From NCBI GenBank assembly GCA_028753945.1, contig JAPNXP010000002.1, forward strand, positions 9,982,001 to 10,046,000: DNA of 64,000 bases, in the 5' to 3' direction. Positions 1-64,000 of the stretch are shown here, in pieces; within the stretch, counting starts at the first letter, position 1, and each line of letters opens with the position of its first letter. Below the pieces are notes generated by a model that was not told where the DNA came from, did not search any database, and was given only the letters and a program-made list of their open reading frames with translations. A program made the translations under genes and the position numbers. This DNA is from Hexactinellida sp. DTS-2022. Lineage: Eukaryota; Porifera; Hexactinellida.

Positions 1-2411
1 CCTTTTTGACATCATCCAAAGGTCAAAATCATCGTCTTATAGAAAAAGATGGCCATAGAATCATGAATTATTGTAAATTCATGAAAAATGATATACTTTA
101 ATTTAGCCACTCCTAGCAATACTTTGACATGCCATCTATCCAAATCCGAAAGAAAAATTTGATTCGGCCATTTATTTGACCTTTTTGACGTCACTAAAGG
201 TCAAAATCACCGTCATTTTGTACAAATACATTCCGTAAGAATTTCCGGGGAGTGACCTTGCATATGTAGAGGTCATCACAAAAAGTATAAGTCGGAGAAA
301 AAAAAATTATCCCTCAAAAATGATCCTTATCAGTAGAGCTACCAGATCCGCCGCGTCGATTTTCAACTGTAATACAAAGTTATAGAGTTAATAATTAATA
401 AGTGCCAAATATTGTTAAAATTTGAGCAATTATTTGAAAATCTATAGAAAAAAATAAATAAATTGATTCTGACAAATGTACGTGGCGGATCTGATGTAAC
501 TAATAGTAAAGAGTTAAATTAGCACTATTACAGAACTTGCGCCTAATAGAGTAAATTGCCTGCTCTTACATTATCTAGAATGGATTCACTATATAAATAT
601 CTAATTCAAATTTTTCGATTTTTGAAATTCTGAGCATCTACGTCCTTCTTAGAATAATTAGTACTGTCCAAAAACGAAATAATAATTGGGGGTCATCGGG
701 TGTCGAAAATTTGATATTATATCTCCTTAATTAATGGTTATAATAAATATTATTTTAATGCTCATGTAGTGCTTATTTATAGATAATTAAATTTCGAATA
801 TAACAAAGTGTATCGAATTGTGGAAGAATATGCGTGATAATTGATTATTAATTATCTATTGAGGCATTTAATAAGTAAATCACATCTAATTTGCAGGATT
901 CTAATTACTGATTGAATAATAACTCTAATCTATTATAATAAAAGGAGTTTTATCAAAACAGCCTCAAATCGGAACTAAAGAGATGAAAGCTAATTTATAT
1001 TTGACACCAAATTATGAATTCACACTAGGTAAAAATTGTGTGATGGAAATATTTTATTCAAAACAAATTTAAAAAGTAGATGAAATGCTCTTTCTCACCT
1101 GTAAATTTCGTAAGTTCCGTATTTTTTTGACCGATATTATGATTTCAGAGACCCGTGAGTATGGAATTTTTAAAAATTATAAACATTAAAACCAATTTTT
1201 TAAGCACTCATACTACACTAATTTAATCTTTTATGATCATAGGACTAAGCTTTAATATCCAATACAACCTCGTCATGTATACTTTTTACTCTAAAATTAC
1301 CTAAAACATATATTTGGGGGTATTTGTCGAGAAAACGCCACTTTTCATGGGTTTTTGACATTTTATGGTACTGAAATGCCCACATTGGAGTAAAAGAAGT
1401 AATAGATTTTATGAATATTTTTATAGTTGACTTGTTCTCAAGACTAAATTAAATTTTCGGACAAATTAATTGGCCAGTTTTTGAATGAAAATTTTTACCC
1501 TATGCCAATTTTCCCAAACATCTCTTTTGAGTTGTGTCGAAGTGGCTGAGTCCAGAATTTGAAAGTGCGAAGAAAGGATGTTCCAAAGCTCAACAAAATA
1601 GCTAATGTCATTTGATATTGAATTTGATTATTTTTAGCAATTTAGAGCTAAGCTCTTTCTCGTTCGGATCTAAAGTTGGATTTCTGTCTGCTTATTAAAA
1701 TATTGCCACTCTGCCACCACCTATATGGGCATTTGAATGCACAAAAATCATTCAAATTAAATATAATCCCAAAGGTTATCCAATGAGTAAGAAATAGTAT
1801 CATGATGTGATTAGAATTATTTAGCTAGTCTCTGCGGTCCATGGATCAGGAGTTAGAAAAATTGCTTTGTAATCAAATTTGGTCACATAAAAATGGCAAA
1901 AATACAATAATCGCCTAGGTTACTATTGGAGTAAATACCCTATCTTCCCTTTGTCTAACCCTTGTATTTATGAGCATCCTCATATATAGACGGTCTATAA
2001 AAGCCCATACAAATATGCCAAAAATTCGTAGACCGTCTATAAATTCTGTAGATCACTTGCCCTGTATTTTATGGGTGATACTAATGTATATGTAAGAAAA
2101 CCTTGTCTAGAAATAGACGGTCTACATATAAGATATCTCTATGTTTATCATACTTATAGTTGCCATTTTCTTTTTATCCTACTCAGCATCACTCATTTAC
2201 TCATCTTCTAGCCCTTATACGCATTATTCAATTCGTTTACTCAACATTTTCCATGAACAATACTGATCTTTACTCAACTTATATCCCTTATACGCAATAT
2301 TTGATTCATTTACTCCAGATTTTCAAAGTGCGTTACTCAACTTTTACCAGGGTATTGTTCAATTCATTCATTAAGTTTTTTGGAAGTTTTATTCGTTTCC
2401 TTCACTCAACT
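1..2411. other. AT-rich non-coding DNA with short repeats
   Basis: I see no supportable gene here. The first 36 bases recur, slightly changed, at about 180-215 (a CTTTTTGAC...AAAGGTCAAAATCA block), so the start lies in a tandem array with a period near 179 bp. At 1640-1735 there is a copy of a repeat marked by the palindrome TTAGAGCTAAGCTCT and a nearby TATATGGGCAT, found again near 17.8 and 51.8 kb. TAGACGGTCTA at about 1986 and its inverse near 2025 form an 11-bp inverted pair, with a third copy near 2105. From 2160 to 2411 the DNA is T/C-rich with recurring TTTACTCAAC words, which explains the spurious open frame there. Confidence 0.6.
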
Positions 2412-2415
2412 TTAA

Positions 2416-3114
2416 GGTTAAATTACCCCACATGAATGAAAGTTGTTCTATTAATCTGTAATTGTGAGAAATAGATACCAATACGATACAAAGCAATAAA
2501 CCAAAAAGAAAATGTCCTTATCTATTATACTTTTTATTTTTTGTCGGTTTCAAAATTTGGCTAATACAAATCTCCCATTGGGCAAAAGTGGTGGTAGATA
2601 TTATGCGGTAATATATGTTTGTTATCAGAATCAATATTTAATGATTATGAGCGTACAGAGTTGGTATACAGTTTACATTTTTGAATTATGACTTGGAATT
2701 TTTTTTCTCAATCATTTTATCAAATTTCGCATAAAAAGATGCCTTTTTTATTCATTTTTTGGTTTCAAAAGTTCGCAATATTTTTATTTAGATCTTATCA
2801 AAATTCTAAACCGGACACCAACCGCTCATAACGATGATTTATGTGATATATCACACAGAATATGTCTTTAGCTATCAATGATCTTCCAATCCACACACTT
2901 ATTAGGTTGAGTCTGAAGAAAACCCCCTATGGGACTTTTGTATTACAATAAAACTGCACGCCCCATAAAATCAAACTTATAAAAGATACTCCATTTAGTT
3001 TTCAGTTTGGAACTAGCTATAATGTCTTCCATCATATATCAGAAATTCAAACTCCCACCTTCAAAACTAAATTCTGGTGTTTTTTGGGTGAATCTGCCGT
3101 AATTAAATTTAACC
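2416..3114. mobile_element. Miniature TTAA-flanked element, family A, copy 1
   Basis: A 699-bp non-coding block sits between two TTAA tetranucleotides (2412-2415 and 3115-3118). Its ends are inverted: GGTTAAATTACCCCAC on the left and ...GTAATTAAATTTAACC on the right. A second copy lies at 41567-42285 with the same boundaries and TTAA flanks. TTAA duplications and short inverted ends starting with GG are typical of non-autonomous piggyBac-superfamily elements, which is the inferred class. There is no transposase. Confidence 0.8.
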
Positions 3115-3244
3115 TTAACCGTTTTCTGATTTTTGTTTTAACTCGAGATGCCATTATTCACGAATATTAAAGAAGCATTTTGCATGTTTTGATAATATAC
3201 ATTCAATTTGATATTCTATCTCCTTAAAACACATTTCACATATT

Positions 3245-4310
3245 ATGGACGTGCATGAAGCAGCTAAATATAAGGTTTGTCGGTGGTGTTGTGCCAAAGT
3301 TGGCAATATTAAGCTCACTTCGCATCGGCTATTCAAGGATAAAATGAAGTGTTTACACAGTTAGGTAAGCAATACATAATAGCATTTGAACCAATGACCC
3401 CAGAAGAAATTACCTTAGGCCAAATGTATTATGCACCGCATGTAAACTCTACATCGCGAAGGTTGTGGGTGGTGATGCCCCTAAGAAGCAGCCAATGCAA
3501 TTTAATTGGCCTGATCATTTGCATCAGACGCGTCCTACATGTACTCCCAGTAATCGATGCCCAATGTGTGAAGAAGCGATTAGATTTGGACGACGTTCTC
3601 TTGCTAAGTCAGAAATTTCACACCCAAAACCAGGAAGACCAATGATTAATTCACCGATACAGGTTGTCAAACATTGTAGCAAATGCATGAGCCAGATTTC
3701 ACAAGGTGTATCGCATCAATGTACTAAGAGGTCTCTGATTGACAACACTCACCAACACTTAGAACACAGAAATGCGCTCGATGAATATGCTTGTCATGAC
3801 ATGCTAGAAATTTTTGAAGGAGACAACTCTACAATGAGTTTGCAACTCCCGCGACCGGAAGGATGTTATCCACTAATGATTACTGCTTCAAGCACTTCAC
3901 AATTTCAACCTGAATCGGAGTCAAAGAAGCCATGAATTGAATTCGGAAAGATGATGCTCCTTAAATCAACTGGTGAAATGTCTAACAATCAATTTAAAAA
4001 GGTGTCTTCAGTGTTGCGCTATTCAGGAATTCTTTGTCCTACAATGGGACATTATTATGAGAAAAAGAAAGAATTTTGCAAGGATACCATGGAGTGCGTT
4101 TCAATTAGTCTGGATCATAGTAAAGAGAAGTATTACCATGATATTAAGGAAACATTCGTGGTAAGATGTAATGATATAAATACATTACTTGACAGATTTT
4201 ATGAGAATACAGAAGGAGTTAATTTACAACAGTTCAAATATAAACTTGGTCTTGATTATGGACGCTAATTTCTCAAACTTGTACTAAGTAAGGAATGAGA
4301 ACTCTGTAAA
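3245..4310 (+). pseudogene. Decayed cysteine-rich, transposon-associated protein
   Basis: A protein-like signal runs across three frames. It opens with ATG at 3245 (frame with VCRWC), shifts near 3345 and again near 3425 (LCTACK), then stays in one frame to 4268 with an in-frame TGA at 3933-3935 and a TAA at 4266-4268, after which GFLKL-like coding resembles a continuation. Visible motifs are several CxxC pairs (CRWC, CTAC, CPMC, CSKC), a basic PKPGRP segment and a KxGLDxG segment near the end. The layout of N-terminal zinc-binding pairs followed by a conserved Asp/Gly-rich segment resembles uncharacterised transposon-derived proteins in invertebrates and RAG1-like N-termini. I cannot fix the family. 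At least four lesions make it a pseudogene, and the rest of any catalytic domain is missing. Confidence 0.5.
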
Positions 4311-4419
4311 TAAGCTTGTTTATCTTTGGATTAGTAACGTACCAGAAAATTATTATAATTTTCAAACAATATTTCGTGATTATCAGATCAGCAAATTATA
4401 ACAAATTATGATGTCACAC

Positions 4420-5115
4420 TCACCGTTGACCAAAAAGCTGGGTGTATTTCAGGTTGCAGTATACCATTGAATTTCCGAAAAAATCAATAAAATATCAATC
4501 CTAATCAATTTTGATTTTATTGCATTTTCGACCTCTATGGTTACTTCTAATCACTCTCACGAATCTTCTAGGTAAAATACAACTTTTCTTTCAAGTTATA
4601 GACTATTATGTCACCGTCCCCTGAAGTTGAAGTACACGATCGAACACTAAAAATCGAGAAAATATCAACCCTAATCAATTTTGATTTTATTGCATTTCCG
4701 ACATCTATGGTTACTTCTGATCACTCACACATTAAATTTCTAGGTGAAATACAAATTAAATTTCAAGTTATGGACTCTTATGTGACCATCACTTTATGTT
4801 ACAGTACACGATCGAACACTGAAAAAATTCGAAAATATCAACCCTAATCAATGTTCCTTATATTGCATTTTCCGAATCTATGTTTACCTCTGTGCACTCT
4901 CACGAAATTACTAGGTGAAATACAGATTGAATTTCAAGTTATAGACCCTTATGTCACCATCACTCAGGTTGCTTGTACATGATTGAACACTGAAATATAC
5001 GATAAAATATCGAAACAAAATCAATTTAGATTATATTGCATTTTCGGAATCTATGTTTACCTCTGAGAACTCTATCGAAATTGCTAGGAAGGCTATAATT
5101 AAGTTTTTTCAATAA
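4420..5115. repeat. Tandem repeat, ~172-bp unit, about four copies
   Basis: The word ATTGCATTT recurs at about 4519, 4689, 4862 and 5035, giving steps of 170-173 bp. Each unit also carries CACGATCGAACACT, ATCTATGGTTACTTCT-like text and a TCAAGTTATGGACTCTTATG-like block. The units have diverged. Phrases such as GCAGTATACCAT are shared with the TTAA-flanked family B elements at 39.1 and 49.4 kb, so the array may derive from part of that family. A small open frame inside it is not credible as a gene. Confidence 0.8.
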
Positions 5116-6475
5116 ATTCCAAATCTACTCAACTTTTCAGTAAATTCACAGAATACTACTCAAGTTTAGAAAGGCTATATTTAGTCTATCTTACACTAAC
5201 CGGCCAAATGTATTTGAACAGCAATAATTTTTATTCATACATTTGAGGTTATACAGCATAATAACATTACTAGATGCTACAAAATGGCTATTAACATGAA
5301 ACGCTATATAAAGCATAATAAAACAGCAAAATCTTTGATTTTACATTTATATTGAGGCATTAAACTCATTAAAAATATAATTAGTAAATTAAATAATTAA
5401 TTATTGATCATTAAGATGCAATGTTAATATTTTAATTCTGATAGCGGATTTGAATTCCACATGGTTAAATTACTCTAAGTGGTTAATTTCAAATCAATCT
5501 GAATATCTCTACTGTGATTCAGCCACATTTCCATTTGTGCCACTTATGCCACAAGTGGCACGTGGCTGAAACACTTGTGCCACTTCGTGGAAATCTTCTA
5601 AATTTAATTGAAATCGAAATATTTTGTAATGTATATCTATAATAAGATATTTATTGTCATTTCAGAATAGTTTAGATAGCCGTTAATAAGTTACAAGGCG
5701 AGTATCGTCTGTGCATTAAAATTCCTATTGTTCAAATACTTTCGGCTGCTTAGTGTATATATAAATCGCAATGTTTTTGTGTTTGTTCAGAATTGATTGA
5801 GGAACTGGTAAAAGCTACAGACTTTAAATTTGGCAGGGGGTAGGAAATACTGTATGTAGAAACAATTTCAATATCTTAAAAAATATTCACATCGTCCATC
5901 ACAAAATGTGTCAAAACCTTATTGATTAGCAGATAGCATTCAATTAGCATAATTGAATGCTTTAGTGTCTGTAAAATGTTTAAGTGTGCATTATATATAG
6001 AATACTGTAATCTAATTGTTAGATTTGAAGTTCAGGCATCTTGTTAGTTATTTGTGTTCTGTCTGTCTAGCCATACATTTCTAACATTCCATTGTGTTAT
6101 TTGATATCAAATTATTATCAATCAATACAATAACTTCTCCACATCCCAAAGTTAGGGATCCACTTGTACGTTTCTTAGTGATATTTAATTTATATTTGGA
6201 GTTGGTATATTATTATTACACACGGACAAGCTTTAATATCTAGAAAATTATCTGTTCAAATTAGCATAAATATCCAAATTAATTATTATATCCGCATATA
6301 AACCGATAACTAGGATCTACGGATATAAATAGACAACTAGGGGTCACCCATCAAGAACGTCATATAATTTCAAAGGAACATGCTTGAAATATAAGCGAGG
6401 GCCGCAGGCCCGAGTACAAGTTGTAAGGACGCGCGTAGAGCAGACGAGCAGCTTGTACTAATAAATATTTGTGGT
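5116..6475. other. AT-rich DNA with dispersed repeat pieces
   Basis: No gene is visible. At 5530-5600 the words GTGCCACTT and AAGTGGCAC alternate and could form a hairpin cluster. At about 5785-5930 there is a copy of a dispersed repeat (GAGGAACTGG, then AAATTTGGCAGGGGG) also present near 20.92 and 29.35 kb. At about 6385-6465 lies a GC-rich structured module, GAGGGCCGCAGGCCCGAG followed by ACAAGTTGTAAG and GCAGCTTGTA, which recurs at 29466-29532. Confidence 0.6.
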
Positions 6476-6479
6476 TGGG

Positions 6480-6850
6480 ATCTCCAAACTAGTTTCAATA
6501 ATCCAATAAAAATTGAGCATATTTGGAATAATCCAATAAAACTTGAGTATATTTGCAATAATTTAATAAAAATGGGGTATATTTTCAATGCAGTCGAAAT
6601 CGGGATTTTTTGCCACTGTTTTTTTTGCCTCCTTGTTTCTACTTGTTTCTTCATAACCTCATAGGACTGTATAATGTTAAATACGGGGGTTTTTGCGTAT
6701 CATGTCTTTTTGCCTCTTTTTCCATGCACTTAGGGTGGCAAAAAACACCGATTTCGACTGTAATCCAATAAAACTGGAGTATATTCACAAATCAGTAGAG
6801 TATTGTTGAGTATATTTGGAAACTTTGAAAAAACTGAGTATTTTAGAATT
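6480..6850. repeat. ~31-bp tandem repeat interrupted by an insertion
   Basis: Units such as AATAATCCAATAAAA followed by a TGAGTATATTTG-like tail repeat before 6590 and resume after 6761. The array is split by the inverted-repeat element at 6591-6760, which suggests that element inserted into the array. The minus-strand open frame over the array is an artefact of the repeat. Confidence 0.7.
6591..6760. mobile_element. 170-bp miniature element with ~27-bp inverted ends
   Basis: The left end starts CAGTCGAAATCGGGATTTTT and the right end is its near-perfect inverse (AAAAAACACCGATTTCGACTG). The pairing covers 6591-6617 and 6734-6760 with few mismatches. It interrupts a tandem array, which marks the borders well. 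I could not define a clear target-site duplication, so the superfamily is open. Confidence 0.7.
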
Positions 6851-6860
6851 TTCCCAAATA

Positions 6861-8932
6861 ATATGATATCATATGATATTATCACATATTTGCCCCCGTA
6901 ATTTGTTTCCAGGAAAATCTAAAAGTACTAAATGTGTGTGAAACTCTAGGAAAAATATCAAGTTTATTTGAAATAAAATAAACCACATATAACAATTGGG
7001 TAAACTATGAATACAAAAAACAATAGAATTTTCTGCGTGAATTCTAGCGATTCGATCCGGAGCCTATAATCGAATATACGACAGTTGTTCACGTCAACTT
7101 GGGAGCGGATTATGAAGTACTCCTTCCCAGACTCTGTTCGCTCTAAATGGTTAGCCTCTACTTCGAGTGCGAACTGGCGAGCAGAAAACGACATTACAGT
7201 AGTGTGGAAGGTGGTGTTGTGTGGAAGGTGTCGTGTGGAAGGTGGAAGGTGTTGTGTGGAAGGAAGGTTGGAAAGGTATTATGAAAAAGGTTAGAATATT
7301 CTCTTTATATAACACTTTCATTCCAGATCGGAAAGTGACGATTTCATAACCGAATTGAGAAGATTACATAAACTTCCTGTCACGTGGTTATTGATTCTTG
7401 AAAATTGACCTAAAATATATTTTGTTGAATTCGGTTGTTATATGTTCTAATCACGATTTCATAGCCGAATTGAGAAGGGAATTTATATTTCCTGTCATGT
7501 GATTCATGAAAATTTAAAGCAAACGTAAATATCTTTAGTTGATTTCGGTTGCTATAAGCTCCAATAATTATTACAAAATGGAATCGTAATGGTGATTACA
7601 TCATAAGCCCGTTGACCCGTTGAAAGCTAACCTCTTGTTAGAATTTGAATTTTCATCAATTTGTTTACCTAATTTAGGTAAACAACAACAAAGAATATTC
7701 ATATAATAAATGTATAATTGCGAAATTCGAAAACAGCATACTTATTTACCTATTATAACATTTGTTTACCAATTAAAACATTTGAAAGTTTGTTTATATC
7801 TCAAATATAAATACGTTGCTATTCCCCATCACTTTAATACAATCCGGACACACACACACAAACAAACACACAACGAGATTTAATAATACGAGCCCTTCTG
7901 GGTCGGTCGCTTCGCGGCGGATCACTCTCTCACAAAGGCCGCTTCGCGAACCTTGTTCGTTCGTGGTGGACATTATGTAATACAAATAACGGCAGCCTTG
8001 CGGCCTTACCCACCGTGAGGTAAACAGAATAGAAAAAAACCCTCACAGAAGGGATGGGAGTGTGCTCCTTCAGATTACAATTCCCCAATGTTTAATTAAA
8101 CTAGAATTTCAAAATTAAAATTACATTTCATCTTAGTGTAATAAAATTTATTAATGTTTGAATTAACGCATAAGAAAGAGAAAAAGTAGTTAAATAAAGT
8201 GAGTATAGTATTGGGGGAATTCCATGTCAAGTCGACCAGTCATTTCACCACTATCTATCGATTTGTCTGTAAATTGCTTTGTAACAAGCTACAAGCAAGT
8301 CTATACTTTCCTCAAAATTTTAGGCTAATCGGTTGAGTGGTTTTTTATTTATTACGTCACAGATTTTCATTTTTTTGTTGATTATCCAAACATTTTTCAA
8401 AATGTTGAAGCACCATCTGACTTCAAACTCGTATAACCTTTGATATAATTATCCAATTCTTTTAAAAATTGCTATACTTATGTTTTTATATATGGAGAAT
8501 TCAAATCAGATGGATATATTAAGTTATCAGTTGTTTTTATTAGTGGAAATTAGAACTGAAACCAATACCGGAGGTAGAACCGGAACCATGACGTAGCAAA
8601 AATGTGTATTTTCGGATCTCTTTTATTTTTTGGTAATTTATTCGATGTAGTCTTAAGTCATTGTGTAGAAAATTTCAATATGGTTTCCATATCTTCCCAT
8701 TGAGTTATTCACATTTTTGTCCTCTAGAGTCTAAACGCTATTTATGTAATACTACAACTTATGAATGTTCTTTATAAAAATAGAATACTGGCTATAACCT
8801 TACTCTATTTCTATCATATTGATAAATATTTCATATTTAAATAATTATTATCACCAGTGTATTATACAGCCATTTGTAAATACGCTCCTAATCCTGGTCT
8901 GATGCAATTTCATACGCCTAAATCACAAATTA
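6861..8932. other. AT-rich DNA with a dispersed GC-rich/AC-rich module
   Basis: No gene is supportable. At 7825-8030 the sequence reads TCACTTTAATACAATCC, an AC-rich microsatellite, CGAGATTTAATAATA, then short GC-rich stretches (GGTCGCTTCGCGG, GGCCGCTTCGCGAACC, CGGCAGCCTTGCGGCC). The same order of parts, partly inverted, occurs near 19.33-19.49 kb, and pieces recur near 34.35-34.44 and 58.79-58.87 kb, so this is a mobile or dispersed repeat. The pair ACGATTTCATA/CCGAATTGAGAA occurs twice between 7330 and 7480. Confidence 0.55.
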
Positions 8933-11120
8933 CACAGGCCAACAATTATATATTTTTGTCTCTTGGCTCAGATTGTTGGAGCGGTTTTAGGGTACATCGG
9001 GGTTGATTAATCCGAAAATAATATTAGTTTTGCTGAATTGGCTCTAGTTTACTAGATATTACACAACCTTAAATTTTGAGGTATAAAACAAATATATGCG
9101 ATTTGTAGGTTTATTACAACATTACAACTATTTGTTCACTCTATTTCCAGCATATTAGAACCTTTCATGGATTCAAAGCGCATTAGACGTTGTTGTCTCA
9201 ATGATCCTGATGTCTTTTGCTATATTTGTGGTGAATATATGGCAAAGGAATATCGTTTTAATGTTAGAGATGTCACCAAAAAAGCTTATCAGGCTTACTT
9301 TGGTATGAAGTTAGGCGATCAGGATAAGTCATGGAGCCCTCACAAAGTGTGCAAGTATTGCACAGAAACCCTCCGCTTATGGACCCAAGGAAAAACCAAA
9401 TCCATGAAGTATGGTGTACCAATGGTTTGGTAGGAGCCCAAGAACCATCACGATGACTGTTACTTCTGCATGGTTAACATGTCTGGAAGGAACCGACAGA
9501 AAAAGAATTCGTGGCAATATCCTGACATTGATTCTGCAAGACGGACAATTCCACACTGCAGCGAAATTCAGGTGCCTGTTTTTAAGTCCTTTCCTGATCT
9601 AGTTCCTGATACTGCGACTGAGGCAATTGATGAATCGTCGGACAGCACTTCAGCAGCAATAGCTGTATAAAGTCATTACTGATAAGTAAAGCGGAGCCTT
9701 TCACCCAAGGGCAGCTTAACAACTTAGTGAGAGACTTAGGCTTTTCAAAAGATGCTTCAGAGATCCTGGCTTCCCGTCTCAGTGAACACCATGTTCTCCA
9801 CAGTGAAGCTAGTATAACTTATTACCGACGCAGAGACGAAGAACTTATTCGCTATTTCAGTGAAGAAGACGATTTCGTATTTTGTAATAACATCCAAGTT
9901 CTTCTATCTTCAATAGGACTGTCCCAATACAATCAGAATGAGTGGCTATTATTTATCGACAGCTCTAAACGGAGTCTAAAGTGTGTGTTGCTTCATAATG
10001 GTAATAAGTTTGCCTCTGTTCCGATCGGCCATTCAGTAATCATGAAAGAGCACTACGAAACTGTAAAGAATGTCCTACAAAAGATGTGTTATGAAGAACA
10101 TAACTGGATCGCGTGTGTGGACTTGAAAATGGTCAACATTCTGCTAGTACAGCAAAGTGGTTACACTGAATATCCATGCTTTCTTTCTTTGTGGGACAGC
10201 AGAACGGATGAGGTGCACTGGGAAAAGAAGAACTGGCCCGTTCGTCAAGAGCTAGCCGTTGGGGAAAAGAATATCGTTAACGAGCTACTAGTTAGCCGTG
10301 ATCGTATCATCCTACCCCCACTACATATCAAGTTAGGGCTGATGAAACAATTCGTAAAGGCATTGAACAAAGATGCTACCTGTTTCAGCTACCTCTGTTC
10401 AGTATATCCTGGTCTGAGTAGCGAAAAACTTAAGGCAGGAATTTTTGATGGGCCACAAATCAGAAAACTGATAAAAGATGAAGATTTCGCTTCACACATG
10501 ACTGGAGTTGAGGCTGCCGCGTGGTATTCCTTTGTCGATGTTGTAAAGGGATTTTTAGGCAACACCAAATTAGCTAACTATCAGAATCTGGTCGAAGGCA
10601 TGCTCAAGAACTTCCACCGTCTGGGAACCAGAATAAGCATAAACCTTCACTACCTCTATAGCCATTTAGAGAGATTCCCTTAAAATCTTGGTGATTTAAG
10701 CGAAGAACATGGCGAGCGATTCCACCAAGACATCAGGACTATGGAGGAACGGTACCAAGGGCGATGGGACGCTCACATGTCAGATTACTGCTGGAGCCTT
10801 ATGCCTGATTGCGCCCAGGAACCTCACAGGAGGAAATCGTATAAGAGAACGTTCGTTCATGATTGATAAGTATTCAGATCATATTATATCTCAAATTATC
10901 TGCTTATTACGTACGTTCAATTCAAGTTATAAGGTAATACATATAAACTATATAGTATCAGTGAACATAGATTCACGGATACTGAAAAACACATAATTTT
11001 ATAATATCACAAAAGGTAGAGCCAATTGACCGGAATTAGTGCCATTTTCGAACTCAGTGGCCCCAATATACCCTAGAAATAGCCTCAACTTATCAGCCAA
11101 GAAAATGTTGTTGGCCAGTG
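8933..11120 (+). mobile_element. DNA transposon with CACAG/CACTG ends (CMC-like) around the gene at 9167
   Basis: The left end begins CACAGGCCAACAA at 8933 and the right end is the inverse, TTGTTGGCCAGTG, ending at 11120. Similarity continues inward for about 125 bp (8933-9060 against 10994-11120), including TTGGCT, TAGGGTA, GGGG and CAATTGGCTCTA in the same order. TTA flanks both sides directly and could be a 3-bp target duplication. Ends starting CAC with a 2-4 bp duplication are known for the CACTA/Mirage/Chapaev supergroup; that class is an inference from the ends only. The enclosed gene is broken, so this copy is dead. Confidence 0.65.
9167..10866 (+). pseudogene. Broken copy of an uncharacterised, transposon-borne protein family
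   Basis: The protein opens MDSKRIRRCCLNDPDVFCYI at 9167, a start I recognise from predicted, function-unknown proteins common in arthropods and other animals. It carries CYIC...CKYC and CYFC zinc-binding-like pairs, then a long region with LLFIDSSK, VLLHNGNK, HIKLGLMKQFVKAL, GIFDGPQIRKL and, at the end, EEHGERFHQDI and RYQGRW. Lesions are a TAG at 9431-9433 in frame, a frame change between about 9670 and 9690 (KAEPFTQGQL then LVRDLGFSK), and a TAA at 10681-10683, after which the same frame continues to TGA at 10864-10866. About 540 codons are covered. The gene lies inside matched inverted ends (8933-11120), which suggests it is the element's transposase. D and E residues are plentiful, but I cannot assign a catalytic triad. 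Confidence 0.75.
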
Positions 11121-11389
11121 TTATTGTTACCGCATAGGAGAGGATTCCAAATTTTCGCACTCCTAAATTCCAATTTTCCAAAAATCATACTCCAAAAGGA
11201 GCGTCTCGCGCTCCTGGATAATTCCTTGATTATCACTCATTCCAACACTATTATACAATTGATATACGTATGTATCAGAAATTTGTGGTTTGTGGTATGT
11301 TTGACCTCCGATACACTACCATGTAAATTAGAATGCATTAAGTGCATTAGTATTGTTGCTATGTTTAATAAGAATGCAATTTATTAAAC

Positions 11390-11910
11390 TATTGAGCTGT
11401 GAAGTTAATTGGGACAACGCCCCAAGAACAGAATCCTTTCATTAGAAGCTATTACTAAATTTTCGGTTAATCGGGACAAACTCCGCTTAATCGGGACAAA
11501 CTAAACAAATTTGGTTCAAAATTGGTGCTCGATCAATAGAAAATTCATATTAATCAGAACAAATTCTAATAATCTTTGTCAATACTGATGAAGGCAGGAC
11601 AAAATATCTAAATATTGTCTATTTCTTATTGATTTCCGTTATATCGAAATTTACAAGAGATTATGACCTTGCGGTTCAGGGATCTATCAAACTGTCCAGA
11701 GAATATTACGGCTCATACTATTGATTTGAGAAGAATCAAGGGTCCGCAGGCATTGGAGGAATTGTTGTAACAGGTATAAGACCAAGATTTGTGTAAATCA
11801 CAGGTAAATGACTACTTTACAAAAGTTTTTCGGTTAATTGGGATCTCCGCTTAATCGGGACAAGAGGCCTGGAACAAACGTGTCCCAATTAAGCAAGTAG
11901 ACTGTATATT
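11390..11910. mobile_element. Probable pogo/Tc1-like miniature element
   Basis: GAAGTTAATTGGGACAACG on the left and CGTGTCCCAATTAAGCAAG on the right form inverted ends of a ~500-bp non-coding block. Internal TTAATCGGGACAAA words repeat near 11466, 11487 and 11850. Ends built from TTAATTGGGACA-type words are familiar from arthropod pogo/Tigger-like elements. The exact borders and a TA duplication were not resolved. Confidence 0.5.
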
Positions 11911-11967
11911 TTTTCGGGTATTTCTACGGTGAAATTAAAACATTTAGAATTTACTTAAGCAATTGGC

Positions 11968-12153
11968 TGGGAAGTGAATCAGTTCACTTTATGCTACGTC
12001 ATCATAACAATTTCTGAATTTTTTGATTTTTTGAATGAAATCGATAGAGAGTACAAACAATGTCTAAATCCGAATTTTCTTGAAATTTGAATTATTTGAT
12101 CGAACTGTTTTACTCCTGTTACAACGTGTATCAGTCTGGCAGTCTACAGTTAA
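11968..12153. repeat. Left terminal inverted repeat of the RAG1-like element
   Basis: This block pairs with 15722-15909 in inverse orientation. The clearest stretch is CTACGTCATCATAACAA followed by a T/A-rich run and GAAATCGAT. CTACGTCA is a half-palindrome that could bind the transposase or a host bZIP factor; that role is only a guess. Confidence 0.8.
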
Positions 12154-13260
12154 CCTTTGAGGTGACTTTGGTAGGAAATAAAAATGTAAATGAAATTTTA
12201 ATAAAAATTCAAAATCATTATCTGCCACAAGTGTTGTCATTTCGAGTTATTATGAACTTAGTAAAAAAAAAAAAAAGTAAATAAAATTTAGGACAGTCAT
12301 TGAAAAAATTGATAAGGAGGAAAAATATCTTTTTTGAACTTGACATTCATTGTAAAACATTGATAATTGGAAGTACTTGTGTTTGTGTCATATGGAATTT
12401 CAAATGTTTTAATGTTTTAATGAGCAATAAATTTTTTAGATGGGAAATATGAATATTTTGGACTATAATGTCTTGAAATGTTTTTTAGAAAATTGTTGAC
12501 CTTAAATGAAAATTCCTATTACAATAACACTGCTAAATGGAGTAAGGAACATTTAATAACAATATTTTTTGTAATTTTTCTATCTTATTTTTGTGTCTTT
12601 CGTATTTGGAGGATTTAAAATTTGGAAGGAATGTTTCTAAATCAATTTAATGTGTACTTTAAGATAAACACAACATCAGAGCTCTAAAGGATGAGTGTAA
12701 GTAGATATTAGTACATGAAGACCTAAAAAGAAATTTAGTTTATCAATAGAAGTTTATTGTGTAATAACTTTTGACGCGTTTCAAAGCGTTAGATGAAATT
12801 AATTTCATTTGAAAGATCATTATATTCTGAAAAGATATCATATAGGGTTCAGGGTAGCGCGGAGGCGCGCGGATGGTCGTTTAGCAGCTGGAAGGGAGTG
12901 CGGTACACATCATTTTAAGAATAAATTTTTATATCTAAAAATATACTTTTTTATTATGGTTAAATAGAAAGTGTAAAATACTCGTACAATAACACGCATT
13001 ATAGTAACGAATGGATTGATTATCTACGCTTGTATTAATTTGTAAACGAACTCATAAAAAATATTTCAAATCATGATTTAAATGTCTCAATTCCATTATT
13101 GAAACCATGAACATGATACGCTTTTAATAATTAATGGTTAATAATTGAAGTTTAATAAGATCGTGAATAAAGCCAGTGAAGATTCATTGAAACACAATTG
13201 TACTGTAAATCTTCAAAGCCATAAGATAACCATATAATAATAAATGCATTCGTTTAATGA
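12154..13260. other. Non-coding interior of the RAG1-like element
   Basis: No gene is visible; the DNA is very AT-rich with an A-run near 12262. A GC-rich island, GGTAGCGCGGAGGCGCGCGG, stands out at about 12852 in otherwise AT-rich surroundings. The promoter of the downstream gene is expected in the last part. Confidence 0.55.
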
Positions 13261-13263
13261 GGA

Positions 13264-13271
13264 TATAAATA
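13264..13271 (+). promoter_or_regulatory. TATA-like box of the RAG1-like gene
   Basis: TATAAATA lies 76 bases before the ATG at 13347. The spacing allows a transcription start near 13295 and a leader of about 50 bases. It is a sequence match only. Confidence 0.4.
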
Positions 13272-13346
13272 GAATAAATAATAAATCAATACATTTGCAT
13301 TTACAACTATCAATTTTGCACATACAGTAACCAACGAGACAAGATA

Positions 13347-15519
13347 ATGAATAATCTAGGAGCATACAACCTCTTAAAAGGACATAATGAAAATGTAAAT
13401 GATGCTACAAATGATTTTTTGGAGATATTCCAGCTACCTGAAACAGAGTATGAACATTTTCGCTACCGTTTTAGGGACTTAATTTCAGAGCGAGTGCGAT
13501 TTCGTAAAAATGGTAAATTGGACAGCTGGAATGATACTCCCTTTCAATCCCAAAGCGAATTACTTATCGATGACCTAGAATTGTCTAAATGTTCAATTAT
13601 CTCCGGTAAATCAATACATACTGGCAAAAAAATCTTCATTGAAGAGAAAGTCCTAAAATCTAGGAAACATATCTGCATTGTAACGAAGGAATCTCTGAAA
13701 CACAGACTTAATATCCTCCTAGATCATATTGCTTTTATTGCTGAAAGAGAGTCAGTTACTGCAAAACAAATAGCAGCAATGTCACTGGAGCTTATTGCAA
13801 ATAAGGATTATGATAGGAAAACTTCGGAAGTTTGCAAAGAAATCGCTGAAACTGGGGTATTAGCAGAAACGAATTGCAAATTACAGTTTGATAAGGCAGC
13901 AGCATTGATGGATATCCTGGAAATAGAAAATACACTGAATTGCGAGTCATTTGTAAACCAGATGGTTTTACAATCCCCACATACAATAAACTAGCCACTT
14001 ATAGGCGCGAACTGGCACTCTCTAGTCATATTGAAATTGTGAACCATCGTGATGGTTATCCAATTGGGGTAGGTATCGCGTACTCGAAAATTCTAACTTT
14101 TACAACCGAAAGAATGTCAAAACAATTGAGTATTGATACTACCAAATTTCCATTAACAATAGATGTCGCAGATGGCCTAGATGGATCAGGCAGCTGTAAA
14201 GTCTATGATCAACTTCAGACTAACACAGATTTTTCAACAAAAAATTTCATACTCTTCGCTTTTAAAATCCTAAAGATAACATCCAAAATTGTGAAATATT
14301 ATGGTCAAACGATACTCCTAATTCTCCTTATGTTACTAGACCTGTAGTCCTGATATCTCTCAAAGAGAATATTCAGAACTTTCAATTTTTAATGACTGAA
14401 CTAATAAATCCTGAAACATCAATAATAGAAGATTCTGGCTTGGACATTACTGATGGTCATGTCAATGTTAGGATAATTATATCATTATTTGATTCAAAAA
14501 TGTCTGCAACATTGAGCGGTGCTGGTGGAGCTAGTTGCCAGTTGTGTACTGCTAACCACACGCAATTAAAAGACTTGAATTTAATAAGGGATGGATTTCC
14601 AATTAATCGTTTCATTCATGATGCAAAGATCCTATTTAGTGATGTGAGTAATCACGAAGAATTCTTGAAATTGGATTCCAAATCGAGATACGGGTTAACA
14701 CATCCACCAATATCTGAAAAAGATATCCTACCTGTTTCTCCACTACATAGCTACCTTTGCGTTTTTAGATGGCTAATGCTAGTTATATATCATTTAGACG
14801 CTGGCACTACAAAATGGTCACCAACTTCCTCCCAGGTGCAAAAATCGATGAACAGAATGCGCAATTTGTTATTGAAGGAAACTTCATATCACATTGATTT
14901 ACCTTCTTGTGATGGAGGAACAAGTTCCACTGGAAACGTCGCTAGAGATTGTTTTAACAATAAACGCGATTTCTTGAGGTGGGCTACGTCCACTATCGCT
15001 CCAGAAGATAAAGAAAAGCTCATAATTATTCACAAAAACCTTGGCGCAATACTTCGTGTTTTTAACAGTAGGCATAAATTGGACGTCGGGAAACTTGAAA
15101 TGCTTTGCAAAACTACTTATGAGTATATAGTGAACAATTTCCCCTGGATCAGCATTACCCCTTCTCTTCACAAACTTTTGGCACATTCCACTGAACTTCC
15201 CGACAAGTACAACAATGGATGCGGGTTAAAGTTGTACTCTGAGGAGTGTATCGAAGCTTTAAATAAGCATATACGCCATTATAGAGACAAACTTGCTCGT
15301 AAAACATCCTTTAATGATAACGTTAGAGATATATTTATAAGGCTTATAACTCAAAGCAATCCTATTCTTCCAATGGTTAGGAGAAGTTGTCATACAAAAG
15401 TAGAATCCAAGATAAACAAAAATTTATCCAAGGAGTTGTCACAACAAGATTTACTTGTAAATTCACTGATTATTTGTGATATGGGTAGTAATAATTGTTT
15501 CTGTAGCGATTGTAATTAA
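13347..15519 (+). pseudogene. RAG1-like transposase, two frameshifts
   Basis: Three overlapping frames form one protein: 13347-~13940, ~13940-~14273 and ~14273-15519, each step being -1. The middle part has ADGLDGSGSC, matching the first catalytic Asp region of RAG1/Transib proteins. The last part has LSGAGGASCQLCTANH (a CxxC zinc pair), PLHSYLCVFRWL, GGTSSTGNVARDC, SITPSLHKLLAHSTELP and YSEECIEALNKHIRHYRDK, in the same order as the RAG1 core, where the last motif carries the catalytic Glu. At the place where RAG1 has its second Asp (LHCD) this protein reads LHSY, so that residue is absent there, as I believe is usual in this invertebrate subfamily. A CxC-rich tail (CFCSDC) ends the protein. 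Total about 720 codons. It lies inside matched ~186-bp inverted ends. No RAG2-like partner is visible. Confidence 0.7.
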
Positions 15520-15721
15520 TAAGAAATTTAAGTAAACTGTTGAAGCTCAGAATGATAATAATGTCTTGTTATTGTATAATTTAACGCTACCTACGACTAG
15601 TCAGGACTGTGACGTAATGGGTGAAATCAAAACTATTAACGATGTCAATTCAATTAGTATATTAGTTCCTTTGCCTTACTGTATAGTATATGAAAAATTA
15701 CTAACATCATTGATTTCATTC

Positions 15722-15909
15722 TTAACTGTAGACTGCTTAACTGATACACGTTGTGTCAGGAGGGAAACACGTCGATCTAATCATTCAAATTTCGAGATAA
15801 TTCGAATTTAGACATGGTTTTGTATTCTCAATCGATTTCAATCAAAAAATCAAAATTTTCAGAATTTGTTATGATGACGTAGCATAAAAGTGAACTGCTC
15901 CACTTGCCA
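15722..15909. repeat. Right terminal inverted repeat of the RAG1-like element
   Basis: This is the inverse partner of 11968-12153. It starts just after the 3' end of the gene and contains TTAACTGTAGACTGC, ACACGTTGTGTC and TTGTTATGATGACGTAGCAT. A related CAGTCTACGGTTAA word also occurs at about 16402, outside the element, hinting at a second relic. Confidence 0.8.
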
Positions 15910-16725
15910 CCCTCTTACTTTTGTAGATAAGAAATGTGAAAATCTCACCGTGGGAATACCCATAAGAAGATATTAGACTAATCTTATCTGTTTTAGGATA
16001 TTTGGGTGGACTAATATTGAGTTGTGACAGATATAACTCAAATACATGTATATTTTCGTTATCCTTGGTTCATCAAATGCAGATTTATCATTTTTATGAA
16101 AATGACGTAACTTTAGTTTCCTGACTCAGAATTGTTCAAATTTTGAGATCAGATAACTAATAAGATAGTAGTATTTGTTCCTGTTTAGAAACAAAGGATT
16201 ACTTATATATTAACGGCGTTATATCAATTTAAAGAGAAAGTATGTGTCATCACTTTTTGTCTAAATCCTCGAATAAATCTTTTCAAAAATTTCTTAATAT
16301 TAATATACTATTGTGCTCTTGTTGGATTTCAAATTTATTGGTCCTACATATTATGTACAAAGAATTACAGGTTAAGTTATTTTCCTGAAAATCACACCGG
16401 CAGTCTACGGTTAAACTTGTCTATATTCAATGAAAACATGTATAGCGTTGCTATGTAATATAAGCCATAGATATATCCAGTAGAAAAACATGATAACTAT
16501 AAACACTTTGTTTTACTTCATAACTCGTCAAATAAATATGCATTCAACTTGCCTATACGAGAAAATCACCAATATTTTCTAAATTTATATTATTTATTAG
16601 GAATTCAAAAATTTAGGTCAATTTTTCAATGGAATTTCCCTATTTTTGAGAAATGTGGCCATACAACTTTGCGAAATTAGAAAAAAGTATGGAAACGCTC
16701 TGAACGTTATTTAGATATATACTAT
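15910..16725. other. AT-rich DNA, nothing recognised
   Basis: No open frame of note, no structured RNA and no strong repeat is visible apart from CAGTCTACGGTTAA near 16402, which resembles the inner end of the neighbouring element's inverted repeat. Confidence 0.5.
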
Positions 16726-16729
16726 GTCC

Positions 16730-17565
16730 TGCTAAAATATGTAATAGCTACTACCAGATTCGAAATATGTTATGGATTGTACTATTTTACCCCTGACAAA
16801 ATATGTATTACCTACTACCAGATTCAAAATAAGTCTTGGAATTGTATTATTTTACCCCAGCAAAAATATGTAATACCCACTACCAGATTCAAAATATGTA
16901 ATGGATTGTACTATTTAGATCTGCCAAAATATGTAATACCCACTACAAGATTTCAAAATATGTAATGGAATGACAATTTACCCCTGCTAAAATATCTAAT
17001 ACGTAATACCAGAATCAAAACGTTTTGCGGATTGTACTATTTATCCCTGCCAAAATATTATATTACCTACTACCAGTTTCAAAATATGTAATGGATTGTA
17101 CTATTTTACCACTGCCCAAATATGTAATACCTACTCCAAGATTCAAAATATCTAATGGATTGTACTATTTTACCCCTGCCAAAATATGTAATAGTTACTA
17201 GTACTACCACATTCAAAATATGTAATGGATTGTACTATTTTACCCCTGACAAAATATGTATTACCTACTACCAGATTCAAAATATGTAATGGATTGTACT
17301 ATTTACCCTTGCCAAAAGATGTAATAGTTACTAGTACCTCCACATTCAAAATATATAATGGATTGTACTATTTTACCCCTGCCAAAATATGCATTACCTA
17401 GTACCAGATTCAAAATATGTAATGGATTGTACTATTTACCCCTGCCAAAATATGTAATAGTAACTACCAGATTCAAAATATGTAATGGATTGTGCTATTT
17501 TACCCCTGGCAAAATATGTAATACCTACTACCAGATTCAAAAGATGTTTTTGGTTGTGCTTATAT
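16730..17565. repeat. Satellite, ~62-bp unit, about 13 copies
   Basis: Each unit reads roughly TGGATTGTACTATTTTACCC, CTGCCAAAATATGTAATACC, TACTACCAGATTCAAAATATG. Some units carry TAGTTACTAGTA insertions and some lack a T in the run, so period varies between about 60 and 66 bp. Short open frames here are repeats translated and not genes. Confidence 0.9.
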
Positions 17566-17569
17566 GTAT

Positions 17570-19161
17570 ATAAACTACATCTCCCCGAAATTTCAAGTTG
17601 ATACGATAAATACTCACGGAGTTCTCTAGCTTTTTCCACAGCCGGTATTAGAAAATATTTATGTGGAGAAGAGGGTATAGAAGGACACAATAGTGGCACA
17701 AACCTTCAATACTTCTTACAGATAATGGTTTGAAGATAATTGATCAGTTCATATTCCTCGAAAACGATTACTGATAGTGCTAGCAAGTTAGAGCTAAGCT
17801 CTTGCACAACTCTGATTTTCATGATCGATGGTTTGTGATGGTCACATGACACCTCCATATATGGGCATGGGCTTCTTAGCATGGTAACTATTTGGAAAAT
17901 AGTCCAATTTGTTATTCCAATGATATATTCATGATATATTGATGTGAATAATCGATTAGAGCTAAGCTCTGCTTTCTCTAGTTTATGAGATACAAAATTG
18001 CTGAATCATCAAAATGTGGCACATATCCATGCCCATATATGGTCATTTGAAAAAACGGGGCGACTGAGGGTGACAAAATTTATTAGGGACGCATAGGAAG
18101 TCGTATATTGCGAGCCTTTTTCACTAGTGCATTTTAATTCTAGGTGCACGGGTGTCTGAGAAATGTATTCAGAGGGGGTGTGTTAGAAATAGGACCCCAA
18201 GGATAGATAATGGCCCTAACTTTTCGAATTTTCTCTTTCTATATGATTTTTTTATAAAAAGATTTTTTTTTTCCACAGACTATCTAATGGGCCAGGTATA
18301 TTCAAGGAAAATCACAAAAAATCACGTCAGTTACAGCAAACAATCCCATCTGAAAGTGCTGAACCACTGAAAAAGTACACTCAGCACCCCAAATATCGTA
18401 CTTATAGAGGTCAAATTTATCGAGATATTGTACATTTGACCTTTGCATATCCTTGGGGGCTTTATTAAGCGTCTATAGACGAATTTTAATTTTTTTGTGA
18501 TTTTGTAGCCATTGGCAAAATAGTACTCGTATGTAGCGTTAATAACTTATAAATATTTAAAAATAATAAATAACACCAATTGATATCCTAGGAATGTCAT
18601 CATATACCTAATTAATATATTTCGGTACTCTATAATCAAGATAAATAACATTTTAGATATGAAAGACAATTTTTTCAAATTTGATGACGTCATAATTACA
18701 GGTATTGAAGCCATACAAGAATTCTGATTATACCAATCTCTTCCTTAGGATTGATAACCCATACCCAAATAATACATTATATGTGTATATTGTCCATTTA
18801 GAGCCAATTATAGAGACGAAATGGCATTTTGTTTGATAATAATGACGTCATAATTTAAAAAATTGAAGCCATACAGTAATTCTGATTACACCAATCGCTT
18901 TCTTAGGGTCGATAACCCATACCCAAATAATACATTCTATGTACCTAGGATGTGTAAAAATGCCTATTCGAAGATAATCGCCATTCTGGACCACTATGCA
19001 CAGCCTACCTAAGGTGAGGCGCACTAACATTAAATATTTGGTCCCACCGCACCAAATATTCCCGAAGTTTTTGGTCCGAGTGTATATTATTGTGCTCAAT
19101 AGGGTAATATATTCCAGATTATGAAAGCAATATCTATATTATTTAATCTCGATTGTTGTGG
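17570..19161. other. AT-rich DNA with two repeat families
   Basis: At 17760-18060 two copies of TTAGAGCTAAGCTCT, about 170 bp apart, each precede a CATATATGG-type word; the same pair with the same spacing is found at 51833-52080. At 18690-18940 a segment of about 155 bp is repeated in tandem, marked by TGACGTCATAATT and GATAACCCATACCCAAATAA. No gene is supportable. Confidence 0.6.
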
Positions 19162-19169
19162 TTTGTGTG

Positions 19170-19336
19170 CATAGGCGTCGTAAACCGCCCGGGTGCCCGG
19201 AAATGTCCGGGCGGGCCGAAGGGATTGTCCCCATGCTACTAACACTATACTCCGAGTTTACCCGGAGTTTACCCGGACATTACCCGGAATTTCCGGGCGG
19301 CCCGATGGATTGACCTTTGCATTTACGACGCCTATG
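19170..19336. mobile_element. 167-bp hAT-type miniature element
   Basis: Perfect 15-bp inverted ends, CATAGGCGTCGTAAA at 19170-19184 and its inverse at 19322-19336, enclose a GC-rich interior full of CCCGG/CCGGG words. TTTGTGTG flanks both sides (19162-19169 and 19337-19344), an 8-bp direct repeat as expected for hAT elements. The flank lies in a GT-rich microsatellite, so the duplication could be partly chance. Confidence 0.75.
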
Positions 19337-19344
19337 TTTGTGTG

Positions 19345-20142
19345 TTTGTGTGTTTGTTTTCCCGGATTGTATTAAAGTGATGGGGGAATAGAAACTGCAT
19401 TAATTAATACGAGCATTTCGGTCTCGGTCGCTTTGCGACAGATCGGCGCTACGCACCTCAAGTTAACGGCCGCTGAGCGGCCTTACTCCTCACACTTTCT
19501 ACCATGGAAATGTTAGAAAGGGACGTTATGATTTTGAATTTTCATTAATCTTTTGACCCTTAGCCTACTATACATAATGACCCACAGTAACTTGATAATT
19601 TTGGACCATGGATGCGGTCGAAGATGGATTTGTAGATTCTAAATTAAGTCGATTGCAAGCTGAATTATTGATAAACTAAGTGGCTAATTATTAATTTAAG
19701 TATTTGTGTCCATTGTAAATAAAATACTGTCGTATACTCCTTCCTTATATGAATTAGCTAATATTACTAACGATTGGACTGGACAATAACAATAAATTTA
19801 GTATACATCTATGACTATGTAATATAGTACAATAGTAAAAAACATACATAACGTATTATACATTTTCTTTAACAAGATACAATAATACACATTAATAAGT
19901 AACATTAAAATAAACGATACAGACCGAAATGGTGCTCTAGTGGGTCTGTCTGTAAGAAAGAAGTTAAGAGATAAGAAATACACTATTTTCTAACAGATGG
20001 CTAGTTATTTGGGGTAACGCAAGACAACCATGTTTAAAGCTTGAAAAAGTTTAGAGACTAAATTTAACCTTCCTTTCAGAGAGTGATCTCCAGGCTTCTA
20101 ACCAATAGACAACTCGCCTCAAAAAAGAAAAGCGCTCGTCAT
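19345..20142. other. GT-rich tail, GC-rich module and AT-rich DNA
   Basis: 19345-19500 holds an inverse copy of the dispersed module (GGATTGTATTAAAGTGATGG, then TCGGTCGCTTTGCGAC and GGCCGCTGAGCGGCC hairpins). The rest to 20142 is AT-rich with no gene. CTCGTCAT at its end is the left target duplication of the next element. Confidence 0.55.
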
Positions 20143-20428
20143 CAGGGGCAGCGCCAGAATCGAAGAATGGGGGTGCTGGGAATGCCGAAACTCTTTTCCG
20201 AGGGGGCCAAGCGTACTCTGCAAATTAACTTTTTAATATTTCGAGTAATAAGAATGCACGTACAATTGCCAGAAAGAAAAAAAAACTTTAAAACATAAGA
20301 TATCTTACTCAAATTACAAAACCTTTACCCAATTCAAAAGAATGCGCGTCGTCTTACCCAAAATTACGCAGGGCACTCCCAAAATTACGGGGGACTTGAG
20401 CCCCCCGAATTTGAGCTGACCGCTACTG
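20143..20428. mobile_element. 286-bp hAT-type miniature element
   Basis: The block begins CAGGGGCAGCGCCAG and ends GAGCTGACCGCTACTG, whose inverse begins CAGTAGCGGTCAG, so the first bases are inverted. A perfect 8-bp direct repeat, CTCGTCAT, flanks it at 20135-20142 and 20429-20436. Eight-base duplications and CAG termini point to the hAT superfamily. It has no coding capacity. Confidence 0.8.
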
Positions 20429-20436
20429 CTCGTCAT

Positions 20437-21294
20437 TACCCACGAATGGGCTAGAAAATGCATCGTTTATTCGGACATGGTTATATGGAAAAATCTCGGC
20501 AAAATTTTGGTGATTTTCTGAAAATCATCAAAATTTTGCCAAGTCATCAACTTTTGATTGAATTGAAAGGTGATATCAACATTCTGAAATTTGGATCCAT
20601 TGATCTATGTAATATATGTATTCTACATAGTTTAAGAACTTGCGAATAAGCCTATTTGCTGGAACCTGATAATAATTGATGAATTCACTGTAATAGTGAA
20701 TCTTAAGGTTGGGGAAGCAACAAATTTTTAGTGGAAGCTAAAATGTGCATCTGGAAAAAGATTTTCGCGAAATATCACAGCCAGAAAATAGTAAAATTCG
20801 GCAAAAGCGAGGGGCAGCTTCTGCTAAAATATTATCATTACATTATCCATCATAATAAGTATAATTATCTTATATATTAAATCACAATGATTTGTTTTTT
20901 TTTTTTTTTTGTTCGGAATTGATTGAGGAACTGGTAAGAGCTGCATACTTGAAATTTGGCAGGGGGGTAGGGAATAATGTTTCTAGGAACAAGTTCTAAT
21001 ATCTAAGAAAAATATTCATGTCTTCCCTCTCAAAAGGTGTCAAAACTATCAGCTGTTAATTATGCATTATAGAGAGCCTAACTGAGACTGCAATTTAATT
21101 GGCTGAAAAAATAAATACAAATAATTCTGGGTCAATACATTTGACCAATAAATTTTACCCTAAGTTAGTACTTTAATAGTCCCATTAAGCGCATAAATAG
21201 TTAAACTAAAACCTTTCAAACTTCACATTTCATTCCACCTTATAAACTCTTCATTTCCAAACTTTTGATTAATTAATTAATTAAAGCCTTCATA
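20437..21294. other. AT-rich DNA with a dispersed repeat copy
   Basis: A T-run near 20895 is followed at 20911-21050 by a dispersed repeat (GAGGAACTGGTAAGAG, AAATTTGGCAGGGGGG, CAAAAGGTGTCAAAAC), also at 5785-5930 and, shortened, at 29345-29420. Just before the next frame, GCATAAATAG near 21188 is a weak TATA-like match. No gene is visible. Confidence 0.5.
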
Positions 21295-21792
21295 ATGCCC
21301 CGAATTACTAAACGCGGTCCTCAGCGCAAATCACGTTTTACTAAAAACGATGCGTTGAGAATGGAAATTTCGAGGAGTAATGAAACATTAGAAGCTAAAC
21401 AGGCCAGGTTGGAGAAACAGCTTGAGTATCAACTGGCATATTACGAGAACCAGAGCGGTGAAGAACGAGCTACCCGCCTCGGTCAACGGCTTAAATATCA
21501 ACATTCTCATTTTGACAACCAGAGTACAGATGATCGAGCTACCCGTCTTGAATTGCAGCAAGAATATCAGAAAGCATACTATTTAAGTGAGAGCAGCGAA
21601 GAACTAATTATCCGCCGCAAGCGCCAGCGAGATCAAAATAAGGCTCATTTCGAGGACGAGAGTAATGATAGACGAATTACCCGTCTAGATTATCAAAGAA
21701 AGTACCAGTCCTTAAGGACCAAAGGTAATAGTAATGATAGTTATCTCAATAACGCACGTTCCGTTATTGCATCTGAATTTAAGGGTGCTTAG
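21295..21792 (+). CDS. STPRR-like repeat protein, probable Helitron accessory frame
   Basis: A 165-residue frame starts with ATG and the basic opening MPRITKRGPQRKSR. It consists of about five imperfect ~26-residue repeats of the form R(A/I)TRL-x-Q-x-EYQ-x-A(Y/H)-(Y/F), strongly charged and likely helical. Such Ser/Thr-Pro-Arg-Arg-like repeats occur in the N-terminal part or first exon of animal Helitron proteins. The Helitron Rep begins 1.3 kb downstream on the same strand. The last ~20 bases of the frame and the following ~130 bases recur inverted at about 60395-60530, so the 3' end belongs to a mobile segment. It may be the displaced N-terminus of the downstream Helitron; that link is inferred. 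Confidence 0.55.
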   Translation: MPRITKRGPQRKSRFTKNDALRMEISRSNETLEAKQARLEKQLEYQLAYYENQSGEERATRLGQRLKYQHSHFDNQSTDDRATRLELQQEYQKAYYLSESSEELIIRRKRQRDQNKAHFEDESNDRRITRLDYQRKYQSLRTKGNSNDSYLNNARSVIASEFKGA

Positions 21793-23040
21793 GGTGAAAA
21801 ATGTATTAGCGGTATGGGTGGTTTTAGCGGCTTTGTAGATATTGAAGTGTAATTCTCCAATCTGCTCTGTAATTGCATAACTAAGCTTAAAATGCATACA
21901 GCATATCTAAGTCCAAACTATTTTTCGAGTAGCAATAAATTCTTTAGGAAATGCCTCCCCATAGGGATAATACTGTTTTATTAGAATTCACTGAATTAAT
22001 TCTTGTAAAGTATAGTCGATATAGCTCCAAAAATTTGTATGATTGATCAGTACTATTAGCACTACATTTGCTTAGCTCACCAGACGCCTATCCCAAGTTT
22101 AACCAATTCTTAACTTACGAATCCTAGAATTCGTCAAAATGGAGGCCAGAAAGTGGTATTTTTGCTCCTTGCTTGGTCTCTACTCATACACTAATCGTTT
22201 GTTTGCTTCAATGAGCTTGCAAAATGATCATTATATTATTAAGAACTATATCTGAATTTTTGAAAGCAATCCCTTATGAACTATATTAGATAAAATTCGG
22301 GATATGTCAAAAAAACTACAATTGAGTAATCGAAGGCTGAAGTTTTTTGATTGTGAAATGCATATGTCTATTAAATTTGTCCGTATTACAAACAGATTTA
22401 GTTTAAATATACTAGATAAGTTTCATACTATATACTAAATATGTATTGAAACATCATAGTAAACAAACTACTTGATTAAATCGTATTCTATGCAAGTTTC
22501 TGTCGTATTAATGGAGTCCGCTTTCTTTTGGGACATCATTATCAGTGATTAAATCATGGCTTACGTAGTGATTAATGCTCTAATATGTATAATAAGTCTA
22601 TACTAGTTGGGATACCGTATGAAAAAACTAATATATATGACAATTGAGTTGAATAATATAATATAGTCAATTAATCTGTTGATGATGCATACAAAAATTA
22701 AAAAATATGCAGATCAGAATTTCTAGCCCATTATCAACTGGTTTTGGCAATATATGCTAATCATTGAGATATTTGTGCATATTAATGTTAGTTTATATAC
22801 ATAAAGTATATAAGTGCAAGATAAGGTACATATAAAACCAAGGAATGTCAATTGGGATAATAAAAAGAAACATCATCAACAATGACGTCACCAAATTGAC
22901 ATTTTGAAGACTTTGTAGAATATTTTTTCAAAAAAATTCACATCTCACATAATTTAATGATATATTAGCTTCATTTCACAGAATAAACTCGCATTACAAT
23001 TTTGTCACTAAAAGAACAAAAATCTCACCCGAAGCATCCT
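21793..23040. other. AT-rich DNA ending in a TTAA-type repeat piece
   Basis: About 21785-21935 is an inverted copy of 60380-60530. The segment 22860-23039 ends CACCCGAAGCATCC followed by TTAA (23040-23043), the inverse of the GGATGCTTCGGGTGA start seen at 50423, and shares the TGACGTCA-containing interior. It is therefore one end of the third TTAA family and lies directly before the Helitron gene, probably cutting off its N-terminus. Confidence 0.6.
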
Positions 23041-23077
23041 TAACGATAATATAATCAACGAAAATTCTTTCGGTGCA

Positions 23078-24049
23078 ATGGAATTTATTTGTCCACTTTG
23101 TGGCGCGAAGTTTTGGGAGAGCGAAAAGCTTACCAGTAGCACTAAGAATTGCAACAAGTTCCCCCTCTGTTGTGGACAGGGGAAGGTGGTTCTACCCCCT
23201 TTAGTATCACCGCCTGAGATGCTACTGCATCTGCTGACTACTTCTGACAAGCGAGGACGAGAGTTCAGAGATAAAATTCGAGCCTACAACTCAGCTCTGG
23301 CCTTTGCTTCGCTAGGAGTAAACCTCGATAAGGAACTTGCTAGCGCGAGACGTGGAGTGTACACCTTCCGTATCCAGGGAGTTGTACACCATTATATCGG
23401 ACAGCTGACACCGAGAGAGGGAGAGGCTCCCTCCTTTGCCCAGATATACATCCATGATGGGACAGCTGAGGGCGAGATAGAAAACCGCCAGCGGCATCTG
23501 GGAGAGGCATCTCTGCCAGAACTGAAAGCACTACAGGCGCTAATGCACGAGGTCAATCCATATGTGCAGTACTTCAGACACGGAATAGAGCTAATGAGAG
23601 CGCAAGGAGGAACTGACGTTAGGATGATCATCCGAGCTGATGGTGTCCCAGATCCCAGACGCTATAACGCCCCTGCTGCCCCAGAGGTAGCCGTTATCAT
23701 GCCCGGAGACGGGTATTCAGAAGGCGTAGCCAGCAGAGACATAGTGCTACATGCACGTACAGGGGGTTTACAGCGTATAACCGAGTGCAATTGCGCTTAT
23801 GATTCTTTGCATTATGTACTTTTGTTCCCCTCAGGAGATAATGGCTGGCATCTGAAAATCCCTCACAGCAGAGGGAAAGGAGATGTGACTGCATTGGAGT
23901 ATTACTCTTCCCGTCTGATGGTGAGAAGTGATTTGAGCTATCTACACATGTTTGGCAGACTCTTTCATCAGTACTTGGTGGATATGTTTGCTAAAGTGGA
24001 GCAACAGCGACTGAACTATATTAAGTGCAATCAGCAAAGATTAGAGTAG
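23078..24049 (+). pseudogene. Helitron Rep/helicase protein, N-terminal part
   Basis: The 323-codon frame has FICPLCGAKFW and CCGQGKV zinc-binding pairs followed by the standard animal Helitron N-terminal domain (SALAFASLGV, FRIQGVVHHYIGQLTP, FAQIYIHDG, HYVLLFPSGDNGWHL, LFHQYLVDMFAKVEQQRLNYIK). Coding similarity begins slightly upstream of the ATG (SFGAM), so the ATG is not the original start; the preceding DNA is an unrelated TTAA-type repeat. Near 24036-24040 the frame breaks: after KCNQQ the expected KIRVDLYSGL is in the next frame, indicating a one-base deletion or similar small change. The rest of the protein continues at 24025-28032. Confidence 0.85.
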
Positions 24050-27000
24050 ATCTATACAGTGGCCTTGCTGATGCTATTTCTGCAGGCGATTCTAATCCTA
24101 GAGACTTGGGACGTAAAGTGATATTGCCTTCTTCCTTCACAGGTAGTCCTCGACAAATGTTTGAGTTATACCAGGACAGTATGTCTATAGTCAGGAAATA
24201 TGGTAAGCCAGACTTATTCATTACATTTACATGCAATCCTAAATGGGAGGAGATATCCTCTGCTCTTATAGGAAACCAAAAAGCGACCGATCGTCCTGAT
24301 TTAATTGTTAGAGTATTTAAGATGAAATTGAAAGAATTACTTAATGATATCTGTAACAAACACGTGTTAGGTAAACCGTTGGCGCATGTTTATACAATAG
24401 AATTCCAAAAACGGGGCCTCCCCCATGCACACACTTTGGTGATTCTATGTCAGAGCGATAAACCTAGAGAACCATCAGACTGTGACAAAATTGTATGTGC
24501 GGAAATTCCCGACCCAATCCGTAATCCCAGGCTTCACGATATTGTTAAGCGTTGTATGATGCATAGTCCGTGTGGCTCTATAAGGAGGAACGCTCCTTGC
24601 ATGCGTGATGGTAAATGCACGAAAAAATATCCAAAAGCTTTTGCTGAATGTACTACAACAGGCAACGATAGCTATCCTATATACCAACGTCGTGATAACA
24701 AACGAACTGTACAAGTAAATGGTGTTGATTTAGACAATCGTTCGGTTGTTCCATACAATCCTTATTTACTTCTGAAATACAATGCGCATATTAATGTTGA
24801 GATTTGCAGTACAGTTAGTGCAGTTAAATATCTATACAAATACGTGTACAAGGGTCATGATAGAGCCATTGTAGAGTTCCATACTGCTGACAGTAGTGAA
24901 AGTAGTAAGACTAAGAACGTAAATGAAATTGTAAACTATCTAGAAGCTCGATACGTGTCTGCTACTGAAGCTTGCTATCGTCTCTTTGCATATGATCTCC
25001 ACGCCAATTTTCCACATGTGATGAGACTAGCTTTGCACCTGGAAGATCAGCAGCCTGTAGTGTTTGCTGAAAGTGCTTCTATAGAAGATGTCCTCAGTAG
25101 GCAGAAACACACTACCCTCACTGGGTGGTTTGTTGCTAATCAAAAATTTGCGAGTGCAAGGGAACTTACTTATACAAATTTTCCCGATAAATTTGTGTGG
25201 GATAAGACTGATCGTGAATGGAAGGAGCGGGTTAAAGGGCATGGCACTGTGATAGGCCGTGTCTATTCAGCTCATCCAGGTGACGGTGACCGTTATTTCT
25301 TAAGAATGCTTCTCAATCATGTCACGGGCTGTACCAGTTTTCAGGATATCCGCACTCTCTCTGATGGCACCGTGTGTGATACCTTTAAGGAAGCAGCCCG
25401 TAGACGAGGCCTGTTGGAGGATGATCAGGAATCTGATGACTGCTTAACAGCAGCTGCCATAAGTGAAGTACCAACACAGCTACGCCAACTGTTTGTGACT
25501 ATTCTTTTGTTCAACGAGCCATCTGAACCACTAGCTTTGTGGAATAAGCATAAAGTCTCCCTGTCTGAGGAATATTTATTTAAAGCTAGAGTATTAGCTC
25601 CCAATCTCGAATTGAACGAGCACTTGACTAACAAGGCATTAATAGATATTCAGTATCGACTAGAACAACAGGATAAATCACTATCAGATTTTCCTGGAAT
25701 GCCACTTCCGTCTCTTGCCAAGAGTCCCTATGATCAACCTAGCATCATTCGATATGAAATGGATTATAATGTCACTGAACATTTAACTGTTGCTGAGGAA
25801 AATATCCGGGGGCTTAACTCTGATCAAACTGACATATTTGAATGCATAATGGAGGCAATCAATGATCCAATGATTGCCCAGAGAGCATTTTTTATTGATG
25901 GACCCGGAGGTACTGGCAAAACCTTTCTTTACAACACAATATTAGCTAAAGTCCGATCACAGGGTCAGATTGCACTAGCCATGGCTTCTTCTGGGATAGC
26001 AGCTCTCCTGCTGCAAGGCGGGAGGACTGTTCATTCCAGGCTAAAGATTCCAATTCCTGTGAATGAGTTATCCGTGTGTAACATTTCTAAACAGAGTGCC
26101 TTAGCTAAACTAATACAATCTGCCAAGTTATTAGTATGGGATGAAGCCCCAATGATACATAGGCATGCTGCTGAGTGTATAGATCGGAGTTTGTGAGACC
26201 TTTGTTCGTGTGACCAACCTTTTGGTGGAAAGGTTATCGTATTTGGAGGTGACTTTCGTCAAATTCTACCAGTAATTAGGCACGGAACTAGATCAGAAGT
26301 TGTATCTGCCTGTATAAATAGGTCACCACTTTGGCGTTGTGTTAAAGTTATGAAGTTAACGATCAACATGCGTCTTCAGCGATTATCTTCTCAGGATTCT
26401 GTTGAAGTGAGCGAATTCTCAGACTTTTTGCTAAGAGTAGGTGATGGTACTGAACCTGAAAACGAAGATAATATGGTTCATATAAATGAGAAATTTATAG
26501 TACGTGGTGAAACTTTCGCAGATTTGGCCACAACTATCTACTCTGATATTAAGGAAAATTATCAAAATCGTGATTATATCACTTCCCGCATAATTATGTG
26601 TCCTAAGAACGACACAACAGATCAAATCAATGAGTTTGTAATGAACCAAATACCCGGTGAGGCTAAAGTATTATTGAGTGCGGATTCTGTAGATTCTAAT
26701 CAGGCTGCCATGTATCCAACTGAGTTTTTAAATTCCCTTACGCTTGCTAGCTTACCTCCGCATCGCCTCTACCTTAAGAAATACGCCTCAGTAATACTTT
26801 TGCGTAGTCTAGATCCCACTCAAGGGATGTGTAATGGCTCTCGCTTAACAATTATTGAAATGTCAAGCCATGTTATTGATGCTGAAATTGCAACTGGCAC
26901 ACATCGTGGTAAACGAGTGTTCATTCCTCGCATAGTGATGATACCTTCTGAGACAGACTTCCCGTTTGTTCTCAGGCGAAAACAATTCCCAATTCGTCCT

Positions 27001-28032
27001 GCATTTTGTATTACTATTAACAAAGGTCAGGGCCAGAGTCTTAATTCAGTTGGTATATTTTTACCTACTCCGGAGGCTATATTCAGTCATGGACAATTAT
27101 ATGTTGCTCTTAGCAGAGTACAGAATCCTCGAGGCTTGAAAGTAATGGTTTGTGGAGGATCTTACTCTGCCTCCGGTGGAGTTTCGGTAAGGAATGTAGT
27201 TTATAAGGAGGTATTTCAATATCATCTGGGAAACATTTCTCCCTCCAACCAAAACTCTGGATATTGTTCCCCAATGGATTTGTCATTCGAGAATGCATTT
27301 TCTGATTCTGAGCCAGACTCGGTTCCAGGTAATACAGAAAAAGAGGGAAGTTTGCCTATCTCTCAAGTTCAACAAACTGAATTGATAGAATCTCTAACAG
27401 GTTCTGTTAACCAATTTTCCCTACTTATGCGTAACCATATAGCAATGACTCTTGATATGGAAATACAACCAATATTATCCATCCGAAATAATGAAATGGT
27501 TATAGTTGATAGCACTTTAAAAAATTACTACGCATCGCTTGAAGCAAGGCTATCACATTTGTTTGGTCACAATTTTGAATTATGCCCTGTAACTGGAGAT
27601 GGTAATTGTCTTTACCGATCCTTAGCGCATATTATTTTTGGTACAGAGGCAATATATGAACACTTAAAATTTCAATTGATTCGTCATTTTCGAAACAGCC
27701 CTCTACACTGTTATAATGTAATGAAAATGTTACATTATAGCTGTGAAGAGGATTTGAACAATCATTTAGACCTCATAAGCAAACCAAATGAATGGGGTAC
27801 TGATGTAGTATTAGCTACATTGGGTTCTCTAGCGGAGATAGATGTATTAGTAATCAATGCTACTCACACTATTCCTAATATGTGGAGAGTAGACACTATC
27901 TATGCTCATGACACATTGTCATCTACAACACACAGTAATCCTGTGTTCAGCGGCCAGAAACTTGGTGTAGTGCTGCACCGATTACACAATGTCGAAGAGC
28001 TCTATCACTTCGATCCATTTTATTATAAGTAG
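24025..28032 (+). pseudogene. Helitron Rep endonuclease, helicase and OTU protease (one nonsense mutation)
   Basis: One frame runs from about 24037 to 28032, broken only by TGA at 26194-26196 in DRSL-stop-DLCSC, where family members have Arg; a CGA to TGA change explains it. Rep motifs are FITFTCNP (about 24217), the two-His metal site GLPHAH (about 24415) and KYLYKYVYKG with its paired Tyr (about 24826). The helicase has Walker A GPGGTGKT (about 25900), Walker B VWDEAP (about 26133), GDFRQILPV, TINKGQGQSL and YVALSRV. A C-terminal OTU domain has GDGNCLYRSL (Asp/Cys) at about 27596 and YHFDPF (His) at about 28004, so its catalytic residues are kept. Helitrons move by rolling-circle replication; OTU is a cysteine protease family that often removes ubiquitin. 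I could not place the TC/CTRR ends. Confidence 0.9.
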
Positions 28033-28769
28033 CTCCTACGAATATATGCCAACATTGGACAGAAGTTAGGATTAGTCTAACAAAAGACTAATTATTTCAG
28101 GTAGTGAACATTTTGATCCGATTTACTTAATAGTTCAACATTGTGTATACGTATTTAGAGGAGATCTTAACAATTTCCCTCTATGATATTATTATTCTAT
28201 ACTACTGTATAACTGTGATTTAAATCACTTACTTAATGATAGCTCTTACGAATCATGAATGAATGCTTTCGGGTAGTGTCTCTGTTGCGTGTAATTCCTG
28301 AGTAATTGCATTCTAAAAGATTCTATTTCGAGCTTCTACTTTTTCCCATGATGTATGTATAAATCTATACGTATATCCATTTCATTATTTTTATACAAAA
28401 ACGTGTTTATTTGTTTTATATTTTCTTTTGGGCAAACTCACACCTCACAAAGGGAAAAACACCCCATTATACCCACCTCTACGGACTGAGCTAGATCAAT
28501 ATCTCCAAATCAACACAAATATACGTAGCAGCAGCAAACAAGATCACTATAAGAAAGAGGTAACATAGGAATGTAATGCTGTTTCTATTTCGTTAACCTG
28601 CCCAATCAAATAATACTCTGTTAATTTGGCGTTTTGAAACATTATTTTATTCGCTCCCGAAATAGTCATAAGCAAATTTAAATTGTCCAATCAAATAATA
28701 CACCAGTATATTTAGCGCATTGGCCCATTATTTCATTGGCTCCCGAAGTAGTCTTAAAACAAATTGTTG
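28033..28769. other. Region between Helitron and small gene
   Basis: 28600-28755 holds a duplicated segment of about 85 bp (CCAATCAAATAATAC, CATTATTT, GCTCCCGAA, TAGTC in both), next to the TATA box of the small gene and so a candidate promoter-proximal duplication. The rest is AT-rich and non-coding. The Helitron 3' end, expected as a hairpin plus CTAG-like end, was not identified. Confidence 0.5.
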
Positions 28770-28777
28770 TATAAATA
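28770..28777 (+). promoter_or_regulatory. TATA box of the small spliced gene
   Basis: TATAAATA lies 35 bases before the ATG at 28805, so transcription would start only a few bases before that codon. An alternative in-frame ATG at 28826 would leave a more usual leader. Confidence 0.45.
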
Positions 28778-28804
28778 CACAAAAAAAAAAGTTTTTAACT
28801 AATT

Positions 28805-29157
28805 ATGCAAAATCCTATCAAAGAAATGCAAACACTATCCATTGATTCTGATATTAGTAAATTACCAGCTAATAGTGAATTACCAGCTAACGAATTACCA
28901 GCTAATAGTGAATTACACGATCCTGCGGGTGACCCCGATGATGAACCTTCACACAAAAAGCGGAAGCGGGGTAATGCAACAATTGCATTGCAATTTAAAA
29001 AAATAAAGCTGCTACAAGATATCATCGAAGTAAGTTCCCTTAAAATAACTTCTATTTTTAATCATACAAGTATTGTGCTTAATACTAATCACCTTAGAAC
29101 CCAGAGGCGATGATGCTGTTTAGAGACAACAAGATCAAATTAAATATTAACTTATAA
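28805..29157 (+). CDS. Small two-exon gene with nuclear-type basic motif
   Basis: Exon 1 is 28805-29029 and exon 2 is 29098-29157, ending in TAA, giving a predicted 94-residue protein. The intron 29030-29097 has a perfect GTAAGT donor, a CTAAT branch-like word and a CTTAG acceptor, and splicing keeps the frame (codon break between exons). The protein has tandem ELPAN(S/E) repeats, an acidic DPAGDPDDEPS stretch, KKRKRG as a likely nuclear signal, and a short helical tail. A second intron-like segment (29162-29223, GTGAGT to TTTTAG after a pyrimidine tract) follows the stop. A TATA box precedes it. I do not recognise the family. It could be an accessory gene of a mobile element or a host orphan. 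Confidence 0.55.
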
Positions 29158-29344
29158 ATTGGTGAGTTTTCCTTTTTCATTTTATTCTTTTTATTCTATT
29201 TGTTTTACATCTGCCTCTTTTAGATTCTCACAGCACATCTATCTATATCTATCTACTTACCATATAATATGTCTATATCTACTATATATATGTACGTATA
29301 TCTCTATATAACTATATATTAAACGCAATAATTCTTTGTCTGTT

Positions 29345-29535
29345 CACACTTTATTTTGGGAACTGGTAAGGGCTCGCAGACTTGAAATTTGGCAGGGGGT
29401 GTAGTTTTATATTTGAAGTATTTAAATACAACCGGTATAACATTTGAAAAGGTATTTGCCATGAATACAAGCGAGGGCCGCAGGCCCGAGTGCAAGTTGT
29501 AAGACGCGCGTAGCGCGGACGAGCAGCTTGTATGT
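29345..29535. repeat. Dispersed repeat end plus structured GC-rich module
   Basis: 29345-29400 is a short copy of the AACTGGTAAG...AAATTTGGCAGGGGG repeat. 29466-29532 is a 67-bp module that can fold into an outer stem TACAAGC/GCTTGTA, a hairpin GGGCC-GCA-GGCCC and a hairpin CGCGC-GTA-GCGCG. A second copy at about 6392-6464 keeps the first hairpin but has substitutions in the second. Confidence 0.65.
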
Positions 29536-29552
29536 ATAAAATCACGTTTATA

Positions 29553-30191
29553 CAGAGCCGTACTATGGTATGTTGAGGCCCCTAAGCTAAATGAGCGTCG
29601 GAGGCCCTACAAAAAGGGTTTTATTGGGGTTTCACAAAAATCCCGGTGAGAGCAACCAAGGATAGCAATTTCGCTTAAAAAAAAGGCGTACAATCGAAAG
29701 TAGAGACTAAGCACTGAAAATTGAGGATTAATATCTCTTCCTAAATACAAGTTTGTCACGCCCAGTCGCCCTACTTATGAAAGCAATAATATGTACGGGC
29801 TGCACAGTATCCATTAAGTGGGCTCGGACAGCAATACAGTTACTTAAGACCTTGCATGTTGATGCAAGGTTTCTTTTTACTAACTTTTTGGCGAGCAAAT
29901 TCTTCTATGATGTCATTGTAAGTTAATAACCGAAATTTGTCACTTTCAATACACATGATGCTCAGGGCAGATAGTTTTCCTTGTATCATTGTTGTTCTCA
30001 ATTCATTTTTTATATGTTTCAGTATCAAAAGCCAATATCATCGGAATCTCCTATAAAGTGGGGGTGCCATGGCGGCAAGGCCCCCCTACTCCGATGGCCT
30101 TGTCAACAATTGGGGCCCCAAATTGTGAGGCCCCAAACTTGTGGAGGCCTCAAGCTATTGCTTATTTAGCTTATTGGGTATTCCGGGCCTG
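29553..30191. mobile_element. 639-bp hAT-type non-autonomous element
   Basis: The left end starts CAGAGCCGTACTA and the right end, read inversely, CAGGCCCGGAATA (9 of 13 matching). The flanks are CGTTTATA (29545-29552) and CTTTTATA (30192-30199), 7 of 8 matching. The interior is rich in GGCCCC/GAGGCC words near both ends, as in many hAT elements. It inserted right beside the structured module. The open frames inside are not credible genes. Confidence 0.65.
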
Positions 30192-30426
30192 CTTTTATAC
30201 GTATATGTTAGAAATCAAATTGTATGACAAACAATAACAACTGCTACTACAACTAAAATAATATTTAGTACTTGACTATAATGAACTTGGAATAATACTT
30301 AGGCTAAGGCTAAATGTTAGTGCCAATACAAATACTGAATACATAAATAACTAATGACTACTATTCAGTTGCAATCTAAATTTGAACATTGATTACGACA
30401 TTGAAATGTTCTGATAAATTTTCAAG

Positions 30427-32312
30427 TCATAGGGCTTTCATGGATGTGTTCGTGAGAGTAAATGAAGAAGGAAATGTAAGCCTTTGCAAAGAATCTCCAC
30501 TCTTCGTGTAGACAACGATATCGTGTTTAAGCAAACTTGCTGCAGCCATTATTTCTTCATCTGTCGGCCAAACTCCATTGCGAGCCATCGAACTTAAGTT
30601 TACATAGTTATTGACTGACTGATTGAGATATCTTTGTAATTTGCAGCTAATATTACCACACAAAGGTGATTTTCTTCAGATCCTGTTATGATATAACTAA
30701 TAGCTTGGAAATAACAATTACCATCACCTCGGGTTATGTATACACGTCCAAGATTGTCTAGATTTCCCTCCTTTCCAAAGTATTGTGTTTTGTGTACAGT
30801 TAGATTTAATAACCTTGCAATTTTCTTCCTAGCTTCAGTTGATATTGGAGAGAATATCCTGGTAGACTTGGGATGTTGAATTTCAATCAAATCTAAATCA
30901 CATCGCTTTCACCTTTTTTACTTTGTAAAGTGTTACATCTCAGGTGACTCGGGTTTTTTATAATCTCGTTCACGACATCAGACTTTGGTGATTTAATATG
31001 GGTATAACACTTCAGATTTGCAATATTATACACGTTTTTTAATTTGTTGCTTTACCCAGCATTTCGATCACTTTGTATGGTCCAACCCAACGTGGTTCCA
31101 ATTTCGAGCCCATTCAATGGATGCGTCTGCTGTTTTTATGTACACTGTATTTTCCAAAGATACACTCAAATTGTTGGGATCACATAATTGTGTTTTTGTC
31201 GCTTTTGTGCAATTACTATATTATCATTTACTTTGCTGTTTATGTATTCTTGAATATTTTCAAGTGTATCTATAATCTCGGGATTCACATGCTCACCAAA
31301 TTTCATATAAATGTCACTTTCAGAAATATCTATTGGTGGTTTAGCAATACGACCATATATCACTTGGAAAGGAGCACAGTTAGTTGAAGCATGTTTGCTT
31401 GTATGGTAGACAAAGAGAACTGGGATATGGATATCCCAATCATCGCATTGGTCATTACTAATTTAAATAATGCTGATTTCAATGTTCTATTATCCCTTTC
31501 ACGCTGACCATTGGTTTGAGGGTTGTAAGCTGAAGAAATGTGATGTTCTGTTTGTAGGCTGTCAAGGAGAAAATCAATGACTTTATTTACAATTCTCTTC
31601 CTTGATCACTGATCAAAGTATTCATACATCCAAGTCGACAAACAACAGAGTAGAGAAAATCAGCGACACATTTTGCGTCTTGTTGAGTATGGCTGAAGCT
31701 TCTGACCATTTTGAAAAATGACCTGACATTGCGACAATATACTTGTTACCATGTGCTGATTCCTGTAATGTTCCGATGATGTCAATTCCAACAAGACCAC
31801 ACTTTAGCTGGTGGATTAATGGAACAAAGGGGAGAAGATTCGACTTCAAGTTTTGGATTTATCACGAAGCATTTTGTACACTCTTTGCAATACGTTGCAA
31901 CATCATTCTTCAAACCTAAATAAACTATTTTTGGAAGGTAATCCCTGTCACAATTTATTAATATTTCTCATATTTTATATTACGTATAGTTTATATTTAA
32001 GTATGCACTAAGTACCTTTCCAGTAATATCTTGAAGCTATTTTGTTATTAGTCTTATCACGTCCAAAATGACCTACTGTTGATGGATTATCGTGACATAC
32101 TCCGAGTACAGTAGAGAATCTGCTAGCTTGTAATAATTCCGGATCACGATGCATCAATATTCCATTTTTTAATAAATAAGGCTTAACTCTTTGACGAAAC
32201 TTTGATTTAGTATCAACTCGTTCCTGAGGAGTAAGACAGTAGATTGCTTCAGGATATTTGTATTCTGTCGAGGTAAATACTTTAAAATTTCACTGTAAGA
32301 TTGATTATCCAT
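30427..32312 (-). pseudogene. Ginger-type DDE integrase with GPY/F module and OTU domain
   Basis: Read on the minus strand from ATG at 32312 (MDNQSYSEILKYL), pieces in several frames give the full order of a Ginger1/GIN1-like transposase: RVKPYLLKNGILMHRD; an HHCC finger (CHDNPSTVGHFGRDK, ...CKECTKC near 31890); the DDE core with GIDIIG (first Asp), HFSKWSEA, SDQGRE (second Asp, about 31610) and AYNPQTNGQRERDNRTLK (Glu, about 31520); WVGPYKVIE as the GPY/F module near 31080; and an OTU domain with RGDGNCYFQAISYI near 30720. A ~70-bp AT-rich stretch near 31960-32030 splits the zinc finger and looks intron-like, but the frame does not rejoin cleanly. Several frameshifts make it a pseudogene. 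Ty3 retrotransposon is the alternative, but no reverse transcriptase is seen. Confidence 0.75.
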
Positions 32313-32439
32313 GGAATATCACAAATAACAAACAATTCCATTCGAAATAAACATAATGCGTTGGTAAGTACAAATTTTCAACTTTGCTGAAAGTTGTGTT
32401 TGATTAGTGGAAGGCATGTGAGGTTTGCTAAAAAGAGGG

Positions 32440-32625
32440 CTTTACTCTGTCCTAACCCAGATTATACCCCCATGGTGGTATATTCTGGGCTAGGGGGGTA
32501 TATTCTGGACTAGCCCACATCATTTCCGGGTCTAATCTGTCCTAGGACAGAATATATCCCTAGTTATATTCTGTCCTAGCCCAGATTATTCCCGGGTATA
32601 TTCCAGTGGGTGTATATTCGGGGCT
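32440..32625. repeat. Degenerate short repeats of CTGTCCTAGCCCAGATTAT type
   Basis: The words TATATTCTG, TCCTAG and CCCAGATTAT alternate in both orientations, so the segment could fold on itself. It lies directly upstream of the Helitron relic on the plus strand. Function unknown. Confidence 0.6.
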
Positions 32626-32639
32626 GCTACACCGGGACA

Positions 32640-34141
32640 AATGGCTGTGGATCGTGGCGACATCGTGTCCAGGTTGTTCGGCCTCAAGAAGGATGCTCTG
32701 ATGGATGATATTAGTAACAGCGCCTTCGGGCCACTGACAGCTCACTGTTACACAATTATATTCCAGAAGCGTGGATTACCTCACGCTCACATGCTGTTCA
32801 TAAGTACTGGCTTACGAAGAAGACGCTTGTGTTAAGATTATAAACAAGCTGATCGAGGCCAATATCCCCGATCGAAATACTCAAAATGTGCTCTAAGACA
32901 CGTTATCCGCTGCATAATACACTATCCATGCAAGCCGGATGATGCCTGCAATGCGGACGGGAAGTGCAGCAAGGGGTTTCCAAAAGACTTCTGCGCCGAA
33001 ACAGTGATTCGGGAAGTATTGTTATCCTCATTATCGTCGACGTAGGCCAGGCATCGACGGGGGCCGCACCACCACTCTTCGCGACCAATCAGATGGTGCT
33101 CAGTCGGGTGCCACGGTGGAAGTGACTAACCAATTGGTGGTTCCGTATAAACTTTATCTGTCCTTACGGTATGCCGCGCACATTAACGTAGATTACTGCA
33201 GTAGCGAGGCTGTAAGTACCTCTACAAAACGTGTTTGAAGGGCACGACAAGGCTACCATAACTTTGGACCACATCCCACGACCAACAAGAGAGGGTACAG
33301 TTCGACATCAACGGGGCTATTCAAGGAAGCGATCGCCTGGCTGCTATAAATGAGCCGAACGAGTATATTAACTCTCGGTACATAGGCTCGATTGAGGCTG
33401 CCTGGCGACTCCTAGGCCTGAAAATGCAATACCGCTATCCCGCTGTTTACTCCTCACCGTGCAACTCCCTGGAGGTCAGTTGGTAAACTTCCAGGAAGGT
33501 GAGGCTTTGCAGACGGCGCAAACAGGGGAGCCTCACACTCAACTAATGGCATTCTTTGATGAAAACACCGATGCACACCCTGATCACGTCATTGCCCGAG
33601 TTACGCTTTGCAAGTTTACCAGGACTTCCCAGAGATGTTCACCTGGGATAAGAAATTAAAAAAGTGGAGTCTGAGGCGTGTGGGACGCGGGGGATCTGGC
33701 GGAACGATTGGTCGCATTTACAACGTGCTACCGAGCGGAGAGCGATACTACTTGCGTATAATTCTTACGCATTTGCGCGCGTAAGGGGCGCCAAAAGTTT
33801 CTGCGAGCTTCGAACTGTTGATGGGCATGCTCCGTGTGAGACCTTCAAGGAAGCCTTTCGTCTGCGCGGGTTGCTTGATGATGACAGCGAGTGGGACACG
33901 CCTTCACGAGGCTGCTGCTCACACCAGTGAGCAGCTTATAAGACAGTTGTTCATATCGATACTCCTGTACTGCGAGCCAACTGATGTACCTGCTATCCTC
34001 GAGGCTCATTCAGATGCGATGACAGAGGACTTCGGCACCGATTCCGAACCAGACAACCAGATCTGCCTGTTGATCGAGTACTGCAGGGAGCCAGGCAGTG
34101 TCTTCTACACGACCTCAGCACCGACTGAACGCCAACAATAG
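32640..34141 (+). pseudogene. Helitron Rep relic, GC-richer than surroundings
   Basis: Fragments in all three plus frames follow the order of a Helitron Rep protein: LFGLKKDALMDDI, FQKRGLPHAHML (two-His metal site), IHYPCKPDDACNADGKCSKGF, TNQLVVPYKLYLSLRYAAHINV, KGHDKAT, NSRYIGSIEAAWRLLG, MFTWDKK..., IGRIYNVLPSGERYYLR, SFCELRTVDGHAPCETFKEAFRLRGLLDDD and RQLFISILLYCEP. It ends near 34141 before the helicase part. It differs clearly from the Helitron at 23-28 kb and has much higher GC, so it is another family. Many frameshifts show it is dead. No helicase or OTU part follows. Confidence 0.8.
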
Positions 34142-35028
34142 CAGTTTGTCTGCATTTCACTGGATTGATCCTGATCAGTGCCGGATTTAGGTTGTTGTGG
34201 GCCTAGGGCTGTTATTTTTATTGGGCCTATTTTTATATCTTTTATTTTTCCAATGATAGTCCCTACTTTACATATTTAAGCAGAAACAATGAAATAACAT
34301 ATTTTCTTCCATAATTACTATTAATTATTTGCTATTAATATAAACCATTCTTCGGTCTAGGTCGCACCGTGTCCTTTTTTCGTTGGTGTTAGACTATAAA
34401 ACACAATTAACGGACGCTTCGCGACCTTACCAATCTCAAGAAATCACACATAATAATTAAGTTAAGCCTGTGAATTGTTAATTACAAGTATATTATTTTA
34501 TTCAGATTAGTTTGTCACAATTTGGGAGTCAAGGCAATTCAACTTATCAATTAAAATGCTAATTAATACCAAGATTTTCCTCCAGACAATAAATTGTTGG
34601 ATCAATATGTCATTTACAATGCAGAAGATATTTGCGGGTAAATCGTTGAACATCTTTGATAGTAAATTAGTAATATCATGCATAATTATGTGATCGACGT
34701 AGCAAAAATAAATCAGCAATAGAAGTAATTGATGTAAGCCAAACTGGATTAATCAAAGTATGCAATCTCGGAAAAATGTAGGGGAAGATTAAGGCCCCAC
34801 TATACTGATGGATGAGATTGTGATTATAATATTTTTGGATAGTACTCTATAAAATAAACCAGCATTGAAAATTTCTGGTGTTTCATACTCATATCTTTGA
34901 AGTTGCGACCTTTTTAGAGCTTAGGAATGTGCATCATCATCTAAAGGTCAATTATCAAATGAAAGGAACATAACTTTTGGTCTAGATTTCACAAATTTAG
35001 TTCAATATGTTTGAAACCAAGTTTAAAT
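34142..35028. other. Non-coding DNA with a hAT-like end
   Basis: CAGTGCCGGATTTAGG at about 34176 followed by GGGCCTAGGGC looks like the start of a hAT element, but the other end was not found. GCTTCGCGACC and GGTCGCACCG near 34360-34430 echo the dispersed GC-rich module. No gene is visible. Confidence 0.45.
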
Positions 35029-35244
35029 GAATGAATACATATGTACCTTTATATTATTACGTTTTTTAACACTTCCGACAAAAACCTTCACAGTTACAGC
35101 ACTTTGAAGTCAGATTTCAACTGCCAACCTACAACATTTAGTTGTTTGGCAGTCGAAGACTGACTTCAAAGGGCTGTAACTGTGAAATTATCTGTCGGAA
35201 GTGTTAAAAAAGGTAATTCTATAAAGGTACATATGTATTCATTC
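35029..35244. mobile_element. 216-bp foldback element
   Basis: Both ends carry GAATGAATACATATGTACC and its inverse. The arms pair almost throughout, including TTAACACTTCCGACA, TCACAGTTACAG, TTTGAAGTCAG and CTGCCAA, with the turn near 35136. This is either a foldback or miniature transposon, or a long hairpin that could be processed as small RNA if transcribed. Confidence 0.85.
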
Positions 35245-35599
35245 CATAGACTACATTAATAGAAGGACTAGTATCTGACAATCTGGGATTGCGGAACTTG
35301 GGTCCCAAGTTCAATTTTGGTCCCATCATATCTTGGGTTGTACACATTCTAGAACCTTCATCTTGGTGTCTAACATGGGATTTTGAGGGATGAGAAATTA
35401 ATTAATTACACTTTTGACCTTTTACCACGCACCTAAAGGTCATGTTAACACAAATAGAATAACAGTATATATTACCTCAACAAACCTACTTGTTGCAATG
35501 TCGATTATGTTTAGTATTTCAATTCACATCAATGTTATAATAATAATGATGATGATGAGTGATTCGTATTTTAACTGTAGAATACATTTAAATTCCAAA

Positions 35600-35669
35600 T
35601 GGGTCATGGGTAATGGGTCACGGAGTCGTGACCCATGACCCATCTGACCCATGACCCATTGACCCATGG
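35600..35669. repeat. ATGGGTCA/TGACCCAT hairpin-forming repeats
   Basis: Several GGGTCA words run into TGACCC words around the turn CACGGAGTCGTG, so the segment can form a nested hairpin. It is GC-richer than its surroundings. No function can be assigned. Confidence 0.7.
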
Positions 35670-35701
35670 TCCACTCTGATTTGTGTATTTAGCTTTGTAG
35701 A

Positions 35702-35780
35702 TAAGCTCGCAAATCGGGGCACTCTCCCAAAGTGGGGCATATTTCAGAAACGCCAGGGTGCCCCGGTTTGCGAGCTTCTA
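35702..35780. repeat. ~77-bp foldback with 20-bp inverted ends
   Basis: AAGCTCGCAAATCGGGGCAC near 35702 is the inverse of GTGCCCCGGTTTGCGAGCTT near 35759, with one mismatch in 20. The spacing is too short for a coding element; it is a small foldback or miniature element. Confidence 0.8.
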
Positions 35781-36890
35781 CTATACCACGTATTTCTGTC
35801 TATCAATGGTAATTATTACACAAGTAATCACATACATTCTGATATACTACTTCTATGAGGCTTATGTTTACATGTTGCGTGAATCACTCTCACAGTCAGT
35901 GTCAGTGTCTGTGTTTAATGTAATCACTTTCTTTCTTGGTTGGGAGATTTGTTCTTGGGGCTGGCTCAGTTATTTATGCGTCATCTGTGGAAACTTTTAG
36001 GTTCTTTTGTTTAGTGATTTTCCTGTAAATTAATTGTTGGGAGATTTTTGTTAATGTGCTGCCCATTCTCTGTTTCTATCCAAGTCTGGTATACGTATTA
36101 GAAGTGATCATGCGGCTTCAAGTACAACCAATTACCAATAACTCGGGCTTGCCACAAAGTTTATTGTACTTGATGAACGTTCCCCTCATCTTTATTTGAA
36201 AGTGTGCAAGTATTTCTCCTTGTTATACCGCTAGCATTCTTTACCACTCGGACTAAGTTTGGGTGTAGCATATGTGTAAACTTCCTTTTCTATCAAACTG
36301 TTTCCAGGAGAGTTGTATAATTTCTCTGTGTGTATTGAAGGAAGTTGTGCTTTTAGATAGAAATCTCTTATCTTCCTGAAAATAATTGTCGTTATCTGAG
36401 TGACTGTTATCTTGGTAGTAATCTTGGTCCCAATTAGTAAATTATTACATTATTATATTGTATATTTTGTGAGATTTGATTTGAACACTCATTGGTAGGG
36501 AATAATTTATTATTTAAATATATTCCTCTATACAAATTCATTATGATGTTTGTAATTGAAAGGACAATTGTATTGATTTGTGGAAACTTTTCCGATATTA
36601 CTAGTTGGGTATTGATTGAGTTCAGCTAATTAAATTCAGATCATTTTAATTGTTAGTTTATAAATACACAAGCATACTTTGGTATTTGTCTAGCTTTAGA
36701 TTTCCTGCCACCTGACAAAAATAGTATCTTTCCACTTCATTCCATTTGAATTATAGTCTTCACTTGGCATAGTATGACCATGTTAGGTGACAGGAGTAGA
36801 CTAGTGCTAGACTAGTCTAGTGTCAGTACGAGTTAGGTAACGTAGAGCTAACCGGCAGTACGATTGTAACCAGAGGTTACTGGTATACCT
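35781..36890. other. AT-rich DNA, no gene recognised
   Basis: A run of CAGTCAGTGTCAGTGTCTGTG occurs near 35895. ACTAGTGCTAGACTAGTCTAG at about 36800 is palindromic, and GTAACCAGAGGTTAC at about 36867 can form a hairpin just before the hammerhead core. Nothing coding is supportable. Confidence 0.5.
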
Positions 36891-36959
36891 GTGTGGTCGA
36901 GGGTTAGCCTCCTGATGAGTCCCTGAGATGGGACGAAACAATCACCACAACGCATTGTC
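36891..36959 (+). ncRNA. Hammerhead ribozyme core
   Basis: CTGATGA (36912-36918), stem II GTCCC/GGGAC (36919-36923 with 36930-36934, loop TGAGAT) and GAAA (36935-36938) are all canonical. A GTC cleavage triplet at 36896-36898 is followed by stem I GAGG/CCTC (36899-36902 with 36908-36911, loop GTTAG). Stem III in that fold is only about two pairs (GU/AC). Alternatively, ACAAT/ATTGT (36938-36942 with 36954-36958) gives a closed stem III ending in GTC at 36957-36959, with poor stem I. Short weak stems are typical of hammerheads in Penelope-like elements and animal satellites. It self-cleaves RNA in that setting; activity here is untested. Confidence 0.7.
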
Positions 36960-37660
36960 TACCGTGAATGGAGTATACCATCTCCCATGTCACAATAACC
37001 ATATTATATTGAGAGAGCTAATTAGTGCATGTCCAAATAGAGTTACTAGATGTTGGCTGGGTAATTTGCGCTACTTTACGTCACCGTCTAATATTTCATA
37101 TAGCCAATTTCAGCCTGCCTCAATATGGATGGATGACCAATCGATTGAGATCAATTGGTCATTTACATCATTCGTGTAAAGGAATTTTTCAAATTATGAC
37201 TTCGCCAATGTCCGGAATATTATTGTGCTGGTTCAGTTTGGATTTTGTTTTGTTTAAATGCAAAATGAATTTCTAAAATAGTACTGAACGAATTTGAACC
37301 AGTTATGTACTGTACAGTTATGCACAGTGCGTGCACACAAAGTTGAATGTAGTTCCCCAACTGGTTGTGAATAGAAAAATGGAAACAACATGCATTAAAT
37401 ATTAAGGCTCAAAATGGAGAGTATTGATTGTTCGAATGAAATCTAGAAAAAAGTTAAAAGAAGGAAATCTTCATACTTGGAGCTTGGCCGTGGCTAAGTA
37501 GCTGCCTTTCAAGTATTTGTTCACTAAACTTGCTACTTGTCCAGGTTAACAAATTTTCTAGTTTCCAAGAATAAATTTATTTATGTTCTTTTTTTATGTA
37601 AAAAATATATTGGAGACTATTTATTGCCGGAAGATTTCTGCATGATCTCTGCAGAGTCTT
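36960..37660. other. Non-coding DNA after the hammerhead
   Basis: Only weak open frames are present, without recognisable motifs. The sequence just after the ribozyme (to about 37200) is GC-richer than the later part and may belong to the same repeat as the ribozyme. I cannot define the repeat's ends. Confidence 0.4.
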
Positions 37661-38840
37661 CAGCTGTCAATTATGTTGATTGACACTCCGAATGGCAGAA
37701 CTATTTGCGGGCAACTCTGCCTAATTAGCCCTCATACTGACACGACACATTGCTGCCAACTCTGTCTGATTCTAGCTCACACTGACGGGTCACTTTGCTT
37801 GGGCCAATGCATGCTAAACCCAACACTTACGAGACAATTTGTGGCACATCTGCCTGATTATGACTGTTCCATAAGAAACTATTTACTAACACTTTTGCCT
37901 GAATATAGTATCTAAAACTTACGACACTCTGTGCTGGCCCCTCTTCCTGATTATAATTGAAACTTATGATACTATTTCCTTGCACAACTGTATAATTTAA
38001 CTAAGTTAGGACTTTAGAGACTGTTTGGTGGCTCCTCTGCCGGATTATCACTGACAATTACGAGTCTTTTTGCTGACAACTCTTCCTAATTTTAAATTTC
38101 ACTTACGAGACTCATTGCTGGCACCTCTAACTGATTATGACCAACGGTTACGAGACTGTCTGCTGGCACCTCTGTCTATTTGTAACTAACACTTACGAGA
38201 ATCTCTGTTTGCACATCTGCGTGTCTATATCTGTCACATACGATACTCATTGCTAACCCATACTCCTGATTATAACTAACACTTAGAATAACACTCGTTT
38301 CTTCCTCCTCGACCTCATTATAACTGACACTGATGAGTCTCTTAGCTGGCACCTCGACCTGATTATAACTGACACTGACTGGACTCTGTGCTGCCCCTCT
38401 ATTGATTATCACTAACTGTGATTTTTCGAAGCTGTACACATAGTTAGCCTTACCGCTACTAGTGGGGTTTGTCCCATCGGTTGGATTCATCAGGAGGGTG
38501 GGCATCGATCCTGTGACTACCCTCGAACTGGGTGTCACGCTTCTTTATTGCCACGGCGTCTATACACGACCACCTGTGCCTTCTGCAGTACCGGTACCTC
38601 TTCTAATAGTGGCTTCGGAAACTCTGCCTGATTATTCCTCACACTTACGCGACTCTGTTCTGCGACCTCTCCTTGTATATAACTAAAGCACTTGTGGAAC
38701 TCTGTCCGGGAACCAGTGCTTGAAAATGCCTCACACTTTACTGGACTGTTCTGTCACCTCTACCTGATTATAACTACCACTCACGGGACTCTGTGCAGAC
38801 ATCTCGGTCTTACTATGCCCTACACTTTGGAATTTTGTAC
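37660..38840. repeat. Degenerate tandem repeat, ~46-bp unit
   Basis: Units contain CTGATTATAACT, ACACTTACGAGACTC and TGCTGGCACCTCTGC in that order and run from about 37670 to 38415, resuming from about 38620 to 38840. A non-repeat insert at about 38420-38615 carries a second hammerhead-like motif on the minus strand. The minus-strand open frame with repeated SVSYN is the translated repeat. Confidence 0.75.
38467..38530 (-). ncRNA. Degenerate hammerhead-like motif
   Basis: On the minus strand, a TTC triplet is followed by GAGGGT and later ACCCTC directly before CTGATGA, then ATCC and GGGA enclosing AACCGAT, then CAAAC. This matches the layout at 36891-36945 (stem I GAGG/CCTC, core, stem II), but CGAAAC is reduced to CAAAC and stem II is shorter. 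It is probably an inactive relative. Confidence 0.4.
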
Positions 38841-39101
38841 AGGTGTAAGCGCGCTATGGGGACTCAGCTCTTTAGGGATCCTCGTCCCTAACTCTAGCAT
38901 TTTGGGGCCTCTAGGATCCTAAAACCTAGGCAATATAGGGACGGAGATTCCGAGAAGCGCTATCTTTTTGTGGTCATGGGGTCCCTAAATCGCTAGTGAT
39001 ACCGGTATAGTGGGGTCAAAAATTAAGGTTCCGTGACCAACCTTTGGCTAGTTAAGTTTTATGCTAGATTCTGATACTTTAGGATATATCTCGCGATTTA
39101 A

Positions 39102-39975
39102 GGTTCAGGTATACTCTAGAGCACTTCTACCAAAACTATTTACCCGAATTAATTAAATTTTTTACAGCGGATTTACTTCATCTTCTAACCGGCAAAAATG
39201 CAATAATATTCGAACTAGGTAACTCAGTGAAAAATATTTTTTCTAGAAAATCGTATTTTGCGAACGGATAGGTTTTTTCCTGCTAATGATTAGGAGTAGA
39301 TTGTTGCTGCATTGCATTAAGAAACTCCTAAACTATCATATGAGTGCAAGAATTCTTTTAATCACGTATGAGTCAAATTTTTCATCAATAAATGTGGACA
39401 TCACTTTTTTCATTATCAATAAATTAAATAAAAATAAAAATAAAAGTTACAAATGAAATCGCTGCACTCATATGATAGAACTAATTGAGATCTGTCCAAA
39501 ACCGTTGAGATTTTGTTTCTAGGTGGTATATGAGTCATAATATGACTTCCGCAATGGCAATAATTGTGTTTGGAGATAGCGAGGTTTGAAGAAAAGTGTC
39601 CCCAATGGCAGTGGCTTAGGTAGAGGACACTAAAAAGTCTGTATCATTGAGAGTTTTCAATATTCTTCCATAATATTTGAAATTAAGATGCGATATATGC
39701 TGTTCTATCCAAATATAAGATAAAACCTATATGTGGCAATGTCCCGAAATTATCAAGTTTCCATGGTATACTGCAACCGGCAACCAAAACCAGAACCCCA
39801 ATATTTCTTTCAAAACTCGAAGTGAGTCAAACTGGAGAAATAATTGGAATTTTTCTTTGAAATTTCGTCAAAGTCCACATGGGTATCCACACAATCAGAA
39901 AATGCAATAAAAACGAGATTTACCATAGTTTGGGGTTTATCGAAATTTTGGGATTTTGTAGAGTATACCTGAACC
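39102..39975. mobile_element. TTAA-flanked element, family B, copy 1
   Basis: An 874-bp block starts GGTTCAGGTATACTCTA and ends TAGAGTATACCTGAACC, perfect 17-bp inverted ends, with TTAA on both sides (39098-39101, 39976-39979). Non-coding. The interior matches copy 3 (49426-50289) in inverse orientation, for example around a GCGATATATGCTGTTCTATC word. The ends and TTAA duplication suggest a piggyBac-like non-autonomous family. Confidence 0.9.
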
Positions 39976-40491
39976 TTAAGCTCCGATGCCGCTTTGCAAA
40001 TTTTGGGCAAAGTTTTTTATATCGACAAATTCAAAGGGCCTCCGGTTTTCATTTAAAGATTTTTATACCCCTATCTGAACATTTCACAAATTGAGATTAG
40101 ATTGTTTTTGAACAGTATACAATAAGTAGTAGCTGCGCTGAAAAATTTCAACTCAATCGGGACTATACCTTTAATGTAATAACGTTTTGAAAATAATACG
40201 TCATAATCTATCTGTTTTGTTTTATTATTTACATTTACAACTAGCATTTATGTGTACCCAAAGTTTTACTACAAAATTTCAAACTAAAATTAAATTTAGA
40301 TACAAAATACAGTAAAACGTTCTTGTATTTATTTATATTTTAGATTTCGGTTATATTTATTACATTTGAATTAATTAGATATGATTTCAATTGAGCTCTA
40401 TAGAGCAAGAATAAGTGGCTAGGGTGGACGTGCATCGTCCCAGTTACCCCACTCTTTTATCAGAAAGTTAACTACATGTATCGACATATTA

Positions 40492-42885
40492 TTGCGCATT
40501 TCTACCCGCCTAGAGGCCAATACCATTAGCGCATTATTGATGATCGGTGGAATCGAAATAAATTCCGGGCCTGGTTCAACAACAGAGGAAGAGATTTGTT
40601 CTATGGAAATAAACGAATGTTCCCAACCAGAAGTTTTTACATTCTCTTCTCAAACGTCACAACAGACTGCGATATCGTCTCAAGTTGTACCTCTAAACGA
40701 CCTCGATTTGTCTAGCCAGTGTTCTGATGTCCAAATGACTCCTGAGAGGGGTATCTCTACCCCAAAGTCTCGGAAGAGAAAAGGTTATCGTCTAGAAAGG
40801 ATAAAAATCGAGCTGCTATCAAGAATAGACGAACTGATGACTCAGAGTTTTGTAAAACTGAGAATGAGGCTCGCCTTGAGCGTTTCAATGAAGATTGTGA
40901 GGATCCCGATTTTCTATCTAAGCACAACGAAAATCAATTACAAGGCATTGCAAAAAGGCTAAAAGATCCTGAGAAGCGTGTTGAACATTATAAAGCTGTG
41001 GCCGACAGTTTGAAAGATCCTGAGAAGCGTCCTCAGCATAATAACGCTGAGGCCGAGAGTTTGAAAGATCCTGAGAAGCGCGCTCAGCATAATAGAGCTG
41101 TGGTCGAGTGTTTGAAAGATCCTGAGAAGCGCGCTCAGCATAATAGAGCTGTGGCCGAGAGTTTGAAAGATCCTGAGAAGCGTGCTCAGCATAATAACGC
41201 TGTAGCAGAGAGTTGAAGGATCCTGAGAAGCGCGTAATGGATGATAACGCTGTGGCCGAGAGGTTTAAAGATACTGAGAAGCGTGCTGAGCATAATAAAG
41301 CTGTAGCAGAGAGGATGAAGGATCCTGATGTGCGTGAAAAGCACAACAAAAATGTTCTTGAGAAATATAGAACTAATAAGCAGGAGGTTAACTCTGTTAT
41401 TCAAAGTTATTTCTCCCAGATATCTCAAGGTCTAGCGTATGTTTGTTCTTGTTGTGGATGCCTCCATTTCAGGAAAACGGTTGTTATTCTTAAGAGAGAA
41501 ATCTTGTTTCAACCAATCTTTCCAATTCTGATTTCGTCAAACAGGTTATCATATTCTTTACTTTAAGGTTAAATTACCCCACGTGAATGAAAGTTCTTGT
41601 ATTAATCTGTAATTGTGAGAAATATATACCTATACGATACAAATCAATAAACCAAAAAGAAAATGTCCCTATCTATTATACTTTTTATTTTTTGTCGGTT
41701 TCAAAATTTGGCTAATACAAATCTCCCATAGGGCGATTTCCAAAAGTGGTGGTCGATATTATGCGGTAATTTGGCAATGCAATCATCAATGTTTGTCATC
41801 AGAATCAATATTTAAAGATTATAAGCGTACGGAGTAGGTAGACGGTTTACATTTTTGAATTATGACTTGGAATTTTTTTTATCAAGCATTTTATCAAATT
41901 TCGCATGAAAACATGACCTTTTTATTCATTTTTTGGTTTCAAAAGGTCGCAATATTTTTTATTTAGATCTTATCAAAATTCTAAACCACTCACCAACCGC
42001 CCATAACGATGATCTTTCTGATAGATCACACAGTACAGGTCTTTAGCAAATAATGATCTTGCAAACTACACACTTATCAGGTGGAGTCTGAAAAAATCCC
42101 CCTATGGGACTTTTGTATTAGCATAATACTGCAAGCCCAATGATTTCGAATTTATAGAAGATAATTAGATTTCGTTTTCAGTTTCGATATAGCTATAATC
42201 TCTTCCATCATATATGTGAAATTCAAACTCCCACCTTCAAAACTAAATTCATGTATTTTTTGGGTGAATCTGCCGTAATTTAACCTTAAATATTTAAATA
42301 ATTTATTTTGCTAAAATATTATTTAATTAGAGATAATTAATTAATTACTCACATACAATATGCGGGTGATCTTGTTACGTATTATTATCTGTTATTAACC
42401 TTTGGGTTTTTCTCTATGAGACAGTTAACATACAGTATGTGTGTAAGAACTGTCTGATTAACATCAAAGAAGGCAGAGTTCCTAAGAAGGCGTTATGCCG
42501 TGGCTTAACTTTCCCCGAGATCCCTCCTGAGCTATCTGGTCTGACTGTGATTGAACAGAGACTGGTATCTCCCAGACACGAGTTCATGAACATCAGATCT
42601 CTTGGCAGGGAGAGACAGCACGGGCTGCATGGCATGGTTGTTAATGTTCCCATAGACGTAGATAAGACTGTTAATCGGTTACCTAGGACGTTCTTACAAT
42701 CCCAACTATTCAGTTACAATTGTTTCGAAAGTTATCGTTCGCGAAACCTTATTTATACGAAACGATAAGACCTAACGTAGTATTAGAAGCAGCGGTCTAT
42801 CTCTCTACCACTAAGCTCTTCAAGTTAGAGAAAGTAGTAGTTTCAGAGAATTGGGTTAACTCTGTAGCACGTCCTGGTACTGGTA
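40492..42885 (+). pseudogene. Helitron N-terminal fragment with 2A-like and 17-residue repeats, split by an insertion
   Basis: The opening frame has LEANTISALLMIGGIEINSGP (about 40515-40572), a 2A-like (stop-carry-on) signature in which the usual NPGP reads NSGP. After a frame change come about eight tandem copies of KDPEKRAQHN(R/N)AVAESL (17 residues, 51 bp; about 40950-41345), then LAYVCSCCGCLHFRKTVV, a Helitron-type zinc motif. Coding stops at 41562 where family A copy 2 inserted. It resumes at about 42430 with CKNCLINIKEGRVPK, GLTFPEIPPELSGLTVIEQRL, SPRHEFMNIR and VVNVPIDVDKTVNRLPR, then in another frame RPNVVLEAAVYL and SENWVNSVARP to about 42880. That matches the domain (DUF6570-like) preceding Rep in animal Helitrons. 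No Rep or helicase follows. Confidence 0.7.
41567..42285. mobile_element. TTAA-flanked element, family A, copy 2
   Basis: A 719-bp block with the same ends as 2416-3114 (GGTTAAATTACCCCAC left; CTGCCGTAATTTAACC right) between TTAA at 41563-41566 and 42286-42289. It interrupts the Helitron N-terminal gene, so it is younger than that gene. Confidence 0.85.
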
Positions 42886-43302
42886 ATGTTAACTTATGAT
42901 AAAGAATTTGTTTTTGATGTTGAATCACATACTGAGTTTAGGCTCTTACAATTAACAGATCGTGGCGGACTTAAGTATCCGTCCGAGCCTGTTCTTACTT
43001 CAGTTATAACTTTATGGAAGATAATGATTGCAATAGAAAATAATAATCAGCTGTTGACTTTGCTTGAAGACGGTCCCTCTAGAAGGTTATTAGTAGAACT
43101 CACCTTGATATACATGGAAAATGATGATGATATTGCTATCTGGAAATCAAATTGTATTAATTGCGATGTGTACAGTTGGAGTATTTTGAGCAAGTTAATC
43201 TTTACTGCTGCTAATTGTTTTCTTGCCAATAAAATTAAAAACTACAACTCCTCTGTGCTTCAAATAGGTATCGATAAACGTAAATTGAAAAAATTCTCAT
43301 GA
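42886..43302 (+). pseudogene. C-terminal fragment of a P-element/THAP-type transposase
   Basis: A 138-codon frame contains FRLLQLTDRGGLKYPSEPVL followed by helical sequence and ends at 43302. The LxDRGGLxYPS motif is familiar from the C-terminal region of P-element-like/THAP-associated transposases. No N-terminal DNA-binding or DDE part is present. It begins right after the end of Helitron-type coding (about 42880), which may be a capture or deletion joint. The frame has no obvious lesion but is far too short to be functional alone. Confidence 0.5.
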
Positions 43303-44454
43303 ATTATTATTTACCATTATAGAATATTTATTGTTGTTAGCACTTAATTTCTATATATTTGTATCTTAGATTTCGCGCTATCAAGTATACATAATTGTCA
43401 AGTTTGAGAGAGAGAGAGAGAGAGACAGAGAGACAGAGAGAGAGAGAGAGATAGGAGAGAGGAGTTTCAAGACATGTTGTGTTTCGTATATGTGTTGTGT
43501 ATTACAGTAGTTTATATGTTTGTATTTTGTATGTAGGTTTACTTATTATCATTAAAATATATTAATTCCAAATAAATGTATGGGTTTATTGACTTTATTC
43601 TTCACAGGAAATACTTGGTTGGGAAATATTTGACTTGATATACACTTAAGGATGCTTCGGAGGAAGATTCTGTGTTTTTTGAGTTAAAATTCAAAAGTGA
43701 GTTTATATTTTGAAATGAATGTGATATATCATGGAATTATGTGGGAAGTGAAATTTTTTGAAAATTGTTTCCCCAAAGTCTTCAGAATGTCAATTTACGA
43801 CATCATTAATGATGATTTAGCACTTTCAATATCGAATTTGACATTCTTTGATACTTTTATGTAATATATCGTCCACTTAAATACTTCAATTATATAAACC
43901 AATTTATAAGTCCAGTGCCGATTTATAAGTCAATTTCAGAATCCAATTCCATTTTCACTCCTTCTCTCCATCTCGTCTAGAAGACTGAAGCTGTCTTTGC
44001 GTGTCGAGACGGAGTCGGGTCTGCTCAGGAGTCTCGTTGGCTCGCTCCCAACGCTTCCGATCAGCCGGAGTTCTAAATCTGTTTCCCCCTTGAATCCCTG
44101 GCTTCCGTTTTGGAGGCATAATAAGAATCGAATCTAATTCAACAATGTAAAAAAAATTGTAGGTTCTGATGAAAAGTAAGTATTTCTAGTCAGGCATACT
44201 AAAAGAAATACATGCAATGTGTTACAGGCACAAATGATTGGTTAAATGAATTTATTTTCAATCAATCAGTTGCAGAGCAATTTATTATTGAATAAGTTAG
44301 CTAATCCAACAAACCCTCGAATTTAATTGGCTAACATATTTTGTCACCTTCAAATGTGAATATTTCTCTTCAAAAACCAATAGATCGTTGTCGCAGTACA
44401 AGATTACCCCTGTATACAAATTTCCAGCTTTCTGGGACTCGTAGTCTTTCCAAA
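43303..44454. other. Non-coding DNA with GA microsatellite and TTAA-type end
   Basis: 43408-43455 is a GA-rich microsatellite with ACAGAGAG interruptions. At 43646-43649 TTAA is followed by GGATGCTTCGG, the start of the third TTAA family, with its ATGTGGGAAGTGAAAT and TTACGACATCATTA interior. 43955-44119 holds a small minus-strand frame described separately. Confidence 0.6.
43955..44119 (-). CDS. Short STPRR-like Helitron fragment
   Basis: On the minus strand ATG at 44119 opens a 54-residue frame ending TGA at 43955. It begins MPPKRKPGIQGG and contains RTPADRKRWERANETPEQTR, the Thr-Pro-x-x-Arg repeat pattern of Helitron N-terminal regions, as in the frame at 21295. It is GC-richer than its surroundings. 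It is probably a truncated remnant with its start codon kept. Confidence 0.5.
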   Translation of the reverse strand: MPPKRKPGIQGGNRFRTPADRKRWERANETPEQTRLRLDTQRQLQSSRRDGEKE

Positions 44455-44458
44455 TTAA

Positions 44459-45157
44459 GGTTCAGGTATACTCTAGAGCACTTCTACCAAAAATATTTAC
44501 CTCATTTACTTGAAATTTTTACTGCGGATTTGAATCATCCTTCTATTTGCAAAAATGCAATAATATTTCAATGACAAGTAACTGGGAAATTTTAGGTTTT
44601 CAAATTTTACTCATTTGTGTAAGAGATTTTTTAGTAATAATGAACCTTACAATAGTAAATACCGTTTAAATGCGTTTATCTATATCTTGTTTATCCTGCA
44701 TCGTCTGGGATTGTTCAAATTTAATATATTTTTAATTTTCTTGATTATTACGTGATGTCAACTTTTTAATCGAAATTTTCCTATCCAAAATCCGGAAAGC
44801 TCTGCAAATATTTCTAATTTAATAAATCGCAAACGATACAGGATGGATCTAGACGAGATCTATCCGAAACCGTTGAGATTTCGATTCTACGTGCAAAACT
44901 GAAAAAGTTTCTTATCTACACAAATCTGAAAATGTTAGTTTTGCGATAGCGGGTTTTGAAAAAAAAAATTTACGTCAATTATTCCTAGATTGAGGTGACC
45001 AAAGTGTGTTAAACTGGAAAAATAATAGGAATTCTTCTTAGAAATCTCTTGAGAGTACTTATTGGTATCAATACAATCCAAAAATGCAATAAAAGAGAGA
45101 TAGACAATGATTTGGATTTTATCTAAATTTTCTAATTTTGTAGAGTATACCTGAACC
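44459..45157. mobile_element. TTAA-flanked element, family B, copy 2
   Basis: A 699-bp block with GGTTCAGGTATACTCTA and TAGAGTATACCTGAACC ends between TTAA at 44455-44458 and 45158-45161. It shares ends and subterminal DNA with copies 1 and 3, but its middle has diverged. Non-coding. Confidence 0.9.
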
Positions 45158-45167
45158 TTAATTCTGG

Positions 45168-45266
45168 ACAAACAAACAAACAAAACAAAAAAACAAAAAA
45201 AAAAACACACACACAAACAGACAACAATTCCACTTTTAATATATAGATAGATAGATAGATAGATTA
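45168..45266. repeat. AC-rich and GATA microsatellites
   Basis: A C/A-rich run with CACACACACAAACAGACAAC is followed by TTTTAATATATAGATAGATAGA. It resembles the AC-rich tail of the dispersed module near 7.85 and 58.8 kb. Confidence 0.8.
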
Positions 45267-45274
45267 TTCATTAA

Positions 45275-46506
45275 GGATGCTGAACGCGAGTTAACATTAG
45301 CTGTAATGGGCAGTTTCCATAGTTTTGTCCAAACAATGGTAAATCACTATAAACATAAGATCCTTTATCCTAACTAAGATATTTAGCACTTGAGATCATT
45401 TTTTGGAATTATATTTTTGTCAGGGAGGGTGAAAATATTTTTTTTGGCTTCTCATACCCATAATACAATAGAATCAAAACTTCTCGGCATTATCCAGAGT
45501 GTTATATTGTGGCGCAAGTTCTGAAAAGTTTTGTACATATTCCCCACAACTAGGAATGAAAAAATGACTAGCTTTGGTAGTGTAGAGTTCCTACTTTTTA
45601 TCCTGTGGGTGCTTGACCCTTGTTATCTCAAAAATCGGTCAAAATATGACAATTTTACACCAAATTGGTTCAAAGAACACTTAGTTCTTGTACAATCGCT
45701 CCCAAGCTAGTCATTTTTATTGACAATAGTGTATACAAGTATATCGGAGTTTTTTTAGTCATTCCGCTAAATATTTTTTCTCAACAAATGCCGAGAAGGT
45801 CGAAAAAATGAGTTTTGAGATACAAGCGTTCAAAGTTCACCAGGTTATTCCCACTAATAATAGATACATTTCAATTGGTGTTTCATCCCGTTATGGAAGG
45901 AGTATGTAAGCTTCTATTCGTACGATAAGCTTTACATGTATTCAGTCATTGTTCGTAACTAAATGACTTGATATTTATCCATTTATGCAAGTCCACTTTA
46001 TTTTGGGACACCAGCTGGAAAATGAATTTGATGTAATTGGCTGTGAGAATTGTTCGAAATTCAACAGAAAGTTCATTCCAGCAATGTTTTGAACTACTAT
46101 GTACATGCACCATGTATATTTGTGGAACCTTTCAATTGAATTGCTTTATATCCCAGAATAATTAAAAAGATAGTCAACATAGAGATTCGAACCCATAACC
46201 TCAAGTATACATTCTCCATATGCTTTCCACCGTGCAGTTGATACATATTAGTTATATATGAACTGATATTAGTATCAAAATGCACATAAATTACCATCAA
46301 TGGTGATAAATGTGAGGAATGTTCACATAATCACCGATGTCATCAAAAATGACGTCACTAATAATGCACTTTTGAGCAAAAATATTCTAGATTTTTGAAA
46401 ATTTGCACTTCCAACAGAATTCCAGGTTATTTTTGCATGTTATTTCACAATAATCGACCCTTCAATTTTTGAAGTTAAATACCGGATAATTTGGCGTCAA
46501 GCATCC
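45275..46506. mobile_element. TTAA-flanked element, family C
   Basis: A 1,232-bp block begins GGATGCTGAACGCGAG and ends GGCGTCAAGCATCC, with TTAA on both sides (45271-45274, 46507-46510). The inverted ends match over about 13 bases with two or three differences. It has no transposase. Related ends occur at 23039, 43650 and 50423. Confidence 0.7.
46180..46255 (-). repeat. tRNA-like or SINE promoter remnant
   Basis: On the minus strand, GGGTTCGAATCTC matches a polymerase III B box, and about 45 bases upstream TGCACGGTGGAAAGCAT resembles the D-arm/A-box part of a tRNA. Acceptor pairing is poor, so this is likely a tRNA-derived relic inside the family C element. Confidence 0.35.
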
Positions 46507-46721
46507 TTAATTTAGTGGGAATCACAGGAAATAAAACGATATCTGCTTGTATTATAATTGTGACAATTTTAAAATAGGACTCACATAACACCAATTCATT
46601 ATACACACCCGGGTGAATTTTTATATTAAAATTACATTATAAAAGATGTTGACCTATATATAAGTAATTCCTTTTGTCTTTACAACTTTAAATCCCTTTA
46701 TTTACAATGGATTACATAATA

Positions 46722-48205
46722 CAGGCTTGTCCAACCTTTCTCTTTACGGGCCGAACTAGAAACTGTTTAACTGCTTGCGGGCCACCCATATATATTATGG
46801 CTTATTAACCGAATATAATAACTGTCAATATCTTTGTGGGTTCGGTTCGATAATTTGGTGATTCGCCACTACTGGTAATAACTGCGGAAAGCACTATGTA
46901 TACTTAACAGGCCCGCTGCCAGAAACAGATAGTAGGTGGGGCAATGAGAATTTGGTTTGCAGAGTCAGAAATTTTTAATGAAATCAAGGCAGCGGCGGAG
47001 TAAGATTTGCAAGAAGGGTGGTTGTAGTTTTGTGAACAATCGTATCGCCAACTGGGGTGTGGGGGTCGCTGTTAGCCTCCCAGGCGGGTCCAGCGAAGAA
47101 GCCCCTGGAAACCAGAAACAAAAATAGAGCTAGTCGCCCAAATTACTCAACCAATAGGTGCGATACTCAGTTGATTACACTACACGACAAATATATTTTT
47201 TTGAAATGTACCCTTGGAAGTTTAAGTTGTTTTTAACTGGATTTCATGCCCTAATTTCAAATTTCAACTCTGATCTTCTCTATCACGTCAATTTTTTTAG
47301 ATACCAACATGATCATATTAAATACATTTAAGAATTTCCTACTTTTTTAGAATATAAAATACAAGTTGAAAATATTCTATGCAATCAAAATCCAGGTCAC
47401 TATGTAAGAAACAATGCTAAAGCAAACAAGTAAGTGAATATAATAACGTAAGTGAATATAATAAAAAATATTATAATAAATTATTTTCAAAATCATGATG
47501 TGATGGAAAGGATTGGACTTAAGATTCGGACTCAGAGGAGATGAATTACCAATAAAATTTTCCTCGTTACTAGGGGACCAAATATTTGTTGTCCAGTGTT
47601 ATTCGAGGTTATTTTTAAAAAATGTGAGCACGAGTAAAATAGAAATTCCAAAAATATCCAATTCGACAACAAATCCTAATGTTAGATACATCACATCATT
47701 AAGGAAATACTCAGCAGTGGACTCAAAATTCTCCAGGGGAGCTCAGCCCCTCTTCTCCCCACTGGATATGGGCCTGGTAACCACGGTGCGTGGTTTACCG
47801 ATGGTATAATTAGGTATAATTAATTATACCAAATTAGGAACTGTTCGGTATAATATTCTAAACTTCCATTACACATTTAATATACCTACATCTTTACTAC
47901 CCTAAATACTCGAAATATACTTGGTATAGTATTGTGGTTTAATATTGGTATAATCTAGGTGTAATCTAGGTAAATTCAGTAAATATTAAGCATTAGGTGA
48001 TATACCGAAACTAGACACTAATTTGGTATAATTGGTTATACCTAATTATACCATCGGTATACCACGTACCGTGCAGTGGTAACGTATATGGTTCTAAAAA
48101 AAGTTTGACTAATACTTGTAGTACTTCTCAAATATGTTGGCGGGCCGGATGGAAATCTCTCGCGGGCCGGATTGTGGCCCGCGGGCCGTAGGTTGGACAA
48201 TCCTG
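46722..48205. mobile_element. 1.48-kb hAT-type non-autonomous element
   Basis: Ends CAGGCTTGTCCAACCT and AGGTTGGACAATCCTG are inverted with one mismatch in 16, and a perfect 8-bp target duplication, ACATAATA, lies at 46714-46721 and 48206-48213. Subterminal GGGCCGG-type words occur at both ends, as in other hAT families. No transposase is left. It hosts the nested element at 47782-48073. Confidence 0.9.
47782..48073. mobile_element. 292-bp inverted-repeat element nested in the hAT element
   Basis: Ends CACGGTGCGTGGTTTACCGA and the inverse of TATACCACGTACCGTG continue into ATGGTATAATTAGGTATAA, so about 38 bp are inverted with few mismatches. TGGTAAC occurs immediately left and three bases to the right, possibly a target duplication. 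The interior is rich in GGTATAAT words. Confidence 0.75.
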
Positions 48206-48213
48206 ACATAATA

Positions 48214-49421
48214 CATAGTATTGTAGTAATTCCTTAAAATATATAATTAACTGTCGTTACAGGACATTTAAAATTTGTACTTATTAATATTCCAAAAGTT
48301 GTATAATATATGAATTCTTCCTCACGTATTACATATAATGCTTATAAACGTATTATACCAACGTGTTAAACATAGAAATAACTGAAAATTTAAGTTATAC
48401 TTAGAAGGTGAAATATCTTTTACTGCATTATGAGAAAAAAGATTATTATAACTGTAAAAATATATTAGCTTTCATAGTAAACTGACTATTGTACATTATT
48501 CACTACATAAATAAATATATTTGATAAATCTTCTGTAACTAAGAACAAGTTTTTTTGCAAACGTGCAGTATTATTTATTAAACGTATAATATGTGAAACG
48601 CGTATTATACACTCATTCCTATGATCAAAGTTATTCAAAACTTTAATATAAATAAACTAATTACTTTATATAGGTGATCTAATTATGAACTGTTTATTAT
48701 TTGGGGTGACCAAATCGGTTCTTAATAAATCGATTCGAAGATAATCAACGACCTAGCTTCGAGATTAATGCACATCTTTCATACCTGTCAACTTTGTCCA
48801 GACAAATCTCTGGACGCATGCCAACAATTCCATTGACATTGGTTCATTTCCCTGGACATATTCCTTGTGGGTTCGAACGTCAGAGTATTTTCGCTCGTTC
48901 GCTGCTTGATCACATTTTCAAATGTGAAAATAAGCGATGAAATAAGCAATAATTAGGCATTGCATTTCACCCAATTAAAATTTCCTGGACTAAATGTAGT
49001 ATATACTGCACGACTGGACAAACATTTCAATTCATCAACAAAGATCGCACGACAGACTTCAAGGAGGCTAGCGTAGCTGGGTTGTATCCTGCCATTTAAA
49101 ATATTGAAGGATACCTGGCTTATTTGGAAGTAGTTATAATTTTGAGGCATTCTAAGATTATTAAGATCAAATAAATGACTGATTATCACCAGCGCAAACC
49201 GTTAGTATTATTTCATAGACTGAAATGAAACCTAACTTAGTTGTTATTTTAAAGAGCAATCAAACAATTCAAGCCTGCAAATATTATAATATCAGGCCCA
49301 TAGCAAGACAAATACTATTGGTGCATGAAGTGATGTCACCGACACGTTAGTGTGGTGATTTAATTATGCCATGGATAATATATTTAGTACAAAAAATATA
49401 TTATTTTATAATTCCTTAATC
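48214..49421. other. AT-rich DNA, no gene recognised
   Basis: TTTGTCCAGACAAATCTCTGGACG near 48800 contains a small inverted repeat, TGTCCAG/CTGGAC. A 78-codon minus-strand frame at 48953-49189 has no motif I recognise and is not supported as a gene. Confidence 0.5.
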
Positions 49422-49425
49422 TTAA

Positions 49426-50289
49426 GGTCCAGGTATACTCTACAAAATCCCAAATTTCGAAAAAATCCCAAACTATTTAAAATGTCTTTTTTATTGCATT
49501 TTCGGATTGTGTGGATACCCATGTGGACTCTCAGGAATTTTCTAAGAAAAATTCCAATTATTTCTCCAGTTTGACTCACTTCGAGTTTAGAAAAATATTG
49601 GGGTTCTGGTGTTGGTGGCCGGTTGCAGTATACCATAGAAACTTGATAATTTCGGGACATTGCCACATATAGGTTTGATCTTATATTTGGATAGAACAGC
49701 ATATATCGCATCTTAATTTCAAACCTTATGGAAAATATTGAAAACTTTCAATGATACAGACTTTTTAGTGTCATCTACCTAAGCCACTTCCATAGGGGAC
49801 ACTTTTTTTCAAACCCCGGTTTCTCCAAACACAATTATTGCCATTGCGGAAGTCATATTATGACTCATATACCACCTAGAAACAAATTCTCAGCGGATTT
49901 GGACAGCTCTCAATTAGTTCTATCATATGAGTGTAGCGATTTCATTTGTGACTTTTCTTTTTCATTTTATTTAATCTATTGATGATGAAAAAAGTGATGT
50001 CCACATTTATTGATGAAAAATTTGACTCATAAGTGATTAAAAGAAATCTTGCACTCATATGATAGTTTAGAAGTATCTCCATGCAATGCAATAACAATCT
50101 ACTCTTAATCATTAACATGAAAAAACTCATCCGTTCCTCAAAATACGATTTTATAGAAGAAAAAATTTCACTGATTTACCTGGATCGAATATTATTGCAT
50201 TTTCGCTATCTAGAAGATGAAGTAAATCCGCTGTAAAATTAATTCGGGTAAATATATTTGGTAGAAGTGCTCTAGAGTATACCTGAACC
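49426..50289. mobile_element. TTAA-flanked element, family B, copy 3
   Basis: An 864-bp block starting GGTCCAGGTATACTCTA and ending TAGAGTATACCTGAACC between TTAA at 49422-49425 and 50290-50293. It is the inverse of copy 1 through most of its length, so full-length copies lie here in both orientations. Confidence 0.9.
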
Positions 50290-50293
50290 TTAA

Positions 50294-52785
50294 TGCTGGT
50301 CACTAGATTAATTCAAACCTAATATTTGGCTCTCGGAAGAAAAAGGACCCCTGCTTTAGAAATAAGATAAATTCAATCTGATACTCCTGAAATACTCTAG
50401 ATAAACCACACTATCATATTAAGGATGCTTCGGGTGAAATTTTAGGTTTTTTTGTGACAAAATTGAAATGCGAGTATATACTGTGAAATGAAGCTAATAT
50501 ATCATAAAATTATGTGAGAAGTGAAATCTTTTGAAAAAATATTCTGCAAAGCCTTCAAAACGTATATTTGGTGACGTCATTATTGATGATTCAGCTTTTT
50601 TAAAGATCGCACGTTTTTTAATTCATAAATCTGTATTATTTATAGAGATAATAAGGAAACATTGTCAGATTGAGCAAAATATACACCTATTCTGTCGCCG
50701 GAGGCTTGATAAATAAATATTGGGACGAAAAGCAAAAAATAAATTATTGAGAACGTAGAATAATTATAGTAGACATAGTTGAAGCAATGTTGTGAATTTG
50801 AACATTCTAGAACAAGTAGAATATATTTTCCAATAAATATGAATAGTGTTATATAGGATAGACGCTAATATTCTATATTTAAAATATTCAATCTTCAGAC
50901 AAAGAATTTACTTTCACAATGAAATTACAATATTTCTAAATGCTAATTACAATGTCAGACCACAGGAGTAGGAAAGCTAAATATATACTCAATAGAAGTT
51001 GCCCATAGTAATGAAAATATTGATTCCCAGGACACCGTTAAAACTAAACATAAACAGTATTGGTTCAGATATTTTCAGTATACAATTGTTAGCCAGTAGT
51101 TAGCATTTTATCTTATTTCTCTTTACAATAATTATTATTTCTACATTTTTAGTAGACTTCATAGTCTAGGACTTAATGGTATTCCGGACATCTATTTGTA
51201 CTTTTCTATGGTTAAAATCTATAGCACAAGCATAGTCTACTCAAATATGCTAAATAGCTCAAATAAATGATGTATCTAGAACATATATTAGGACTAAAAA
51301 CATTGATATAAGTGATTTATTGAGATTTTTTTAGAATGACGTTTTAGACCTCCATGGGTGGTAACATAGTTATTTTTAGTATGGATTCATATTGAATTTT
51401 ATTATACTGACTTCATTAAGCATATTCAAGTAGATTAGACTTTGTTCTAACTTTTAGATAGGTGGGACTTAATTTAAGATTTCTGCTTTGCCATTTTTTG
51501 AGGATTTTCGTCAGGTTGTCTAACTTTTGAACGATTTTTGCAATATTTGAACTTTAAACATATATATCTAGTTTAGAAATTTGAAATTGAAAATTCGGGG
51601 TGATCAATCGATTCAAATACACAATAAAAATATGTAAAACAAATTTCAAACCTCAATCTACTATATTGGGGTCTCTGCGATCAACCCCGTGTCGTCACTT
51701 TTGTAAATACAATATACTGAGAAATAACGTTTCAAAGTATTAATAAATTAGTTATTTCCGTGTGGATAGTGATATTATCTTTATCAGTTATCGGATAGGC
51801 GTCAAAATGGATAATTGATATGACTAGCAAGTTAGAGCTAAGCTCTAGCTTCCATTTATATTTCAAGATTAATGGTCACATCACTTCAATGACACCACCA
51901 TATATGGGCATATGAATTTATAGGATTGTAACCATTTCGAAAATAGTCTCAAAAGTTCTTTCAATGATTTGGAAATGGGATATTGATGTAATTAGATGGT
52001 TAGAGCTAAGCTCTAGGTTTTCTATTTTAGTAAATAGAAATTTTGCAGCGTCATCAAAAATGGGCACATTAAATGCCCATATTTGGATTATCTTGAAAAC
52101 GGTGAATGTCAGCGTCACGAAATGTATAATTGACTGATAGGAAGTCGGGTATAGCGAGTATTTTGAGATGTAATACATGATTCTAGCTGCTCGGTTGTCT
52201 GAGATAGGAAATTGACAAAAAAATCGTACCCTCGAATGAGATGATGGGCCATAAAGTTTCAAATTTTCACTTTTTAATTATTTTTTTGATCAAATGTTGA
52301 TTATTTTCATCAGAGAACACTTGGATAGAGTAATGGAATGACTAATCTTACCAATGTTGAGAAATACATACAGTTAGAATGGTTTGAAAAGGTGAAACCA
52401 ATGTTCCGTTCTACAAATTAGCTCATATCTTTGAAAGTGCGATTGGGAAATATTCAAAACTTTGTATAAACAATAAATATGGCCCTTCCGTATTACCGAG
52501 CATAAATAAAAAATTTGTGTGAAGATGTGTTTTTTGGGTAAATTTACGAATATTCTAATGTCGGGTATACCGTTAAGTATTAGAACTATTTTTATTTAAA
52601 TTCCCAGATCAAAAGAAATCTCATCATCTTTGAGAAATCAAGCCGATGACTTATCGCTTATCTAAAGCTATTACATCTTGCAGAAAGATCTCCGCCATTC
52701 TTGGTGTAAATTGTTCGACCGTGTAATACATCCTTTAAACGTTTAGAGAAACAGGATCAACAACTCACATACCGAGGGCTGGTAG
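50294..52785. other. AT-rich DNA with TTAA-type end and palindrome repeat
   Basis: TTAA at 50419-50422 followed by GGATGCTTCGGGTGAAAT starts a family C-like piece with TGACGTCAT inside, ending indistinctly. At 51830-52080 there are two TTAGAGCTAAGCTCT palindromes about 165 bp apart with TATATGGGCAT and GCCCATATTTGG, matching the pair at 17.79-18.04 kb. No gene is supportable before the retroelement. Confidence 0.6.
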
Positions 52786-52819
52786 ACTAGTTCGTAGTTA
52801 CGATAATTGTATTCTATAG
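52786..52819. repeat. Left 34-bp direct repeat of the retroelement
   Basis: It matches 58750-58783 at 33 of 34 bases. The Gag ATG follows three bases later, so a promoter, if internal, would have to lie in this repeat or the Gag start. Confidence 0.85.
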
Positions 52820-52822
52820 TTC

Positions 52823-55800
52823 ATGGCTACTCCATTTGTTCCTGGTCACGTCGGCCCTGCCGATCGAACTTATCCTTATCCGCGTACTGACGAGATTGCT
52901 CCTTATTTGCCCGGACATCCTAGCTTCTTAGATCTAAAAGAACGAAAGGCTGCAAATGGACAACCACCTATTTACGATAACGAGGATGCTACTGGCCCTA
53001 CAGTGGCGAACATGCCTCGAGGATTATTTGGTGCTTATGGAAGACAAGCTCTTCTCGCCACTCGCAAATGTCATACCTGGGACAACTTCAAGCCAGAGGA
53101 GTTCGGATTCCCTAATGACACATTCTATGAGCTGGATGCAATCCTGGCAGTTACCAGATGGACAGAGGAGCACTTCGCAGGATACTTCGGACTCCCCCGA
53201 AGACGCGCTGTCAGAGTCCTCCTTCGTGCCTATGATCAACTTTTCGTCGAACGTCAGGGAAATCTTGTCCGCGATGAACGCGCTAGATCGGATGTTATGC
53301 GCATCATGTACATCGACGGAAACAAGACATACTATCGTCGAGTGTCCATGCTCCGGAGCTTCTCCAACGCTCTCGAGGGAGCCAAAACTTCTGGTGACAT
53401 CGCCTTGTATCTGGCATACGTCGCCAGCAGAATTGAGATTGATCCTGATCCAACAGCTCACATTCTGCGAACCGCCTCAGAAGGATCAGCGGACTCTGGA
53501 CACATGGAAACACAACCCAATGTCCACTCTCTCTCCCTCAATACACGAAAGGTTGCCTTGGGCGGAAGACACCGTCCAAGAAGTAGTAATAGCAGAGCAC
53601 TGTAGACTCAATCCACTAGTAGCAGATTTTGAGCCCGGCCATGTTTCACAAGACATCACGTGGAACATGAGTGACCTCACCGAAAAACTCGATATCTTAC
53701 GCACCGCTGATACTCTCCCAGACGCCTTAGGAGAGTTCCTCTCAGACCTCACCAACGCTCTCCCTAAATCCTTCGCTACGGTTGAGAGAAACAACAGTCC
53801 GTCATGTCTTCGATTCTCCTCCTTACCGGCCATGCATTCACAACCTAACGTTGCTGAATTACAATCGACGGATTATATGGATTACGACGAAGATACTAAA
53901 CGATATGGCTTTGATCCTGGATTAATTCGAAAGATCCTACGCGACCAGTTCACTCTTAGACGAACTATGGATCGACGACCTACTACCTTCCTCTCCTTCC
54001 TCAATGACCGCTCTAAGACTACCAATCTCCGCATTCTTCGACGTTCGGAAGAAAATCTTAAAATCAAACACTATGAGATATTCTCGATCGCGCACCGCAT
54101 TGATAGAATAGACAGATCTATCAAGTATATCGAGAAATGGGTCACAGCAGTCGGAATCGACACACAGGACGATGCTTCAGAATATAATCAAATGCGGGCA
54201 ATTATTACTCGTAGCTGGATTACTGATTCGGAAAAAGAGACACTCAACCGCCGGTACCCTACGAAGAACAGGGGCGAGTTCCGCAAAGAAGTTGCTGCTA
54301 AACTTCTCTTCAATGTACGCCAGCTTAAGGAGAATGAGACTGCACATTCCGTATTCCTCTGTAGTCAGATGGCTACGCTTCTCAGTGGTATCCAAAGACA
54401 ATGGTTCACAGAGATCTTTGAGGAGATAAACGCCTTCCCAGAGGAGAAGTCTCTAGGCTTAGAGTACTTCGTCAATGCTGCTACCTCCATACAGAAGTAC
54501 ACGCTCACTAATAATCTTCATAATATTCACGTGATGAACAACGGCGATATCCTCGCCAACGCCGAGGCCAAGCGCGTTATCACTAAGCTTAGAGATATAA
54601 CGGTACAGGCACTCATCAATACAGCCTCACTCAGTACCGCCGTTCAGGCACATAATATCCTAGACGTAGAGCTTCCGGAATGCCTTCGTCTTCAAAGCGA
54701 CAAGATCCGATGTGCTACTTTTCGTTTCCTTCCTGCACGACAACAACCATGGCTCATGAATCGTGAAGTAATTGACATCCTTCGAGTAGAACGTAAATAC
54801 GTCAAGATGCGAGAGGGCTCTGCAATCAGTCAACGAGAGTGGGCTATTATAATTTTTCCTACTCAGCTACACAACATTCTCGCAGGAATCCAGGAGGCTG
54901 TCAGTCAAAACTGGGAGCGCTCCTATCTTCGCAAAGCTGTCAAAGAGGACGAACGCAGAAAATGTGCGTATATCTTCCAGGAAGTCAACATACAGCTTGG
55001 CAACAAAGAACGGTTATGCCCCTACCATCGTCTTGCAGATGGTAACAATCATAAGAATATCCATTGCAATTATGCACCCTGCAACCTTCACAGCTGGAAA
55101 TACTATGAACTCAGTAACGAGGCTGAAGGCACAGTATCCATAATCCCAGGCGCTAACATTCACTTGAACGGCGACTGCAAGCTACAACAACGTCATGCAC
55201 GACAGCTAAAGGAGTCCCGACACACGTATCTGTATCACGATCAGGACCTCAACATTGTCTCCCAGGATGGAAAGATCTTCGAGGCTGCTGTACTTACTGA
55301 TGCAGGCACGAGAGACATTCCTGGATACAACTCACGACGCAATGATCTGATTACTTTTCGGCGAATCAAAACAGACAGGGGTCCAGTAGGTGACAGTTGT
55401 CGCATCGCTACTACCGCTCGTTCCAACCGGGGACGCAGTAACTCACGCAGTCCAGCTAGATCTCCTGCACGAGGACGATCTCCCCTTCCTGGACGAAGAG
55501 GTAGACCCAGATCTAGGTCCCCCTTCAGTCAGCGCAGTAGCTACAAACGCAGAAGTCGGAGCCGAAGCTCCTCCATACACTCCCTACGACCAGATCTGTC
55601 GCACCGGCAGGTCACGTAGCCCTAGCTCTTCCTGGGGTACCTCCGTTTCTTCAGGAAGCACACTCTTCTCACGCGGCGGACGTGGATACCGATCCAGACA
55701 CCAGAATCGTAGACGCAAATTCGGGCCATCCTGGTCCACGAATGATATAGTCCGCGCTTCTAGATCTTCCTCAAGATCTAGCTCTAGATCCCCCTCCACT

Positions 55801-56193
55801 GGGAGATCTAAATCTAGAACCCGTTCTGGACCTCGACAACCCTTCGGAAACCGCGGACGCAGCCGCCCGCACACAGCACCGACCGGTCGCTCCCCCAAAC
55901 GTACCATGTCTCCAAGACGGATCATGACTAGAGCTACCCGTACACCTCCAAAGTTTCAAACTCGCGGACGCTCACGATCACCTGCTTTGGAGCGACCTAG
56001 ACCTAGAGTGGGACGAAACCCTCTCATTTGCCATAACTGCTCCGGTGAAGGATACCGAAGTACTGGATGCAGCAGGCGACCCACTAAGTGTGGAAACTGT
56101 GGATCTGTTGGCCACCAAAGACGCTTCTGTATGAACAATGAGCGTCGCTCTACCAACATCGGCCGTCAAGGGCCAAACGCTCGCCGCACTTAA
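52823..56193 (+). CDS. Gag-like protein with RS-rich region and zinc knuckles (frame changes)
   Basis: Coding starts at ATG 52823 and passes through three frames: 52823 to about 53600, then to about 55570, then to TAA at 56191-56193; both steps are +1. About 1,120 codons in all. The first part has no family I know (FGLPRRRAVRVLLRAYDQL). The middle is long and helical with a Cys/His cluster (CPYHRLADGNNHKNIHC). The end is Arg/Ser-rich (RSRSPFSQRSS, SRSSSRSSSRSPS), then CHNCSGEGYRSTGC, a knuckle with Tyr in place of His, and CGNCGSVGHQRRFC, a perfect CX2CX4HX4C knuckle. This layout suits an RNA-binding nucleocapsid-type protein. The frame steps could be mutations, sequencing indels or programmed shifts; two shifts in the same direction are notable. 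Confidence 0.65.
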
Positions 56194-56214
56194 ACAGTGA
56201 CAGTTTAAGTGCGG
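56184..56214 (+). promoter_or_regulatory. Perfect hairpin over the Gag stop codon
   Basis: CCGCACTTAAAC (56184-56195) and GTTTAAGTGCGG (56203-56214) form a 12-bp perfect stem with a 7-base loop. The Gag TAA (56191-56193) lies in the left arm. The reverse transcriptase frame is open through this point, one frame back. Such a structure could control how ribosomes pass from Gag to the polymerase; that is an inference. Confidence 0.55.
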
Positions 56215-56249
56215 ACCATTCTCTGTCACAAGTACCACTAGAGGCGCTT

Positions 56250-58367
56250 GTGCATCGGCCCGACGAGATAATACCACTCGTCGGGCCTGCAGTACACACT
56301 TGGGATGCCATTTGTGACCCAACTCTCCACGGTAGATGGTATAGTGCCACTCCCAGTGCCATACGGGAGATGGCCTTACAGACTGCGCTTGCCTATACTC
56401 ACGAACACCTTGATGAGTACCGTACCAGAGACCCAGAAAACTTACTGGACTCTGACGTCATGCTACAGTTATTATGGTTAGGCAGCGCATGTCATATTGA
56501 TGTCGGACGCAATCAGTTACCTACACGCAGTAAACTAATGCCAAGTTCACTTACACTCGGACTAACAAAACTCTTCTATTATGCAAGAAAGAGAATGGGC
56601 CCTCATATTCGCAAAACGGATAAAGGAATGGGCCTCGCTAAACAGTTCAAGGCTTGGCTTCATACAGAACGCGCTAAAGTCATCCTTGACCCACTCAAAT
56701 ATCACTTCTGTACATCACCTTCTAAATATACTCGTCAGAACGCTTCCCGCATATATTTAATGCAGAAGATTCATAAAAACAGATTTCCGGTGCCAGGACG
56801 AATCCTTGTACAGGGCTTCTCCTACATGGAGGCCAGTGGTAAGTTTATTAGCTTCTTTGGCTATGCTATCCTCAAGGAACTTACAACTGAACTACATTTC
56901 CACGACTGCCGAGTAGAATACGAGTACAAAGGCTTAGACATGGCCCTATCTACTGTCTATAGTATGCTCGACACCTCAGGACCACATACCCTTACAGAAC
57001 TTGACGTTGAGGCATGTTATCCTTCACTTCAACATCACAACGTAGACACCGCTTTCAAGTTTTTCTTTCAGTATGTTTCGGAACATTTACTTCCGCTCTA
57101 CTTCAATGTCTGGGCACGGTCCCTATACCTACTTAATCACACAATGATCCAAGTCGAGGGTATCGTTTACCAACAGACCTCAGGACTTAGTCAGGGCAGC
57201 GCCGCTGCGCCCTTTCTTGCAGACTTCACACTCTTTCGCCTGGACTTACTCTTCCGACGACAAAATCCAGGCGCCAAAGCTGGACGCTACTTAGACGATA
57301 TTTTGCTTATTATACCCAGCACCATGGATACTCCTCAAATTATTGCAAACCTACAAGCAATCTACCAGGACGATAATCTTCTCATTACCATACATCATGC
57401 TGGAACCAATGGACGTGCCGCATGGTTGGGGTTCGATATATCACCAAACGCTGAATATACAGTTCATATAAAGCCTACATGGGTAAACCTGTTCGCACCG
57501 CTATATGATTCAATTTCTCCTAGACTACACTTTGGCTATCTAATCATCATGGCTATTCGCTTTTTCCTCTTCACTTCTACTACCACCCTATTCCAAGCTA
57601 TCTGGAAACGGTTCAGTGATACCCTACCGGCCCGAGGCTATCCAATAGAGGTCACTACCATGATCCTCGAAAAGATACGCTACGACAAGGGCTTCGACGC
57701 CCGTCCAGACGCCGGTCACAACCATCTTAGATTACAATTCGGATATTGGTTGCGTCAAACAAAGACTTGGAGACAAATACACAAGTCACAATCACCTTAC
57801 AGATCCCTTTGGGAAAATACTCTAAACAGTGCCGAACTACTTCACATAGATCAAGTTCTATCTCGTGACTTTCTTGGGACCAGTCCCACTATACGACCTA
57901 GTCCCACATGGACAATTACCACCGTATTTCCTACAGTTCCTACACCTGCAATCGGACCAGGAAGCGTTCCAGCCAAACCAGTTCCATCACCGGATGGAAT
58001 CAGTAACCCTAGCACAGCGTCCATCTACTCAGCACACTCAGTAGATTCCTTAGAGTCTGACCTACAAGGTCCTGACTGGTGGCGAGCAAATACTCGCCTT
58101 TCCATAATGCCCGTAGATATGACCTGGCATGACCTAATAACTACACAGTTCGCCGGGCGAATTCCTGGCGGTAACTCTAACAACGACAGTCCGCTAGAAC
58201 ATCCACTCAGAGTGGGAGCGCCTATTAGTGGCACCAGCTCCGACCTACTGTTAGCCTCACCTCTCTCTACCATACTCAATGAAAAGAGCACATACCTTCC
58301 CCTTCTACTGGAAGAGCCTTCAATGGAACAGCTCGAAGAACAAAAAGAAATCTTCAGGCTAGAATAA
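56250..58367 (+). CDS. Penelope-like reverse transcriptase
   Basis: The 705-codon frame has no ATG at its upstream limit: it is open through 56190 and into the Gag region, so translation probably comes by a -1 frame step or reinitiation. Motifs in order are IYLMQKIHKN (near residue 170, typical of Penelope-like enzymes), GRILVQGFS, LDVEACYPSL (motif A, near 252), GLSQGSAAAPFLADF (motif B, near 311), GRYLDDILLI (motif C, near 346) and WLGFDISP...HIKPTW (motif D/E), followed by a thumb with RFFLFTSTTTLF and ARGYP, another Penelope-like landmark. Both motif C aspartates are present and the frame is intact. The last ~170 residues are Pro/Ser/Thr-rich, and no GIY-YIG nuclease is present at either end. 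It copies RNA into DNA for retrotransposition. Confidence 0.8.
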   Translation: MHRPDEIIPLVGPAVHTWDAICDPTLHGRWYSATPSAIREMALQTALAYTHEHLDEYRTRDPENLLDSDVMLQLLWLGSACHIDVGRNQLPTRSKLMPSSLTLGLTKLFYYARKRMGPHIRKTDKGMGLAKQFKAWLHTERAKVILDPLKYHFCTSPSKYTRQNASRIYLMQKIHKNRFPVPGRILVQGFSYMEASGKFISFFGYAILKELTTELHFHDCRVEYEYKGLDMALSTVYSMLDTSGPHTLTELDVEACYPSLQHHNVDTAFKFFFQYVSEHLLPLYFNVWARSLYLLNHTMIQVEGIVYQQTSGLSQGSAAAPFLADFTLFRLDLLFRRQNPGAKAGRYLDDILLIIPSTMDTPQIIANLQAIYQDDNLLITIHHAGTNGRAAWLGFDISPNAEYTVHIKPTWVNLFAPLYDSISPRLHFGYLIIMAIRFFLFTSTTTLFQAIWKRFSDTLPARGYPIEVTTMILEKIRYDKGFDARPDAGHNHLRLQFGYWLRQTKTWRQIHKSQSPYRSLWENTLNSAELLHIDQVLSRDFLGTSPTIRPSPTWTITTVFPTVPTPAIGPGSVPAKPVPSPDGISNPSTASIYSAHSVDSLESDLQGPDWWRANTRLSIMPVDMTWHDLITTQFAGRIPGGNSNNDSPLEHPLRVGAPISGTSSDLLLASPLSTILNEKSTYLPLLLEEPSMEQLEEQKEIFRLE

Positions 58368-58749
58368 TCCCTTTAGCAGGGTGGCTTTATGACCACCAGT
58401 TGCTACCAAGCTACAGGCGTAGCTGGCTACCACAGGGCGATGCTACGCTATTCACAAACACACCATCTAGTATCGCCCTAACTACTACAGAAGTTAAATT
58501 CTTGCAACATGAAACACACGATCTGCAGAGACCCAGATCCAGAAATTACATGATGAAATCATGAATCTACACAGAGAAAGTGACGTCATTCTAAACTCAT
58601 AGCCCTTTCGACGGGCTGTATCAAGTCAAAACCGTCATACCTCACCTTATCCATGGTTCCAATCCACTTCTATTATTACATCCATGGTCCGGATACTCAT
58701 CTCTACTACCATAAATACTAGTCAAACGCTGTTTATGCTTAATGCTATT
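58368..58749 (+). other. 3' untranslated tail of the retroelement
   Basis: No coding. The first 80 bases are GC-richer with short inverted words (GGTGGC/GACCACC, GCTACC/GGTAGC-like) that could form hairpins, as expected in a 3' region recognised by a reverse transcriptase. Confidence 0.45.
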
Positions 58750-58783
58750 ACTAGTTCGTAGTTACGATTATTGTATTCTATAG
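58750..58783. repeat. Right 34-bp direct repeat of the retroelement
   Basis: It matches 52786-52819 with one difference. A C-run and the dispersed module TCACTTTAATACAATCC plus AC microsatellite follow directly, so the element lies beside or inside a copy of that module. Confidence 0.85.
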
Positions 58784-60530
58784 GCCCCCCCGTCACTTTA
58801 ATACAATCCGTACAAACACACAGACAAACTCACAAACACACAAACACACACACAACAATCGAGATTTAATAATATAGATATTTGCAATCAAAACTCTTTT
58901 GTAATCCTTTTTAGAAATTTTGTTAGTAACAAAATAATACTAATTCTATTAGCAAATGAAATTTATTCCATTACAGTATCACAATTAAATTATTGCTATA
59001 CATTTATAAATTGGTCATTCATGTGTTTAACACCTAATTATATTGAAAATAGGTCTTGAGAAAACAGGTGAGAAAAAATAACTAAGGTAGTAAGAATCTC
59101 ATGGTGGTAAGAATCTCATAGCAATTTGTCATCCATGGTCCTTGTAATCAAAGTAGTAAGAATCTCATGGTAGTAGAAATCTCATGCAACAGTACAAATA
59201 GCTTCACGAAATCAGATTCCCAGAGTTTCTATTCAAAGGGTAATACTCCTGTTATGGAGATATCTAAACCGAGATATTAGAAATTCAGAAGCTACTTATC
59301 AACAGCTAAATTGTGTAGTTATTGTATCGTGTTTAGTTGGTAACTTCCGTAACACATGATCCGTGCCCACCCAACCTGAAAGTTCAGTTTCGCATATGGC
59401 ACCAATTATATGCGTTTAGTATATTTACATATAGATCTAAGTCCCTCACTATGCATTATTGTATATACATATTTGAAATTTGATTATTTGAGATAAGTGA
59501 GATTTGGGTATGTTGAATTTAGTTAGAAATATCTCCAAACCAGTTTACTTTGAATACCGAAACTATTAATATACTGATAAGACATGTTAGATATGTATAT
59601 AATAATTTTAAAGAAATATTTGTTAGCAATTTCAATTATTGAAAAAACAGAATATATAGAATTTTATGTAATACAATATCAATTTGCCTCAAAATCCTAC
59701 GCTCTTGACTACGGTGGGATTTTGACCCGCACCATGGATACGCTATTATGATTTTAAATTGCTGGTTAAAGCCCCACGCAACAGGCCTCTGACCTCCTGG
59801 GATAGACTACTGAACCCCTATATTTTTATATTAAAATCCACTAGATTATTCTATTAGCTATATTTTCAAACCCTCTAGCTCATATAGTTTCCAAGTTACA
59901 GCAAGGTGTGTGAATATGGAACAAAATTACGAATCACTGTATTTACATTATTTGAGAGTTTTCTATTCACTTTCATTTCCTGGAAAATTGAGTAGTTATC
60001 AATGCGACGTCAGTACCAATATAGTTAGTACTAAATAGCTACAATACATAACAGAGCGTTTAATACGTATTTTATTGATACTTATTATTCGTATATCTTA
60101 CTTATTATATCGCGCTATTGGAATTGTAATGAACAACTTTCGTTTCAATCGATATTTTTTTGATGTTAATCGACCTTAGTATAGTCTGTATAGTATAAAT
60201 TTGATTACTTGCTAGCATCTTGTTGTATAATAAGATTTTAACATATACTATACAACTGAATTTACTTTGAAAACATCCCTTGTTGATCATATATTTAACT
60301 TAAAATACGTACTGATGGATAGCGTAAAATGTACATATGATACGTATTATACCTTATACGCGTATCAATCAACTTAATGCTACTCGAAAAATAGTTTGGA
60401 ATAAGACATGCTGTATACATTTTATGCTTAGTTATGCAATTACAGAGCAGATTGGAGAATTACACTTCAATATCTACAAAGACGCTAAAACCACCCATAC
60501 CGCTAATACATTTTTCAAGCTAAGTATCCT
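58784..60530. other. AC microsatellite and AT-rich DNA
   Basis: 58795-58875 is the module with an ACACAAACACAC run and CGAGATTTAATAATA. 59080-59190 has repeated GTAAGAATCTCATGG words. Near 59705 GGTGGGATTTTGACCC is a weak tRNA T-arm-like match on the minus strand. 60380-60530 is an inverted copy of 21785-21935. No gene is supportable. Confidence 0.55.
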
Positions 60531-60853
60531 TAAATTAAATTTGTTTTATTTATCAAATATTGAGCCACACATCAACAGGCAGTACCGTCCAGGCGGAGGA
60601 GCAGACTGTCCTCATAGTAAATTGATTGCCTTAGCCCACTTTGGTTTTTAACTAAAATTTACTTTAATTATTTAATATTGAGCCACACATCAACAGGCAA
60701 TACCGTCCAGGCGGAGGAGCAGAGTGTTCACTTAGTGTATTGCTTGTCTTTGCACACTTTGGTTTAACTAAAATTAGGTTGATTTATGTAATATTGAGCC
60801 AAACATCAACAGGCAGTACCGTCCAGCCGGAAGAGCAGAATGTTCACTTAGTG

Positions 60854-61176
60854 CAGGGATCGGCAATTATGAACACTATTACCCCATTCCAGTGCTCAGC
60901 ACATCACTGTTACCCCGAATCCAGAAACTAAATTGATAAACACAAAAACAAGCAGTTTCATTTATAGACGAGACAACAGAAGTAAACTATTGAATTTAAT
61001 TCTGTTCATAAGCAGGTATATAATGTCTAAAGTTGCACTTGCTACCCTTAATAATATCAGCACTGTGGCTGTATTTTGACAGTTGGAATCTTAAATCGCT
61101 TTCCGGACGGTCTCGTTACCTCCAGAAAACCTGAAATACCCCCAATGGGCCAGTTACCCCTAATTGCCAACCACTG
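60854..61176. mobile_element. hAT-type miniature element trapped in the satellite
   Basis: A 323-bp block starts CAGGGATCGGCAAT and ends ATTGCCAACCACTG (11 of 14 inverted matches), flanked by a perfect 8-bp duplication, ACTTAGTG (60846-60853, 61177-61184). Removing the block and one duplication restores a normal ~116-bp monomer. Confidence 0.9.
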
Positions 61177-62801
61177 ACTTAGTGTATTGCTTATCTTGGC
61201 AAAATTTGGTTAAACTAAAATTTATTTAATCTATTTAAAATAGAGCCACACATCAACAAAAACTACCGTCCAGGCGGAGGAAAACAGTGTTCACTTAGTG
61301 TATTGCTTGTCTTAGCACACTTTGGATTAATTTAAATTTCTTTAATATTTAATATTGGGCCACACATCAAAGGCACTACCGTCCAGGCGGAAGAGCAGAG
61401 TGTTCGCTTAATGTATTGCTTGTCTTAGCACACTTTGGTTTAACTTAAATTTGATTATTTATTTAATATAGAGTCACACATCAACAGACAGTATCGTCCA
61501 GGCGGAGGAGCAGACTGTCCTCATAGTAAATTGATTGCCTTAGCCCACTTTGGTTTAACTAAAATTTGTTGTATTTATTTAATATTGAGCCACACATCAA
61601 CATGCACTACCGTCCAGGCGGAAGAGCAGAGTGTTCGCTTAGTGTATAGCTTGTCTTAGCACACTTTGGTTTAACTTAAATTTGTTTTATTTATTAAATA
61701 TTGAGCCACACATCAACAGGCAACTACAGTCCAGGCGGAGGAGCAGAGTGTTCACTTAGAGTATTGTTTATCTTAGTACACTTTGGTTTAACTCAAAATT
61801 GATTATTTATTTAATATTGAGTCACACATCAACAGGCAGTACCGTCCAGGCGGAAGAGCAGAGTGTTCGCTTTGTGTATTTTTTGTCTTAGCACACTTTT
61901 GTTTAACTTTAATTTGATTATTTATTTAATATAGAGTCACACATCAACAGGCAGTACCGTCCAGGTGGAGGAGCAGACTGTCCTCATAGTAAATTGATTG
62001 CCTTAGCCCACTTTGGTTTAGCTAAAATTTGTTGTATTTATTTAATATTGAGCCACACATCAACAGGCACTACCGTCCAGGCGGAGGTGCAGAGTGTTCA
62101 CCTGGTGTATTGCTTGTCCTAGCACACTATTGTTTAACATAAATTTGTTTTATTTATTTAATATTGAGCCACACATCAATAGGAACTAACGTCCAGGAGG
62201 AGGAGCATAGTGTTCACTTAGAGTATTGTTTATCTTAGTACACTTTGGTTTAACTCAAAATTGATTATTTATTTAATATTGAGTCACACATCAACAGGCA
62301 GTACCGTCCAGGCGGAAGAGCAGAGTGTTCGCTTTGTGTATTTTTTGTCTTAGCACACTTTTGTTTAACTTTAATTTGATTATTTATTTAATATAGAGTC
62401 ACACATCAACAGGCAGTACCGTCCAGGTGGAGGAGCAGACTGTCCTCATAGTAAATTGATTGCCTTAGCCCACTTTGGTTTAGCTAAAATTTGTTGTATT
62501 TATTTAATATTGAGCCACACATCAACAGGCACTACCGTCCAGGCGGAGGTGCAGAGTGTTCACCTGGTGTATTGCTTGTCCTAGCACACTATTGTTTAAC
62601 ATAAATTTGTTTTATTTATTTAATATTGAGCCACACATCAATAGGAACTAACGTCCAGGAGGAGGAGCATAGTGTTCACTAAGTGTATTGCTTGTCTTTG
62701 CACACTTTGGTTTAACTAAAATTAGGTTGATTTATGTAATATTGAGCCAAACATCAACAGGCAGTACCGTCCAGCCGGAAGAGCAGAATGTTCACTTAGT
62801 G

Positions 62802-63124
62802 CAGGGATCGGCAATTATGAACACTATTACCCCATTCCAGTGCTCAGCACATCACTGTTACCCCGAATCCAGAAACTAAATTGATAAACACAAAAACAAG
62901 CAGTTTCATTTATAGACGAGACAACAGAAGTAAACTATTGAATTTAATTCTGTTCATAAGCAGGTATATAATGTCTAAAGTTGCACTTGCTACCCTTAAT
63001 AATATCAGCACTGTGGCTGTATTTTGACAGTTGGAATCTTAAATCGCTTTCCGGACGGTCTCGTTACCTCCAGAAAACCTGAAATACCCCCAATGGGCCA
63101 GTTACCCCTAATTGCCAACCACTG
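62802..63124. mobile_element. Second copy of the trapped hAT-type element
   Basis: It is the same element, at the same monomer position and with the same ACTTAGTG flanks, 1,948 bp downstream. It was copied by amplification of the array and did not insert separately. Confidence 0.9.
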
Positions 63125-64000
63125 ACTTAGTGTATTGCTTATCTTGGCAAAATTTGGTTAAACTAAAATTTATTTAATCTATTTAAAATAGAGCCACACA
63201 TCAACAAAAACTACCGTCCAGGCGGAGGAAAACAGTGTTCACTTAGTGTATTGCTTGTCTTAGCACACTTTGGATTAATTTAAATTTCTTTAATATTTAA
63301 TATTGGGCCACACATCAAAGGCACTACCGTCCAGGCGGAAGAGCAGAGTGTTCGCTTAATGTATTGCTTGTCTTAGCACACTTTGGTTTAACTTAAATTT
63401 GATTATTTATTTAATATAGAGTCACACATCAACAGACAGTATCGTCCAGGCGGAGGAGCAGACTGTCCTCATAGTAAATTGATTGCCTTAGCCCACTTTG
63501 GTTTAACTAAAATTTGTTGTATTTATTTAATATTGAGCCACACATCAACATGCACTACCGTCCAGGCGGAAGAGCAGAGTGTTCGCTTAGTGTATAGCTT
63601 GTCTTAGCACACTTTGGTTTAACTTAAATTTGTTTTATTTATTAAATATTGAGCCACACATCAACAGGCAACTACAGTCCAGGCGGAGGAGCAGAGTGTT
63701 CACTTAGAGTATTGTTTATCTTAGTACACTTTGGTTTAACTCAAAATTGATTATTTATTTAATATTGAGTCACACATCAACAGGCAGTACCGTCCAGGCG
63801 GAAGAGCAGAGTGTTCGCTTTGTGTATTTTTTGTCTTAGCACACTTTTGTTTAACTTTAATTTGATTATTTATTTAATATAGAGTCACACATCAACAGGC
63901 AGTACCGTCCAGGTGGAGGAGCAGACTGTCCTCATAGTAAATTGATTGCCTTAGCCCACTTTGGTTTAGCTAAAATTTGTTGTATTTATTTAATATTGAG

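Follow-up and report, generated by a model that had tools for sequence, protein, structure and literature searches.

Genes and features of the element

The window, which is the whole stretch of 64,000 nucleotides that was analysed (G000:C11:9982001-10046000), contains at positions 52786-58783 an element with two genes, one for a large Gag-like protein and, downstream of it, one for a reverse transcriptase (RT). Its features are as follows, with the evidence in brackets.

52786..52819, + strand: left copy of the 34-bp terminal direct repeat (repeat search, shuffles, genome-wide search with the core)
52823..53560, + strand: N-terminal part of the Gag-like protein, frame 2, ATG at 52823, border approximate (codon-position substitutions against L023, weaker than elsewhere)
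53560..55600, + strand: Gag-like core with the C/H-rich part, read in frame 3 between approximate borders (substitutions; homologous frames in L021, L023, L025 and L059)
55600..56193, + strand: RS-rich C-terminal part of the Gag-like protein, frame 1, stop at 56191-56193 (substitutions; one frame with the core in L021 and L025)
56029..56070, + strand: first zinc-knuckle motif, C-X2-C-X4-Y-X4-C here, with the canonical His in L025 (motif spacing; below Pfam cut-offs)
56089..56130, + strand: second zinc-knuckle motif, C-X2-C-X4-H-X4-C, incomplete in L025 (motif spacing; below Pfam cut-offs)
56142..58364, + strand: RT open frame, frame 3 (741 codons stop to stop; RVT_1)
56184..56214, + strand: hairpin (12-bp stem, 7-nt loop) whose 5´ arm includes the gag stop codon (folding, covariation, frame comparison)
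56592..57737, + strand: segment of the RT, model residues 151-532, that aligns with telomerase and other RT structures (structure model)
58355..58602, + strand: C-terminal tail of the RT, in frame 2 as far as about 58512 and in frame 1 from there to the stop at 58600-58602 (L023 alignment, codon-position substitutions, separate translation)
58599..58619, + strand: second hairpin (7-bp stem, 7-nt loop) whose 5´ arm includes the RT stop codon (folding; L023 letters nearly identical)
58750..58783, + strand: right-hand terminal repeat, taken to be the true 3´ end of the element (repeat search; L023 aligned through the repeat)

A preliminary description of this DNA had reported about 1,120 codons upstream of the RT, RS-rich towards their end and closing with a CCHC knuckle. 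The long protein, the RS-rich stretch and the knuckle motif are present, but a single frame of 1,120 codons had to be rejected for the window copy, in which coding shifts from frame 2 (to about 53560) to frame 3 (to about 55600) and then to frame 1 (to 56193). Past the gag stop the RT lies in frame 3, and its tail continues in frames 2 and 1. The frames were followed in pairwise alignments of the window with four copies (L021, L022, L023 and L025), in which the bias of substitutions towards third codon positions indicates the coding frame; this bias stands out in the RT and in the Gag core and is fainter over the first 750 bases, the RS stretch and the RT tail. In L025, gag is one uninterrupted frame of 1,126 codons, comprising the N-terminal part, the conserved core with the C/H-rich stretch and the RS stretch, and its C-terminus contains one CX2CX4HX4C motif and an incomplete second one. 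Since L021 and L025 have the C-terminal part of gag in the frame of the core and relatives resemble the RT tail, the two frame changes in gag and the two in the RT tail are damage of the window copy (or an assembly error); the RT core is open.

The CX2CX4HX4C motif typical of retroviral Gag is present by spacing, and the Pfam zinc-knuckle models gave matches below their cut-offs (E 0.06-0.54), so that the knuckles rest on motif spacing. For the Gag core, no significant match was obtained in Pfam, NCBIfam or the PDB, where the profile search returned one chance-level match (E 0.55). A protein search with an 893-codon Gag frame, of which roughly the first fifth is not in the coding frame, gave nothing at E <= 0.001 among 7,999 candidates. 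The name Gag-like rests on the place of the gene, the basic RS tail and the knuckle motifs; by these features the upstream protein seems to be Gag-like and is a putative RNA-binding protein.

The RT frame matches RVT_1 (Pfam) at 2.7e-10. It was described preliminarily as intact and as containing KIHK, LDVEACYPSL, GLSQGS, YLDD and RGYP. These motifs do stand in a single open frame; the frame is not intact, since the last approximately 75 residues run on in two other frames, to 58602. Translated separately, this tail resembles by eye the C-termini of the related RT proteins P0002-P0004 and P0006. DKG, KIHK and an RGYP-like motif are landmarks of Penelope RTs. Besides the four frames described, the longest further sense frame inside the element has 105 codons.

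The proposed lack of an endonuclease is borne out in the window frames scanned and in the four RT relatives P0002, P0003, P0004 and P0006, neither of which gave a GIY-YIG match. Protease, RNase H, integrase and recombinase domains were likewise not found in the window frames or RT relatives scanned; a nuclease or integrase kept in other copies and lost only here, which would have spoken against the preliminary description, was not seen in these four proteins. A 585-codon GIY-YIG frame without RT match is located elsewhere in the genome (L058 1459-3216, C14:4795568 region, minus strand), and it is the only GIY-YIG match in a six-frame genome search at E <= 0.1.

A hairpin at the gag/RT junction

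The RT frame passes through the junction hairpin at 56184-56214 in the -1 frame relative to gag. This arrangement is found in the window, L021, L023 and L025, with the RT frame open for 12-32 codons upstream of the 3´ arm. The fold was reached by none of 200 shuffles each in the window, L021 and L025 and by 7/200 in L023; in L022 the hairpin is broken, and 150/200 shuffles reach its fold. In the alignment of five rows, which includes the near-duplicates L021 and L022, 93.3% of the cells pair, compared to at most 38.3% when the alignment is slid. Changes on both sides were found in three of the 12 pairs, each in one sequence, a result reached by 6/500 shuffles, and the number of further pair types is unexceptional (reached by 86/500). 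The hairpin shares its letters with coding sequence in two frames, which is itself a constraint. A search by eye for a classical slippery heptamer at the junction found none.

Because ORF2 is in the -1 frame relative to gag and the conserved hairpin has the gag stop codon within its 5´ arm, translation of the RT probably depends on frameshifting or on stop-coupled reinitiation at the hairpin, which would yield less RT than Gag. Around 4883-4937 of L022, where the hairpin is lost, gag and RT are read in one frame. The fold of the second hairpin, at the RT stop codon (58599-58619), was reached by 3/200 shuffles.

Copies, ends and flanks

Genome searches with RT and Gag gave 20 and 17 matches, respectively, which fall on eight places, these counts being lower bounds. 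Six of the places are on C11 (10.04, 6.48, 5.758, 5.752, 5.17 and 4.07 Mb) and two on C6 (2.11 and 1.21 Mb). Three copies (L021, L022 and L060) are about 98% alike over long stretches, and because of this near-identity six independent insertions were counted. They are confined to two of 18 contigs (C11 and C6), about 19% of the genome, a clustering that was noticed post hoc.

A link to telomeres, noted preliminarily for nuclease-less Penelope-like elements, was not supported for the copies found. The element lies in the interior of the 15.56-Mb contig C11, and all eight places are internal to their contigs. Both ends of C11 and of C6 (L069-L072) consist, in the bases read, of the same satellite of about 210 bp and not of simple telomeric repeats. 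No TTAGGG pair is present in the window. The candidate reading as a telomeric element is thus unsupported for these copies.

The RT protein search scored just the 8,000 candidates with the most exact 5-residue words in common, a choice by which distant Penelope proteins may have escaped. It yielded 14 proteins at E <= 10 with identities of 53-67%, and the sole organism named among them is Oopsacas minuta, a glass sponge. This suggests a glass sponge host and does not support an arthropod setting. A scan of IMG/VR gave 133 pattern matches, none of which was confirmed.

One of the copies on C6 (L025 3400-6780; C6:2105399-2108779, minus strand) has its 1,126 gag codons open, although the RT next to it contains a frameshift and breaks off around residue 211. 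This gag lies in a recently duplicated array, with long repeats 98-99.8% alike and frames that we take to be PARP-like, and a pyrimidine-rich stretch ending in CAG precedes its ATG. Possibly, the gene is used by the host.

The direct repeat of 34 bp (copies at 52786-52819 and 58750-58783, differing at one position) coincides with the limits of the element. Its 33-base core had no match whatever in 100 shuffles, and genome-wide, with up to three mismatches, only two matches were found, namely the two element ends. The alignment of L023 with the window reaches the end of the right repeat and begins only near the counterpart of 52879; thus L023 looks like a 3´-anchored copy with a 5´ truncation. 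Since L023 aligns through the right repeat, the left repeat of the window is a second copy of the 3´ end, where the complete 3´ end is known from L023 only and the 5´ repeat from the window only. For the same reason a target-site duplication was rejected: in L023 the 3´ repeat is element sequence. The repeat is best read either as a short terminal repeat or as a tiny pseudo-LTR in the style of Penelope elements, in which successive units are joined 3´ end to 5´ end; it stands at both ends of the element, and no second unit was found beside it.

The left flank is a repeat with a second copy (L062), Tc1/mariner-like in our reading of the sequence, and the right flank is the end of a different repeat, of which 37 further matches are among the 40 listed. 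Because the joined flanks match two different repeats, a clean insertion into a single target was rejected, and no target duplication was found at the flanks. The unlike flanks and the missing duplication suit priming at a break, and later rearrangement is possible. Rfam gave no hammerhead match at E <= 5 in 50000-61000, a search that divergent or decayed motifs could escape.

Affinity of the reverse transcriptase and possible mode of movement

In the VIA-align structure comparison telomerases occupied rows 1-14 of 50, which is in line with the preliminary reading and makes TERT the closest structural neighbour of the modelled RT core in this comparison; the model is weak (mean pLDDT 44.2), and the list leaves room for families outside its rows, for example retroviral RTs. 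Foldseek with the same model returned telomerases intermixed with retron and group II RTs, and HIV RT from row 31 down. By sequence, group II RTs and other bacterial RTs come closest among those named: the best PDB match is GsI-IIC (E 0.0043), the best profile match Drt2 (0.049) with no telomerase among the matches listed, and the best NCBIfam match of P0002 is group_II_RT_mat (1.6e-7, far below its cut-off). Direct comparison of the RT profile with telomerase scored 4.1 bits, while the best shuffle reached 2.3, a difference that is not significant, and hhalign against TERT, LINE and LTR sets gave no usable match.

A small tree was calculated with LTR RTs (99) and LINE RTs (100) from the same genome and one TERT. 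The sampled LTR and LINE RTs form separate clades, with a support of 82 for the split from the element RTs, from which a long branch leads to the other sampled RTs. An RT inside an LTR or LINE clade, which would have contradicted the preliminary description, was not seen in this small own-genome tree. The single telomerase groups with the LTR side (support 60), apart from the element RTs. The proposed membership in the Penelope-like elements rests on structure, missing domains and the landmark motifs.

From the directly observed features (two genes, the -1 arrangement, a hairpin with compensatory changes, 3´-end homology and the missing domains in the frames scanned), we consider that the element is probably a decayed two-gene retrotransposon with an RT of the Penelope-like/telomerase branch and without recognisable endonuclease. 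Telomerase and Penelope-like RTs have a common ancestry according to PMC5718144. The element differs from TERT in that it is repeated in the genome and carries a Gag gene, and the RT proteins scanned gave no Telomerase_RBD match. With canonical Penelope and Poseidon elements it shares the RT landmarks and terminal repeats that are perhaps of tandem origin, as pLTRs and tandem order are described for Penelope elements in PMC3846280 and PMC11167929, but it has no GIY-YIG match, a separate Gag gene and a repeat of just 34 bp.

Closer in plan are Athena, Coprina and the bdelloid Terminons: two-ORF Penelope elements of 4-6 kb without endonuclease are on record (PMC6431247), and two ORFs, an RT protein in which no endonuclease was found and the size recur in the element, together with an RT that is putatively telomerase-like. 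This shared plan and the telomerase-like RT model would fit an Athena/Coprina-type element attached to telomeres, the copies of which were internalised later. We regard such an origin as highly improbable, since the eight places lie inside C11 and C6, the ends of which carry the 210-bp satellite in the bases read, and since neither a hammerhead match in Rfam nor a TTAGGG pair in the window was found. ORF1 of the element encodes a protein of 1,100 codons with an RS stretch and knuckle motifs, of which the knuckles are a possible difference from ORF1 of Athena and Coprina; for Athena and Terminons, PMC5408684 reports extra ORFs of coiled-coil and enzymatic kinds. Among the titles listed in the literature searches, neither this element nor a Penelope element with a zinc-knuckle Gag is described; the literature searched was incomplete for key work on Athena, Terminons and hammerhead-containing Penelope-like elements, and absence from print is not claimed.

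The order of Gag and RT, the -1 overlap and the CX2CX4HX4C motifs are shared with LTR retrotransposons and retroviruses, and together with the terminal direct repeats and HIV RT in Foldseek rows 31 and below they might point to an endogenous reverse-transcribing virus, or to an LTR, DIRS or LINE element stripped of its integration domain. This is the least probable of the explanations: the LTR (99) and LINE (100) RTs keep to their own clades, no protease, RNase H, integrase, recombinase or endonuclease domain was found in the frames scanned, long LTRs were not found and the repeats are simple direct ones of just 34 bp, unlike the split repeats of DIRS-like elements, no additional sense frame exceeds 105 codons, and the viral-library matches listed are mostly RNA-virus polymerases. 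A separate retroelement order with a zinc-knuckle Gag, sister to Penelope-like elements and telomerase or located elsewhere among RTs, is possible though rather unlikely. The RT profile matched its own family only (14 of 14 proteins at E <= 10, all at least 53% identical), the branch of the element RTs is long and the Gag core is without significant Pfam or PDB match; against this, the word-based search of 8,000 candidates may have missed distant Penelope proteins, and the two-ORF plan without endonuclease is already recorded (PMC6431247, as above).

For a two-gene retrotransposon of the Penelope-like/telomerase branch, we propose that Gag, the product of ORF1, would cover the element RNA and assemble into an RNP or particle, with ORF2 encoding the RT. 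Having no nuclease of its own, the RNP would probably prime on existing 3´ ends at breaks; copying from the 3´ end may halt early, leading to 5´ truncation, and insertion would leave no target duplication. Knowledge of mobility is, in our view, poorest for Penelope-like elements without endonuclease. Even for Penelope-like elements in general, relatively little is known about it (PMC11167929).

A Gag-bearing relative away from telomeres would tie a telomerase-like RT to RNA packaging of the particle type, and would contribute a lineage from a branch that arose early among animals, seemingly isolated within the limits of the word-based search. With its covarying pairs, the stop-codon hairpin opens the proposed expression switch to a direct test. 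A bolder reading, which we think quite unlikely, is an order-level lineage near the Penelope/telomerase split that packs its RNA in a true Gag particle, sets the Gag:RT output by the stop-codon hairpin and moves without endonuclease, and of which one Gag gene (C6:2105402-2108779; 1,126 codons open, RT wrecked) was captured by the host in the duplicated PARP-like array.

The remainder of the window contains further repeats and frames. Two open frames of 349 and 417 codons (9634-10683 and 14266-15519) have no significant Pfam family, a tandem array with a 64/133-bp period lies at 16728-17547, and Helitron frames at 23012-28032 encode Helitron_like_N, a PIF1 helicase and a C-terminal OTU protease domain. 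Downstream of the element, a satellite of about 116 bp occupies 60530-60853 and 61177-64000, reaching the end of the window.
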